NCBI GenBank assembly: GCA_030374765.1
Contig: JARGXX010000071.1
Location: 1,922,001 to 1,986,000, forward strand
DNA from: Agarophyton chilense
Taxonomy: Eukaryota; Rhodophyta; Florideophyceae; Gracilariales; Gracilariaceae
Direction of reading: 5' to 3'
DNA: 64,000 nt
Shown here piece after piece: positions 1 to 64,000 of this stretch (the first letter of the stretch is position 1; every line of letters begins with the position of its first letter). The position numbers and the translations under genes are program-made. The notes below the pieces were generated by a model. It was not told the DNA's origin. It saw only the letters and a program-made list of their open reading frames with translations, and searched no databases.

Positions 1-39
1 TCTGACTTACGGAAGCACTAAGTCTTCGTAATTTGATTG

Positions 40-512
40 GTTTTTATCTTAGCATTCGGCCTCTTTGCATTTTTTAGCTTCCCAGCTCTGTGCTTTTTCG
101 GCTTTCGGCCTCTCCTATTTCTTGAAATAGACCTGAGCACTTGTTTGGCTTACACTCTAATCACAATCTTGGCCTAAAGTCTCTGTGCTTTCTTGAATTT
201 TCGCTACTATTCTTTTTTCGTTTTCACACTCTGCGCTACTTCGGCTTTCGACCGCTCTACTTTCTCAGCTCATGGCCTCTGCGCTTCCTCCGCTTGCAAC
301 ATCTGCTCATTTCCAGCTCAAAGCCTTCGCGCTTTATTGCCTTTCGAAGTCTGCAATTCTTCGGCTTTAGGTTTCTGTGATTCTCTGGCTTACAACCTCT
401 TGGAATGTTTAGCTTACGGTTTCTGCATTTTCTCTGCTTTCTTTCTTTTGCGCTTCTTCGGGATTTGAGCTCTGCGCTTTCCCGGCTGTTGTCCTCTGCA
501 CTTTCTTTTTTA
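40..512. repeat. Degenerate 24-bp tandem repeat array
   Basis: About 19 units of 24 bp follow one another, best preserved from 237 to 500. A typical unit has a T-rich start, a central CGGCTT or CAGCTT core and ends in CTCTGC or a variant. In the plus frame the translation repeats every 8 residues with Ala near the middle of each unit. On the minus strand the same array reads as charged 8-residue units (for example ESAEDNSR followed by ESAELKSR). One-base slips near 460 shift the array phase. No conserved gene is visible around it, so whether it was ever coding is unknown. Confidence 0.75.
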
Positions 513-859
513 GAGAAAGGAAGATGAAGTGAATCGCCAGAGCATTTTTTGTTCTTCTTACTGGTAGAAAAGCTCCACAAATTCGAAGGTTGAGAACGCA
601 GTTCCTAAATCTCTTCAAGAAGTTGTGATAATATATATGAATCAGGGGGCGTGGTGAGTCACACCAATCCCTGATTACGGAATCTGCAACCAAGCTGCTG
701 AGAGGTGTTTACAAATTTCGTGTAAAACCATCCGGAAATCCATACAATTAGAAGTATATCTTAGGCAGCTTGGACGTCAATGGGAGTTAGTGACTTTCAT
801 GCAGAAAATCGTATCGTGAATCGAATGGATACTTTGTGGAATAGTAGCAGAACTGTTTG
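513..859. other. Left flank of copia element C1, no gene seen
   Basis: Only short open frames without recognisable similarity. The last five bases (855-859, GTTTG) are the left half of an imperfect target-site duplication; the right half at 18513-18517 reads GCTTG. Confidence 0.5.
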
Positions 860-1156
860 TAAGAATAGTTGGGCTGTAGCCTGAAATCGATACACGTCGA
901 CAACACAAACAAGGTGTAGAACAAAGTACACACGAGCGCGAGAGCGCGTTGTCCCGTGGTTTTACAATCAAGACTCGGATAGACCTTAAGTAGCAAACAA
1001 CAATACATACGAAGCATAGAGATACAAACTACAGCACCCGAGAGACATAAACGGGTGCCATGTAAAATAGCAAGACAAGCAGAAGGGTGCATCATTAAGA
1101 AGCCCGACAACAAGAATTACAAAGCCATTCAAATATGACCGGTCGTCATATTAATA
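860..1156 (-). repeat. C1 3' LTR
   Basis: A 297-bp copy of the sequence at 18216-18512. On the minus strand it is preceded directly by a polypurine tract (GAAAGAGGAGGAA, 1157-1169). The RNase H frame ends in a TGA inside the first bases of the LTR (1146-1148). Confidence 0.88.
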
Positions 1157-1549
1157 TTCCTCCTCTTTCAGCCGAAGTTCTTCTCTGAACTTTTTTTTCC
1201 GAGACACTGTCTAGGTCGCTGGATAGTCGACCTGTGAAGAGTGTCAGTTGCAGGGCGTCCGTAAAACTACTGTCTTTCTTTGTCAGGGGGTCGGACAGAT
1301 TAGTGCTTCCAGGTATCCAGGATATCTTCTCTACAGCACCAGTCTGAAACTCATACCTGATACATCCAACGTCATCCCTGATAGACTTATCGATAAAGTT
1401 TTTCTGAGTTGACAGCGAAGTGAATAAATCATTTGAATCTACGCAGAGTCTCATACGGATATCCATGTCCAATAACTGGGAGTAAGCACTGGCAATTACC
1501 TTTCCTTCGTCAATTCCCTCAACAGCAGCCATTATCTCTGCCGCAGGCA
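1146..1549 (-). pseudogene. C1 RNase H, C-terminal piece
   Basis: Carries the distal half of a copia RNase H: the AEIMAAVEGI stretch, which corresponds to the usual SAEAEY-type motif, then the VDSNDL and GSTNLSDPLTK segments typical of the RNase H end of copia polyproteins. Its upstream half is at 13295-13557. When the gypsy element and one CACTC copy are removed, the codons run from KRQVKSV straight into PAAEIM with no frame change, so this is one exon-like domain cut by insertion and not a separate gene. Non-functional in its present state. Confidence 0.85.
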
Positions 1550-1554
1550 CACTC

Positions 1555-2468
1555 TGTGGAGCAAAACCCGGCGACGGGAAGTGCTCTCAAGGTGTTCGAA
1601 GCCTTGCTCCCTGTGGGAAGCAGACTCAGAGACAGAGCCCTCCGTTCCACCCGTAGTGTGGGGTGTAACTCCCACGGGGGATTCCGGCAGTACCGACGGA
1701 GGTGAGGGGTAGAAACCGTTGGATCGGGAATGAATATGGGTATCCCAAAGAATGAGGGAAAATGCGGCGAAGAGGAAAAACGAGGCGAGGGTCGGGCACT
1801 AACAGGCACCGGACCCGAGAACCAGAAAAGGGGCAAAACAACAAAAGAAACCCAATACAGGGGCGAAAACCTGTCCTCGAAAGGAAACACAAAAAGCACG
1901 CAACAAGTAAGCAGAACCCCCACGGGGTATCGTGCACGCAGGTCGTCTGAGCGGTCCCAAGGGGGTGGTTGCACGGAACCCAAACGTGGGCACTCTCCAA
2001 GTGGACTCGTGTCCCTACGCAGGCGTTGCTAACCAGAGCCCGTTCCGGGTTGTAAGGCCGAAACGATGGCGACGAAGAACCTCTAAAGGTATCGAAGACC
2101 AACCTTGGTTTCCAATTACTTTGAGCTTCGGACTGTCAGATCTCATCTCCCTAAGTAGGGCCCACTAACTAAACTCTACAGTAGTGCACACCTGCTCAGG
2201 GCCATACACGTGGAGATCCAACTGTCAGGGCCCAAAAGTCCAACGTTCTACAAATATCCAAAATTCGGTGCCAAAATTAAGCCACGTGTATCACGGGGCC
2301 AATCCAACCATGGGCCATCCGAATTTTACCTTGTAGGCGAATTCTAACCAGAAAACAGTGCCACCTCAGCACACCTTAGAGGGGATCATAATCATAACCC
2401 TCGGAGGGTTCAATCCTCATTCTATGAGTTGCATCTTCAAGTATCCCCTAACTGGGCGTTGCTCTACA
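1555..2468 (-). repeat. E1 3' LTR
   Basis: 914 bp, TG to CA, matching 12376-13289 throughout with substitutions and few indels. The minus-strand purine tract AAGGAGGGGGAGA abuts its inner edge. If the antisense ORF at 2550 is transcribed, its promoter would have to lie in this LTR or in the 81 bp after it. A solo relative of this LTR sits at 52562-53484. Confidence 0.92.
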
Positions 2469-2487
2469 TCTCCCCCTCCTTAAGACG
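2469..2487 (-). other. E1 polypurine tract
   Basis: On the minus strand the bases directly before the 3' LTR read AAGGAGGGGGAGA, the standard position and composition for the plus-strand primer of reverse transcription. Confidence 0.8.
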
Positions 2488-2549
2488 AGGAAGAACATTC
2501 CGAGCCGCGGGTGTCTCGCGTTCCAGTCGCTATATATACTGCTCTCCCG

Positions 2550-4406
2550 ATGGGGTCCTTCACCACTTCTGGGGATCGCCACAAAACCGGCACATCGGTA
2601 CAACTTTCTCCTATTCCTCCGACTTCCGGCGATAAGCAACTTCTCGCAACAGCAGTCTCAACCAACCCTCTCAAGGGAATGAACCCATACGTCCTCAACC
2701 CACTCTCGGGGCCATCGGCCTCCACGCCGGCGGACAACGAAGCTCCCCAGCAGGGTGGATATTTCTCCGGTTTGGATGCAGCTCGGTCAGGTACCGAACC
2801 TTCCGCCTCGGCGGGCAACCGACATCCTCAGGAGGATTTGGAAATTAACGCGGTGGCGTGGAACTCCGCTCATGCGATGCCCTTGGTAGCAAACTCCAGA
2901 GGTTGGATCTCAAACGAATCCTTTCGAAGGTGGAGTCCCCTTAGCGATCCGGTGATATATTCCCGCGCTCCGTGGTTCCATCCGACAGCGGTTCGCGACG
3001 ATGAGCTCATCGACTCCTACGTGGAGGACGGCTTATTGCCGGGTGGCCTATCTGTTGAGGTTGTACGTTCTCCCGATTGGAGGGCACGGGTAGCCATAGA
3101 GCCTCAGTATCTATACCGCAGTCGCGGGGAGTCCCTGGACAAGGCGCGCGCAGCGATGGCGGCTCTGGCCTACCAGCGACTGGAGAGGTCACGCTTTGAC
3201 CATCTGGTTCCCCCGGAGTACGGGTTCGATGTCGCCTATTACCGCACGTACGGTGAGGTCTCCTACGGGGATAACCTGGCAGCCTTTCCCGAAGCCGAGT
3301 TCCGCGGACCGGGTTTTCCTCTCCGAGAAGATATGCTTCAATGGAGTCGTACCATCCTTCGGGCTGAATTCCGGTACCTTCAACGGCAGTTTACCCAGTA
3401 TGGGTTCGATCGACGCGTGCGCTTCGAGAGCCGCTCGCGCTCCCGTTTCGGGTTCCTTGTCCCGTATCCTCACGTGGAACTGGAGCGTGTCCGTAACACG
3501 GCGAAGGTTGGGCGATTCGTGCCCCTTCCAGCTTGGTGGAGTAAGGTCGAGGTCCTCCGAGGGTGCTTTGCTGAACTGCCCCCATGTATCTACTATATCG
3601 GGTCTCGTTTGATGCACGACCCGAACTCGGGATACTGGGCCCTCGTTGCAGCCGAGTGGGCAGCCTGCGTAGCGGCGCACCTCCTCTGGGATGCTCATGA
3701 CCATTTCCGTATCTGGTATATTCCTCCGATGCTACGGACCATCATGCGTCAGATCGACCTTGTCCCAGCGTTGGGTTCGGCCAGCAACGTGCAGGACCTG
3801 TATCCAATCTTGGACGTGATCGACAACACCCAATGGGATCGAGTTCCAGTGGAAAATCAGCCCGCAGGGGAAGGATCCGCGCGAGACAAGTCTCCTGGCC
3901 GGTACGATCCGGGCTCCGGTAACTGGGTCTATTACAATCCCTTCGAAGGGGTTCGCATCAGCGCGGCGCAAGCACGGGCGCTGATGGACTCGCCTCGACC
4001 GATGCCGGTGGGACACCCGACGGGGTTCATTTATACCGACGATTACGAGTACGAGCCTCCAGTAGACCTGGACGATCCAGCGTTGGATAACGACATGCCA
4101 GCTCCTAGTGGAGTACTCTCTGTGGAGCCATCTGCACCCTTCCAACCAGTGGGAACGACCTCAGCTGCGGCGGCGAATGCATCCGGTGGCGGTCCATCTG
4201 CTCCCCCCGGGTGGGGTGTGAACACCCTTGCGCAGGCGCCGGTTGCCACTCCGCAAGCGGATAGTGTGCGACAAGGCCTCGTGAACGCGGGCATTCCGAT
4301 TCCCCCGGGTATGACGGATGTGAGCCAGATGTTGGCTTTCGCCTCGGCGTACCATCAGGGTCAGAATCCCAACGGTGGGGCGGGTCCCTCCTCGGGCTTC
4401 CCGTAG
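2550..4406 (+). CDS. Intact antisense ORF of chromovirus E1, novel family
   Basis: 618 codons open on the strand opposite to gag-pol, from the first ATG at 2550 to TAG at 4406; the frame is open upstream to 2511 without an ATG. I recognise no domain. The N-terminal 90 residues are Ser/Thr/Pro rich. The middle is rich in Arg, Tyr and Trp, with W-W and Y-I-G-S motifs. A moderately hydrophobic stretch lies at about residues 361-381, followed by an IPP motif. The C-terminal 140 residues are Pro/Ala/Gly rich. A collinear homologue occurs in E2 at the same place and orientation (54384-56543). The shared core includes an ESRxR motif, the Trp pair, the hydrophobic segment, IPP and a D-L-x3-L-x6-WD pattern. 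Unlike gag and pol of the same element it has no stop or frameshift. A TATATATA run at 2531-2538 is too close to the ATG to be its TATA box. Function unknown. Confidence 0.75.
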   Translation: MGSFTTSGDRHKTGTSVQLSPIPPTSGDKQLLATAVSTNPLKGMNPYVLNPLSGPSASTPADNEAPQQGGYFSGLDAARSGTEPSASAGNRHPQEDLEINAVAWNSAHAMPLVANSRGWISNESFRRWSPLSDPVIYSRAPWFHPTAVRDDELIDSYVEDGLLPGGLSVEVVRSPDWRARVAIEPQYLYRSRGESLDKARAAMAALAYQRLERSRFDHLVPPEYGFDVAYYRTYGEVSYGDNLAAFPEAEFRGPGFPLREDMLQWSRTILRAEFRYLQRQFTQYGFDRRVRFESRSRSRFGFLVPYPHVELERVRNTAKVGRFVPLPAWWSKVEVLRGCFAELPPCIYYIGSRLMHDPNSGYWALVAAEWAACVAAHLLWDAHDHFRIWYIPPMLRTIMRQIDLVPALGSASNVQDLYPILDVIDNTQWDRVPVENQPAGEGSARDKSPGRYDPGSGNWVYYNPFEGVRISAAQARALMDSPRPMPVGHPTGFIYTDDYEYEPPVDLDDPALDNDMPAPSGVLSVEPSAPFQPVGTTSAAAANASGGGPSAPPGWGVNTLAQAPVATPQADSVRQGLVNAGIPIPPGMTDVSQMLAFASAYHQGQNPNGGAGPSSGFP

Positions 4407-4768
4407 TTCCGCCTTCGGGCAATTGTGGAGTCCATAGCTTGGCGACAATAGTAAACTTCTGATATTTGCATAACTTCTTTTCTTCTTCCTTCCTAGGATC
4501 TTAACTTCTACTTCATCTTCTTAATTCCTTCTTAGGATCCAATCTTCTTCTTAATCTTCTTCTCCACTTCGTGGGTCTTCTTTTCCTTTTTTCATCATAA
4601 ACTGTCCCGATAACCGGTGTTGTGTTCCCCGGTTAACGGCGCTAGGCCGAGGGCCAGTAGACATTCCCTCTCAATACGTGTTCTTCGGGATACTCTCCTC
4701 AATTCCTCTTCAGAGGTCTAACATCTTCCTCACTTCGAGGTCGCATCCACACCAGTTCCCGTGGTGGC
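4407..4768. other. Convergent gap between antisense ORF and chromodomain
   Basis: Holds a pyrimidine-rich tract on the plus strand (4460-4595, repeated CTTCTT and AGGATC units), purine-rich in the sense direction of the element. No ORF of note. It is where transcripts of the two opposing genes would have to end. Confidence 0.6.
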
Positions 4769-5059
4769 TTACCCGACTTGGGCACGATCCAGACTTGGAG
4801 GCAAGGTTACCCGAGCGCGTCGGTGATAGGATAAAACCTTAGACCTCGGAAGGTGCTCAATGGGTTCCACTGTATCCTCATCAGGCGAGAATCCGTACCA
4901 TCGGACTTGGTAGCGGACTTCTCCCTCGGGGGTGTAGATGTGACGCACGATGCGATCGATAACGAATTCCTGCGGGTACACTTTTCCCTTTTCGGACTTC
5001 TCTTCAATCTTGGAACGCTCTAGTTCCCTTGAGGGTGTCAACGTAGGGTCTAGACACAC
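4769..5059 (-). CDS. E1 chromodomain (C-terminal end of integrase)
   Basis: Reads FVIDRIVRHIYTPEGEVRYQ, then VRWYGF and EPIEHLP, the classic chromodomain pattern with aromatic positions (VRWYGF) and the E-x2-EHL segment. This domain at the end of integrase defines chromoviruses and usually steers integration to marked chromatin. It is in the same frame as the integrase piece ending at 5585 but separated from it by 525 bp with several stops. Confidence 0.85.
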   Translation of the reverse strand: MCLDPTLTPSRELERSKIEEKSEKGKVYPQEFVIDRIVRHIYTPEGEVRYQVRWYGFSPDEDTVEPIEHLPRSKVLSYHRRARVTLPPSLDRAQVG

Positions 5060-5584
5060 CCCTGTGGGTTCTTTTCCGTGTTGGGAGCGGGTCTCAGCAC
5101 TTCGTCCAAACGGCGCCGAGTGGCTTGTGGGCTACGTTGTAACTTCCGTCTACGGAGTCAAAACGGTCCAGCTTTAAGAAGAACTTAAAGCTGAGATCTT
5201 CCCGATAACAACGGTGTTCTTAGATTCCGTGACGGTTGAGAAACCGCGACGCGGTAGCGTCTCCAATATCAGGGGGGTGAGACTTCAACGTCAACCCGAG
5301 CTACGGGGACGAAGGTTGCTCCCGTGCAACGCGCCGTGCGACGGAGGCGGTTTGCGCGACGGTTGGTCGTCAGAGCCTTTTGATTGGCTCGGTGCCATTC
5401 GACGTGTGCCACACAAATGCACGGGCGCTCCGTGTGGGGTGACCGTTACTTGTGCGGGAAAATCTGCATATGCGGATGTGAGGTGGCGCTTTCGACACGC
5501 GCTAGCATTCTCCTGAGCTGTCCCCGACGGGTCTCACTCATTTCTTTCCCATTCCTGAGGGTTCCAGTGTCTCCATAGGAGTTC
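5060..5584. other. E1 linker between integrase GPY and chromodomain
   Basis: Several stops in the pol frame, no recognisable domain, no visible target duplication. In E2 the corresponding linker is short and nearly open, so this is either extra material or a decayed stretch. Confidence 0.5.
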
Positions 5585-6655
5585 CTATTCCCATTCCATA
5601 ACGGAGAGCCAAATTTGGTCAACCTCGTCGTCGAGATCTTCCCCGTGCGGGTCCGCTGACACAGCTAGTTCCCGAGAAAGCGGGGTTTCAGTGTGCGATA
5701 CCTCAGTGTCTCGTCCGCGGCGGCGGGAGATCGTCGGCTCTGTAGGCGTTCCGGGTGCAGAGTTCTCCACACGACTCTCCCTAGGCGGGGTTTCGTCATC
5801 TTTTCTGACGTCGTGCTCGGCTGGGTCGGCGGTGATGTCGCTACCCATACGCTGGGGTTGAGACTTCTCTGTCGCCGGCTCGGTCGGGCTCGCCGTCTCA
5901 CTGCGAGAACTAGATTCCCCGTTAGGGCGACTGGCTGACGCCGAAATATCGTCCTGCGAAGGAACTAAGTCCTCCTCCCCCTCCTTAGGCGGAGAGCCAG
6001 GAGGCTGGATTACCTCCGGTGGGGGAGTAAATCTGTAAGAGTTCGTTGACTGGGCCCTTGAGGGAGCGGGCCCAGGTTCGGGAGTATCCGAAGTTTCCGG
6101 TAGGTCGGTTAAACCACGTTCCGGGTGCGGAAGTATAACGGGGCGGGTGTTCGAATCTCCGCCTGACGGGTTAACTTCCGTTGAATCATCCCCTGTGGAG
6201 GGCGTTGGTGCCGACACCACTTCCACATTTGGGTTGGGCGCTCGTGTGATGCGGTCCCTGGAGATCCGTTCGTGGCGGTTAGCGATATCCAATACCACCG
6301 TGTCCGGGTCTACAGAAACCACCCGATAGGGTCCGTCCACAATTGGCGAAAGCTTGTGCCAACGTTCCTTTTCAGGATTGTAGTATTCCTTTCGAAGGAA
6401 GACGAAGTCGTCGGGCTCCACCTGAGGTAGAGGTTTGCGAACCCGATTGTCAAAGTCCTTCTTGTAGGCGCGTTGAGCTTTTTCCATTGCTTTCCGGGCT
6501 ATCGGCACCATCTTCGTAAGCCACTCCTTCCAGGCTTCTCGGTAGAATCCCGGTGACGGGTACGTCGACAGCGTCGGTTGAGCCTCGATGGCGACCGGCG
6601 GCGGTGTCCTCGACAGTACCAGTTCGAATGGGGATAACGATGTAACCTGATGTAC
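5585..6655 (-). pseudogene. E1 integrase C-terminal part with GPY module
   Basis: Continues the integrase after a one-base shift near 6655 (in an ACACCC context). It contains the SPFELVLSR segment after the catalytic core, then the GPY/F module (VDGPYRVVSVDPDTVVLDI, followed by DRITRAPN). A long Ser/Pro/Glu-rich low-complexity tail leads towards the chromodomain. TAG ends the frame at 5585. Adjacent to, and originally fused with, the reverse transcriptase ORF upstream. Confidence 0.85.
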
Positions 6656-8930
6656 TGGGTGTTGTATGCATACGTGATAGCGTCTGTGTACAAGTCCCAA
6701 TTTTTGGGGTGATCCGCAACATAAGATCTCAAAGCGTTGAGTATCGTGCGGTTAAACCTCTCCACCTGGCCATTCCCCTGAGGGTGATACGTAGTAACAA
6801 ATAAATTCCTTACATCAAGGATTCGACATACATCCTGAAAGAACTTTGATGCGAATTGCCCTCCGTTGTCGGATAACAACTGCACCGGCGGTCCATATAC
6901 GAACACCCAATGGGTCACGAACGCTTGCGCGACGGTAGCGGCGGTGATCCGCTTCAGCGGCACAGTTCTCGTTAGCTTAGAGAATCTGTCAGAAAGGACA
7001 AGCAGATACCGATGACCTCGGGGCGTCCTGATAAACTCCCCTAGGATGTCTATGGCCACGAATTCGAGTGGAGCCCGTGCCGGGAACAGCATAAACTTCT
7101 TAGAGTGCTTCCGAAGTTTGACGTAATTCTTGGCGCAATTGGCGCAGGCCCGTCTGACGGCGTAACAATCGAATGCCATTGCCGGCCAGTAAAAGTCCCT
7201 TCTCAACGTGAGGTACAGTTTTCTTCCCCCGGGGTGGGCGCCAACCTTCACATAGTGAGTGAGGTGTAATACCCTCTGTTGTAGGGTGTGCGGCACCACT
7301 ATCCTCGGGCGAGGTCCAACGGTCCTGATTAGGTAACCCTGATCGTCGTCCTCGAAAGGTAACTGAAATCCTCCGTTGAGGCGAGCCCGAATCCGTGTAC
7401 AGAATGGGTCGAGCTGTTGCTCGCGTATCATCTCCTCTGGAGAGATAGGTATAAAAGAGCCGGTCGGCGAATCCAGACTCTCGTTGACGAGTATATCGTC
7501 ACAAACATCATCCGTCAGCGGTTGAGCTCCTCCCTCGAGGTCCGATACCATAAAAAATGGGATGTCATCGCCCTCGTAGGGTTCCGTTTCCGCTGTGGTT
7601 CCCAAGCGGGATAGTGCATCAGCCTGAGTGTTCAGCTTCCCTTTCTTGTACAGGATCTCAAAGTCGAATTCCAACAGTCGGAGACGCCAGCGCATAAGGC
7701 GGCCCGAGGGTTCGGAGATCTCCAGGAGCCAACGCAAGCATGCGTGGTCCGTATGGACTTTGAAACGAGTACCCATCAGATAGGGGCGAAGTGTAGCTAA
7801 GGCCCACACAACGGCTAAACATTCTTTCTCGGAGACCGAGTAGTTCCTTTCATGGACATTCAGGGAACGTAACCAGTACCCAATAGGGTGACGTTCACCA
7901 TCCTCAGAGGATTGGAACAGTGCACACCCTAATTGGTTTGCACTAGCATCGGTGTCCACTTCGTAAGGGAGCCCAGGATTGGGTAGAGCCAAGATTGGCG
8001 GTGATGTTACGGCATTCACCAGTGCCGTGAAGGCAGACGCTTCCGCGTCGCCAAAAGGTTCCAGTTCAACTGGTTGTCCCTTCGTCAGGAGCCTGTTGAG
8101 GGGGGTGGCAATATCCGCAAAGTTCGGGACAAATCGGCGATACACGTTACACAGACCTAAGAAGGATTGCAACTCCGTTTGAGTTTTTGGGTGTTTTGCT
8201 TCCTTCAAGGATTTCACTCGTACTTCATCGATTGAAAGCTGTCCGGGACGGATGATATGACCCAGATACTTAACCGAATCGGTGAAAAACTCGCACTTCT
8301 TGAGTTTCAAGGTGATTCCCGCGTCGCGGAGTATCTTCATTGCGTCCCTGACGTGTTCGAGGTGGTTATCCAGGTTGTTGGAGAAGACAATAATGTCGTC
8401 TAAATACACTAGACACGTCCTCCACTTGAAGGGAGCCAACAGAATGTCTATCGCCCGTTGAAACGTTGCGGGGGCATTTGTCAACCCAAAAGGCATCCTC
8501 CGGAATCGGAAAAGTCCTTGATGACACACGAAAGCCGTTTTGTCTCGATCTTCCTCCCTAATAGGGACTTGCCAGTAGCCCGAATTGGCGTCGAGGGTAG
8601 AGAAAACAGTAGCGCTCCCAAGGGAGTCGATGTATTCGTCCATCCGAGGGATCGGGTACACATCCTTAATGGTTACCTCGTTCAGGCGTCTGTAATCGAT
8701 GCAGAAACGCCACGATCCATCCGGTTTCGGAACTAACACCACTGGTGAGGCCCAAGCGGACTGGGCAGGTTCAATTACGCCCGCTTTAAGCATCTTCTCC
8801 ACCTGAGATTTCTCCTCTTCCCGAGCTTTCGGTCCAGCCCTGTAAGGGTGTTGGGCAATAGGCCGAGTGTTCGATAACAAGTCGATGCGGTGTTCTGTAA
8901 TCCCAATAGTTCCAAGGGAACCATCCCACA
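6656..8930 (-). pseudogene. E1 reverse transcriptase, RNase H and integrase core
   Basis: Order: RT with YLDDIIVF catalytic motif, the FGLTNAPATFQ and YRRLNEVT segments, then RNase H with TDASANQLG and TDHACLRWLL. Integrase follows with an HHCC zinc finger ending CANCAKN and a D,D-35-E core: AIDILGEF, LLSDNGGQF, YHPQGNGQVERFN. All catalytic acids are present. It is cut from protease by a lost base in a C-run near 8930 and from the integrase tail by a second shift near 6655. Both indels are in short C-rich runs, so sequencing or assembly error cannot be excluded. Confidence 0.93.
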
Positions 8931-10135
8931 GGGGGTAAATTCACAAAGCATGTGCCTCAGCTTCTCCCGATGAGATGCGGGTACATGGTTGAGATCCCAT
9001 TTCTCCAATTCCTGAACAGGATCCGTCTGGTCTGCTCCAGTGATAGGGGCCGTAACCTTCTGAGGTTTAAAGTGTTCAGCGTGTGGAGCTGCAGTCGTAT
9101 GCTCACCGTCTTCCGCGATTTCGGCAGTGTCCTCCCCCTCCTTAGGGTCCGCCACACCAAGGACCTCTGCGATAGAGATCTTTGTAGGTACGACCGCATG
9201 CGGGTGTGGAAGAACAGAACCCAGGATCTGGTGTTTGACCAAATGCTGCGTTGTCTTTCCAAAGTTGGCTACCAAAACCTTGAAAGGTTTATCCGGTTCC
9301 ACGGAGACAACCCCATTCGCAAGGGCGAGTTGACGCCGCGTATACAGAGATGGGTTCGGTTGTACCACATGCACACCAATTTGTTTGGTAACAACTGTGA
9401 CCCAAACCTGGGTTTCTGGCGGGATAGCCACTGACTTCGCAACCTTTACCCGTGTAGACACCGGGTCCTTCTTCACAGATTCCTGCGCGACAGGGAGAGG
9501 AACGCGTGTTGGCGCTGCTCCCTGTAAGGGTTTACGAACGATTGGGATCGTAGACCCGTCTTCGAGTTCCACAGTTCTATTCCGAGGACGGATGGCTTCC
9601 ACGAAGCGGTCGCAAAAGTCACAACCCAGTGTGACTGGTGCTGCAAGTGACTTGCATACAATAAACTCTAGTTGAACGAGATAGGAGCCTAACCTCACCA
9701 TGAGGGAAATTGTACCCAGTGTCCGTAGCAGGTTGTTGTTCGCATAGGCGATATCCAAACGTGGACCGGTACGAACTTGAACCCGGAGCAGCGGGGGTAA
9801 CAATTCAACATGAATTAAGTTAGGAGCGGCTCCTGTATCCAGGACAGATATTTGACGAACCATAAACTGGCTGGACAGGACGAAGTCGGCGAATACTTTA
9901 TAATTCCGCTTGGCCATTACCATAACTCGATCCGGAATACGGAGATTACGGGACCGTATCCACGGGCGACGGAGGACACTAAAGTATCCCGAGTTAACGT
10001 CGGTGTCATCCGTTCTCCTTGAAAGGATAGTCACAGCTGGGGAGCGAAGCTGGAGCGCCTCGGGCGTCTTCGACTCCGGCTTAGAAGACGCCCCTCCCGC
10101 AGGGGAGACTCCCAAGTTTAGTTTTTCGAAGCGGA
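8931..10135 (-). CDS. E1 aspartic protease region of pol
   Basis: Contains the retroviral-type protease signature SVLDTGAAPNLIH and a following VTLGCDF segment (the G-D/C-D flap-side motif). The frame lies at -1 relative to gag and has no clear ATG: it is open across the gag stop, suggesting frameshift access. The sequence GAAAAAC sits just before the gag TAA at 10118-10120 in gag phase G-AAA-AAC. The domain runs into RT in the original polyprotein, interrupted by the one-base shift near 8930. Confidence 0.85.
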
Positions 10136-12148
10136 CCCCACCGAATTCGGTGCAGCTGCCTCGAAGGGGACCGGTTGTTCCCCGTTCGCGGGTACAAGTT
10201 CTGTATCCCTGTCAGCAAGGTGAGCTCGGAGTATCCTTTGTTCCTCATAGGACCTACTCGGGACTCGAGCTTTCTCCTCAGGGGTCAGAGCCTCGTACTG
10301 AGCGATAATTCGTGAACCCTCCCGCAGGGGAAATGTGCAGTCTGGTGCTTTGTGACCACGGAGGTAACACAAATAGCAAATCAGCTCTGCCGGGTTCGGT
10401 TGTGGACGTGAATCCACGCGACGTGGTGCTGTATCCCTCCATCCGGGGCGAGAGAACCGAGCAGCGGTATTCGCAAAAGGTAGCGATGTGGCTGGCACCC
10501 TCCGTCCGTGGGTATAGAGCACAGGGTCTTCATCCGTAGTCCGAGCGGATGTCGACGGCAACTCAGACGTACCCATAGATTCGGGGTTACTTCCCATGAA
10601 GTGAAGGTTATCATTGACCCCCACAGGGGCAGGGCCTCCTGCGAGTGACAAAGACGAGTTACCTCCATCGGCGAGGAGTGCACGTGTCGGCCGACTCTTT
10701 CGGTTCTGCCGGGCACGGAGAGTATTCCCCTCAGCCTGGGCGTACTGAACCAGTTCCAAGTAGGTCAGCTTGCGCTTCCCTTCCCGATGTCGGGCAACCA
10801 ATGCCCTTATCGAGGGGTCCAAACCATCCACAAACATGGAGCATCTCTCGTAGGCGGGGAATACATTCCCGCATCGGTGAAACGCTTTATTCAAGCGAGT
10901 TGAATACACCTTTTCGGTTTCCATCGGCTTCTGCCGCGTATCCCTTAATGCAAGGATTGCTTCCTGAATCCCATTTCCAGTAGCGTATGACCTCAAGAGG
11001 TACTGCACCGCTTCGGGCCAGCACGTGACTCCCCCTTCCGAGGCTCGGGATGATCCACGGACGGAGTTGAACTGGTCTTCAGCCATCCCCTTTAAGAAAT
11101 AGGGTAATGCCAGATACGCTTGCGCTTCACTCATACCGAGGATGTCAGCCTCCTGGACGAACCTCGCAAGGAAATCGAGCACCAGAATTGGGTCTGTTCC
11201 TGTGAACTCCCTCTTCTGTAGGGTGATGCTCAGCCTTTTGATGTAGTCCTTGACCTTACCCGTTCCGCGGGATGTTCGATCTCCCGAAGGGTTATCCAAC
11301 CGGTAATAGCGGTACGATAGCAGCTTCCGATAGAGAGGATTCGTCGGCTTCAGCTCCCTTAATCCAAGGTGTTTCCTACCCTTCTTGCGGGTACGGATTG
11401 CCCCTTGAGTGGTGTAAGTAGCCTTCGACCGAGTCGCCCGGGATGACCGGCGTTCATCTTCACTATCCGAAGATTCGGAGGACGAACTCGATGGCGAGCG
11501 ATTGGGATCGGAATCCGATAAATCCTCTTGGAGGTGAACCCTCTTCTTGGACTTGGGGCGGTCCCGTTTAGCGGAGCGGTGTTATTCGTCTTCCGAAACG
11601 TCGGGTTTATCCTTCGAGGCTTCTGCGTCTCCGTCCATACGGATAATGGCCTCGAGGGTGTCCAGCCGAGCTCGGAAGCGTTCCGCTTGCACGCGATGTT
11701 CCTCCACGTGGCTCCGGTACTCCTGGATAAAGACCCCAGGGGTACCAAAGCTTTCCAAAAGGGAGTTCACATCCCTCCTCAGGGTACGAAGGTCATCGGC
11801 GACTCCCCGCACCGGGGCGTCCTCCACCTTGAGGCGGAGGGTAGTAACCTCCTGAAGGAGCTCGACGTGAGCAGCGTTGGCGATATCGATTCGAGTCTCC
11901 AGGCGCTGTAATTCAGGGTCGGCCCGACTTCGGGGTGCTGCTGAGGGGGTCTCCAGCACTGGAGCTGGGCCCACAGCCACGACCTCTCGAGGACCTGAAA
12001 CCACTGAGGGTGCTCTCCGAGTGTCCGGATCGATACCGGAATCGTTCCGACCTTCGGGAATTGAGCTCCTCGACCTAGGCGGGGCCGGGGGCACTGAATC
12101 CGCTTGACGGTTCGATCCAGTCCTGGAACCACGGGTAGGCGGCGACAT
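10118..12148 (-). pseudogene. E1 gag, one in-frame stop
   Basis: One frame of 676 codons from ATG at 12148, broken only by TAA at 11582-11584. The N-terminal third is Pro/Ser rich, followed by a helical coiled-coil-like stretch. Then comes a basic and Ser/Asp/Glu-rich region (about 11440-11560). The capsid-like region has FTGTDPILVLDFL and a zinc knuckle CYLCYLRGHKAPDC (C-x2-C-x4-H-x4-C). The architecture matches E2 gag at 46823-49033, including the FTGTDPI motif, supporting one continuous original protein. Confidence 0.85.
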
Positions 12149-12375
12149 GCTGCAGACACGACACCGACGATTCGGGGTAACGACGAAATTCGATCATGAG
12201 ATTCCGGGAGAAAGGATGACGTAACACAAAACAAAAATAAAAACCAATTCCACCCCTTCCAAAAGGGACCACTACAACAAATCTTCACGACGGTGCTTCC
12301 TCTTCCAAGAGATATTCCAACACGTGGATGACCAACCCAAAAGTCCGAGAACGGATTCTAAGTCGGGAGACCACT
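12149..12375 (-). other. E1 leader and primer-binding site
   Basis: Two bases after the 5' LTR the minus strand reads TGGTCTCCCGACTTAGA (12373-12357), starting with TGG as expected for pairing to a tRNA CCA end. E2 has the same site with one change (46679-46695). I could not assign the tRNA. Confidence 0.7.
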
Positions 12376-13289
12376 TGTGGAGCAAAACCCGGCGACGGGA
12401 AGTGCTCTCAAGGTGTTCGAAGCCTTGCTCCCTGGGGGAGGCAGACTCAGAGACAGAGCCCTCCGTTCCACCCGTAGTGTGGCGTGTAACTCCCACGGGG
12501 GATTCCGGCAGTACCGACGGAGGTGAGGGGTAGAAACCGTTGGATCGGGAATGGGTATGGGTATCCCAAAGAATGGGGGAAAATCCGGCGAAGAGGAAAA
12601 ACGGGGCGAGGGTCGGGCACTAACAGGCACTGGACCCGAGAACCAGAAAAGGGGCAAAACAACAAAAGAAACCCAATACAGGGGCGAAAACCTGTCCTCG
12701 AAAGGAAACACAAAAAGCACGCAACAAGTAAGCAGAACCCCACGGGGTATCGTGCACGCAGGTCGTCTGAGCGGTCCCAAGGGGGTGGTTGCACGGAACC
12801 CAAACGCGGGCACTCTCCAAGTGGAGTCGTGTCCCTACGCAGGCGTTGCTAACCAGAGCCCGTTCCGGGTTGTAAGGCCGAAACGATGGCGACGAAGAAC
12901 CTCTAAAGGTATCGAAGACCAACCTTGGGGTCCATTTACTTTGAGCTTCGGACTGTCAGATCTCATCTCCCTAACTAGGACCCACTAACTAAACTCTACA
13001 GTAGTGCCCACCTGCTCAGGGCCATACACGTGGAGATCCAACTGTCAGGGCCCAAAAGTCCAACGTTCTACAAATATCCGAAATTCGGTGCCAAAATTAA
13101 GCCACGTGTATCACGGGGCCAATCCAACCATGGGCCATCCGAATCTTCCCTTCATAGGCGAACTCTAACCAGAAAACAGTGCCACCTCAGCACACCTTAG
13201 AGGGGATCATAGTCATAGCCCTCGGAGGGTTCAACCCTCATTCTATGAGTTGCATCTTCAAGTATCCCCTAACTGGGCTTTGCTCTACA
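12376..13289 (-). repeat. E1 5' LTR
   Basis: 914 bp, partner of 1555-2468. Followed by CACTC at 13290-13294, the right copy of the target-site duplication. Confidence 0.92.
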
Positions 13290-13294
13290 CACTC

Positions 13295-13557
13295 TTCACT
13301 TGCCTCTTAGACTTGTGAGAAATCCAAGAGATGGGATGATAAATTGCGTTACTCTTCATCTCTCCTACCAAAAGGCTAGTAAGCACTCCTAACTGACCAA
13401 CATCATCTATCCTTGACGCATCAGAAAATACAAGAACAGAAAGTTCTCGCTCCAATTTGTCCGTTGGTCTTGGATATGAAATTGTGGTGCCAAGCTTCTT
13501 GAGCTTTCTGAGGATGTTAACCTGCTCAACCAAATGACACACTTTAGTTTCCGGTGC
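13295..13557 (-). pseudogene. C1 RNase H, N-terminal piece
   Basis: Encodes the start of the copia RNase H: KAPETKVCHL, then LVFSDASRIDDVGQLG, containing the first catalytic Asp of the domain, and WISHKSKRQVKSV. It continues upstream (higher coordinates) into the RT piece at 14427 once the solo LTR is removed, and downstream into 1549-1146 once E1 is removed. Frame is conserved at both junctions. Confidence 0.85.
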
Positions 13558-13562
13558 CTTTT

Positions 13563-14426
13563 TGTAGGACAATGCCCCCAAGGGGGAAAACCTACGAAGA
13601 CGTCCGGATCTTCCTCTCACGAGGTAACCGGCGCGGTAGAGCCCTCCCAGGGATCGGCGCGCAATGCCGGGTGTAAGCCGGAGCCGAACCGTCACGACGG
13701 GCGCAGGGAGGCTGAAAGAAGCCGAGAATATCCGCCGAAGCGGTGCTTGCGTATCCTCTGAGGAGGAAAAACCCACGAGAGTGGCGAGCACGACAGGTGT
13801 CAGTGCGGGCCGCAAGAGCGGGAATTGCCCAATGAAGGGGAGGAAAAGGGAAGGAAAATGGGAACGGAGGCAAGAGGGCGTGGTTGACCACGAGTCGCAA
13901 GAGAGGACTCGGGAATAGCCGGCACTGCCGGGTGTAGCAAACCGTATACACGGGCGGAACCACGAAAGTGGGAATAGATACCCAACACACGAAGGCTGCT
14001 TGAACGTCCAAGGGGGTTGGGAAGCCGTGCACCACGGGAAATCCCTCCGTAAGGAGTTGTATATCCGCGCAGGCGGTTCGACCCAGAGCCAAGATCTGGA
14101 AGACCAAGATCACCCTTGTTGGGCAGACTTTACTGGACCGGCGGCCACGAGGCCGGCGGCCTAAGTACTGTAGTCACCGTAGAATAGAATAAATAAAGTC
14201 TATCCTAAATAGCTAAATGTCCGTCTAACAAAGGGGCCAATCTGGCGGCCACGTGTCGCGCGGGCGCTGCGGCCACGTGTATGGCACCCGGTCCCGCCGG
14301 TGCATCACCGGCGTTCCGGCCATCGCCGTGAAAACGGATTACTCCTACTCATAACGAGGTTGCCCGCCGGAGGCTCCGTAAAAAACTTAAGTCCCCAAAA
14401 ACCTCCCTGGAGGACGTTGCTCTTCA
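13563..14426 (+). mobile_element. Solo LTR S1 in copia C1
   Basis: 864 bp beginning TGTAGGACAATG and ending GCTCTTCA, flanked by the 5-bp duplication CTTTT (13558-13562 and 14427-14431). No coding content. TG/CA ends, 5-bp TSD and length indicate a solo LTR left by recombination between the LTRs of a gypsy-type element. It differs from the E1 LTR family apart from general resemblance at the ends. Orientation not established. Confidence 0.85.
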
Positions 14427-17400
14427 CTTTTGCTAGAGATAGCTAGAGTAGAATGAACAAAACGGAGAGGCAGCTGTTCTTATCCATCCAAGCGAGCTGT
14501 TGATAGACGAAAATGCTGACTTCTCTATCTTATTCCCCGGCTCTTCATGCTTCTTTCGGCGGTGTCTAGAGAGGGGATATTCGGTAACACCATCAAGCTT
14601 ATCATTTTCATCAGTTTCTATGGTAAAGTCACTGTTCTGGGTTGTATTAATACCAAAGAAGCGAAGTTTTCCAGGTCCATGGTTAACATCACCAAACTTA
14701 AACTTTTTGTTGAACTTGTCTAGAAAAACCATAGCCCGGTCACCTACACCTGCTGCCTTCAAGTCGTCGACAATCTTCGCGACGATTAGCACAAGCTTTC
14801 CATTCTCCTTTTGGAAAAATAGCTGGGGAACATGCGTGGATTGCGTGAGTCCAATATCACACATTACTTGGTCAGACTGATTTTGCCACTTGGCGTTAGC
14901 ATTAACCAAGCCATACGCCGCAGTTAAGAGAAGCCAAAGGTGAGAAGCCTTCATCTCACTCTCTCTCGGTGGTCTGACGTACACGTCACGCTGAGCTGTT
15001 CCAGTCTGTAGAAATGCTGCCTTGACGTCAGCCTTGTACAGGGTCCACCCAAAGAGAGAAGATATGGACTCGAGGATCCGTAGTCCTGTAGGAGGGCATG
15101 TGCTGCAGTCTTTGCTTAGAGAGTCCTTTAAATCGTCTTCATTACCATGAGGTGCTATGCGAGCTTTAAGCTTCAATGAACCATCATCATTCTTTTTCAA
15201 CTTGTACAGTGTATGACTGTTTATAATATTAGACGCAGATGGAACCTTACTCTTAGGAAGAGGTCGCACAGTCTTCAGGAATGTCTCCTCCTCCGTTCTG
15301 TAAGCATTGACAAGAGGAAACTGATCAAATCCTTGTGCCTGGTGAATGAGAAATGGTTTGTTACCAAAGTGGTCTAGCATCGATGATAGCACAGAGCTTT
15401 CAATACTAGTAACCTCCAAACCCTTTGAAACTTTACCAGCGTTTGCAGGAAGTGCACTTGCAAATTTCCAATGTTCTTTTGTCATATCTAGACATTCTGT
15501 GTCACCATCATCATAGTGGATCTCTCGGTGTCCGTCGTCTGCTGTAGAGTGCACGATACCATTGTAGAACTGACCTTCCAGTGGCCAAAAAACAGAGATT
15601 CTGCCACCAAGTGCAGGTTCTGACTTGGAGGTCTCGGTTGAAAAATCATCGTCAGCAGGTTCTTCAACCTCATAAGAGGATTCTACAGCGCCATTTACAT
15701 CATGATCCATGACACCATAATATTTTTCGTGAAGGAGCTCATCTAATTCGTCAATACCATCTTGCACATATTGCGCAAGGCTCTTATTTGGTATGGCAGG
15801 GCGAATGTCTTCGACAGCGACAGACAATTGGCGTCCTGCCTTTCCAGGAACAGTGACAGAGCGGGCATCGTAATTGATAGATAGGATTGGTTTAGCAACT
15901 GACCATTTGCCCCTCTTTTCGTGCTCTTTCTTCTGGAAGATCTCAACAAGGTCACCAACAGAAATAGGTAACTCTTGAACTGCTTTTGATCGCAGAATAA
16001 GAGCTAACTTACGGCGAGCTTGCATCCTTTCACGGGCTTCTAAAACATCATCAGGTACAGTACAATCCTGGGGTCTAGAAGCAACGGGGTTGGTGAAACC
16101 TTTTGTTAATTCGAAAGCAGACATAGTGTCATTACCATACAAATCATTTGATAGAGAAACTGCCTTGTGTGCAGCAAGCTTAGAGTCAAATTCTGAGCCA
16201 GCAGCTTCCTTCAGTCGCAGAAATATACTGCGAATTATGTTGTGTTTAGACTCGATTGGGTTCTTTGAGTGTCGTCCAGGGGGAGCTGAACGAATCTGAA
16301 TACCCATCTTGTCAGCGTAAGCTTTGAACTCGCCCATTTGGAAGGCCTTATTCGCTTGAATTGAATCAGGATACCAGAACTGACTGACCCAACTGGCCTC
16401 AAATCCAAGTACTGCATCATAAAGCTTGGTAGAAGAAACAATGTATGCCGTTGAATATCTCGAAATGAGATCCATGCAGTGCATGAGGAGAATTTCATCC
16501 AGATTGAAGTGATCCACGCACAAGACTTCGTTGAAACTCTTTGATAAACAGCTGATCGAGACCTTCCTATTAGGCTGCGGTACAGCAGTGCAACGACAAG
16601 CTGTGCACTCTTCCATGGTTCTTGCAACATAGGAGGCTATTGTTTCATTCCAAAGGTTGTTCCTTTCCAAAAGAAGCTTATAATCCGTAAAGCTTGCGTG
16701 TCCACATACATGCTTGTGAACTTTATCGATTACTTTCTTAAGTTCCTTCCATCGCATCTTGTCTAAAGTTACAGCACTTTGACATGACAAAGTTGATGTA
16801 GCCTTTTCCTTTTCGATGAAACTATCCAGTGGTACATAGCTTAAGAACTCGTGGTCAACCATGGAGATATGGTCGACATTTCCATCTATGACAAATGCTA
16901 GAGCATTTCTTTCAAGGTGCTCTATGTTGGCCTTCCTTGTAACATTTCTGCCAATTACCCACTGCGATGAGCCTTCAAGGACTAGATGTGTTATGTTGAC
17001 AGAACGTCCACTGTCAGAATTTGCTGTGAGCACACTGGATCCTAAAATGCGACGAGCTGGACTGGCATGTTTTCCTGTACCATACTGCCAGTGTGTGTGA
17101 CCATTGAGGGCCTTAGGTATTTTATCCAGCTTCCTATTGGTCTGAAGTCCAGCATTTCCAATGAGAAGGTTCATTTCGACCTGTCTAATTGCCGAGTAAG
17201 TTGCTCCGTCATCAACTAACGGTCCAGGTTGAGCAAATGCAGGCAATGATGCTGAAGATCCGGAAACTGTAGCCATGTTAAAAGAAACACTTTTCTTCTT
17301 ACCCTTATCGAAACCGGTAGAAGCATAGGCCGAGGTAGATGAGGATCCGTCACGAGCATTTCGTGAGTTTCCGTTCTGAGGTGCGTCAAACGACTTCACG

Positions 17401-18086
17401 TGTGATGGTAAGGATCCATCAGGTTTATGGTTCCTTCTCCAGTGACCATACTTTCCACACTTGTCACAAGGAAACTTCATTGTAATATTGTTTCCATTGT
17501 AGCGCCCTTTCCCATGACTCGTAGTTCCAGCAGAACTAGCAGTAAGGGCATCCATAGAACCTATTGCAGGTGCAGACTTGTCACACTGCTTGATGACAGA
17601 CGATACAGACTGGTATGTTATTGCACTCAGGAATTCATCATTAGTTGACTGTGCATTTATGTTCTCAGCAGCTGGTGCAGCTGCTGCTAGTACTGATACT
17701 CGCTGTGAGTCATCAATCGAAGAATTAGATAGCAGCATGAGAGCTGTGATACATTCCGGAAGCTTCGTCGTTGTGGAAATGGAGTTGAATTTTGCAACCT
17801 GTGCAGAGAACCTAGACTCAAAGTTCTTCATACTTTCAGTGTTTTCACGACGAGTATTCCAGAGAGCGTTGAAAGCAGGATATGCTTCACTAACAACAGT
17901 CAAGGAATCTCTTTGATAGACATTTCCAACTAACAGTTGTACAGCTCCATCGGCAGTCAACTGCTGGTCCCTAATTCCAGAACAAAGGTTTTTGGCACGT
18001 CCGAACAGTTGAGACTTTAGACAAATAGCTTGAAGAGTAGTAGGAATTTTATTGCTGTTAGAGTCGGGCAGTGCATTGTGGAACAT
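14427..18086 (-). pseudogene. C1 copia gag-protease-integrase-RT polyprotein
   Basis: 1217 codons from ATG at 18086 to TAG at 14433-14435, which replaces one codon (probably CAG) just before the solo-LTR site. In order: copia-type gag; a zinc knuckle CDKCGKYGHWRRNH, whose last ligand is His rather than Cys; a protease motif LVDDGATYSAI; an integrase zinc finger (HKHVCGH with CTACRC); an integrase core with D in CMDLISRY and E in NPIESKH; and RT with KIVDDLKAAG, so IVDD instead of YVDD. An ATG-less open stretch extends the gag frame upstream to about 18164. The stop, together with the nested insertions, makes it inactive. Confidence 0.88.
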
Positions 18087-18196
18087 TTGCCATAAACGAA
18101 CAGCATCGCGAAATTCTTCTTGGTCACCTTTGCCGTCGGTCCAGGGAGGTGATCTTGCATCCCAAAAGAATTAAGGCCTTGACGGCAGGTTTGACT

Positions 18197-18215
18197 GGGG
18201 CGCTGGGCCCATAAC
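18197..18215 (-). other. C1 primer-binding site, half-tRNA initiator Met type
   Basis: Immediately inside the 5' LTR the minus strand reads GTTATGGGCCCAGC. This is complementary to the anticodon arm of eukaryotic initiator tRNA-Met (CTGGGCCCATAAC), the half-tRNA priming used by Drosophila copia. C2 has the same site at 31729-31744. Confidence 0.85.
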
Positions 18216-18512
18216 TAAGAATAGTTGGGCTGTAACCTGAAATCGATACACGTCGATAACACAAACAAGGTGTAGAACAAAGTACACACGAGCGCGAGAG
18301 CGCGTTGTCCCGTGGTTTTACAATCAAGACTCGGATAGACCTTAAGTAGCAAACAACAATACATACAAAGCATAGAGATACAAACTACAGCACCCGAGAG
18401 ACATAAACGGGTGCCATGTAAAATAGTAAGACAAGCAGAAGGTTGCATCATTAAGCAGCCCGACAACAAGAATTACAAAGCCATTCAAATATGACCGGTC
18501 GTCATATTAATA
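18216..18512 (-). repeat. C1 5' LTR
   Basis: 297 bp, partner of 860-1156, six differences by hand alignment. Confidence 0.88.
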
Positions 18513-19857
18513 GCTTGTCCGAACGAAAAGAGTATACCGGACGGATGACGGTTTGAACAACACTGTTGAAAGCCAAGTGCCTACATGGGGTTTCCGCCAA
18601 CCAAAACGTAGATGTCATGGCGGTTCAAATCGACTATTGAATGAGTAGAAACGTTCAACTGCGGTGAAAATGACGTATTAACTGCACGGGTGTAGTATCC
18701 GCTCTAACGAGGAGAGCAGACACCTGCGACAGCGTTCGGACTGCCGATGGGTCGCTTGCGGCGAAGTAAAAGGGGTGATAGAGCTACAACACCAGCGAGC
18801 TGGAAGTAGGGTGTAAGGCCACTACTTGCCAGCGAGGGTGAACAGTGCAACTGTAAAACGTTGAGGGAACGTAGGTACGAGACGGCTCGTGAAGTGGTTG
18901 GGGGCTGACTATCTATTATAACTCGTCCGGGTCTCCGGTTCAGGACTCCTAAGCGAGGAACAGAATAGTCATGATGCCCATGTTGTCTCCCTTACTTGGA
19001 GTCAGCGCTCACCTCTGGTGCACTATATACTGTGTGCCAGGGTGAGTGCCCAAATAAATATATAAATAATACCCAGTGGTCAGCCACTTAGCCAAACCAC
19101 TGTATGGGTATGGTCCCTAGTGGACGTCTAGCTACAAAGGGTAGTAAAACCTGCCACGTGGATCGCCACTACATGCGCCGTTGCAAGCCACTCCACTCGT
19201 GATGCCACGTGTTCCACTAATGTACCCTGCCTCCTGGCATTCTACGCGGTGTGCCGTTTCATATCACAAGTTTGATGACATCACTCACTTATGAGTTCCA
19301 ACTGCAACTTCGCGAAAAATTATCCTATCAGATTCCCGGATATAGTAGAATACTACAACGGGTACATTTGGATGAATTGTTGTACAGCTTTTCGTAATTG
19401 ATTTATTTATTACTTAAGATAGGTTAGACTATAAAGTCAGGCCTGAACCTTGAGACCTCTAGGTACTCGACCTCGATAGCAACCCTTGCCGGGATACATT
19501 AAGCACGCCTAGTCTTCCGCCTTCGTCGTCTGCGTAGATCAGCGAATACTCCATACGGTTCTACTACAGGTTTCTAAGCCTTTCCTCTCCTCTTCACGTT
19601 CCTGACTGTGCCCGGGGGCAGCGAACGCCCATCCTAACTACCGCCGACCGTTACTTTCGTTTGTACATATGGGACACTCACACACGACGCTCAACCGCTC
19701 GGTACAATCCTACTTTTAGTAACTATCTCATATTGGTCTCCACACTTAGAAGGAAGATATGTAACCGACGGGCTTAGAAGTATTAATGGGTTCAACTCTA
19801 GACTCTGAAGCGATTGGAATTTAGCAACTAAACCGCCTCGCGTACAACCGTACGGTC
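18513..19857. other. Gene-free stretch right of C1
   Basis: No coding signal. Contains an AT-rich run at 19051-19075 (AAATAAATATATAAATAAT) and several CCACGTG-type words around 19150-19215. It might be an old LTR or leader, but I found no second copy in the window. Confidence 0.4.
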
Positions 19858-20602
19858 ATGGGTGACAAAGACCCCGCCCTGTGTGCTTCGGCTCCCCCGC
19901 TTGGAGTTACTGAGGCGGCTTTGGCTGGCTACCGGAGCCCTCGAGGCTCGGCGCAAGCCCGCGCCAATCAGCTCCAGAACCCTAAAGATCTAATCCATAC
20001 GGACTCTTCTCACACCCCCGCCCCAAAATCTGGAATGAATTTGACGTCCACTGCGAGCGCTGCGGGTCGTCCCCCTGTGAAAGACTCGCTTGTGCAGCAA
20101 ATTACGATAGGGAAACGCTCCGCCCGCACGCTACAGGAGGAGCTCGAGCCCATATGTTCTCGCGCAACTCTGCACAGAAATTCGTGTTCGTGTACTCATG
20201 GCGGTTGAGGGGTACCTAAACGAACGGATTCTTGGTCTTTTACGGAAGGATCTCTCGCCGCTAATCAGACCTATGGTTCAAGTGTTTCTCTCTAAATACC
20301 AGCCTGGAGATATCGACCGGGATGCCCAGGGTGGCCACGTGGCTGCCTTACTGGCTACCATCGAGCAGCCACCCCTTTCCAAATTCATACCAAACCGAAC
20401 GAATATGGCCCACAAACGCGCCGATAGGGACCTAACGGATACGAGGGACCCGCAGATGGTCCGTCCGGCATTATACCTTCCAGCATTCCAATTTTTTCGA
20501 GATGTCTTCCTGGCTCAACTCCCTTCCACTTTCGGAAAAGACGTCGATTTGGGCCCAAACGTCAATTATTTTCCGACCGACTCCACCGACGTCAGTTCCT
20601 AA
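19858..20602 (+). CDS. Unrecognised ORF pair, frames offset by one
   Basis: An ORF of 116 codons (19858-20208, from ATG) overlaps a second of 134 codons (20198-20602, ATG at 20198) in another frame. The first is Ala/Ser/Pro rich with QEELEPICSRA near its end. The second has a helical look (YLNERILGLLRKDLSPLIRP, VAALLATIEQPP). The pair may be one gene with a frameshift near 20200 or a gag-like relic of a lost element; no motif decides. A coding-looking ORF on the opposite strand converges on it (20658-20924). Confidence 0.35.
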
Positions 20603-20657
20603 TTGCTCTAAGTCTCCGTTTCTTTCATCGTTCAGAGCGCTACTGCCCTTACTCCCC

Positions 20658-20924
20658 TCATGGCCATTTTATTGGAAATACTGGTACCACAAAAGCAGGA
20701 CGCAATATTGGTTTTGGTACAACTGGTCTCGGTTGAACTGGCCGCGCTTCTGTAGTCCTTAATATTTGGGTCGCGATAGCATGAAGATATCCAATGACGC
20801 TGCGTCCGTCTACACCAAAGATCATTGGTAGGCGAGGGAAGGTCCTTTCTTGTAATACATCCCAATACTCCTGCTTCTTTCCAACAATCTTCCCACGAAA
20901 GGCAAGAAAGTGCTTGAGTTTTTT
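20658..20924 (-). CDS. Short unrecognised ORF, Val/Pro-rich C-terminus
   Basis: Open for 88 codons from just after a TAG at 20925-20927 to TGA at 20658-20660, with an internal ATG leaving 55 codons. It reads naturally as protein: FLAFRGKIVGKKQEYWDVL, then MIFGVDGRSVIGYLHAI, then a Pro/Val-rich tail (RPVQPRPVVPKPILRPAFV). The preceding TAG could be the AG of a splice acceptor, which would make this a terminal exon. Family not recognised. Confidence 0.35.
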   Translation of the reverse strand, partial: KKLKHFLAFRGKIVGKKQEYWDVLQERTFPRLPMIFGVDGRSVIGYLHAIATQILRTTEARPVQPRPVVPKPILRPAFVVPVFPIKWP

Positions 20925-21176
20925 CTACTTTATAGCAAGACGCCGCCTCTCAACTATAGTTTCAGAAACCGCATTCCAATTCGCTTTGTGCGAATGATGA
21001 AATTTGACGACCACCGACCAACGCTGAGAATTGATAGTAGGTCATACTACCACGTTACTTGCCAGACACTTCTGTTTGTGCCGTGGATATCGAAAGCGTG
21101 CTGTGAGAAGACTATAATCGCACTTTGATCGCTTTGTTACATACCTGAGGTAGTGAAATGAGAACAAGAATCCTGT

Positions 21177-22675
21177 CTAGTGGCTTATACAAGCAACAAG
21201 ACACAGAACGTCCTTAGTTTTCCCTGAATAATGAAGACGTCCAAGAGTTGCGTCGGAAGGCAGAATGCCGGCCAGAAAGCATGAGAACACATCATACAGT
21301 ACTTCCTTCACGAGTTTATCCACCACCAGTTGCCCTTCTCTGAGTCCTATGGAATCTCGGAACCTGATCCGTTTTTCCGAGATTCTGGCAGGCATCGGAG
21401 GCATATTAGCATTTTCATGCTCAAGTTTCATGCGCACTTTCATCCGTGTTTGCTTTTGATGTTTGTCCAGCTCTTCCGATGAGGTGGATCGTTTTTGAAA
21501 GTTGTGAAGGACATCATCTCCCTCCGAACCAAGCGTAGTATCACTCCCAGAATCTCCGTCGTGGCCCTTGCTCTGAGCTTCGCTTACTTTGTGTACAACA
21601 TTATTGTACAGTTTCTAATCTGTCTTCCCAGCACCCGTAGACAGTTTTTCATAATCAAAACTCTTCTAATCTCCCTCTTCCACGTGTGATGTGCTCCTAT
21701 TGACGTCCATGGGGCAATAATTCGCATGCTCAATTCTTTCAGTCACCCGCGCATTCACCTCACTCACATCCACCTTATTTTCATTTTCCACAAGCACTCT
21801 GCCTTGCACACTTCTCTCAATGAATGAGTTATTCCGACCTGCCACAATTCTTTCATCCATCGCGTTTGCGCTTCCTTTCGTGTCACATGACCATGCTTCT
21901 TTATCCGAACCCAATTGCTTCACACGTTCCAATACCATAAGCCTGATGGGTTTGGGAAAATCAGAACGTTGCAGAAGCGGATTCCGCAACTTCATCAATC
22001 TTGTCCGGGCCTCCTCTCGAGACTGAAAGTAATTATCATGATGATGAAGACGATTCGCAGCAAGCATCTTTTCTGTCACTCTGTTCGTCTTAAAGAATGG
22101 AGAAGCCAGGAACACCAGTAGTATGCGGCTATTTAAAGCGGACCATTGGTAACGCTCGGAAAGAGCCCCGTTATAACCAGAATTGTAACTTTCTGTTAAT
22201 GAGAAGCCTCTATCAGCAGCAAACTCAGTAGCCAGAGCCAATAAATAGAAACCGCAACTGAACCCTTCGTAATGTCGTTTGTAACCCTGCGTGTCAAGTA
22301 TGTAGTTCTTGTTGGACACTACAGCACAGACCTTACTTTGCAAAATCGCATATTCAAACGCCTCCCTAAAAAATTCCATTACATCCTTAGAATACAAACT
22401 CGGTAAACTGTCTCCAAAATAGACCTTCGGCTTTTGTCGACGAGCACGAGAAGATCGAATATAACGAATCCCTGAAAAAACTCCCCAATGGTTTCTATGA
22501 TACTAAAGGGCACGAAAACGGTATTAATACGACTAACATTTCCACTTACATTGACATTAAAACACTTCTTCAAATTTTCAAAAGGGGACCGTTTCAATCG
22601 ACTTTGATATCCAGACAGAGCCACCCCTGTCTCGCACGAGCAAAAACAGACCCCAGGCATCGGCTTCATATCCAA
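21177..22675 (-). pseudogene. Ulp1/C48-like cysteine protease gene, broken
   Basis: The upstream frame (22675 to about 22500) ends in VFVPFSI. After a one-base shift near 22500 the sequence continues NHWGVFSG, KVYFGDSLPS and then EGFSCGFYLLAL. That is the H-W, D-S-L, Gln (at LDTQGYK) and Cys-Gly order of Ulp1-type (C48) proteases. The same frame runs on to 21177 across two TAG codons (directly after HVEEGD near 21666 and about 60 bp further) into an acidic and Lys-rich C-terminal part. C48 domains occur in SUMO proteases and in proteins carried by Mutator-like and other DNA transposons; which applies here is not decidable. No transposase was found next to it. Confidence 0.5.
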
Positions 22676-23579
22676 TAACGCTGACTTTATTAAATCGGAA
22701 CAAGCATAGATCCGAGTAGCGAGCTGTGGACAAGAGAAATTGGTTGTTGTTGTTGATTATCAGCTCGAATAATATTTTACAAATGGTTGTGTATTGGTAA
22801 GCATCTTTCTGCTGTGTTTGTGATGATCACTCCAGCATGAACTGCTAAGTCATTATAAAACTTTCTACACATTTTGATGATTTGGCATCATTATCACGAG
22901 AAAGAATAAAATGAAGACGTACGTCGTCGAACGCGTTTGAAAAAGCATCTTCTTTACGTTTATGTCAGTTAAATTCCGTTAGAACGGGCTTTTAGTAAAA
23001 CAGTTCTTACATTGACTCACAGACATGATAAGTAGCACTAAAAGAGATGGGGAAGAAACAATCGGAGACCGAAGGCGATCTTTCCAATTGACGTCGTTGA
23101 TGATATCGAAAGTGCCGTGTTGACTCGTGGATCGGCAAAAATCCTTCACCTCTCGGTTTGGAAAGCGCGCTCTTTCCTCTATGTTGCCTTGGCTTCCGAC
23201 AATTGGGTCGATGTTAAACCCCATTCCGCCATTGGGGTAGGAGCTACCTACCTCTGCGGTGCTATTTAGCACGGCACTGGATGTTGAACCCCGGCTTCTG
23301 ATCGGCCAAGGGTCTGACTTCAGCGACGTCCTGTCAATTCGGCATTTTCCACCACCAGTCGTTTGCACACAGCCCAACTCCCACGCGCTATTATTCCGTG
23401 CGGCGCAGCGCTCTTCTCATCCACGACCTCAACTTTACCCAACCCTCTGCCTCCTACCCGGGTTCACCCTTGTGCTCCTGTCAATGGCAAATCTGCCAGC
23501 GCCATGCCTCACACTTCTCTCATCGCCGCTTAAAATTGCGGCGTACCATGCGAACCGCCGCCTCCCTGGCACAGCCTCC
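22676..23579. other. No gene seen
   Basis: Short unrelated open frames only, including a 132-codon minus-strand frame (22979-23377) without recognisable features. Confidence 0.4.
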
Positions 23580-24250
23580 GGCTATGAGCTCCGCGATCAG
23601 ATCAGCCAGGGCACCTGCGACCATATCTCCCGCGCCTGGTGCGGTCAAATCGATAAGGAGGTCGCCAACAAGGTCATCGAGCTAGAGTGGTTGCAGGCAT
23701 CTCGGTAGTACATCATATGCGAGATTCACCACATGAGTCTTTTCATTCACCCCAACGTCGTCGACTTTTTAACCGCCTTCGTGAAGACCGCCGACCTCTG
23801 GATTTTAATGCAGCTTTTGACAGGCAGCTCTGTCAACGACCTCATGGCTCTCATGTACACCGATAGGCTCAAGGCGTCACTTGCAGTATATGTTTTGCAC
23901 TGCGCGTCAAAAGCGTTAGAGTATTTGTATGGCAACGGCCAGATGCACAACTACGTCAATACAGCCAACCTTTTTCTATACTCCCAAGTTTATGAAGCTT
24001 TCGAACTACAGAGTGATCGGCTGGATGGTTGATAGCGTCTGGGATAGAAAGACACGCCAGACGTTTGTGGGTACTTCCTGCTGGATGCCTCCAGAGGATG
24101 TGGAAGAAGTTAAAGGTTATGATTACAACGCCGAATCTTGGTCACTGAAAACCACCGCCCTCGAGATGGCCAGGGACCTATGCCATACTACAACAAACCA
24201 CTCATGAAACTGTTGTTTCTTACTCTGCAAAACCCATCAACTAGATGCTC
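23580..24250 (+). pseudogene. STE20/OSR1-SPAK-like kinase pseudogene
   Basis: Successive frames give a degenerate kinase in the correct order. The Gly-loop region is YELRDQISQG, with VANKVIELEWL where the AIK-lysine strand belongs. Then come IHPNVVDFLTAFV and LWILMQLLTGSS (hinge and linker), ALEYLYGNGQMHNYV where YLHxNGxIHRDLK is expected, TFVGTSCWMPPEDVEEVKGY (activation segment, TFVGTPCWMAPE in active members) and YYNKPLMKLLFLTLQN. The closest family I know with this wording is OSR1/SPAK/Fray. The HRD Asp and DFG are missing, there is a TAG at 23706 and at least two frame changes, so it is dead. Confidence 0.75.
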
Positions 24251-25205
24251 ACTCCAGCCCCCTTCCCGTTCGCCGCCGCGCACGCCCGACGCGCCCACCT
24301 CTGCGCCTCGTTCGCTACCGCCACCACCGCCGCCTTCGTCACTGAATACTCTCCTGCGCCCCATTACTAGCCCCGGTGTAAATGAAGACTTTTTAATCGC
24401 ATTAATTATCGGAGATTAGTGTGAATGTAGTTGGAGTTGATCTTTATCCGAAATCGGTACATACTGCGAACTAGAAAACAAATATAAATCGTCTAAAGGA
24501 TTGTGTTTTATTCTGTGAGAATGATGATAAGCTGAATGGAAGAACGTATGAAGTCATCGCCGCCAATTTGTTAGCTATACCACTCAATTTCCTTGCACCA
24601 AAGCTGTCGTAATGACCATCAAGCCATCACATATCTTCTTTAACCCACTTTACACGCTTATTCTCGCTGCAATCTTAATCATTCCAAAAATAGATCTCGC
24701 TAAGGAAACAATGACTAGTTTAGTCTAATGCACTCTAGCATCGTTGCATTATGAAGATATTCACGCCAGGGTTCTCTAGCTTGATGGAGTGAGCTACGTT
24801 GGGGACTTGCAAGTGTGGCCTATCACACCAAGACGACCGGCACTCAGAATTCATTTACATTAAAGTTAGGTGAGTTGGCAAGGGAAGTCATGTTGGTAAG
24901 GATTGTTTATCTAATTCACCACAAGCGCAAGAGGAAGCGCACGACAAGTAAACAAGGTTTATGATTCTATACAGCGAACTCCAAGGGCAATAATCTAAAT
25001 AGTTATTAATACGAGTCTTGCTGATCTTTCTGATTACGAAACCACTTGAACATATTCAGCAATACCTGGTGGCTGTTATCTAGCATATGGAGCAGCGCCT
25101 AGTCGTTCAGCAGTCGCGTTCGTTTGATTTTGCTTTATGTGTCGATCAAGTAATGGCCATGCTTTAATTCCTTCTCTACGTCATCAATTAGTACATCTTT
25201 TTCCC
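24251..25205. other. No gene seen
   Basis: A Pro-rich frame trails the kinase pseudogene to 24419; the rest is AT-rich with stops in all frames. Confidence 0.4.
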
Positions 25206-26553
25206 TTATCCTCGTGCCCAAAGATATCTTCCTCTCATTGGCCATGTGCTCTCGTAAAAGTTGGTTCTGTTCCTCCAGCATGAAGTTGGAATGCTCGATC
25301 TTCTTTGACACTTCAGCAATCTGGTAGCTATTACTGCTACTTCTTTTTCCGAAACTTCTCCTTGGTTGAGATTATGAATAGTAAATATTCCCGCCCAACG
25401 CCCCCTGTCCAATCTCTTCTCGTCCTTCTCAATTATCTTCGAGGCATTCACTGCCAGCTCCTCTATTTCATTTGGTGTGCTAATATCACAAACATGAAAG
25501 AATATCAGAGCTTGCTTGAATTCTACGGTAAGCTGTACGTTCGCTTTCAATGACAGGAAGTTGTATATTCCAGAGAAATCATTCTGAACCGACTTAGACG
25601 ATTTTGTCCTGATTACTGTGAACCCATGCTTGGCGCCGTTGAACTCATTGTCCAACACCACAGCATCACAAAAGCAAAGAGGCCTCGAGTTAGACATAAT
25701 CGCTTCAAAGCGTCCAGTAGAATCCTTTTTAGAATCCACGTTGTCTTCAGTGAAACGACTTATCAAAACTTTCCACAACGAGTCTCGCGAAACATAACAG
25801 TCCAATTTAGCAACAGTCAACGTCTTTCTGACGGCATGTGATAATTCAAGTTTTGCTTGTTGGTCGTCACGCAATATTACGCACAAGCCCCCAAATTCAT
25901 TCAAACAATGGAGAAGGAGTCTGTGAGGTTTGTTCGCCATCCGTCAGAGAGCTCCCAGCCTCTGATGGGTTTTTTGGAAGCATTCTTCGCTCTTGTAGGA
26001 TTTCTGAAACTTTTCGATAGTCCGTGAAGTGTAGTGTTTCCATTAACTCATCGACCACTGGCAGGTCAATCAATAAATCAATAATTGCAATTTCCACCCT
26101 CTCCAAGCTAAGGAAGTCATCTCGCCGTTCTTTGTTGCGACTTATGCAGTGAAAAAAATTTAGGCCACGAAAACCTTCAGTATGAAGGAATAGCAGGAGT
26201 TGGGGGAGTAGTTCCGTCCTCGTTTTGTTACGAATGACGAGATTCCAAGCATTGGATATTCCCTTCAAATCCTTGATTTTCTTCGAGAGAAAGAAATAAT
26301 GCATTCTTTTCATTCTTTCGGCCTCCCTTAACGATGGTTTATTGTACGGCTAAACCGTGTCGGCGGAGCAAGGGGCCGAAGTTGATTCAGTAGGACTAGG
26401 TGTTGGTTCGTAAAACCCCAAGCTCTCGGAAGGGTTGGGTATGTCAAAAGCGACCTCCAAAGAAGCACTAGCAGGAACTAGAGAACTTTGCAGATGTTTT
26501 CCTGGGCTCTGTCGCATGGTAAAATCAGTTGTGGTTACATCGCTTGTATTCAT
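25206..26553 (-). pseudogene. Unrecognised gene with one stop and one frameshift
   Basis: From ATG at 26553 the frame runs through 26350, hits one TAG, continues in the same frame (PYNKPSLREAERM, then MKRMHYFFLSKKIKDLKG) to 25897. The coding trend then moves to a second frame (25940-25206; NEFGGLCVILRDDQQAK, FKQALIFFHVCDIST, GRWAGIFTIHNLN). Total about 440 codons. The first 65 residues are Ser/Thr/Pro rich, the rest looks like a globular alpha/beta protein. No family recognised. An undetected intron could explain the frame change, but the TAG suggests decay. Confidence 0.4.
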
Positions 26554-26595
26554 GGCATGTGACTATTTTCGGATAATGAGAGTGTGCGCAACGGC

Positions 26596-26615
26596 GAGAG
26601 AGAGAGAGAGAGAGG
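26596..26615 (+). repeat. (GA)n microsatellite
   Basis: An uninterrupted GA dinucleotide run of about ten units. Confidence 0.9.
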
Positions 26616-27483
26616 CGTGATAGTGTGCGCAAAGGAGATGTTGGCGGGGAGAGTTATCTTGTTGGCCGAGTTGCAGTGCAGCGAAAGAGTTTGTACAAAG
26701 ATATTTTACGCTCGAATGCACATCGAGCTGCATATAGGAACGGTTTCTGTTTTGTTGGTGGAAAACCAGAATACCCAATACGAACAACGAACGTTACATA
26801 TATCTGCGAAGCTTTATACCTTCATTTTCAAGAATGAACACAAATGGAGCGCTTTTTGAACTTGTAGTTCCATATACCTGCCAATATACGCAGAGTAGAG
26901 CTTTAGTCAGACTCTCAACACCCTTTAACACATCGAAGCGAATCAAAATGCTTCGGGGCCGTCTCCTTTCCGATGTGGAAAAGGCCCAATTGTAGCTCAT
27001 GCTGCACATGGCAGGTCCCACAAAGAAATTGACAACAAACAGAAACGACACCCCAATACCGTACAGAAATTTTTAATGCGGCCAAAAAAGTCTCAGCAGA
27101 AAAAATGGAAGGCAAGGAACCAGAAGATTACCGACAAAACCAAACGAACAATCATTCGGGAGATCGTGCTGCACCAATTTGGTGCCACTGAAGTTCAAAA
27201 AATATGACTTTACGACGCATTCAACAGATACTTCAAGAAATGCCGTATCTTAAGTACTAGAAGATGATGTCCGGACCATATATGAACTGTGGTCTCAAAA
27301 AGAAAAGACTAATGTGAGCCAAAGAAAAGCTCTGTTGTAACTCTATCAAGTGGAAGAAAGTTATATTTTTGGATGAGAAAAAGTTCAATCTTGATGATCC
27401 TGATGGTTTAGCATCGTACTGGCATGACCTGAGCAATGAACCTGAGAACCTGAGATTTTTCTAAACTTGTTCAGGGAAGTGGA

Positions 27484-27656
27484 TGTTGGCAGTAGTGACT
27501 TCCATGGAGGAAGCCGTTCACTCGGTCTTGTCCTTTACTTATAGTGGTGCTCCTGTGCACGGTTTGTCTACTGATATCGGAGGGAAACTAATCGATAACG
27601 CCCGAGGGTGACGATGCTTACTTGGCCTACCGATCTTACTTGGCCTACCGATAACA
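27484..27656 (-). repeat. C2 3' LTR
   Basis: 173 bp, identical to 31747-31919 by eye. Confidence 0.93.
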
Positions 27657-27668
27657 TTCCCCCTTAGG

Positions 27669-28283
27669 TCAAGGCGTGCAAGAAATGGATGAAATTGAAT
27701 GGAGCCCCATCATAGCTCTCAGCGTTGCGAGTTTAGATCCATAAACCGGCTTTATCAGTGGGTCTGACACGTTGTGCTCGCTAGGGACAAAGTGAAATTC
27801 CACCAGTCCTTTCTTCGTGTAATCGCGTACGGCCATTGTCGAAACGTCGATGTGCTTATTCTTGTCTGTCAGCTGGTCTTCTCTAGTCATGGTTAATGCG
27901 CGTGTGTTGTCCCCAAGGATCTCTATGGTGTCTTGGGGTGCGCCCATGTCGTTCATGGCTTTCTTCAACCACAGAGCTTCACGTGCTGCGTTGCATTCCG
28001 CAATGACTTCAGCTTCGGCGGTGCTCAAAGCTACGACGCTCTGTTTCTGTGAGCGCCAAGACACCGCTCCACTCCCGAGCAAGAAGACGTAGGCACCAGT
28101 TGACTTTCGGTCCGAATGCTTCGGAGCCCAATCGCTGTCACAGTATCCCATCACACTGTGTGTACCACTCGTTCCACTTGAGCAATACTGAATACCGTAG
28201 TCCGTGGTTCCCTTCAGGTATCTCAGCACACACTTTGCCAACTCCCAGTGTGCCTCGGAGTAGGCGTGCATGAAACGCAAAAA
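27669..28283 (-). pseudogene. C2 RNase H end of pol
   Basis: Starts after a one-base shift in an A/T run near 28276-28285. It contains LRYLKGTTDYGIQYC, then GYCDSDWAPKHSDRKSTGAY, ALSTAEAEVIAECNAAREAL (catalytic Glu region) and HIDVSTMAVRDY, the standard copia RNase H sequence series. It was continuous with the RT frame upstream. Confidence 0.9.
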
Positions 28284-31257
28284 AGAAAGAAAACGAGAAC
28301 TGGATGTCAGGGCGTCTGCCATTGGCCAAGTATGACAGAGCTCCCACGAGCTCATGGAAGGGAACTTTCGGATTGTTCCCTGGTGGGAGGGTTAGATTGG
28401 CAGATGCTAAAATGGGAGCACCGGATGATTTGCACTCGTTCATCGAGAACTTTTTCAGAATGTCCTTGACGTACTGTCGCTGAGTAATTGTGGCCATGCG
28501 GTTCCGGGTGTCCAAAAGCACTTCAATGCCGAGAAAATGTCTAACTTGGCCGAGATCCCGAACTTCAAACCTCGGAGAAAGTTTGGAGACCAACCACGAG
28601 TGTCCTTCGTTTCCCTTGCAGGCGGTTAGTAGATCATCCACATATACAAGAACGTAGAGTTTTCCAAACTCGGCTTTCTCGGTCACAAAAAGGCTGGGGT
28701 CCGACTTCCCCTTCGTAAAGCCGATGTCTTCAAGAACCGTCGAGAATACCATATAGAATGCTCTTGCCGCCTGTTTTAAACCATACAGGGATTTGAGCAG
28801 CTTCCAGACTGTTCCCGGGGCATTCCCAAATTCTTTCTTGAGTTCATCAGGTAGCTGCGGCGGTTTCACGTAAATCTCCTCTTCTAGGTCTCCGTAGAGA
28901 AACGTAGTCTTAATATCGATGTGCCTTAACTCGAGATTGGCATTGACAGCGTGTGCGACAAGAATCCGGAAGGTTGATAGTCGGGAAACTGGTGCGAAGA
29001 CCTCCGAGAAGTTTATGCCGTACTTCTGTTTGAATCCTTTAGCTACGAACCTTGCCTTATATCTCATGATCTCGCCCTTTTCGTTGCGCTTTATGTCGAA
29101 TGTCCATTTAGACGGAATGGATTCAGCATGTTCTGGTAACCGTTCCTCGGTAAATACATTTCGCTGCGTTAGGGACTGCAGTTCTGATTTCATTGTGTCA
29201 ATCCACTTGGCCCGGTCTTTGCCTTCCATGGCCTCGTGAGCGGTGGCTGCTGCAGCACGTGATGTTTTTGCAATGTGATCTATGGTCAGGAATGCAAGAG
29301 CGCTATAACTCGACATCCAAGGCAGCGCGTTTCGTGCCTTCTCGGTTGGCTTTCTTTTACGTCCACTCCGTCGTGTTGTCTCTGCCGGGGTTTCGTTTTC
29401 ACTGACTGTGTGAGGTGCTGACTCCGGTAACTCTTCAGCGATTTCACCGTTTCCTATGTCACTGGCGGTGTTAAAGTCGGCTTCAATAATGTCTACCAAC
29501 TCATTGCTGTGCACCTCCTCTTCTGCCTCTCTCGGGTGTTGTTTCTCGCTTTCGTCGAAGCGTACGTCATGGGATGTGTATATTCTGTTTCTTTCTGGCA
29601 CATACACACGGTAGCCTGAGGGTCCGTATCCGACTAGTACCCCATTCCAAACCTTCCCGTCGAATTTCGTTCGGCGTTGATTCGGTGGGCGCATGATGTA
29701 CGCCTTACAGCCGAAGACTTTTAAGTTGGAAAGATTTGGTCGAGTTCCCGTGAGAGCCTCGTGTGGTGTTCGGTTCTTGTACTTGGGGTGAGTGGACTTT
29801 GTGAGACACCGGTTTCGAACGTAATTGGCGGTGCGCAATGCTTCTTCCCAAAGTTTTTTCGAGTTCTTTAAGTTGGGGTTCCTCTTTTCTAGATCATGCA
29901 CGGCTGCTCTTGCCATTTGAACGATTTTTCGGTTTAGCCGCTCGGCCCTTCCATTAGACTCTGGTGAATATGGGGCAGTGACCTCATGCTTTATTTGGCG
30001 TCTGGCCAGCTTTGCTTCCACTTCTTTGCTGATGAACTCTCCACCTCTATCCGTGCGGATTTTTTGTATCTTTTGCACCTTTTTACCTGTGGTGGCTTCA
30101 ATGTCAGTGAGGAATTCATCGATGCGGGTTGCGACATGGTTCTTTTTCTTTAACGGAAGAATCCAAGATGCCCCGGTGGCGTCGTCGAGCGCAGCCAGGT
30201 TGTATATGTTTCCTTTCAGCGATGGGGGCGATATTTCCCCGATGAGGTCCATATGCACAAGTTCGAGTGGTGAGTTATGTCGGAATTCGACAGGTTTATG
30301 GCTCTTCTTTGTGGCCTTTCCGTGCTCGCACGACTCACAGGCCTGTTCCTCTGGTTTCTTATTTAGGTCTTCAAGGCCAAGTGCGGCCTCTTCGCAGATC
30401 ATCTTCTCGATGATTGGTGAGCTGATGTGGCACATTCGAGAGTGCATTAGGTTCATATTCATTGTCATCAATGCGTTCGGAGCGTCTCTGTGTCGCAAGC
30501 TCTCAATAAATGCAACATTCACCCCCACAGATGATCTGCGCATCACATTGGTGTTGTCCTTAGCAACAATTATCTCGTTTGTGTATGGGGGTAGAGAGAT
30601 AAAATATCCCTTTCTGGTCAGCACGGTTGTTGACATAAGATTTGTACGTAGGTTTGGGACAAAGGACACGTTCTGTAACACGATGTCGTGTTGGGCATTG
30701 TCTATGATAGATGTTAGTTTGACGTCTCCTTTGCCCTTCACAGCCAAAGATGTCTTTTTGTCTGCCGTTCCTACTGACGTTTCACAAGTTGCCGGTTTGA
30801 AGTTCTCTAGGATGCTCTTCATTGGCGTCATGTGCTCCCTAGCGCAGCTGTCTAAAAACCATGTACTTCCGTTCGTGGGACCGCCGAGAAAGTCACTTTT
30901 CGTCAACATTGCGAATGTTCCAGTGTTGTTTCCACCCTGCCCATCGTGTTCGCCGCCTTTTTTGTTGCGTGGATTATGCCAACAGTCTCTTCTCATGTGC
31001 CCACGTTTACCACATTGGTGACATATGATTTCCTGTAATCTTCTCTTTCTTCCGGTGCCTGTGCGGTCGTTGTTCCGGCGTGTGAAAAAGGATGTCTTTG
31101 TGCTGCTGCTGTCCTCAGATTTTCTTGCCTTGAGTTCTTGTTCCTTCTGCTGGAGTCTTGTGAAAACCTCTAGAAAATCTGGCATTTCATCTCTGGTTAT
31201 ATAAGAGTCTCTCATCGCCGAATACTCTTCTGGTAGTCCAGCCATTATTGCCTCACA
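28284..31257 (-). pseudogene. C2 gag C-term, protease, integrase and reverse transcriptase
   Basis: About 990 codons. Zinc knuckle CHQCGKRGHMRRDC; protease motif WFLDSCAREHMTP, where the usual DSG is DSC; integrase zinc finger around CESCEHGK; integrase core with MDLIGEI, RTDRGGEFIS and PESNGRAERLN; RT with FAPVSRLSTFRIL and VYVDDLLTA. All D,D,E and YVDD residues are present. It joins gag upstream through a one-base shift in an A-run near 31258 and RNase H downstream through the shift near 28280. Confidence 0.92.
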
Positions 31258-31690
31258 TTTTTCGTCGTTTTGTTAACACCTTCCCAGCCCGCGCCATATT
31301 GGTTTCAATTACCGCGATACGATCAGCATACGCCTGGATTGATTCGTCTTCTTCCAGTCGCATTTGGTTCATTTTGATTCGCATCGTGTACAGCGCTGCT
31401 CTATTTCGCGCCTCTTACTTCTGTTTCAAGGTGTTCCACATTTCTTGAGCAGTGTTCATTCCCATGATGACCGGCTTTGCCTTAGATTCAATCGTGCACA
31501 GGATCCTGGCCATTGCTTGGTTGTTCTTTTTGTTCCACTCTTTGAAAGCCTTTTTGCTCTCCGGTGGTACCTCTTCACCGCTGACATACTGCCACAGATC
31601 TTCCCCGATAAGAAGAGGCTTCATCTGACTTTCCCACTCCACATAGTTGCTATCTTTCAGGAGGATGAGTGGGTACTTGTAGCTACTCAT
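31258..31690 (-). pseudogene. C2 gag N-terminal part
   Basis: ATG at 31690, then a copia gag N-terminus (PLILLKDSNYVEWESQMKPL, the LxGxNYxxWxxxM pattern). TAA at 31415-31417 interrupts; the frame continues EARNRAALYTMRI and AYADRIAVIE to the shift near 31258. The zinc knuckle lies in the next piece. Confidence 0.88.
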
Positions 31691-31728
31691 TTTCTTTTAT
31701 CGTTACTGGGATATGTTGGAGTTCTCAA

Positions 31729-31744
31729 GGCTGGGCCCATAACC
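31729..31744 (-). other. C2 primer-binding site, half-tRNA initiator Met
   Basis: Two bases inside the 5' LTR the minus strand reads GGTTATGGGCCCAGCC, complementary to the anticodon-arm half of initiator tRNA-Met, as in Drosophila copia. Confidence 0.88.
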
Positions 31745-31746
31745 GA

Positions 31747-31919
31747 TGTTGGCAGTAGTGACTTCCATGGAGGAAGCCGTTCACTCGGTCTTGTCCTTTA
31801 CTTATAGTGGTGCTCCTGTGCACGGTTTGTCTACTGATATCGGAGGGAAACTAATCGATAACGCCCGAGGGTGACGATGCTTACTTGGCCTACCGATCTT
31901 ACTTGGCCTACCGATAACA
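31747..31919 (-). repeat. C2 5' LTR
   Basis: 173 bp, partner of 27484-27656. Confidence 0.93.
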
Positions 31920-32381
31920 GTGAATCGATGATGATTTGGGGATGCATTTTCGTACTATGGAGCAGGAGCAGTAACGAGTTTTAATGGTTTTGTTAATGCG
32001 ACAAGGTAAACTGAATTTCTGAATAAGGATTTACTTCCGTACGCTGCGGAGACTCCAGGGGAACAGTGGAAGTTTATGCACGATGGCGCGAGTCTACATC
32101 GTGCAAATCTTACAAAAAAGTGGTTGAAGGTTCATAATGTGAACGTTCTGGACTGACCAGAAAAGAGCCCAGACTTAAATGTTATAGAAAATGTCTGGGC
32201 TTGGCTTGCTAGGAATGTCTATAAAAATAAAAAACAGTTTGAGACGATCGAGGAATTGGCGAACACTTTGGAAAATGTGTGGAATCAACTACCAGATCTT
32301 TTGGTGCAGAACTTGTAAAAGTCAATTCCGGAACGTCTGACTACTGTAGTGGAGAAGAAGGGTGGAATGACTGGCTATTAG

Positions 32382-33047
32382 GCATTTGCAGACCCTATCA
32401 AACTATGTTTGCTGCTATAAACTTTCGCTGAAGTATATATATTTCGTTTTGTTTTTGTTGTATCTGCGTGAATGTAGTTTGCGTCGTGTATTGTGCGTGT
32501 ATCAGGCGATAATATTGCTCCGACGAAGTGCAAAGCCGAAAGCACTTGTGTGCTAAATGCTGTTTTGCACACTGAACGAGCAATTGGCCTGGCGAGGTTA
32601 CAATATTTCGCAGAGTGTAGGAGCCTTGTCTCCCCACAGAAGAATAAACCCCATCGTTCTTGCATTTTTTATCCCGTCTGTTACACGTGCTCAGAAGAAC
32701 GATTTTTGCTATACGACTGCTTGTCGCCCGCTAAATATTACTTGTCTGTTTCACGGAACTTACGATTTTCCTTTGCAAGGAAACGACGAAGAAAACTTGT
32801 GCAAATATATAATTCTGACTAAACTGCAGGGGTACACCACAGTAGCAGCGAACATATTTGTGGGAAACGGTATCATCGAAGAGATATGAGCGTTGCTATT
32901 CCACCGATCTTGTAGGTCTAGCGTAATTATTATTAATCAACTTCACTTGTATTGCAATGTTCAGAAGCGTACTTTGATGTGCAAAAACTTTGTGCCTCTG
33001 GTCTTCTGGACGAAAAAAAATCGAGATCCGTCACCTATCCACGACGA
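32382..33047. other. No gene seen
   Basis: Right flank of the mariner relic and the 3' side of the next gene; only short frames. Confidence 0.4.
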
Positions 33048-34050
33048 TCACCGATCGCCAAGGCTGTGGTCGTCTTCAATTTCGAGTCTTGGATGACGGC
33101 GTCGACGAGCCCCACGACTACTAGCGTTCTTGGAGGGCAGATTAATCCTGATATTCGTCGTCGGGGATCGATTGGGTGCCAAATTAAACAATGCATCTGC
33201 AGGAACCGGCAAACGTTGCGCCGCAATGTTCGACCCTTCACAGCGGTCGATTTGGTCTCGGTCACTATATTCTCTTGATGTCCTTCTTCGACCACTAAGA
33301 AGCTCTGGGTCCCTAGTGCTCCTGTCGACTTCCTCGTCATCGTCGCCCCTGTAGATTTCCTTCCCATCTCCACTGACCATGTTTCCACTACGCCCATAAG
33401 TGTTGATTTCGTACTCACTTCCTGGAGGGGCATCCAATTCAAACTCGTTTGCATCTCTTACCCCTCGCAGATCAGCTTCAAGGCGTCTGTGAACTTTGCG
33501 AAGCTCGTTGTAGAGCTCTGTGAGTTTCCTCATGGATCTGATGAAACAAATACTGGTTAGTAACGGTTGTATCGCAGTTCGAGGCATGGAGAATGTGTGC
33601 TTACCTAGCCTTCTGGGCATATCGCGCTTCGAGGTCTGAAACCGTCTTTTGTAGAGCTTCTTTTTCATTCTGTATTGAATTCTTTTTCAGTCTCTCTTCG
33701 TTTAAGGCCTATCGAATACTCTGCTGTTAGAATTTTGGAAAGCTTGGGCGGCGGGAATTATCTCAACGAACTCTTGTAAGTTTTGCATTTTGCTCCTCGA
33801 GCTCAGCTGTCCGCCGCTGAGCGGTGCTGAGTTCACGCTCATGCAAAAGAGATTCATTCTGCTTCTGTTTGACCCAGAAATCTATCCCGAGCTTAAGAAC
33901 CTCACACATTTGTTCAGGTTGAAACCCGTAAATCCTTGATCCTGCTTTCTTAACGTCATGAAGATCTGGCATTAAAATGATCGACCCAACTCCATCCTTT
34001 GGTAGAACAGTGTCGCACAATGGACAAGAAAGCTCTTTTTTGAACGCAAC
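33048..34050 (-). CDS. HEI10/CCNB1IP1-like RING protein, 5' exon unresolved
   Basis: Three exons: about 34050-33772, 33708-33605 and 33537-33048. The introns are 63 and 67 bp and the reading frame holds across both (the first begins GTTCG, the second GTAAG; both end in AG). The first exon carries the second half of a RING finger (SCPLCDTVLP) followed by YGFQPEQMCEVLKLGIDFWV and a long coiled coil (HERELSTAQRRTAELEEQN to KLTELYNELRKVHRRLEADL). The rest is a disordered Arg/Asp-rich tail. RING CPxC, the short FxPE-type linker, an FW segment and a coiled coil is the layout of HEI10/CCNB1IP1 and related ZIP3 proteins, SUMO/ubiquitin E3s that mark meiotic crossovers. The exon with the first RING cysteines, upstream of 34055, could not be placed. 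Confidence 0.6.
33538..33604 (-). other. Intron, 67 bp
   Basis: Minus-strand GTAAG at 33604-33600 and CAG at 33540-33538; splits an Arg codon and joins YAQKA to SMRKLTELY. Confidence 0.75.
33709..33771 (-). other. Intron, 63 bp
   Basis: Minus-strand GTTCG at 33771 and TAG at 33711-33709; joins NAKLTR to ALNEERLKK in frame within the coiled coil. Confidence 0.65.
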
Positions 34051-34059
34051 TGAGCTGCA

Positions 34060-34965
34060 TTTTCCACCTTAGAGACGACAAAGTACGACGGCAAGACAGG
34101 AATTGAAGATGTTAGTTTGCTCGCTCGCAGAGAATTCAATTCTATAAGCATAGTCCATATTGATGCTGAAACATACAGAATACATGCTGACATGATTTTG
34201 TATACACAGCTGTCTTTTCAGTGAGTTCATCCCAACATTTGAGGCAATGCATTATGAATCAGTACGAATAAAATGCTTGGATCCAAACAATCTTGGGAAA
34301 TAGAGGGAGGAAGAAAACTCGGGAGGAGCTTTGCAGTATGCTGGAACACTACTTTTGTCGCTTTGTAGTGGGGGTGGGGCATAGGGGCAGTGGCATGGTC
34401 GGAGCGAAAGCGAAAAACTTTACGCTGTTGCGAACTCTATCTTTATTTGGTGAAACGGAAACTCATTCTCAACGAAAAAACAGGCTACCTGGTCTGGGTA
34501 TGTATAATGTTTCGTTCCGTTAAACGCACAAATTCCGTGCAGAACAAATTCAAATCGAACTTTTACAATGACATAAATCCTTGAGAAGACAAAGGCACGC
34601 ACTGAGGCATGCAAGCGGTCTGGTCACAAACGTGGTCTATATGATAGCTCACAAGCTTCGAAGGGGAACCCGTTGATTCCTTCCCTTCTTCCACACATCT
34701 TACGACCTCTACCTTACCACTATGCATCTCGACATCTTCATGAAACTCAAAACGGCTGGAATGGTCGTCAATTCACTCAACAGAACTAATGTCATGGAAA
34801 GTACGGGTTCTACCTAACGAACATTCCGAAAAACGAGCTCAATATGGATTGATTAGTTAGTGTTGAAACGCTGCCTTTTGAGAGCAAAGTGCATCGTTTG
34901 TACAAGGTAGCCCACACCACGTGTAACTTACAGTGCCTGGTTTCGATTTGGACGATATTCTGATG
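34060..34965. other. Gap that should contain the HEI10-like 5' exon
   Basis: No clear coding stretch. A minus-strand TTTCAG at about 34170 could be an acceptor, but I could not find the first two RING cysteine pairs. Confidence 0.35.
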
Positions 34966-35380
34966 TCAGATCTGTTTCTTCACACTGTGGACTATCATTG
35001 CAGACATCAGAGCAGAGCCACGTCCAAACTCGTGTTGTGTTTTGACAGTTTCTGAAACGCCATGATCATAAACATGGAACCAGAGCCAATGGTTGGGTTC
35101 CACTCCGCCAAGAGATGGAAGCTGTAACATGTTTTCCATAGCTTGTCGGATACCAAAGGCTGCTTGTGGTTCTTCGAGGATACTAGTCTTCCGCTGTTCA
35201 GTATATACAACTTGTCCCCGTTTTAACATGAGGCTTCGTCGATAGATATAGGCTCTCGCAACGCCCCGCCGACTTTCGCGTACAACACCATTTCGTGACT
35301 TCCGTCAGTAGGAACACTGTCCACAAGGGTACATATGACGAGATTCTCTTGCCCTCAAGTAAAATATATGTTCCGAATCC
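34966..35380 (-). CDS. Unrecognised minus-strand coding stretch, possibly spliced or broken
   Basis: Two adjacent frames look like protein. About 35360-35216 reads NLVICTLVDSVPTDGSHEMV and AKVGGALREPIS, ending at a TAA. 35229-34966 reads LKRGQVVYTEQRKTSILEEP, SLGGVEPNHWLWFHVYDHGV and HEFGRGSALMSAM. A one-base shift or tiny intron near 35220 would join them. It lies between the HEI10-like gene and CNOT9, head-to-head with the latter. Not recognised. Confidence 0.35.
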
Positions 35381-35480
35381 TCGAATGCACATTTCATACC
35401 GACAATCTGGTTCCTGAACGAGAGAATCAATTTCCTTTCAAGCCTAAGAATCCATACTACAATCCTCACCTTCAACAAAG

Positions 35481-36441
35481 ATGAATTCAAGGGATCTAAA
35501 CGCCTCAATGAAAGCCGCAAGCGAAGCGCATGTGAGAGAACTCGTGCAAGACCTCACAAAGCCAGAAAAAGTGAGTAATACCCTGCTTTGAATCAGGAGG
35601 AAAACAAAAGTGCCATCTAACAGATTTTGATTGTGAATGCGACCGACAGCGAGAGAATGCTTTGCTCGAACTCAGCAAAAAGAGAGAAGCTGTCACTGAT
35701 CTTGCCCCCAGGTTGTGGTATAGTTTAGGTACCATCGCCGCGCTTCTTCAAGAGATCATTTCCATCTACCCGATGTTAGCGCCCCCAGCTCTTTCAGCAC
35801 ATGCAAGCAACCGCGTGTGCAATGCACTCGCCCTTTTGCAATGCGTTGCTTCTCATCCAATGACCCGAACCCACTTTCTTTCTGCACATATTCCGCTCTT
35901 TCTGTACCCCTTCTTGAATACAGTTTCGAAGACACGACCTTTCGAATATTTGCGTTTAACATCTTTAGGAGTCATTGGTGCATTGGTGAAAATGGATGCT
36001 CCAGATGTCATCACCTTTCTTCTTCAGACGGAGATAATACCTCTTTGTCTGCGAATCATGGAAACTGGATCCGAACTAAGCAAGACAGTCGCGACGTTCA
36101 TTGTCCAGAAAATACTGCTAGACGATAGTGGACTGGGATACATATGTGCTACTCCCGAGAGATTCTACGCTGTTTCTACTGTCTTGAGTAACATGGTAAG
36201 CGCTTTGGTTGAAGCGCCGAGTGCTCGATTGCTTAAGCACGTCATACGGTGCTACCTTCGACTCTCGGACAATAATCGCGCGAGGGAGGCGTTGCGCCAG
36301 TGTCTTCCGGAACCATTGAACGACGTGACGTTTGCAACCGTCCTAGAGGACGATCCGGCAACGAAGAAATGGTTATTGCATCTGCTGTATCAGCTAGATC
36401 AAGCTCCACACGTCGGGTTGCAGGCTGCGGGCGCTGTGTAA
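35481..36441 (+). CDS. CNOT9: CCR4-NOT subunit 9 (RCD1 family)
   Basis: Two exons, 35481-35570 and 35650-36441 (TAA), 293 residues. The 79-bp intron (GTGAGT to GACAG) joins KPEK to [13 protein letters not shown]. The second exon is highly conserved RCD1/CNOT9: [86 protein letters not shown] and [20 protein letters not shown]. This armadillo-repeat subunit of the CCR4-NOT deadenylase binds Trp-containing peptides and couples mRNA targets to deadenylation. Length is as usual for the family. Downstream the ArfGAP gene converges, 78 bp away. Confidence 0.95.
35571..35649 (+). other. CNOT9 intron, 79 bp
   Basis: GTGAGT at 35571 and ACAG ending at 35649; removal gives the family-typical sequence across the junction. 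Confidence 0.85.
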
Positions 36442-36519
36442 CAGTTATTATGAGACTTTTGGCGCACACGCCTCTGAATGCTATGTACTCTATGATTTAC
36501 TTGTTCGCGTGGAGGACCA

Positions 36520-38523
36520 CTAACTCAGCAATTCGTCTAGATTAATACTACTTTGCGTACCCTCTGCGCCTTTAGATGTACTAGTCTCTAATGCTTTTGG
36601 TGTAATTGATTCCTTCTTCCCCTTCTGTTTCCTATGGGCTTTTGTAGCGCTACTCAGAGCCATCATAGACAAGGCAGCAAACGGGTCCTCATCCTCTTCC
36701 TCCTCGTTTTTTTCGTTGGTCCCATTTTGATCATTCTTTGGCAACACTTCCTCCTTCTCCACCTTCGACACCGAATCCGTTCTCTGCAATTCCTCATGCC
36801 TTTGTCCTTGCTTCTTTGAGGACGGGACTTGGTTGGCGGTGCTGTCCAATTTTGGTGATGGCGGTGGTGGTTGGTTTGCTGTTGGATCTGGGAATAACAG
36901 ATGTTCAGGTGGTGGAGGAGGTGGAGAAGGTTCACTCGTTGAGAGAAGCGTGTGGGGGACTGCAGTTCCCGAATGCAGACTCTGTTCAGATAAACTTATT
37001 GCTGGGATTGACTTCCCAGCTAATTTCAGATTCTGAGGAGATAACGAATCGAAAGTGGTGAGTCCTAAGCTATCTTCGTTTGTACGTGTCTTGCCGATTG
37101 TTTGGGAAGACGATATTGAGAATTGGAACGGACTCGAAGCCTTCGGAAACCGTTGAAAATGGGAAGAAGCTGCAGTCGGCTTCGGAGAGTTCTTGTAGAA
37201 ATTAGAAAGAGAAGACTTGAGTGCCTCATTCGTAGACGTGGCGGCCATATCTGTAGACGTGAGAGGCGAAATGTTCTGTTGTTGTTTCAACGAAATTGCA
37301 GACGGAAGTACGGACGGAAGTACGGACGGAAGCGGTTGGTGAAATGCGCCAAAGTCCGCAAAGTCAGCGAAGCCGCTACTTGTCATATGTTTTGACGAGG
37401 AGTCTGTTGCCGTCGAAGAAATGAGTGATTCAGTGGCCACTGTCTTCGGTGCTAATGGCTGATGAGCCGGTGCTGAAGCCAGGGCCGATGCTGATCCCAG
37501 AGCCGATGCTGGCGGTTCGTCAAAGTCGAGCAGATCTTTCTGAACATCTCGAGGTGGTATCGTGCTCGGGGCAGGTGACTGGCTCGTAGATTTTCCATCC
37601 GACTGCAAAACCCAATCTAGAGATCTTTGGAGATCACCCTCTCCAGCCTCGACTGCGTTTACGGCTACGTCTTGTGGAAAGCCCATAGTCAAGAGTTGTT
37701 TCAAAGTACTCGCTCTCTGGACTGCACTGGCGTTACCGGTGCTCGATGTGAAGGACTTCCCAGTTACAGTTGTTCGCTGAGGCTGCTGCGGATACGTCTT
37801 TACCGGGCGCGAAAAGCGACCCACGTAGCTCATTGATGACATTCCTGTCTTGCGAATAGTTGGAGTCGTATCGTACGCAGCCTGGTGTGCTACAGGCATC
37901 GCTTGTTCAGGGCGCGGACCCAATGAATTTTGAGTTGGGCGTTGCGCCAAACGTGAAGATCTATTTCGTCCGACAGTCTGGCCTCCCAACCCACCATTCT
38001 CGATTGTTATGTATCGCTTATTCTCATATTTGTCGCGGATGAAACGCTCCATCTGCATAGAATCCGCGGAGTGCGGACGGCGGAAGTCAGAAGGGAGACA
38101 TGCTTCGAAGTACTCAGCCGCTCTTGCGTTTCCAAACTTCTTGAAGTGTTGTATTTGACTTGGAGTCCAGGTATCCAGAGTTATGGACCTCACTTGAGAA
38201 ATATGTGTCCCGAGCTTCCTGTGAATGCCGCTGCATGTGATGCAGATGAAGATGCCAAGATTGGTGGAGGCCCATCTCGGAGAATGACCCCTGCAATCGG
38301 CACACGTTCTGTTTTCCGAACGAAGCCTTCAAGTTGAGCATTAAAATGTCAGCCTTTCTTTTCGCAGTGTGCTTACTTTATGATGAACTATGAAGCCGAA
38401 TGCTCTGCGTTTTTAAAACTTAGGAATAAACAGTGAAGACGGTGTAGATGCGATCACTTACATCATTTTGCGGAGAATTGCTTGATGCTCAGCGTCAAGC
38501 TGAGGGTTCTTTCGCTCCGCCAT
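36520..38523 (-). CDS. ArfGAP protein with UBA domain
   Basis: Exon 1 38523-38462 (MAERKNPQLDAEHQAILRKM), intron 38461-38327, exon 2 38326-36520 (TAG); 622 residues. The ArfGAP zinc finger is C-x2-C-x16-C-x2-C (TCADCRGHSPRWAS, then CITCSGIHRKLGTHIS with the catalytic Arg) followed by VRSITLDTW and FIRDKYENKRYI. At about residue 220-262 is a UBA domain (LKQLLTMGFPQDVAVNAVEA, then LDWVLQ). The rest is Ser/Pro/Gln rich, including a 12-bp repeat at 37305-37332 coding LPSV units and a Pro-rich stretch. It activates GTP hydrolysis on Arf GTPases in vesicle traffic; UBA-bearing ArfGAPs occur in fungi and other lineages. The intron falls just before the zinc finger. 5' end faces the NELF-B-like gene. 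Confidence 0.9.
38327..38461 (-). other. ArfGAP intron, 135 bp
   Basis: Minus-strand GTAAGT at 38461 and GAAG ending at 38327. The splice gives RKMMLRSENRTCADC, the expected N-terminal ArfGAP sequence; without it the frame meets a TGA. Confidence 0.8.
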
Positions 38524-39259
38524 TGTGGGGATTCAAGATATCGTTTCGAAGAGCTTTGTATTGCTATAATTATATCTGCAGGGCGTTTTTATCTTGCTTC
38601 GCTTGCAGTAGTCCTTTTCGAAGCAGACCGATAAAGAGAGGGGATGTTCGATAGTTTTTGGAGAGGGCGCAGAGAAGCCCTCATTGTAAGGACACAACGC
38701 AGGAGGCGCACTGCCGTTACAATCTTCCAAATGGGAAGTCCGCACACGAGCGTGGAAACTGTGGCTCTGGAGGGCTACGCGCCACAGTGCCATGTGGACG
38801 TTTGACAGCGTGACGTCACTTTGTCACATAACTCGAAGGCTGGCAAAACGAGCAACTGCGAAACGTTTGATGCGCTCCCGAGTTTGGGTCTGTTCCTGGA
38901 AGGGTACCGGCAAGGCCTTGGAGAGTCGAGAGAGCGCTGACCAAGGCGATGATTTCCTTGCCGTAAGTGCAATATTTGTCAATAATCATCTTTTACCTTA
39001 AAAATATAAAAATTGCTCAGCTTCCCGCCATTTTAAGCCTGTCTCATGATGGATTAATCGCTTTTAGAGACATCCGTTCTGGTTCAGCCTCACCATCTCC
39101 GTAATCCTTCTGAACCGCATCTGCTGACCTGCTTCGTGCTCGACACGGGTTTCTTTGCTACGCTGCACCACCGAGCCTCGGAGCCCCCGCCTTATTCCTC
39201 ACTCTCTCACTCCTCTCTTAGTTCTCATTTCTAATGCTCTCATTGAACTGTTCACAGAA
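38524..39259. promoter_or_regulatory. Divergent promoter region, possible small spliced ORF
   Basis: Separates the minus-strand ArfGAP gene from the plus-strand NELF-B-like gene. A plus-strand frame from ATG 38792 ends at a donor GTAAGT (38961). Joining it to an AG near 39069 opens a further 50 codons (SVLVQPHHLRNPSEPHLLT, CFVLDTGFFATLHHR) that overlap the region before the NELF-B start in another frame. This could be an upstream exon set or a small separate gene. No promoter element identified with confidence. Confidence 0.35.
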
Positions 39260-40699
39260 ATGGAACAAGCTCTAAACCCAAAAGTTTATCAAATTGGTTA
39301 TGCGGGGAAAGATGCCGTCAAAGAATGCTTCGAAAACCGGGACTATGAGATAGAAAAAGTTGTTGACTTCATCATGGAGTTCAAAAATTTGAGAGGGTTG
39401 CAGTTTGAAACTACTCCTCTAAGGCTTTTGAAGAAGGGCGGATTCGCTCCCAGTCGCACGTTAAGTGACGTTCTCAGGATTGTCATAGACAGGATGAAGC
39501 GAGACGTTGCTTCACTTCCACACGATAAGCTGGATTGTTTATTGGAAAAAAGCTTCACCTATCTCACAGTCCCACATCTCGCATCAGTTCCGATTGCCAC
39601 ACTGGAACACCTAAATGTTGTTGACCCGAACATATGGAAACAAATAGTTGACAACGGGCTGAATGACTCCCCATATACAGATCTCCCTCTTTCTATTAAG
39701 AAAAGAATATGGTCATTCGAGCCTAAAGCATTGGACCATGAAATAGACGCTTTAATTGATAGTTTACCAGAAATGGGCACCCCTGAAAATGTGGATGACT
39801 TTGCTTCTAAGCTTGATCGACACAGAATGCGTTCAACAAGCGCTAAGCTTAATGAATTGCTTCGGATGCTGGAAGGAATGGGTGAAAATGAAGTAATGCA
39901 AGTCATGGAGAAAATGGTGGAGAGAGCTGCAGTTGAGCAAGTCTCTGCTAAACTTGATACCATTGGCACCTTCTTTCACGACTTGGTTCTTCGACTTCCG
40001 ACAGCAGCAGTATCTGGTCCAAATTTAATGACAGTACGAAAAATAGCGAAGCTTCTCGACACCCACGCTAGTCATGAAATTAATCTGGACACGCATTTAT
40101 TGAGAGAAATCCGTGAAGTTATGTCTGCAGAGCGGCCAAACGGAGCGGTGACATTGCTTCTTGGGTCAACATATTCCCGTGACTTCTTAGCCGAACAAGT
40201 CGTGTACGGATTGATAACTAGAAGGGGTCCCATTAACGACTTCACAGACGGCAACATATTGAAATCTGCCGCAGCTCATCTAAAAGCAGATCCATACATT
40301 GAAGATCTTACGTTTTTAAACATTTGCAACATGAAAACCGGAACATTGTTATCAGGGTCCAGCTCTGTGACGGATGCCGAACTTGAAGAACCATTTCAGC
40401 TCTTTTTCCAACTCATGATGGATGAAATTCATTTGGAAATCACCCACTTTCAGGATTCATACTACTCCGCTAATGAAATGCTCCCGAACACACGGCTTGT
40501 CGAGGCTGTGCAGAAGGGAAGGTTACAAAGAAGAGTACTCACGTCTTACTGCCTTCAGCAATACATCCATGGGAATTTAGTTGCCCTATCTCGGTACAGA
40601 TTACTCTTGGAAGATGTTCTACGTGCCGCGGATAACGTTACGGAACCACGAGAAGTAACGCTAGCATACCAACTAATCATTAAGATTATTGGTCCGTAA
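39260..40699 (+). CDS. NELF-B/COBRA1-like negative elongation factor subunit
   Basis: 479 residues from ATG at 39260 (the frame is open upstream to 39155) to TAA at 40699. It aligns from end to end in my memory of NELF-B: GKDAVKECFENRDYEIEKVV near the N-terminus, then LDCLLEKSFTYLTVPHL and LSIKKRIWSFEPKAL (LEDLLEKSF and VKRQIW in animals). Later come PNTRLVEAVQKGRLQRRVLT and a helical C-terminus. NELF-B is the HEAT-repeat-like scaffold of NELF, which holds RNA polymerase II in promoter-proximal pausing. Human NELF-B is about 580 residues, so the C-terminus is shorter here. The closest alternative is an unrelated all-helical protein; the LLEKSF block argues against it. The exchanger gene converges, 113 bp away. 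Confidence 0.7.
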   Translation: MEQALNPKVYQIGYAGKDAVKECFENRDYEIEKVVDFIMEFKNLRGLQFETTPLRLLKKGGFAPSRTLSDVLRIVIDRMKRDVASLPHDKLDCLLEKSFTYLTVPHLASVPIATLEHLNVVDPNIWKQIVDNGLNDSPYTDLPLSIKKRIWSFEPKALDHEIDALIDSLPEMGTPENVDDFASKLDRHRMRSTSAKLNELLRMLEGMGENEVMQVMEKMVERAAVEQVSAKLDTIGTFFHDLVLRLPTAAVSGPNLMTVRKIAKLLDTHASHEINLDTHLLREIREVMSAERPNGAVTLLLGSTYSRDFLAEQVVYGLITRRGPINDFTDGNILKSAAAHLKADPYIEDLTFLNICNMKTGTLLSGSSSVTDAELEEPFQLFFQLMMDEIHLEITHFQDSYYSANEMLPNTRLVEAVQKGRLQRRVLTSYCLQQYIHGNLVALSRYRLLLEDVLRAADNVTEPREVTLAYQLIIKIIGP

Positions 40700-40812
40700 A
40701 CGATATGGTAATACTGTGAACAAAGCGCCACTGTATACTGCGAGATTCGACCCAGAAGCACACAGCGCACTATTGCATCGTCCGTCCGTACTACCGGGGC
40801 ACATTTGCATCA

Positions 40813-42573
40813 TCAGTCCAAACCAACGACGTTTTCCAAGAAAGCAACAATTAACAATGATACCGGAAACATGGTCAACACAAACAGCCCATCCCGCAAA
40901 GTCATCACTCGTTTTTGACTGAATACAAAGACTACGATTTCGACAGTGAGGATTGAAATAGTTTCTGCTGTGAACTGCCACGCAAGGTTCTTCACTGTGA
41001 TTAGAACCATGAAAATCGCTAACACAAAGGTGTTGTTCATTATTGCTGCTCCGAGTAGAGTCGACAGGGATATCGTAGTGGTCTTACGCGTTTTCTTCAA
41101 AGCGTAGCTGTACGCAGCAATTAGTTCTGACGCATTGCTTGCAAGTGGAGCAAGAATAAATGAGATGTAGAAACCTGGGATACCAACCCTTCGCCCAACC
41201 TCACTCATTACACCGACCATTGGGTCGGAAAAGATAAGAACCAGAAGAGTGCCTGTTGCCATCATTGAGAATGATCTTTTCATGATGTTAATGCTTCTTT
41301 GTCTAGGGTCTTTATGGTACAATTCTTGCGGAACGTCTTCATGTTCTTCTTCGTCTGTCATTTCTCCATCCAACGGAGCTGCCTCATCGGCACCAGCGGG
41401 TGGCGCGGGGTCTGCTTCGGAGTTGCGCCTTTTCAATGCCCTCCCGGCAATGAATTTGGGCATGTACTCAAGGAATTCTTCCAACTCGATCTGATTGTTG
41501 CCGTTTCGATCCATCACTTCATACATATCACTTATCTCATCAGCAGAGCAGTGTTCACCAAGATCATTTATGAGATATTGAAGTTCCAACTTGTCTATGG
41601 CGTTGCTGTCATTCTGATCGTATCCATGGAAGAACGATCTGAGGACATTATTCATTCTAGACTTCTGTAGGGGTGATGACTCGTCCGTGTGATCAGAAGC
41701 TACGTCCCAGATTTCTCTGAATGCATCTGTAAGACTAATTTCCCCTTTGCGAATGAGTTTCTGAGTCACTTCGTCAACGCGGTCCTGACGATACTTTTGC
41801 TGTTCTGGCGTGGCAGTAATTTGAGTATACAAATACCAAACGAAGAAGCCTAAGCACACCAGGAGACAAATTACGGCAGGGAGACGTTCCTCGGCAGCGG
41901 CGCGCTCCGTAGTTTTTGAAGTTTCATCGGCTTTAAAGAAGACCCCTGTTTTGAATGCAGCGAATTGGATGACAATGTACGAGATAGAAGTAATCAGCAT
42001 GGTACGTCCTGCGGTTTGAACCATTCCTTTGGCTTCAATACCGGTTCGATCCAGATCTAGATTATTAGGAGGGCTGAGCTTTGGTCTTTGACGGTACATC
42101 GGAACACCACCAGGTCTGAGATTCACTCGACCGGCAAGTATGGATAGGAACCAAGGGATGGTGAGCAGCATGCTAGTCGACCCTGCTAATGCACCAACAC
42201 CGACAGAAAGTTCTTCTTGTGCATTTTCCCCCAATCCTGAAAAAAGAACGATAGCACCGTCTGGTACAGCTCCTAAAATTGGGAGGACAACTGAACCGAC
42301 AATCCCTCTCAAAGACGGTACCATCAGCAGCAGCTCGCTACCGTTTGCGATTAGTTGCGAGGCAGTGTAGAGAACAAAACCATACACACAAAGAAGCATG
42401 ATAACTTGAATAAAGCCACTTATGGGAGATGCATCGCAATGAACAGCATTTGATAGGAGAGCGGCCTCCGTCAAGTCTGCATTCTCGGGCACCTTGTTGA
42501 TGATATGATCACAGGCTTCATGCCATAGGCGGCCTCCGGGAAGAGAGGATGTTTCAATGAACAAAGACTCCAT
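40813..42573 (-). CDS. Na+/Ca2+ exchanger-like protein with two EF-hands
   Basis: 586 residues, single exon, ATG at 42573. Two exchanger alpha repeats sit in membrane segments: LPILGAVPDGAIVLFSGLG (about residue 97) and LAPLASNASELIAAYSYAL (about 470). Between them is a cytosolic loop with two EF-hand loops, DQNDSNAIDKLE and DRNGNNQIELEEF, and an acidic stretch. Alpha repeats flanking an EF-hand loop is the plan of plant and algal NCL/EF-CAX-like cation exchangers, which move Ca2+ against Na+ or H+ with Ca2+ sensing by the loop. About ten hydrophobic segments are visible. The first EF-hand has an Asn-Ser pair at calcium positions but looks usable. Tail-to-tail with the NELF-B-like gene. Confidence 0.9.
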   Translation of the reverse strand: MESLFIETSSLPGGRLWHEACDHIINKVPENADLTEAALLSNAVHCDASPISGFIQVIMLLCVYGFVLYTASQLIANGSELLLMVPSLRGIVGSVVLPILGAVPDGAIVLFSGLGENAQEELSVGVGALAGSTSMLLTIPWFLSILAGRVNLRPGGVPMYRQRPKLSPPNNLDLDRTGIEAKGMVQTAGRTMLITSISYIVIQFAAFKTGVFFKADETSKTTERAAAEERLPAVICLLVCLGFFVWYLYTQITATPEQQKYRQDRVDEVTQKLIRKGEISLTDAFREIWDVASDHTDESSPLQKSRMNNVLRSFFHGYDQNDSNAIDKLELQYLINDLGEHCSADEISDMYEVMDRNGNNQIELEEFLEYMPKFIAGRALKRRNSEADPAPPAGADEAAPLDGEMTDEEEHEDVPQELYHKDPRQRSINIMKRSFSMMATGTLLVLIFSDPMVGVMSEVGRRVGIPGFYISFILAPLASNASELIAAYSYALKKTRKTTTISLSTLLGAAIMNNTFVLAIFMVLITVKNLAWQFTAETISILTVEIVVFVFSQKRVMTLRDGLFVLTMFPVSLLIVAFLENVVGLD

Positions 42574-45500
42574 CCCTGCCGGATAGCGCTTTTTCAGTTA
42601 CAGGAAAGTAAATTATTTGAAAAACGTACCCAGCAAGATCAAGAGATCGCGCCGTACTTCAAACTTACGGCGAGGGTGGAAGAACAGCCACCCCTGCAAT
42701 GTTAAGAGGAATTCTGGAAGTGAGTGCCAAAATTGAAGTAAGTGCCTTGGATACCAGTTTTTCGTAACCTATAGCTCACGCTGCTAAAAAAAGGTGATGG
42801 AATAACAGGGAATAGTAACGGGCCGCTGTGGTGAAAAGAATGCGAACAGAACAAGTGATAAACGGAATCAATAATGTGTGTCAGTCAATATGTGTCCCAG
42901 TTGGGTTTCAGTGAGCTTGGTCCGGCCGAGAGTGAGTACTGGATGGGTCACACAACCAGGCTGACCAATCTTGAACGAAAAGAGGGACAGTGTTGCGTAC
43001 AATGCCCAAGGCTTTGATTTACAGACTTATTCGGCGGCCTACTGGTATACCAGCGTACGGATCTCTTCTCGAATAATTGATCGAGACTTTAGTTTTTTTC
43101 GAGTGGGTGTGCGTAGAGTGCAGTACAGAAACGTCCCTTACACGGTACTAGTTTTGCTGGGGTATGAAAACTTTTCGAATGTTTATACAAACACACTTTT
43201 CCACGGTAAAACATTCCAGCTCTTCAGTAAGGGTGCAAACGGCGATTCTATCGAAGAACGTACTCGTTGGGCGACGAGATCAAGAGACCCTAAATTGTGC
43301 GGCTATGACCAAATCGAAGAGCCATGTCATTGTGAATCATCACTTTGCGTTCGCTCCATTGCCATATCAGTAAATCCACTGAAAACGAACCAGATGAACT
43401 CCTCGCTTTGTCAGTGAGCACCAAAGAGTGGGTCACATTTAACCCACATGAACCGGAGTGTTCATCTCTAGATTTGTAAAGACAGAATCCTACCATTGGT
43501 CAACAGCCGTATTCTATAAAAAAAATTGATTGGAAGGCTGCCAAGTGGTTTTGATGCTGTGTGTTGGAATCGAGAGGCCGGAGCCACCCCCGTGCACTTC
43601 CTGTCTGCAGGCTGCGCAATTTATTTGTTTCTGTCAGCTACAGCACACGACGCAATGTACACGTAATGATGCGTGTGTCGTGCTGTGCCTCCGCCCTACA
43701 TAACGCGCACGGACGTCAACACCGTCCCTCAAACCGAGTCGCCTATGTTTTAACCCGTTCTCGTGGGGTGATGAATTTCATCACCCTTTTTTTGGGGGTG
43801 AAATTGAAGTGAGGAGGTTCCACTACACCATAGCAGGTTGAGGGAGTGCCGCTCCCGGGTGAACCTCACCCTAAATCAGAGTGAAATCACTCTACTCCTT
43901 ACCCAGTAGGACCCACTCTTGACCCCGCAGGACTCTCAGTTAAACTTAAGAAATCGCATATGTTTGCGAACGCTTCTCAACATCATGTCACGTTCCCGAC
44001 AAGAGAGCACGGTTTGCAAGACACGCTGTGCCAAAAATGATAATTGAACACATTCTTCATAACGCAGCAGTCCTCAACAACCATTTTGTTACGTTCAGTG
44101 CTACGATCCAGCCCTTCAGACACCTGCGGTACGTTCACTGTCTGACGATGACCCAGAAGCGGATTTCCATCCGTCGGAAGAGAATAGTGTCCACCCAAAT
44201 GATCGAGAACGAATGCATCCTGCATAACCTCAATAAAACAAAATTCTATCGCTAACAACAAGCAAACACAACGAATATCACGTTTTCTTTACGTTAGAAG
44301 CAGAAAAAAGGAGAATTATAGTCTTTCAAACCTTAAGAACACATAAGCTGGCAAAAAGGCACTGATTGTTCACATGAAGAGTCTGTACCTTTTCAACACC
44401 CAAAAGTCATGAACGAAGAACATTGGTGTACAGATTTTTCTTGGAACATTACACAAAAGATGAGCTTGTCGTTCTCATCAAACGCTTATAACGCGCAAAA
44501 TATTGTTGTTCATGACATACGGTCATCAGTTTTTGAAGGGAATATGTTGAATCTCTTGAATGCAGTCATTGATTTGATTACCTATACAAAATCAACCCAC
44601 GCCGACGACGAAAATGTGAACGACGAAACACGAGGACAACTCAAGCTTGACGAATAAAATTATGTGTCACCTTTTCAGTCTTTTTCAATTGACATTGATG
44701 GTATCAATGACTCATTTGGCAAGCAATTAATTTAAGAGACAAATCATAGTCTCTAACAAATAACTAAAGAAGTAGAAGAAAGAATCGGTATTAGGAATAC
44801 AATTACACCAGCTAATTTGACACGATTGAATATATTGGACCTGTTTTTTTAAGAAAATGTTTTGCTCAAGGTAGTTGCAAACGTAAATCGCGTTCTCTAA
44901 GAAAGAACACACAAACCAGATACACCTTTTAAGTTTAAGGGAGTTTTCATCTTGCATGTTTTGGCAGCATTCTACTCTTCATCAGTAAGCACCATAACCG
45001 GTAACAAAAACAAGACGTTTTTCTTTCAAATGGGCATATCTAATTCTCGATACGCATATATATATATGGTGGCCACTGTCTTGCACTGTTGTTCGAAGAC
45101 ATCGCATAGAAAGTGTCAGAGATGGGTGGTCTAACTTTCCGTAAAGGGCGAATGCAATGATCACTGAACTCGAAGATGAATTGGCGTCATTGAATATAAT
45201 CTTTCACTATGTATTTGGTGTAACAATTTTTAGTCTAGAATAAGATCATCAAAGACTGCAGTCCAGAGTAGTTGCGCAGTTGACCATGATGTCGGACGTT
45301 GATAATCTGCAGAAGGCTTTGTGACCTGTTAATCACGCAATGTGCTCCGCTTTGAATCTCGTCTTTTTAGCCATTCACTATTCTTGGCCAGACAAAAAGA
45401 CTATCGACGTATGACAGCGCTTGGTGAGGCTGATACAAGATGTACCGACCGCAGTACCGGTACAATTAATGACCTAAGATCTATTTGCTTCCGACCGCGG

Positions 45501-45716
45501 CTACAATAGAAAGGGCACTGTAGATTACGTAACAAATCGTATTGGCATTTCTGACGTAGGCATTTATAAGCGTAGTTTTGATTAATCGTTCGTTTTTGGC
45601 CAAGGGACTATTAGAAAGCGGCATAAGGGAGTGATGATGAGTGCATCAGGGTGCAGAGCAGTTTATAGCGCTAAGCAAAACACGAAAACGATAACTCGAT
45701 GAACTATTGAAGCGAT
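42574..45716. other. Gene-poor stretch with repeats and possible transposase scrap
   Basis: No credible gene. 42971-43417 is open for 148 codons without recognisable features. Around 43990-44250 the plus strand reads KMIIEHILHNAAVLNNHF then, in another frame, DDDPEADFHPSEENS, reminiscent of the end of PIF/Harbinger nucleases (AACVLHN then acidic), but this is weak. AT dinucleotide run at 45055-45068. Confidence 0.35.
43744..43930. repeat. Dispersed repeat, inverted partner at 58941-59056
   Basis: 43750-43795 (AACCCGTTCTCG, then ATGAATTTCATCAC and a T-run) matches the reverse complement of 59008-59054 at most positions. 43896-43925 (CTCCTTACCCAGTAGGACCC) resembles the reverse complement of the tandem units at 58941-59003. 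Probably two copies of one short repeat family in opposite orientation. Confidence 0.55.
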
Positions 45717-46040
45717 TTGTACCGCCAAAGCGTGAGTGGCATTATAAACGTAATGTATCATAACAATGATCGCCTGTTTTTCGCACGGCAGTTTACTCCC
45801 ATTCCAAAAGCTTGGTTTTCGGAAGTACTACTCCCTAAAACCAAGCTTTTGGAAAAAGCTCTCTGCCAACGTTTGTCCTTAAGAAAGACAACCGCAGGCA
45901 GAGAGCTCTTCCACTTGATATTTGACCGTTCACTGTCCAAAAACGGTACGGAAAGTAGCACAACAGGATTTTTTGGCACTACATCAATGGAAAGAATGAA
46001 GGTTATGCAAGCGTTTCCAGAAGTTGTAGAAATCACAATC
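45717..46040 (+). pseudogene. Possible MULE/ZSWIM-type transposase fragment
   Basis: An open frame that stops at the left edge of E2. Its end reads GFFGTTSMERMKVMQAFPEV followed by VEIT, resembling the block before the first catalytic Asp of MULE-type and ZSWIM transposases (FPEVxxxDxTY). The continuation is not found right of E2 (58171 onward). Much of the fragment overlaps strong hairpins (45804-45907), so the reading is tentative. Confidence 0.3.
45804..45907. repeat. Two consecutive perfect hairpins
   Basis: CCAAAAGCTTGGTTTT (45804-45819) pairs with AAAACCAAGCTTTTGG (45837-45852), 16 bp, 17-base loop. AGCTCTCTGCC (45857-45867) pairs with GGCAGAGAGCT (45897-45907), 11 bp, with partial pairing (TTGTC and GACAA) inside the 29-base loop. 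Confidence 0.85.
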
Positions 46041-46675
46041 TGTCGTATAGTGGCAGAAGGTTTGACCTTTGAGGTTGTCAATATACTACACTGACCTTGT
46101 ACGTGGTGGAGGCGAGGGTTCATCGGCCACGCAGCTCCGGGCGAGCTACCATCCAGGTGTTGTCAGCCACGTGTAATGTTGACATGTACTTTCTGGTTGA
46201 GTGATTGTTAGTACTTGTCATTGTAATTATACTTATTTTAGTACAGTGGTGGAGTGGCTACCTGGCACTGTAGCTAGTGCTGGCCAGGTCTCTGACACTA
46301 GGTCAGAGACCGTATCTTTCTGGCACCTCCCGGGTGATTTGGAGAGTGCAGTCCACTTCACATAGGGAACTGCACCTCCCCCATCCTAATCTGATAAAGA
46401 CAGGCATCACTTGGGTCACGACTATACCTTTTGGTTCATCGTTTCTCAACTACCACACAGGCTTTCCCGGCGCGTCGACGCCTACCATCGTTCACCTACA
46501 CGGTATAGGCTAGTTTCCCCGCCGTTTGCCCCTGTGGGTTTTCACGGTGCCCTGTTACCATCGAGGTTTACTACGTCCACCTTCTAAGGTTGAGCGTCAA
46601 CACGCTCCCTACGGTTGAGCGTCACTACGCTCCCGAGACAAGACAGGAGCATACCCCAGAGGTGATTGTACGACA
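46041..46675 (+). repeat. E2 5' LTR
   Basis: 635 bp, TG to CA with 7-bp inverted ends, partner of 57537-58170. Confidence 0.9.
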
Positions 46676-46678
46676 TTT

Positions 46679-46695
46679 TGGTCTCCCTACTTAGA
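46679..46695 (+). other. E2 primer-binding site
   Basis: TGGTCTCCCTACTTAGA, three bases after the LTR, differing at one base from the E1 site. The corresponding tRNA was not identified. Confidence 0.7.
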
Positions 46696-46822
46696 AAGTA
46701 TTTTTAGGTTTCGTCGTACCTTCACAGTTCAAACGAGATGCCGAGGAGGATTGGACGCTCGTACACCTATTTGGTTACAGGAAATCCCGCAAAGCAATAC
46801 AGGATACCACTATTGGTCACAA

Positions 46823-49033
46823 ATGGAACGACCTAAAAGGAATACGCGTGGTGCGAGCGCCTCGCCAAACCATAAGGGTCCTAGAGGAGCCCCATCGGCT
46901 CAACAGATTCTGGAAAACCCCGAGGAGCTGCTCCGGCATCCTCGGGACAAAACCGTAAAGGTACATGGTCCACCGCCTGTGGCAACGGAACCTTAAAGAG
47001 AATTGCCAATTGAGGTTGCAGCGGAGGAGCTATGGCCTCAGTTCGAAGAGCGAGCGAAAGCGCTCGTCAGCCTCGCGGTCGAGGATGCATTAACTTTAAA
47101 GGAGAAGTCGAATACCCGGATGGTGCTGCCCTCAATGGACGTCGATGCATTTACCCGTATTGTGGTTGACCGAGCAGCTCAAGAGCTATCGGAAAGGATA
47201 CCTGAAATGTAGAAACAGTATCTCTTTACAGGTGCTAGGGAGCATGTTTACCGCGCTGTGCAGGACCTTTGGGTTTCCGAGGGATTCGCAGAATCCCGAC
47301 CTCTACAGGTGAACATCGCAAAGCGCATACCACAAGGGTTCCAAATGGGTCATTCCGCCCATTCCAAACACTTACCTACTGATAGTGAGTACCTACAAGG
47401 TCCAAGGCAGAGTCAAGAGGTCCCGGGGAAGGTAGATTCTCAAGACATTTACCTGCCACCAATTACAGGTTTCGTTCAAAAGGATACCCATGGAGGTGGT
47501 CCCGAGGACGATTCGTCTGACTCGTGGGATGAGCGACGAAGAAACCGAAAAGGGAAGAAGCGGAGGCCGAAGAGGGGAAAGAATCGAGAGGATGATTCAG
47601 ACCCCGACTCGTCATACTCCAGTTCCGATACGAGTTCATCGTCGGATGATGACCGTAAAGGTAAGAAGAAGAAGAAACAGAACAGGTCGACGAAGAAGTC
47701 GCCGAAAAAGAACCCAAAAGGTAAGAAGGGATACAATGAGTCGCCCGACTCTGAGTCGGACACCGAAATGGACCTGGAGGTGCACCAACCGTTGAACGAT
47801 ATGTTCACCAAAGCGGTTGATTACAGGACTTATCGGTTGATCAACAAGTCTTCTGAATACACCCAAGAGGTTTCTCAGAAGATTACTAAGCACCACAAGA
47901 AGCTCAGCTTCAAAATGGGTGAGACAACCTTCACAGGTACGGATCCTATTGCGGTAATTGAGTTTCTACAGAAGTTCAAGATTGCATGTGACCAAAATGG
48001 TTTTTCCAAGGACGCTGCTATGTGGCTATTTCAGTTTTACCTTAAAGGACGGGCATACTACTTGCTGCACGGTAGGCTCCACGGCAATACCTTAGCGATG
48101 GATGAGGGTGGCACAGAGATGTTGGAGTCATACCCAGAGGTGGTCAGTTTCCTTTTAAAAACATACGCCACTGATGAGGTTATCCAAGAGGCTTACTCGG
48201 AAGTTCTCGCTTACCATCAAAGGTCTGGGAAAACCGAATCGAAGTTTTCGCTCGCGCTTTGGAATCTGGCAACCCGTTGTGGTAATGTGTTCATTACCTC
48301 TAAGTTAAAGTCGCTATTTGCCGACAATGTCGACAAAGCGATCCGTTCCCAGGTACGCAATTACCTGGACACTAACCGAAAGGTAGACTACAATGGGCTG
48401 GCTCGATACTCCCAGGGCCTTGGAGATACCACTCGGATAAAAAGGAGACAAGCCGTGCCTCCAGCCTCGAAGGATAAATCGAAAAGGTCTGTCTTGGAAA
48501 TTGAAGACACCACAACCTCAGAGGTTCGCTCGCACATCGAAGTACCTCCAGGGACCGCTATCCACTTGGTGGCGACCCAGGGGCGGTTCTCGAAACCTTC
48601 GACAGTAGGAAATTGGTCGTCAACGCGTACACCAAACTGGGTACCATCGCCGCCAAGTGCGATGAGCTCGCAGAGGATGCAGGGAGCGAGCTCCCATAAC
48701 TCGCCACCCCCATCCTAGGTCACTGCTTCTACCAACCAGGTTTCGAGTCGCCCCTCAATGGTAACGCGAGACCCCCAAACTGGATGCCTCGTTTGCTGGT
48801 TTTGTCTCGCGACAAACCATTTGGCAAACACTTGCGCTAACTTACCTCCAGGGATGAGAGACCAGTTTATTCAGGCTGGCATGCAGAATCACCAACGCCT
48901 CTATGGGTCTTCAACGCAAGCACCAAATAGATTCCAACCCCGTACACCGGTACAGGTCAATACCATCGAGGAAACACCAAACTTGGACTCCACCCCTCCC
49001 GTACAGGAGGAAAACACCGAACGGTTGGCGTAA
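46823..49033 (+). pseudogene. E2 gag, three in-frame stops
   Basis: One frame from ATG 46823 to TAA 49031-49033, interrupted by TAA 46994, TAG 47210 and TAG 48716. The N-terminal part is followed by a basic/acidic Ser-Asp-Lys region (47505-47760). The capsid-like part has the FTGTDPIAVIEFL motif, also seen in E1, and FQFYLKGRAYYLL. A zinc knuckle CWFCLATNHLANTC (C-x2-C-x4-H-x4-C) lies at about 48794. The stop overlaps the pol ATG as TAATG. Confidence 0.87.
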
Positions 49034-50820
49034 TGGCCGAACCCAACCTGCAATTGGAAGGCCAATCGATACCCAGAACCTTGGAGGTGGAAGAGAACAC
49101 GGCACAACCAGTTCCAGTTTGTCATATGAAGTACAACAACTATAAAGTACGTGCTTCAATGTGTTTCTCCGATCGCCTTGCGGTTTTGGTCACCTGCGTG
49201 TTGGATACGGGGGCCGGCCCAAACGTCCTGAACTCCCGCGTCATACCTGAGGCGGTACTTCGGAACTTGAGCCGACCTCCCGACAACAACCCGCTGGTGG
49301 ACGCAAATGAGCGCCCATTAAACCTTCGAGGTATGCTCACCGCAGTGGTGCAGCTCGGATACCTCAAGGTAAGACTGCAATTCTTTGTTGTCGACCGTTT
49401 ATCAACAGACTGCCTACTAGGTACGAACTTCATTTACAGACATGTCAAAGCAATCCTTCCTGGTTCCCGTACCGTCGCCCTACGTCACGGGGGACGAATT
49501 GCCATTTTAGGTAATACGGAAACCAAACGGGGATGGTTCGTCAAACCGAAGAAGAGAATATCCACCGAAACGGTCTCCAACAAAGTGCGCATTACCAAAC
49601 AGGTTGTTATCCCGCCAATGCACCAAATATTGGTACCGGTGTCGTTTGCGACCCCCGGGCTGGTCATACTACAAAACCATCCGAGGTTGGCACATGGACA
49701 CCTCACCTTGATGGCCAACGGGATTGTCGACAACATCCCAAATCAACCCTTTAAGGTGTGTCTCAGTAACTTCAGCAGTCACGACGTGAAGTTGCCGAAA
49801 AATACCAATGTTGGCATCGCACTACCCGCACCACAAGGGGTCTTCACCGTAGCTCACACTGATCTCGGCGATGTCGCCTTCGGTAAGGAAGGGGGGTGCC
49901 CAAATGCGTCCACAACCACAAAGGTATCGATAAATACCAACTTGGAACCAAAGCTAACCGATAAGGCATCGGTAGACAAAGAAGATGAACCGGACCCTGA
50001 GACGAAATGGCAAGAGACAGTCAAGATCGGTGAAGAAAACGGCCAACTGCGGGGCCGTATTATCGATCTTCTGAAGGAGTTCGGAACCAGGTGGTCAGGC
50101 CATCTGGGCCAAATTGAGGCCACACAGCATCGCATCGAGCTCCTCCCTGATTCGAAGCCGATTCATCAGCAACCATACCGAGCAGGTCCGAAGGCGAGAG
50201 AGATAGAACTCAAAGAAGTGGAGCGAATGCTCCAAGAAGGGGTAATTGAACCAGCCAACTCAGATTGGGCTAGTCCCGTGGTTATGGTTCAGAAGGAAGG
50301 GGCTAACCGTATGAGGTATTGTGTGGACTACAGGAGGCTCAATAGCGTGACCATCAGGGATTCGTACCCGATACCTAGAATAGATGAGTGCATCGACTCC
50401 TTGGGAGATGCGCAGATATTTACCACGTTGGATGCCAATTGTGGTTATTGGCAGGTACCCGTAGGTGAAGAAGATCGAGACAAAACGACCTTCACGTGCC
50501 ATGCGGGTTTGTTTCGCTTCACGCGGATGCCTTTCGGGTTACGCAATGCTCCAGCCACCTTTCAAAGGGCGCTGGACATCATTCTTTCAAAGGTTAAATG
50601 GACAACCGCCTTGGTATACATCGATGATGTAATCATCTATTCCAGATCGGTAGAAGAGAATTTTGCACACGTACGCACCCTACTAACCCTCCTAGCTGAT
50701 GCGGGGGTGACGCTGAAGCTACGCAAATGCGTCTTCTTTACAAGAACGGTTGAATACCTGGGCCACATCATAGGCCCTGGTACCATAGAGGTTGCGCCGA
50801 GCAACATTAGAGCCGTATAG
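49033..50820 (+). CDS. E2 protease and reverse transcriptase
   Basis: Begins with ATG at 49033, sharing its A with the last base of the gag stop. Protease motif VLDTGAGPNVLN and DCLLGTNF. RT has YCVDYRRLNSVTIRDSYPIP, DANCGYWQVPV, MPFGLRNAPATFQRAL and the catalytic YIDDVIIYS. The frame ends at TAG 50818-50820, where E1 has a Lys, and continues after it. Confidence 0.93.
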   Translation: MAEPNLQLEGQSIPRTLEVEENTAQPVPVCHMKYNNYKVRASMCFSDRLAVLVTCVLDTGAGPNVLNSRVIPEAVLRNLSRPPDNNPLVDANERPLNLRGMLTAVVQLGYLKVRLQFFVVDRLSTDCLLGTNFIYRHVKAILPGSRTVALRHGGRIAILGNTETKRGWFVKPKKRISTETVSNKVRITKQVVIPPMHQILVPVSFATPGLVILQNHPRLAHGHLTLMANGIVDNIPNQPFKVCLSNFSSHDVKLPKNTNVGIALPAPQGVFTVAHTDLGDVAFGKEGGCPNASTTTKVSINTNLEPKLTDKASVDKEDEPDPETKWQETVKIGEENGQLRGRIIDLLKEFGTRWSGHLGQIEATQHRIELLPDSKPIHQQPYRAGPKAREIELKEVERMLQEGVIEPANSDWASPVVMVQKEGANRMRYCVDYRRLNSVTIRDSYPIPRIDECIDSLGDAQIFTTLDANCGYWQVPVGEEDRDKTTFTCHAGLFRFTRMPFGLRNAPATFQRALDIILSKVKWTTALVYIDDVIIYSRSVEENFAHVRTLLTLLADAGVTLKLRKCVFFTRTVEYLGHIIGPGTIEVAPSNIRAV

Positions 50821-52556
50821 GAGGTCAAGTTGCCACGATCCCAGACAGACGTACGATCCTTTATAGGTTTATGTAACGTCTATCGTCGCTTCGTGAAGGG
50901 ATTCGCGAAAATAGCGGCTCCCCTCAATAAGAAGCTCCAGAAAGGTGAACCTGAACGGTTTGAGAATCTATCGAACGACGAAATGGATACCTTTGAGGAA
51001 TTGAAACGAGCGCTGTTGTCGCCGCCAATCTTAGCGTTACCGAAAACAGGTCTACCGTACACGCTGGATACAGATGCAATCCATGCCCAAATTGGTTGTT
51101 GTCTCACGCAGGAGCAGCACAACCGAGACAAATTACCTATTGGATAATGGAGCCGAGCTATGAATGAGGCGGACCAGAACTACACGGTACCCGAGAAGGA
51201 ATGTCTAGCAGTAGTGTGGAGCATGTTGATGCTCCGTCCATAGCTGTATGTCGATCGCTTTACGTTGCGCACGGACCACGACGCCTTAAGGTGGATCCTC
51301 GGACTCGCAGATGCGTCTGGTAGAATTTCCCGTTGGAGGTTGAGACTGTCGGACTTTGAATAAGACGTACAGTACTGTCCAGGTATCAAGCACAACATAG
51401 CTGACGCTATGTCACGCTTAAACACCTCAGGGTTAGAGACTGAACCGGTGGAAGATGATATCCCTTGCTTTTTGGTGTCATCAAACCAAAATGGTACCGG
51501 CGAACACCTAGAAAGATGTTGGGACTTACCTGAAGAAGGTGCCTTGCGGAACACCGACATGGGGACGCAGATACTGAGCCTAGAGGAAAGGAACGTCATG
51601 CCCGTAACTCGAGAGGAATTTCTACGAGAACAGGCCCAGGATGCGTACTGCAGAACCCTGGCTGACCAAATTGGTTTCAAAGGATCACCGTTCGATGTGG
51701 ACCACAAAGGGTACATCGTGAGAAGGTCAACCTTGGATGGTAGCCTTCAAAAGGTGGTTCCGAAGGCACTGCGCCCGAGAGTCTTGTATCTCGCGCACTA
51801 CCCGCGATTATCGGGACACCCCGGTGCGACCAGGATGTATTACACCTTGAAGCACCGGTTCTATTGGCCTCATACGGCCCATGATGTCTATACCTTTGTA
51901 GGTCAATGCGAATCTTGTGTTCGTGCCCGCAGTGGTATTCGAAAGCATCGAAAGTACCTCAAGCTGTTCCCTGCAGCGGGTCCGCTGGAGTTCGTAGCGA
52001 TAGACCTGCTAGGACCATTTCCCAAAACCAAGAATGGGTATCAGCACATTCTAGTGATCACCGACAGGTTCTCGAAGCTCACGAGAGCGATACTTTTAAA
52101 GTAGACGAAGTCAACCACGCTGGCGATCGCATTCCTCAACAATTGGGTCTACCCGTATTGTGCACCACTGTACCTACTTACCGATAATGGTTCAAACTTG
52201 GCATCGAAGTTCTTCGAAGCAGTCTGTAACCTCTTGGGTATCAAGCACTATTTCACTACTGCCTACCACCCGCAGACGAACAGACAGGTCGAGTGCTTTA
52301 TCCACACATTGGTCTCAAGGCTACGATACTATACGGGAGAGCACCAAACTGGGTGGGATGAGCTGGTGCAACCGCTCACCTACTCCTATAACCTTCAGGT
52401 ACACCGGTCTACGCAGACCACTCCCTTTGATTTGGTTCTTTCGCGACACCCCCCAGGTATTGTAGTGCATGGAGATCAAACCACCAGCGCTGCAGCTGGC
52501 ACACTGACCCCTGCCCAAGTCAAGCGGAATACCCTTGTGAGGTTGAGGAGGGCTCT
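50821..52556 (+). pseudogene. E2 RT thumb, RNase H and integrase core, stop-riddled
   Basis: Same frame as 49033 throughout, with TAA 51145, TAG 51241, TAA 51361 and TAG 52102. SFIGLCNVYRRFVKGFAKIA (RT connection), RNase H with DTDAIHAQIG and RTDHDALRWIL, integrase zinc finger ending CESCVRA, core AIDLLGPF, LLTDNGSNLASKFF and YHPQTNRQVE. The catalytic series is intact at residue level. The frame is cut at 52562 by a solo LTR. Confidence 0.9.
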
Positions 52557-52561
52557 CAAAC

Positions 52562-53484
52562 TGTGGAGCAAAACCCGGCGACGGGAAGTGCTCTCAAGGT
52601 GTTCGAAGCCTTGCTCCCTGGGGGAGGCAGACTCAGAGACAGAGCCCTCCGTTCCACCCGTAGTGTGGGGTGTAACTCCCACGGGGGATTCCGGCAGTAT
52701 CGGCGGAGGTGAGTGGTAGAAACCGTTGGGTCGGGAATGGGTCTGGGTATCCCAAAGAATGGGGGAAAATCCGGCGAAGAGGAAAAACGGGGCGAGGGTC
52801 GGGCACTAACAGGCACCGGACCCGAGAACCAGAGAAGTGGCGAAACAACAAAAGAAACCCAATACAGGGGCGAAAACCTGTCCTCGAAAGGAAACACAAA
52901 AAGCACGCAACAAGTAAGCAGAACCCCCACGGAATATCGTGCACGCAGGTCGTCTGAGCGGTCCCAAGGGGGTGGTTGCACTGAACCCAAACGTGGGCAC
53001 TCTCCAAGTGGAGTCGTGTCCCTACGCAGGCGTTGCTAACCAGAGCCCGTTCCGGGTTGTAAGGCCGAAACGATGGCGACGAAGAACCTCTAAAGGCATC
53101 GAAGACCAACCTTGGTTCCCATTTACTCTGAGCTTCGGACTGTCAGATCTCGTCTCCCTAAGTAGGGCCCACTAACTAAACTCTACTAATTACAGTAGTG
53201 CACACCTGCTCAGGGCCATACACGTGGAGATCACACTGTCAGGGCCCAAAAGTCCAACGTTCTAACAAATATCCGAAAATCGGTGCCAAAATTAAGCCAC
53301 GTGTATCACGGGGCCAATCCAACCATGGGCCATCCGAATCCTCCCTTCATAGGCGAACTCTAACCAGAAAACAGTGCCACCTCAGCACACCTTAGAGGGG
53401 ATCATAGTCATAGCCCTCGGAGGGTTCAACCCTCATTCTATGAGTTGCATCTTCAAGTATCCCCTAACTGGGCTTTGCTCTACA
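52562..53484 (+). mobile_element. Solo LTR of the E1 family inside E2
   Basis: 923 bp, strongly similar along its whole length to the E1 LTRs, same orientation in plus-strand terms as 1555-2468. Flanked by CAAAC at 52557-52561 and 53485-53489. Removing 928 bp restores the integrase frame (RRALK to HAESRLTAA). Confidence 0.93.
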
Positions 53485-53489
53485 CAAAC

Positions 53490-54223
53490 ATGCAGAAAGC
53501 CGCCTCACTGCAGCCCAGAAGAGGTACAAGGCCGACTACGACCGTATGGTAACCAAAGTGGTCTCTGTATCTTCGGGACAATATGTCTACATAGACAACC
53601 CACCTTCAGGTAAAAGACCACGACCGGGTGATGAATCAGACGATGAAGCTACTGGAAGTGATATCAATTCGAAGCTTCTACCCAAATCAGTGGGACCTTA
53701 TAAGGTATTGAACGCATCAGACCACACCGTTACGGTTGAACAAGATGGAATACCGAATAAGATATCAATTGACCGTATTACGGTAGCACCTGGAACGGTT
53801 CAACATCGCATTGAGGCAGGCACCTCAGCCCGAGAGCCCAGAGCTGTAGCTCTGCGCACCAGACCCTCGGAGGACCCCACCCCAATTGAGGTGAACGATG
53901 ACCTTCAACGTGATGATCAGGATTACAACCCTCTAACAGGGACGGAAATTGAATCTCAAACGGTAAAAGCGGGAGCTCCCAACTCGGAACATATGAACCC
54001 TAAAGGTAGCGCTTCCCCGAAAGATTAGAACCAAACCTCAGATGAATTTCCCGTTGACCGTCTGGTAGGCCACATGCGAACCTACAATGGTCTGAAGTAC
54101 ACTGTAAGGTGGTACGGCTGGGGCCCAGAAGGGGAGACCCTCGAACCCCCAGCCGCAATATCCCCACACTTCCGTATCAGGTATTGGCGCCGTCACAAGG
54201 AGCCGATGCCTGCAGACCGCTAA
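53490..54223 (+). pseudogene. E2 integrase GPY module and chromodomain
   Basis: Integrase tail RYKADYDRM, then LLPKSVGPYKVLNASDHTV (GPY module) and DRITVAPGTV, an acidic linker, TAG 54026-54028, then FPVDRLVGHMRTYNGLKYTV and RWYGWGPEGETLEP, a chromodomain with the aromatic RWYGW block. Ends at TAA 54221-54223. Only 160 bp separate it from the stop of the antisense ORF. Confidence 0.87.
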
Positions 54224-54383
54224 CCTTAGACCTTCGTGGTACTCAGGCCTAAGAAAGGGGGAGAGAAGACGTCGTTTTCCGCAGAAGGTGGACGCATATG
54301 CGTGTCAGATTATCTACAAGGGAGGACACGAAAGAACAACCAAATGTAACAGTAGAGGAGACAAGAAGAGACATTAATTTACT
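54224..54383. other. E2 convergent gap with purine tract
   Basis: Between pol and the antisense ORF; contains AAGAAAGGGGGAGAGAAGAC (54251-54270), purine-rich on the sense strand like the tract at the same place in E1. Confidence 0.55.
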
Positions 54384-56543
54384 TTAAGAAGGACCTGTCG
54401 GTTTAGGAGCGATTGAATAATGAGGACCCGTGTTATTGACTACCCACGGATGAAAACCTGCAGAAATGCCAGGAGCCATCGATCTAAGAGGTAGGGAAGG
54501 AGCGGTAGCCCCGCCACTGTGGAGAAGAGTCGAAACCAAAAGAGGATGAACGAAAGGAACCGCCGGAGCAGGTTGCAAAACCGCAGGGTTCAAGTTGGCA
54601 CCTAGAAGGGGATCTGTCAAAGGATCAGATGGCGCAGCAGCAGAGACACTTGCCAGATTGGCAACCTGACGGGTGGCCAGTTGGTACATGTCCAAGTGGA
54701 ACTGGTTCCGGAGCTCCCCAAGTTGGTTCAGCGCCTTCATGTACTGCACATGGCGCGGCAGCAAACCTTCAAGGAGCGTTAAGGCAGCAACCATGGAGGT
54801 AGGCCCAGCCCTCTGAAAGTTGGTGACTCAAGACTGGCGAATTCGAGACAGCAAACCGACCACGGCCGGAGAATCCATCATAGGTTGGGGCGGAGGACGA
54901 GCAATACCGGCCAACAGAGGTCGAACCGGACCAGCAACCCGCGAGGAGCTCGGTCGAGTAGGAGTCACACCCGTAGGCATAGGCGACTTACGACCTTGAG
55001 GTAACGGCTCGGACGGGAAGGGACCAGCATAACCACCAATTGGTGTCTCCACAGTACCGTGATAAGGTTCGGGGCTCGCGGGAGCTCCATAAACAGGAGG
55101 CTCCCCGGGATAATATTCGGCGTGGCGAGACACAATCTCCCAAGTTGCGGGATCGAAAGCCTCTCAACCTTGATGGGAATCCCAATGGTAATTTTTGCTC
55201 TGCTCGAGGTACGAGTCCAAATCCTTCACGGTATAATCGGTCCCCTCCACGATGTTCTCGTAACCAAAACGGGAAATATCCTGGGCAACCCTCGGAGGTA
55301 TGAAGAAGATGCGACCTACAGGTTGAACACCATCTCGGTGTATGTCAGAGTCGGGATTGCGACAATCCCAATCGATACCGTAACGGGCGGCCTCCAGAGC
55401 CAGGATGGCAACCAATACGATCCACTCCGAGAAAGCAATCGACCAAATGAGGTAATACCGCTCTAGTTTCCGGGAAATCTGACTCCCAAAGTACGACAAG
55501 ACCGGCGGAGTGGGCACGCTCAGTGATAACGGAACCTCATAGGACTCCCACCACTCTGATCGAAGCACGTACCAATCTCGTCTGTCCTTCGTAGGTTGTG
55601 AGAGGTACTCGACGTTATGAAACATATGCATAACGCGAGTGTAAGAGTTGCGAGTGCGAACGCGACTCTCCGTCGCTGCATCCTCGTCCCACCTACTACG
55701 GTATGAACAATTGATAGTGGTGAAAGGCCGGTTCAAGGAAACCAAGTCAGTTGAAACCGGAAGGTAAGTTTCCGGAATAGACGGGTACTTGCACACTTGC
55801 ACCACCAATCGACGGTAATAATCCATCTACGGTTCAATGCGCACATACGGCAAGTCGCTCAGATATATCGGCGGGATGAAATACCTCAAAGGTGTATGAC
55901 GCTGCCTACTCTGGTAACAATCCATTCGACATTGACGAGGTTGAGACTCTTGGTCCCTTTTCTCCAAAAGCAATGGGACGGAGAGAAGGCGTTCGCAGTC
56001 CCAACGGGACAAACCCAAGTAGGTATCCAATTGTGGTCTGGTGAGAGCTGCCGGCAATGACCAATTCCCCACCGCCACAGGCCAATCGTGCTTCAACGGG
56101 TCACTGTGAGTCACCTGGTCGAAGGCAACACCAAAAGGTCCATACTGATTCGTCTTCCGGTTCGCCGTACTAAACGCGGGATTATGAGCCCAATTGGTTT
56201 GTGTTTTCGAAGGAAGTCCATCGCTGTGTTGGGATGGGTCAGCCAAAGTCCCAGGGGAGAACTGTGTCGCAGGGACAGGCAAGCTGCGAAAACCAATGTT
56301 GGTAGGCGTTCGAGAAGCCGAGCGAGTCACCCTCTTGGTAATACCCCCGCGTCTACGGCCACAAGATGGGCCGCTACCTGACATGGTTGGGAAGGCCATA
56401 GCTTGACCCGACGAACGAGGTGATGACTCGACCTCCACCGCCGCTGTGAACACCAGCGGGTATTCATCCTTCTGAAGTAGAACCTCTTCGGTCCGTTCTG
56501 AGGAGACGGCCAACGGATCCAACCTTTCCGGCAGTACCGACAC
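54384..56543 (-). pseudogene. Antisense ORF of chromovirus E2, homologue of the E1 antisense ORF
   Basis: One frame of 720 codons from ATG at 56543 to the stop at 54384, interrupted only by TAG 55827-55829, TGA 55164-55166 and TGA 54828-54830. Residue similarity to the E1 ORF is collinear: SDPLKHDW, then ESRVRTRN, SEWWESYEV, SYFGSQIS, a strong hydrophobic segment (IWSIAFSEWIVLVAILALE, about residues 362-385), FFIPPRV, DLDSYLEQS and HWD, then FDPATWEI and a Pro-rich tail. Each E1 counterpart comes in the same order. The hydrophobic segment could span a membrane once. No family recognised. All three stops could derive from CAG or CGA by C-to-T change (inference). Confidence 0.7.
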
Positions 56544-57524
56544 TGACCTTTCGGATACAACAGTGGCCGGCGTGCGGTCGCGAATGTCCAGACCTTTGAG
56601 GTATCGCGGAACGGGACTAATCAGACCTTAAAGGCATAACTGCAGGGGTATCAATCCCCTCGGAATATCCGACTTCTTCGACCTCAATGGTAACCGGCAT
56701 CTCACGTCTCTCGAGCGCTGGTGCTGCTTGTGGGGACGAACCACCCCTTCGAGATATCGGTGACGAATCCACGATGCGGCGCGAGGTGCACCGACGTGGC
56801 ACCGAATGGGTTCGAATGCGTGCGCGGAGGCGGCGCGATCCTGTCATTGCCTTGAGGGTAAACCGGAATGCAAAACCGGAAAAAGGTCGCGTAATTACCG
56901 ACAGGGCCGCTCAACACCAATAAGGTCTCACAACCGGAAGCTTCCACCACGGACCCAGGCCAACACCTCAATGATTGTATGGACGCAGGCTCAGGCCCCA
57001 CCGGCGCCACGAGTCCATCCTTAAAAAGTAGACAAAATCTGGAAGGTCGAGGAGCCAGGAAACCTTCAGCGAAAAGCCGGACAGCACGGTTACGGTCGCG
57101 ACGCCGCCAACTAAGAGCAGCACTACCTGAAGGGTTGTCGAGCCGTGGGAACGACCAGGCGGGACGGCGCTACGCATGGACCTAGAAGGGAACTGAAGTT
57201 TGAGTAACCGGGAAAGGGTGAGACACCAACTTGGTTAGACAGGGAGGCTATGCGGAAGCAGAATCGCAAGCAAGCAGGGCCATTACCGAAACGGTGTCCG
57301 TGAGCGCGCTAGTTACACTGCATCGCCCTCATGACAGTCCCTACCTGAATGGTTGTCGCTCAATTCCTGCACCGACGTCGTCGCGCGCCCTCCCCAACCT
57401 ATGCTGGCGCCGAGTTCTGATCCTCAAGGGATCGCGCGCAGACACCACTCCGATTCCCGCGCCGCTGTCGCTCCCTACATCTCTCTGGGTTTATGGAAGG
57501 AGACACGGGGCGTGCCTAACGGGT
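56544..57524. other. E2 region between antisense ORF start and purine tract
   Basis: About 980 bp against 81 bp in E1. Only short open frames; the antisense frame has no obvious upstream extension. It may hold the leader or promoter of the antisense gene. Confidence 0.45.
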
Positions 57525-57534
57525 AGGAAGGGGG
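57525..57534 (+). other. E2 polypurine tract
   Basis: AGGAAGGGGG, two bases before the 3' LTR. Confidence 0.75.
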
Positions 57535-57536
57535 TC

Positions 57537-58170
57537 TGTCGTATAGTGGCAGAAGGTCTGACCTTTGCGGTTGTCAATATACTACACTTACCTTGTAGGT
57601 GATGGATGCGAGGGTTCATCGGCCACGCAGCTCCGGGCGGGCTACCATCTAGGTGTTGTCAGCCACGTGTACTGTTGACATGTACTTTCTCGTTGAGTGA
57701 TTGTTAGTACTTGTCATTGTAATTATACTTATTTTAGTACAGTGGTGGAGTGGCCACCTGGCACTGTAGCTAGTGCTGGCCAGGTCTCGGACGCTAGGTC
57801 AGAGACCGTACCTTTCTGGCACCTCCCGGTTGATCTGGAGAGTGCAGTCCACTTCACATAGGGAACTGCACCTCCCCCATCCTAATCTGATAAAGACAGG
57901 CATCACTTGGGTCACGACTATACCTTTTGGTTCATCGTTTCTCAACTACCACACAGGCTTTCCCGCGCGTCGACGCCTACCATCGTTCACCTACACGTTA
58001 TAGGCTAGTTGCCCCGCCGTTTGCCCCTTCGGATTTTCACGCTGTCCTGATACCATCGAGGTTTATTACGTCCACCTTCTAAGGTTGAGCGTCAACACGC
58101 TTCCTACAATTGAGCGTCACCACGCTCCCGAGACAAGACAGTAGCATACCCTTGAGGTGATTGTACGACA
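57537..58170 (+). repeat. E2 3' LTR
   Basis: 634 bp, partner of 46041-46675. Confidence 0.9.
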
Positions 58171-58224
58171 CGGTGGAGCAATTGCTGCTCTAAAGAACTC
58201 TAACAAGCCGCATGTGAGTGGTGA

Positions 58225-58388
58225 GACTGCAGTTTGACGTTTGAGCTTGGTGTGCGACAAAAGTGCATTCATAGTCACATCACAAACGCACAGGAGTAAC
58301 GGATAAGACCGTAATCTGACGTGTGAGATTGAAGTGCGTCATAAGTGCGGTCAAAGTTCTATCGCAAACTCACAAGAGTAACATATCA
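58225..58388. repeat. Two imperfect 82-bp tandem units
   Basis: 58225-58306 and 58307-58388 align along their length (GAC-GT/CAG start, TGACGT-TGAG core, AAGTGC, ATC-CAAAC-CACA-GAGTAAC end) with roughly a quarter of positions different. Confidence 0.65.
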
Positions 58389-58940
58389 ATCGTCTTGATT
58401 CAAGAGCCGTTTGGTCACTGGATTACGGTTAGGCTCTCACTACTGCGCGGGCCGGGTCGCTCGATTTGTTGAACATCCAAAGCGTTTCAAATACACCCAG
58501 CGCACCAGAACTGGATATTTTTGCAGATAGTTTTGAGCACCTCTTAAGCGTTGGGCTAAGCTCAATTTCTGACAAGGGCATTGAAAATTAATATTGTGTT
58601 GCAATTAGTCAATATTGGACATAATGTGACACATTGTCTTACTAGTCTGTACTTTAAGTAGCTTTTGTGCAGTAAAGAAAGTGTTAGAGCAAAATTTACT
58701 GTTCGTAACAGAAATAGGCGACCCAATATGCTGGTAAAGAGCTATGGTAAACAAAATGTTCGTTTTTTGGCTTGGATTCACAGAGATATGAGTAACGGGT
58801 TGGTAATGATTGTTTTTGAAATGTAGTTACAATAGATGATTTAGAAGTGGTGAGGAGTTTCATACCCTTCGTTACCAGCAATGTTTGTTCCTTCAAAGTG
58901 TGTCCGAAGCACCGATTTCAACGAGCCTTGAACATCAGCA
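58389..58940. other. No gene seen
   Basis: AT-rich, stops in all frames; one 66-codon minus frame without features. Confidence 0.4.
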
Positions 58941-59056
58941 GGGTGAGAAGTGGGTTCAACTGGGTGAGGAGTGGGTTCTACTGGATGAGGAGTAGATCCC
59001 ACTGGGTGAAAAAAGTGTGATGAAATTCATTACTCTACGAGAACGGGGTTAACATG
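58941..59056. repeat. 21-bp tandem units and inverted partner of 43744-43930
   Basis: Three 21-bp units starting GGGTGAGAAG, GGGTGAGGAG and GGATGAGGAG, each ending in CAACT, CTACT or CCACT, then GGGTGAAAAAAG and ATGAAATTCAT. The end segment matches 43750-43795 in inverted orientation. Confidence 0.7.
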
Positions 59057-60820
59057 CACCCTTTCGGAAATTGCAGTCAAGGTCAATCCAACAACAATAA
59101 ACAAAACAACTTGCGAAAAACAACTCTTCTTTAAAATAGTCTCTTCCCGGTACTGTATCTTTCAGAAGTAAAAAAGGTGGCGATTACAAAATCATAGACG
59201 AACCAGAAAACAGTTGCCTTAAGAAGTTGCTACTTGTTAGTAACATTTCGTGCACACCAGTGAACTTTAAAACCTAGGTCACATATAAAATCCTGTGGGA
59301 CAAAAATCACGACATCTCTATGAGAAAAAGAAGAATTTTGAAAAACAAACAACACTGCATAAGTAAACCAGAAAAAATTATCCAAAACAAATCCTATAAC
59401 AAAATAAAAACAAAAAACAAGTAGAGGTAGTTAGTGTAGAAGCAGTTCGTAGTTCCCAAAATTCTGTTTTTCAGAACGAGTCAGGTTTCATCAAGGCGAC
59501 CATCCTACTCACATGAGGTAGGGACGCACACACACTTTGTCTGTATATCAAGGGCTATGACGAACGAGTAACGCATCGGGTGCAGCGCAAATGCATTTAA
59601 CGTACACAGTTCATTCTCATTTTGGAGAAAGATGGAAGCATGCGATGCGGGACTAGGGGTGGTTGAAAGAGGCGGTGAGGAGGGCATGAGGTTATGACTG
59701 GGCCTTTCGTGAAGGGAGAGAAAACTCGGCTCGTGCTTTTGGCGAGATACAACCGCGATGATGACAGTGTGCACAATTTGTTGGATTTTGGCTTGATGCA
59801 TTCACGATTGCTCTGGCGGTTGTCCGACCCTTTCATGTGGGTTGGACGATAAAAGTACATAAGCACGCACTGTGGCTCAGAGACATTTTCTTGGATGATG
59901 GCAAGAACGCTCTACATTTTTAAGTTTCGGGCTTGGTCGCCGCGGTTGTCGAAATATAGAGAGATGTAGGGGTAATGACGGGGGGATTGCACGTGGTAGG
60001 TACGACGATAGCTGATGTGGTAGTCAATTTGACAAAACGGATTGGACGGCACTAGAGCTAGCTAGAGAGGACCCGTGCCCAAACGAAAACTGTCTCAAGC
60101 AAATACACAAAACGAAACGTGAATTGGCTGGAGCGCAGCTAAACCTACAAACGGCAGCCAGTGCCACAAGGTGCACACCGAGAGGGTGGGCGAGAAAGTG
60201 TGCATGAACGGTTACCCTTCGTAGAAACATGGCGCGAGCACGATAGCTTTTTGAGCCAGTTTGTTTGGCGGGACGCATGTGGGTCCGTTTAGAATGCAAT
60301 GCGCGCGTGCGCTTTGGGGAAAGCTTTGGTTTGTCGGGGCCGTTTGCAGCAGCACAGAGCGCAGCAGAGATTTGTTTGAAGAGGGAGGGAGAGTGTCGTT
60401 GCGCAGCAGGAGTGCGACGCGTAGGTTAGTGCTGATGCGGACGGCGAGAGACGTACGTGTAACGGCTCTGACGCGAAGCTGCCACACATGAACGCGGACG
60501 AGGTCAAAATCGAAACGCGGCAGTGAGTGTGCCATGTGTGCATTGGGAGCCAGGGCCCGTTGTCGATAGCGCGCGCCAACTAGCGAGAGATTGGTGCCCG
60601 TTTCAGAGGAGCAGTTTCGGCAAGCTGTGCGCGTGAGCCGCCAATCCTTTCTACTTGAGTGCGCGCGGGAAGCGCTGGCACAGTTGCAACGGACGATATA
60701 AGACAGGAGCTCCTTTGTTTACACGAAGGCGCGAGAGAAGCAGCAGGCAGCATCGCACGACGGTGCGGCAGCCCGAAAAGAACGGTTCAGTGGAAAGACG
60801 GCGCAGTCTGCGGGTGGCGA
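59057..60820. other. No gene seen, GC rises towards the next gene
   Basis: 59300-59430 is A-rich. From about 60000 composition becomes GC-rich with scattered frames but no recognisable product; probably the 5' region of the gene at 60821. Confidence 0.4.
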
Positions 60821-61591
60821 ATGAGCATGTGTTCTTTGCATACAAGCTCGCCGCACCACGTCGAGAGTAGCGAGCGAGAGTTGGCGGACATTACGGCGGC
60901 AGCTGGGGCGTCGGGGCCGGTGGCAGGACACGCGGCAGCCGGTGTGGCGGTGGACGCCAACGATGTGCAACATGCCGCGGGCGAGGCAGTGAATGATGCA
61001 CAAGGAGAGGCGGCAGCGGGCGAATGTGAGGGTAAGGGCGGGGGAAAGGGCGAGGGCGAGGAGATTGGAAGCGAAAAGCCTCTACTGATGAGCGACATAT
61101 CTCAGATGATGGAGACGATGCATTCCAAGAACCTGATGCTGAAGAAGCTGGTGCGAATGCAGCAAAAGCGCGTGGAACTGCTCAAAACGGAAAACGAGGA
61201 ACTTCGGCGCGACGGCAAGCGCAAGGACGCGCGGCTGAAGAACGCAGAGGTGACAATGGAGTATCTACGGCGCGAGATGGAGGAGCAACGCGGCGGCGAC
61301 ACCAACAACAAGCAGGCCAGCAGCGGCGACAGCGGCAGTCTAGACGAGAGGGCAACAACAGTGCGACGAAACAGCGCGACGGCGACAGGGGGGAGCGGCA
61401 AGCAACGCGCGCGTCGGACGTCGGCGCATTGGGTTATGCAACGCGTAGCGCGGCGAGTGAGCGCCATGAAGGGCGGGCGCGCGAAGAAGGGCGTGGCACT
61501 ATGCGTGTGCACGTTAGGCGGCGCGCTAGTGCTAGCCGCCATGCTTCACTCGTGGAGTCGCGACGGCGGCGACAGCAGCGCCACAAAGTAA
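60821..61591 (+). CDS. Tail-anchored coiled-coil protein, hypothetical
   Basis: 256 residues from ATG at 60821, the first ATG in a frame that is open from 60659. Ala/Gly-rich N-terminal half. A coiled coil at about residues 90-155 (MMETMHSKNLMLKKLVRMQQ, then VELLKTENEELRRDGKRK and TMEYLRREMEEQR) is followed by a Ser/Thr/Gly linker and a basic stretch. A single C-terminal hydrophobic segment (GVALCVCTLGGALVLAAML) ends 13 residues from the stop. This is the layout of tail-anchored membrane proteins of tethering or SNARE-like type, but no family motif is seen. Very GC-rich. The next gene converges with its stop 15 bp away. Confidence 0.6.
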   Translation: MSMCSLHTSSPHHVESSERELADITAAAGASGPVAGHAAAGVAVDANDVQHAAGEAVNDAQGEAAAGECEGKGGGKGEGEEIGSEKPLLMSDISQMMETMHSKNLMLKKLVRMQQKRVELLKTENEELRRDGKRKDARLKNAEVTMEYLRREMEEQRGGDTNNKQASSGDSGSLDERATTVRRNSATATGGSGKQRARRTSAHWVMQRVARRVSAMKGGRAKKGVALCVCTLGGALVLAAMLHSWSRDGGDSSATK

Positions 61592-61606
61592 GAGCTTTGA
61601 AACAAG

Positions 61607-62053
61607 TCACGGATGGGCGCTACGCTGCGACACGACGGTGGGCAGCTCATGTTGGGCGGGCGTCGAAGTCGACGGCAGCGTCGGAAGCGTCGGAAGCGAC
61701 GACAAACGACGGCCGGAGACGCGCCACGCCGACTCATCCAGGGCGACGCGCAGAAAACCGCCGCCTTCGGCAATGCAACGCCACTTGGCGGCCTCCGCGG
61801 CCAGAGTGTGGGCGTGTGCGGCGGCGCTGCGCAGCGCGTCGGCCGTGTCGCTCATGTAGCGTTCCACGCGCGCAAACGTCTCCATGACGGACGCAAGCGC
61901 GGCGTGTGAGCCGCTTCGCAGCGGCGCGTGCGCCATGTCGGCCGCGATGGACGCGCAAAGCGCGCGTATCGCCGCCGCCGACGCGCTCGCCGCCTTCACG
62001 GGCGCGTTGTCGTCGCCGCCGCTGTCGTTCCCGCCGCCGCCGTTGTTGCTCAT
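61607..62053 (-). CDS. Ala-rich helical protein, hypothetical
   Basis: 148 residues from ATG at 62053 to the stop at 61607. Gly/Asp-rich start, then an Ala-rich helical core (AIRALCASIAADMAHAPL, ALASVMETFARVERYMSDTA, LRSAAAHAHTLAAEAAKW) and a Ser/Pro/Thr-rich tail. The heptad-like core suggests a small coiled-coil subunit; family unknown. Convergent with the tail-anchored protein gene, 15 bp between stops, so their 3' UTRs must overlap. Confidence 0.5.
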   Translation of the reverse strand: MSNNGGGGNDSGGDDNAPVKAASASAAAIRALCASIAADMAHAPLRSGSHAALASVMETFARVERYMSDTADALRSAAAHAHTLAAEAAKWRCIAEGGGFLRVALDESAWRVSGRRLSSLPTLPTLPSTSTPAQHELPTVVSQRSAHP

Positions 62054-63069
62054 TGCTGCTGCGTCGCTCTCGACGCCGGTACGTTGCGACAGTCATCGTC
62101 CTCTTTGCTTTCGCTCCAAGCTTAGGCTTTCGCTGTAAGCCGGCGGCTGTGCACTCCACTGTAAACTACATCGTGTGGACACCGTATCACACGAATTGCG
62201 AAAGTAATGAGGACGTGTGTCTGCCATTGCTTCCTTGCGGTTAATTAGCCGCATGTGTTGTTGAACGACATATACACGTGTGCACAACCGTCTGCGGCGA
62301 CTTGAGCGTGCGGGCGCTGGCGCGCGCAAGTGCAGTCGTTGCTGTGCAGCGCTTTTGCAACGCCCACGCCAGGGGAGTTTTGCCAACATGTACATCAGCT
62401 TACAACAGTTTTGATGCGTGAGCTTTTCACTCACCAACTCTTACGCATTTCGTAACACACAATCATCGTTACGCAGCTGGTCACGCGTGGATGAATCGCG
62501 CCTCAGTAGTATTTGAAAGGATGCATATAATTTCGTGGTGACTTTTTTATTACAACTAAATAGTCAAAGCGTTGTGTATGAAAAGACCCACTTACCCAAG
62601 AAAGTGTGAAGTTCACAGTTGCCTACTCCAGTGTGCCATGCATCCGTCCTGCTCACCGTCCACCATGGCTGCATTGTAACGTTTTCACTTTCCCTCATAC
62701 GTGTAACTTCCAACTGCAAAGATGTATTAATCTGATACTTTCCAATTCTTAGTTTGCAACACCACTATGATACGTGTCTTCAACTGTTGTGTCTAGACGG
62801 CCAGATCCGGGCATGTGTCAAATACATCATCGGTGTCGGGATTGTTATCAGTTCCTAGTGGCACAGGGTCGAACAAAGAGCAAGCTCGACTTTCGCCCAT
62901 CGAGGTTTTGACGTCGCATGATTCGCCACAGCTGGAAGAGCAAATGAACGATACCCTGAGATCATTCGGCGTTGAGTTGAGTCGTCTTGGTATCACACTC
63001 GATTTGCAACCCGACGTCGGTGGACAGCTGTTCCAAGAAAAACAAAAAAATAGTTAGATATTCTCCTAG
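62054..63069. other. Mostly empty, possible terminal exon at 62800-63057
   Basis: A plus-strand frame ending TAG at 63055-63057 reads SPIEVLTSHDSPQLEEQMND and LRSFGVELSRLGITLDL, plausible protein without an ATG start nearby. It could be the last exon of a spliced gene, but no upstream exon is evident. Its stop lies 12 bp from that of the Cys-rich gene. Confidence 0.3.
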
Positions 63070-64000
63070 TTACTCGAACGGGATCGTGAAGAGACGCTTA
63101 GAAACATACCACTGAAACCTTGGAGGCAATCCTGATGCGCCGCAGAGTGCATTTCCTCCACCTACACACGGATCGCAAGTATCATTTGCATCCGGAATAC
63201 AATTGCATGTCGTAGAATCGGGGTCGGGCTTGAAACACGGCGGACATGGATCACAGCATTTTGTGGGACATTTGTCAGGGCATTCGGTAATACTGCAATC
63301 AGGTAATCCGCAGTCAGATGGCATCACACAGTCCTTTTCACATTTCATAACGCCTTCATCACAGGTGTCAGAGCCGCACATAATCGGCTGAGTGGCGCAT
63401 TCTGACTTGTCTTTGCAATAGGTGCCGCTTCCACACTCGCAAGGCGTTGCTGACACACACGTCTTAGGAGCGTCGAAGCTAGCGGCAGCATTTGGACACA
63501 CTCCCTCTGGAGGACATTCATCTGGGTCACAGGGTTCTGTGTCCTCGCAATCGGCGGAGTCACACACAGGCCCGGATGTGCAAGTGTCCGGATATGCGCC
63601 ACAGTCCACCGACGGCATCTCACATTCGCCTGGACATTTCATCATGCCATCGTCACAGGTGTCAGAGCCGCATGTAATCGGCTGAGTGGCGCATTCTGAC
63701 TTGTCTTTGCAATAGGTGCCGCTTCCACACTCGCAAGGCGTAGCTGACACACACGTCTTAGGAGCGTCGAAGCTAGCGGCAGCATTTGGACACACTCCCT
63801 CTGGAGGACATTCATCTGGGTCACAGGGTTCTGTGTCCTCGCAATCGGCGGAGTCACACACAGGCCCGGATGTGCAAGTGTCCGGATATGCGCCACAGTC
63901 CACCGACGGCATCTCACATTCGCCTGGACATTTCATCATGCCATCGTCACAGGTGTCAGAGCCGCATGTAATCGGCTGAGTGGCGCATTCTGACTTGTCT
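63070..64000 (-). CDS. Cys-rich protein of 98-residue tandem repeats, 5' end outside window
   Basis: Open from the right edge to the stop at 63070, so the N-terminus is missing. Two near-identical 294-bp repeats (98 residues) are present in series with few base differences, each with 16-18 cysteines in patterns such as CGSDTCDDGMMKCPGECEMP, CDPDECPPEGVC and CECGSGTYCKDKSEC. The repeats degrade into a unique end (CPTKCCDPCPPCFKPD, CNCIPDANDTCDPCVGG) and a short tail. The cysteine spacing and Pro/Asp/Thr content suggest a secreted or cell-wall protein with many disulphides. No named domain recognised. Confidence 0.75.
   Translation of the reverse strand, partial: DKSECATQPITCGSDTCDDGMMKCPGECEMPSVDCGAYPDTCTSGPVCDSADCEDTEPCDPDECPPEGVCPNAAASFDAPKTCVSATPCECGSGTYCKDKSECATQPITCGSDTCDDGMMKCPGECEMPSVDCGAYPDTCTSGPVCDSADCEDTEPCDPDECPPEGVCPNAAASFDAPKTCVSATPCECGSGTYCKDKSECATQPIMCGSDTCDEGVMKCEKDCVMPSDCGLPDCSITECPDKCPTKCCDPCPPCFKPDPDSTTCNCIPDANDTCDPCVGGGNALCGASGLPPRFQWYVSKRLFTIPFE

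What the first reader, a model, noticed from the sequence alone, without database searches (positions are those of the whole stretch)
2550..4406. Conserved antisense gene in two chromodomain gypsy elements
E1 (2550-4406, plus) and E2 (54384-56543, minus) each carry a 620-720 codon ORF at the same place, between chromodomain and 3' LTR, on the strand opposite to gag-pol. The products align in order: SDP region, ESRxR, W-W, Y-x-GS, hydrophobic segment, IPP, D-L-x3-L and WD, Pro-rich tail. The elements have different LTRs (914 and 635 bp), so the ORF is older than their split. Plant Tat-lineage gypsy elements (such as Grande) are known to have antisense extra ORFs, but they lack chromodomains. 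I recognise no family for this protein, so it may be a new accessory retrotransposon gene.
Basis: partly seen in the sequence, partly recalled or inferred. Interest (0 to 1): 0.88.

Follow-up and report, generated by a model that had tools for sequence, protein, structure and literature searches.

The report
Antisense gene in seaweed retrotransposons
Jumping elements in the genome of a red seaweed carry, on the strand opposite to their usual genes, a large extra protein gene of unknown family that natural selection has kept across several element lineages.

Summary
The window comes from a red alga, almost certainly Agarophyton (Gracilaria) chilense. E1 is a chromodomain gypsy element whose pol-3'LTR interval carries an antisense 618-codon gene. 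In the E2 copy of this window the homologous frame is broken (three stops, one frame slip), but sister copies are open (820 codons in L015). Homologs occur in at least five more element families of this genome, antisense and downstream of the chromodomain in every pair examined. The antisense frame is the only stop-free one. Between families dN/dS is 0.18-0.29 in the seven of ten non-E2 pairs that gave a value (mostly near saturation); within E1 and E2, shared substitutions give 0.39 and 0.61. It is therefore an inherited accessory protein gene, not an echo of a sense protein. By position it resembles the antisense aORFs of plant Retand/Grande and fungal Boty elements, but the protein is different and sits in chromodomain elements of a red alga. 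If the first ATG is the start, only 35-81 nt separate it from the 3' LTR in three families, which points to an LTR promoter. A nuclear regulatory role is inference; no expression evidence.

The parts
2550..4406 (+). E1 antisense accessory gene (aORF), 618 codons from ATG 2550; a second in-frame ATG at 2679 is also possible
   Evidence: 71 scored copies in the genome at 94-100% identity over residues 1-617/618; both ATGs kept in 26 of 26 copies analysed
1555..2468 (-). E1 3' LTR; presumed site of the antisense promoter
   Evidence: LTR pair 96.9% identical; TG...CA ends and TSD
2469..2483 (-). E1 polypurine tract beside the 3' LTR
   Evidence: read from sequence, kept in most of 20 copies
1550..1554 (.). 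E1 target-site duplication CACTC, left
13290..13294 (.). E1 target-site duplication CACTC, right
4820..4966 (-). E1 chromodomain
   Evidence: Pfam PF00385, E 2.6e-8, 34.1 bits, over cut-off
6499..8880 (-). E1 reverse transcriptase - RNase H - integrase
   Evidence: Pfam RVT_1 1.6e-39, RT_RNaseH, H2C2, rve
8775..10115 (-). E1 protease region (no Pfam hit; homologous to the E2 protease region)
   Evidence: tblastn 33%, 1.3e-32
10118..11299 (-). E1 gag
   Evidence: Pfam Retrotrans_gag E 3.8e-4, below its curated cut-off; 29% to the E2 gag region
12376..13289 (-). E1 5' LTR
54384..56847 (-). E2 antisense gene, degenerate copy: three in-frame stops and a frame slip in the N-terminal part
   Evidence: open relatives
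54053..54172 (+). E2 chromodomain (weak)
   Evidence: Pfam Chromo 2.7e-4, 21.2 bits, below the 25.1 cut-off; tblastn to the E1 chromodomain ORF 1.1e-10
46039..46675 (+). E2 5' LTR (approximate ends)
57535..58170 (+). E2 3' LTR (approximate ends)

Best explanation
E1 and E2 belong to a set of chromodomain Ty3/gypsy retrotransposons of a red alga that are ambisense: gag-pol on one strand and, on the other strand between the chromodomain and the 3' LTR, an inherited accessory protein gene. SHOWN by sequence: the gene exists, is antisense, is shared by at least seven element families of one genome, and is under protein-level purifying selection. INFERRED: its mRNA starts in or at the edge of the 3' LTR (bidirectional LTR), because the first ATG lies 35-81 nt from the LTR edge in three families. 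INFERRED, less sure: the product (variable, often basic N-terminus; conserved core of about 300 residues; low-complexity tail) acts in trans in the nucleus, tuning transcription of the element or countering host silencing, as proposed for other antisense aORFs and reported for retroviral HBZ.
For: Homologs lie antisense below the chromodomain in L049, L051, L052, L054 and L055, besides E1 and E2. Of 150 listed chromodomain hits, 34 have an aORF of E1, F049 or F052 type from the listings within 3.5 kb; 34 of 34 are on the opposite strand and downstream (truncated lists, E2, F054 and F055 not entered, so a floor). Selection. Pol and aORF identities correlate over 14 family pairs (r 0.76, pairs not independent). 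E1 and E2 are 50% identical in RT-INT, 29% in gag, 23% in aORF, as for a gag-like co-inherited gene. LTR-to-ATG spacing. The N-terminus upstream of the second Met resembles P0011 (0 of 1000 shuffles reach the score), which supports the first ATG. N-terminal fifth basic in three of four proteins (pI 12.0, 10.7, 9.1), tail acidic in three of four (pI 4.1-4.5).
Against: No transcript or peptide evidence was available. No recognised DNA-binding domain. The charge pattern is not general: E1's N-terminus has pI 5.5, E2's tail 9.9. E2's hydrophobic stretch (KD 2.1) could be a membrane helix. If translation starts at the second candidate Met (2679 in E1, 312 in L054 and L055), the leader outside the LTR is about 170-270 nt and an internal promoter is possible; E2 has about 690 nt. 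A TATA-like run just before the E1 ATG is not strictly conserved. The chromodomain, meant as a positive control for the within-family test, showed no constraint (20 shared substitutions, ratio 1.34). E1 copies were picked by aORF similarity, which favours intact frames. The wobble-sharing partner frame also reaches Fisher p 0.0024 (E1) and 0.0095 (E2), though full of stops. Small trees do not agree in every grouping.
Confidence: 0.6

Rival explanations
1. Sense/antisense echo: the antisense frame is open only because a sense-strand protein or base composition keeps it so.
For: The partner frame on the other strand that shares third positions also shows third-position bias and a lowered ratio for shared substitutions (0.42 in E1, 0.77 in E2).
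Against: That partner frame has 21 (E1) and 35 (E2) stops in the per-site majority and 15-44 in each between-family pair, while the aORF frame has none (the pieces compared were chosen open). Resampled DNA never reached the ORF length.
Confidence: 0.02
2. RNA-level control: the antisense transcript (dsRNA/siRNA or interference) is what matters; the protein is secondary.
For: The ORF lies inside the region that a sense genomic RNA would cover; antisense RNA control is discussed for other elements (PMC7264820, parts 1-2 read).
Against: Selection acts on amino acids between families (0.18-0.29 in seven pairs), and 42 of 71 listed E1 copies have no stop (my count). Both roles could coexist.
Confidence: 0.1
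3. Structural or membrane protein (env-like or particle accessory), not a nuclear regulator.
For: One hydrophobic stretch of 19 residues in all four proteins tested, KD 1.2-2.1, strongest in E2.
Against: In E1, L054 and L055 the stretch is modest (KD 1.2-1.5) and holds charged residues; the env-like aORFs described are sense-oriented (PMC7264820); no match to gag by profile comparison (probability 0.1%).
Confidence: 0.2
4. A captured host gene or nested unrelated transposon that hitch-hikes.
For: No known family; origin unknown.
Against: Same place and orientation in seven families, with 18-59% protein identity among the six compared and similar spacing to chromodomain and PPT where read; recent hitch-hiking would not give that. 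Old capture remains possible as ultimate origin.
Confidence: 0.08

Closest known systems
Antisense aORF (aORF-3R) of plant gypsy elements: maize Grande gene23, rice RIRE2, Silene Retand (PMC7264820 parts 1-2 of 3 read; PMC11963269 passages)
   Same: Gypsy element; gene between pol and 3' LTR; antisense to gag-pol; present and conserved in most copies of several families
   Different: Retand is a non-chromovirus lineage of land plants whose aORFs mostly carry TRP28 (PF04195), not detected here. Here: chromodomain elements of a red alga and a protein of 590-820 residues without a known family
brtn of Boty-like (BcGypsy1) elements of Botrytis (PMC7264820; reference title seen in PMC8365987 passages; Zhao 2011 itself not read)
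   Same: Antisense additional gene in a fungal gypsy element
   Different: Protein not available to compare; fungi
HBZ/APH antisense proteins of HTLV retroviruses (PMC10186651 passages)
   Same: Antisense gene, transcribed from a promoter in the 3' LTR; regulatory protein
   Different: HBZ is a bZIP factor; no bZIP or other significant Pfam match here; transcription not shown here
Chromoviruses (Ty3/gypsy with integrase chromodomain)
   Same: Gag, protease region, RT-RNaseH-INT, chromodomain, LTRs, PPT, TSD
   Different: The extra antisense gene; none of the listings of the 10 paper searches (named in Tried and rejected) showed one described in red algae

Membership tests
Antisense aORF-3R class (positional class) | ORF between pol and 3' LTR, antisense to gag-pol | tested here: met
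   E1; other families (their 3' LTRs were not paired)
Antisense aORF-3R class (positional class) | Present in most copies and several families with protein-level conservation | tested here: met
   several families and hundreds of listed matches; selection: 37, 76. 'Most copies' was not measured, since lists were truncated and picked by aORF similarity
Antisense aORF-3R class (positional class) | Antisense transcript; nuclear product (reported for Grande) | not testable with these tools
   no RNA or localisation data
Retand TRP28 aORF | TRP28 / Transposase_28 domain (PF04195) | tested here: not met
   no hit in the 9 members of A2 at E up to 10 nor in 5 proteins; none in the genome, but the control also rang nowhere
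Chromovirus | gypsy-type RT-RH-INT order with a C-terminal chromodomain | tested here: met
   E1. E2, L054, L055 chromodomains are below the Pfam cut-off (21.2, 16.3, 20.4 bits against 25.1) but in the expected place. Frame breaks separate pol and chromodomain in E1
HBZ-like antisense regulator | bZIP domain | tested here: not met
   no Pfam match
HBZ-like antisense regulator | Transcription from the 3' LTR | tested here: inconclusive
   first ATG 35-81 nt from the LTR edge in three families (edges of L054 and L055 inferred), later ATGs possible, about 690 nt in E2; no RNA data
Env-like sense aORF | Same strand as gag-pol | tested here: not met
Boty brtn | Sequence homology to brtn | not tested
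   brtn sequence not held

The most novel reading that the evidence does not exclude
Red-algal chromoviruses are ambisense elements: an ancestral antisense gene for a new protein family, driven by a bidirectional LTR, has been kept since the common ancestor of the Gracilaria E1, E2, F049, F052, F054 and F055 lineages, and its product is the element's own regulator or anti-silencing factor. It would be an origin of antisense accessory genes independent of plant Tat, fungal Boty and deltaretroviruses.
Probability: 0.45. Interest if true: 0.78.

Novelty: new variant of a known kind. Interest (0 to 1): 0.62.

Why it matters
Antisense accessory genes of LTR elements are described from some plant and fungal elements and have no settled function (PMC7264820, PMC11963269). 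Here is a fast-changing but kept example in a red alga, in elements with a chromodomain, with several families and hundreds of matches in one small genome. That makes function testable by comparison and suggests an independent origin of the class. It also indicates that some 'unnamed protein products' of Agarophyton chilense are retrotransposon antisense genes, which matters for gene counts in a genome reported as 66.2% repeats (PMC10388701).

Tried and rejected
Chance or composition: rejected. Mirror of a sense protein: rejected. TRP28: no match (the genome search had no ringing control). Gag origin: no profile match (probability 0.1%). PDB by sequence and by profile: nothing. PHROGs and NCBIfam: nothing significant (best PHROG 0.19). 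Pfam TMEM220 at E 0.051 in P0008 only, and CBP_BcsN at 0.14 in an E2 piece: taken as chance. TATA box before the E1 ATG: not strictly conserved. The chromodomain as positive control failed to show constraint. N/S counts between the two candidate start codons of E1 are too few to decide. Trees (FastTree, 5-6 taxa, unrooted): the place of E2 differs between pol and aORF, with weak aORF support (0.65) and a very long branch; in a 224-residue RT tree F054 joins E1 (0.66) rather than F055; taken as unresolved. Structure: tool switched off, so no fold search.

Literature: ten searches answered. None of their listings showed a description of antisense genes in red-algal retrotransposons; the library misses most subscription journals. 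Seen: PMC7264820 parts 1 and 2 of 3; passages of PMC11963269, PMC10388701, PMC12502185, PMC8365987, PMC2774666, PMC10186651. The VANDAL anti-silencing analogy that informs my functional guess is recalled, from no call.

Full report
ORGANISM. The window is G000:C71:1922001-1986000 of a 79.8 Mb, 135-contig genome. A protein labelled Agarophyton chilense (P0003) maps piecewise at 97-99% to one locus (G000:C128:930039-931958), while the other listed matches are 69-93% (list truncated). The published Gracilaria chilensis assembly is 76 Mb in 138 contigs, 48.9% GC, 66.2% repeats (PMC10388701, passages). I take the genome to be this red alga; the rRNA search that could have helped did not complete.

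E1. LTRs at 96.9% identity, TSD CACTC, a purine tract beside the 3' LTR, gag, protease region, RT-RNaseH-integrase and a chromodomain on the minus strand, spread over several frames. The antisense ORF runs from ATG 2550 to 4406. Support for this start: 2-nt length changes just upstream in 4 of 20 aligned copies and none inside, and likeness of the first 43 residues to P0011 (0 of 1000 shuffles reach the score). A second in-frame ATG at 2679 matches the start of P0002; both ATGs are kept in 26 of 26 copies analysed, and two further copies, L005 and L007, seem to lack the first. The start is thus likely but not settled.

E2. The window copy is degenerate. Of 151 matches to one 220-residue piece, nine listed ones without a stop lie in frames of 614-876 codons; L015 has 820 codons from ATG. 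The product is homologous to E1's: phmmer 5.6e-9 in a two-sequence search, and the order P-x-WW-x3-EV / PP-x3-Y-x-GS / W-x5-EW-x3-VA / R-I-x2-IPP / V-x2-L / W is shared.

HOW WIDE. The E1 query found 71 scored matches among 1860 first-look candidates; by my count 42 of 71 have no stop. I then read 5 kb downstream of six other chromodomain hits (of 150 listed, 1935 candidates). L049, L051 and L052 carry an antisense homolog below that chromodomain (to E1: 42%, 4e-81; 28%, 1e-15; 36%, 5e-60); in these three copies the frame is broken into pieces. L050 is a CHD-type helicase gene and has none. L048 and L053 begin with a different repeated chromodomain gene whose own status is unclear; L053 also holds an E2-like element with its own chromodomain and a degenerate aORF. 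Searching with the L049 piece gave seven L049-family copies (two of them open at 624 codons) and two further families at about 53-59% and 57-65% identity (118 scored of 1646). One open member of each was fetched, L054 and L055: 645 and 591 codons from the first ATG, with the chromodomain on the opposite strand. The L052 piece gave 138 copies, 17 of them open at 607-611 codons (my count). So E1, E2 and families F049, F051, F052, F054 and F055 carry it. In the coordinate census 34 of 150 chromodomain hits had a listed E1, F049 or F052 aORF nearby, 34 of 34 opposite and downstream; lists are truncated, so 34 is a floor, and it does not measure how many chromoviruses lack the gene.

OUTSIDE THIS GENOME. 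Protein searches found 10 proteins at E up to 1 among 7,999 scored candidates: six labelled Agarophyton chilense and four without a name (P0002, P0005, P0008, P0011; 581, 244, 473, 274 aa; P0011 only at E 0.002). Their organisms are unknown to me; P0002 has no match above 52% among the 75 scored in this genome, the others were not checked.

SELECTION. Within families I compared singletons with substitutions shared by two or more copies, each against expectation from the same base changes. E1 (26 of 28 fetched copies, out of 71 listed; L005 and L007 dropped for a different match start): shared N43 S47 against 63/27 expected, ratio 0.39; singletons 0.78; Fisher p 0.0011. E2 (14 sequences, window copy included, of 151 matches): shared 0.61, singletons 0.91, p 2.3e-4. 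New stops among shared changes: E1 0 (3.5 expected), E2 2 (12.1 expected). The wobble-sharing partner frame follows (0.42, p 0.0024; 0.77, p 0.0095) but holds 21 and 35 stops. The non-coding gap 4410-4768 gave ratios of 0.73-1.79; the chromodomain, meant as a positive control, gave 1.34 on 20 shared changes, so it does not confirm the method there. Copies were chosen by similarity of the aORF protein, which favours intact frames; the absence of indels in the E1 ORF must be read with that in mind. Between families: of ten pairs without E2, seven give dN/dS 0.18-0.29 at dS 1.23-3.69 (only L055-L049 is well short of saturation) and three are saturated; of five pairs with E2, three are saturated and two give 0.04 (dS 25.8) and 0.41. 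In all 15 pairs the aORF frame has no stop (pieces chosen open) and the highest substitution score of six frames; identity is highest in 14 and tied in one (L052-E2). The partner frame has 15-44 stops.

AGE. E1 and E2 are 50% identical in RT-INT, 29% in gag, 33% in protease, 34% in chromodomain and 23% in aORF. Over 14 family pairs pol and aORF identity correlate (Pearson 0.76, Spearman 0.64, pairs not independent). F049 and F054 group in both pol and aORF trees; E2 is unstable in the aORF tree, and a short RT tree puts F054 with E1 (0.66) rather than with F055. This fits co-inheritance from a common ancestor on the whole; exchange between elements is not excluded.

MECHANISM. Between the LTR edge and the first ATG there are 81 nt in E1, 35 in L054 and 46 in L055 (their LTR edges inferred by likeness to E1). 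If that ATG is used there is hardly room for a promoter outside the LTR, so I infer LTR-driven antisense transcription; with the second candidate Met the leader is about 170-270 nt, and E2 has about 690 nt. The proteins share a core of about 300 residues between low-complexity arms. The N-terminal fifth is basic in L054, L055 and E2 and not in E1; the tail is acidic in E1, L054 and L055 and not in E2. A nuclear regulator or anti-silencing factor is my best guess (about 0.45 on its own); a structural or membrane role about 0.2; RNA-level control alone about 0.1. That the gene is real, antisense and selected I hold at about 0.95.

KNOWN KINDS. It belongs by position to the antisense aORF-3R class of Vicient and Casacuberta (PMC7264820). 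It fails the TRP28 test for Retand. Boty brtn could not be compared. I call it a new variant of a known kind: new protein family, new host group, chromodomain lineage, several families deep.

Noticed in passing
L048 1-800 and L053 (reverse) 1-761: A repeated chromodomain gene with frames up to 1227 aa, followed by a shared 206-aa ORF; the seven best chromodomain hits score 66.0-66.7 bits. Kind of element unknown.
   Followed up: partly
window 14433-18086 (-) and 28138-31245 (-): Two Copia elements with long open pol frames (1217 and 1035 aa; Pfam RVT_2).
   Followed up: no
window 29978-31021 (+): 347-aa open frame antisense to the Copia ORF 28138-31245; no Pfam match, possibly chance overlap.
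   Followed up: no
window 63317-63904: Two tandem 294-nt copies at 95% identity inside a 289-aa open frame (-).
   Followed up: no
window 35662-42573: Host genes between the elements: Rcd1-like, ArfGAP/UBA, EF-hand plus Na/Ca exchanger.
   Followed up: no
G000:C128:930039-931958: Agarophyton chilense 'unnamed protein product' P0003 corresponds to an E2-type antisense gene matched in three pieces, as if annotated with introns: a repeat gene apparently counted as a host gene.
   Followed up: partly
window 5131-5585: In E1 the chromodomain lies in a separate frame from pol; the stretch 5150-5449 has the lowest mean identity of the covered region (0.889), partly at the end of the fetched stretches.
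   Followed up: no
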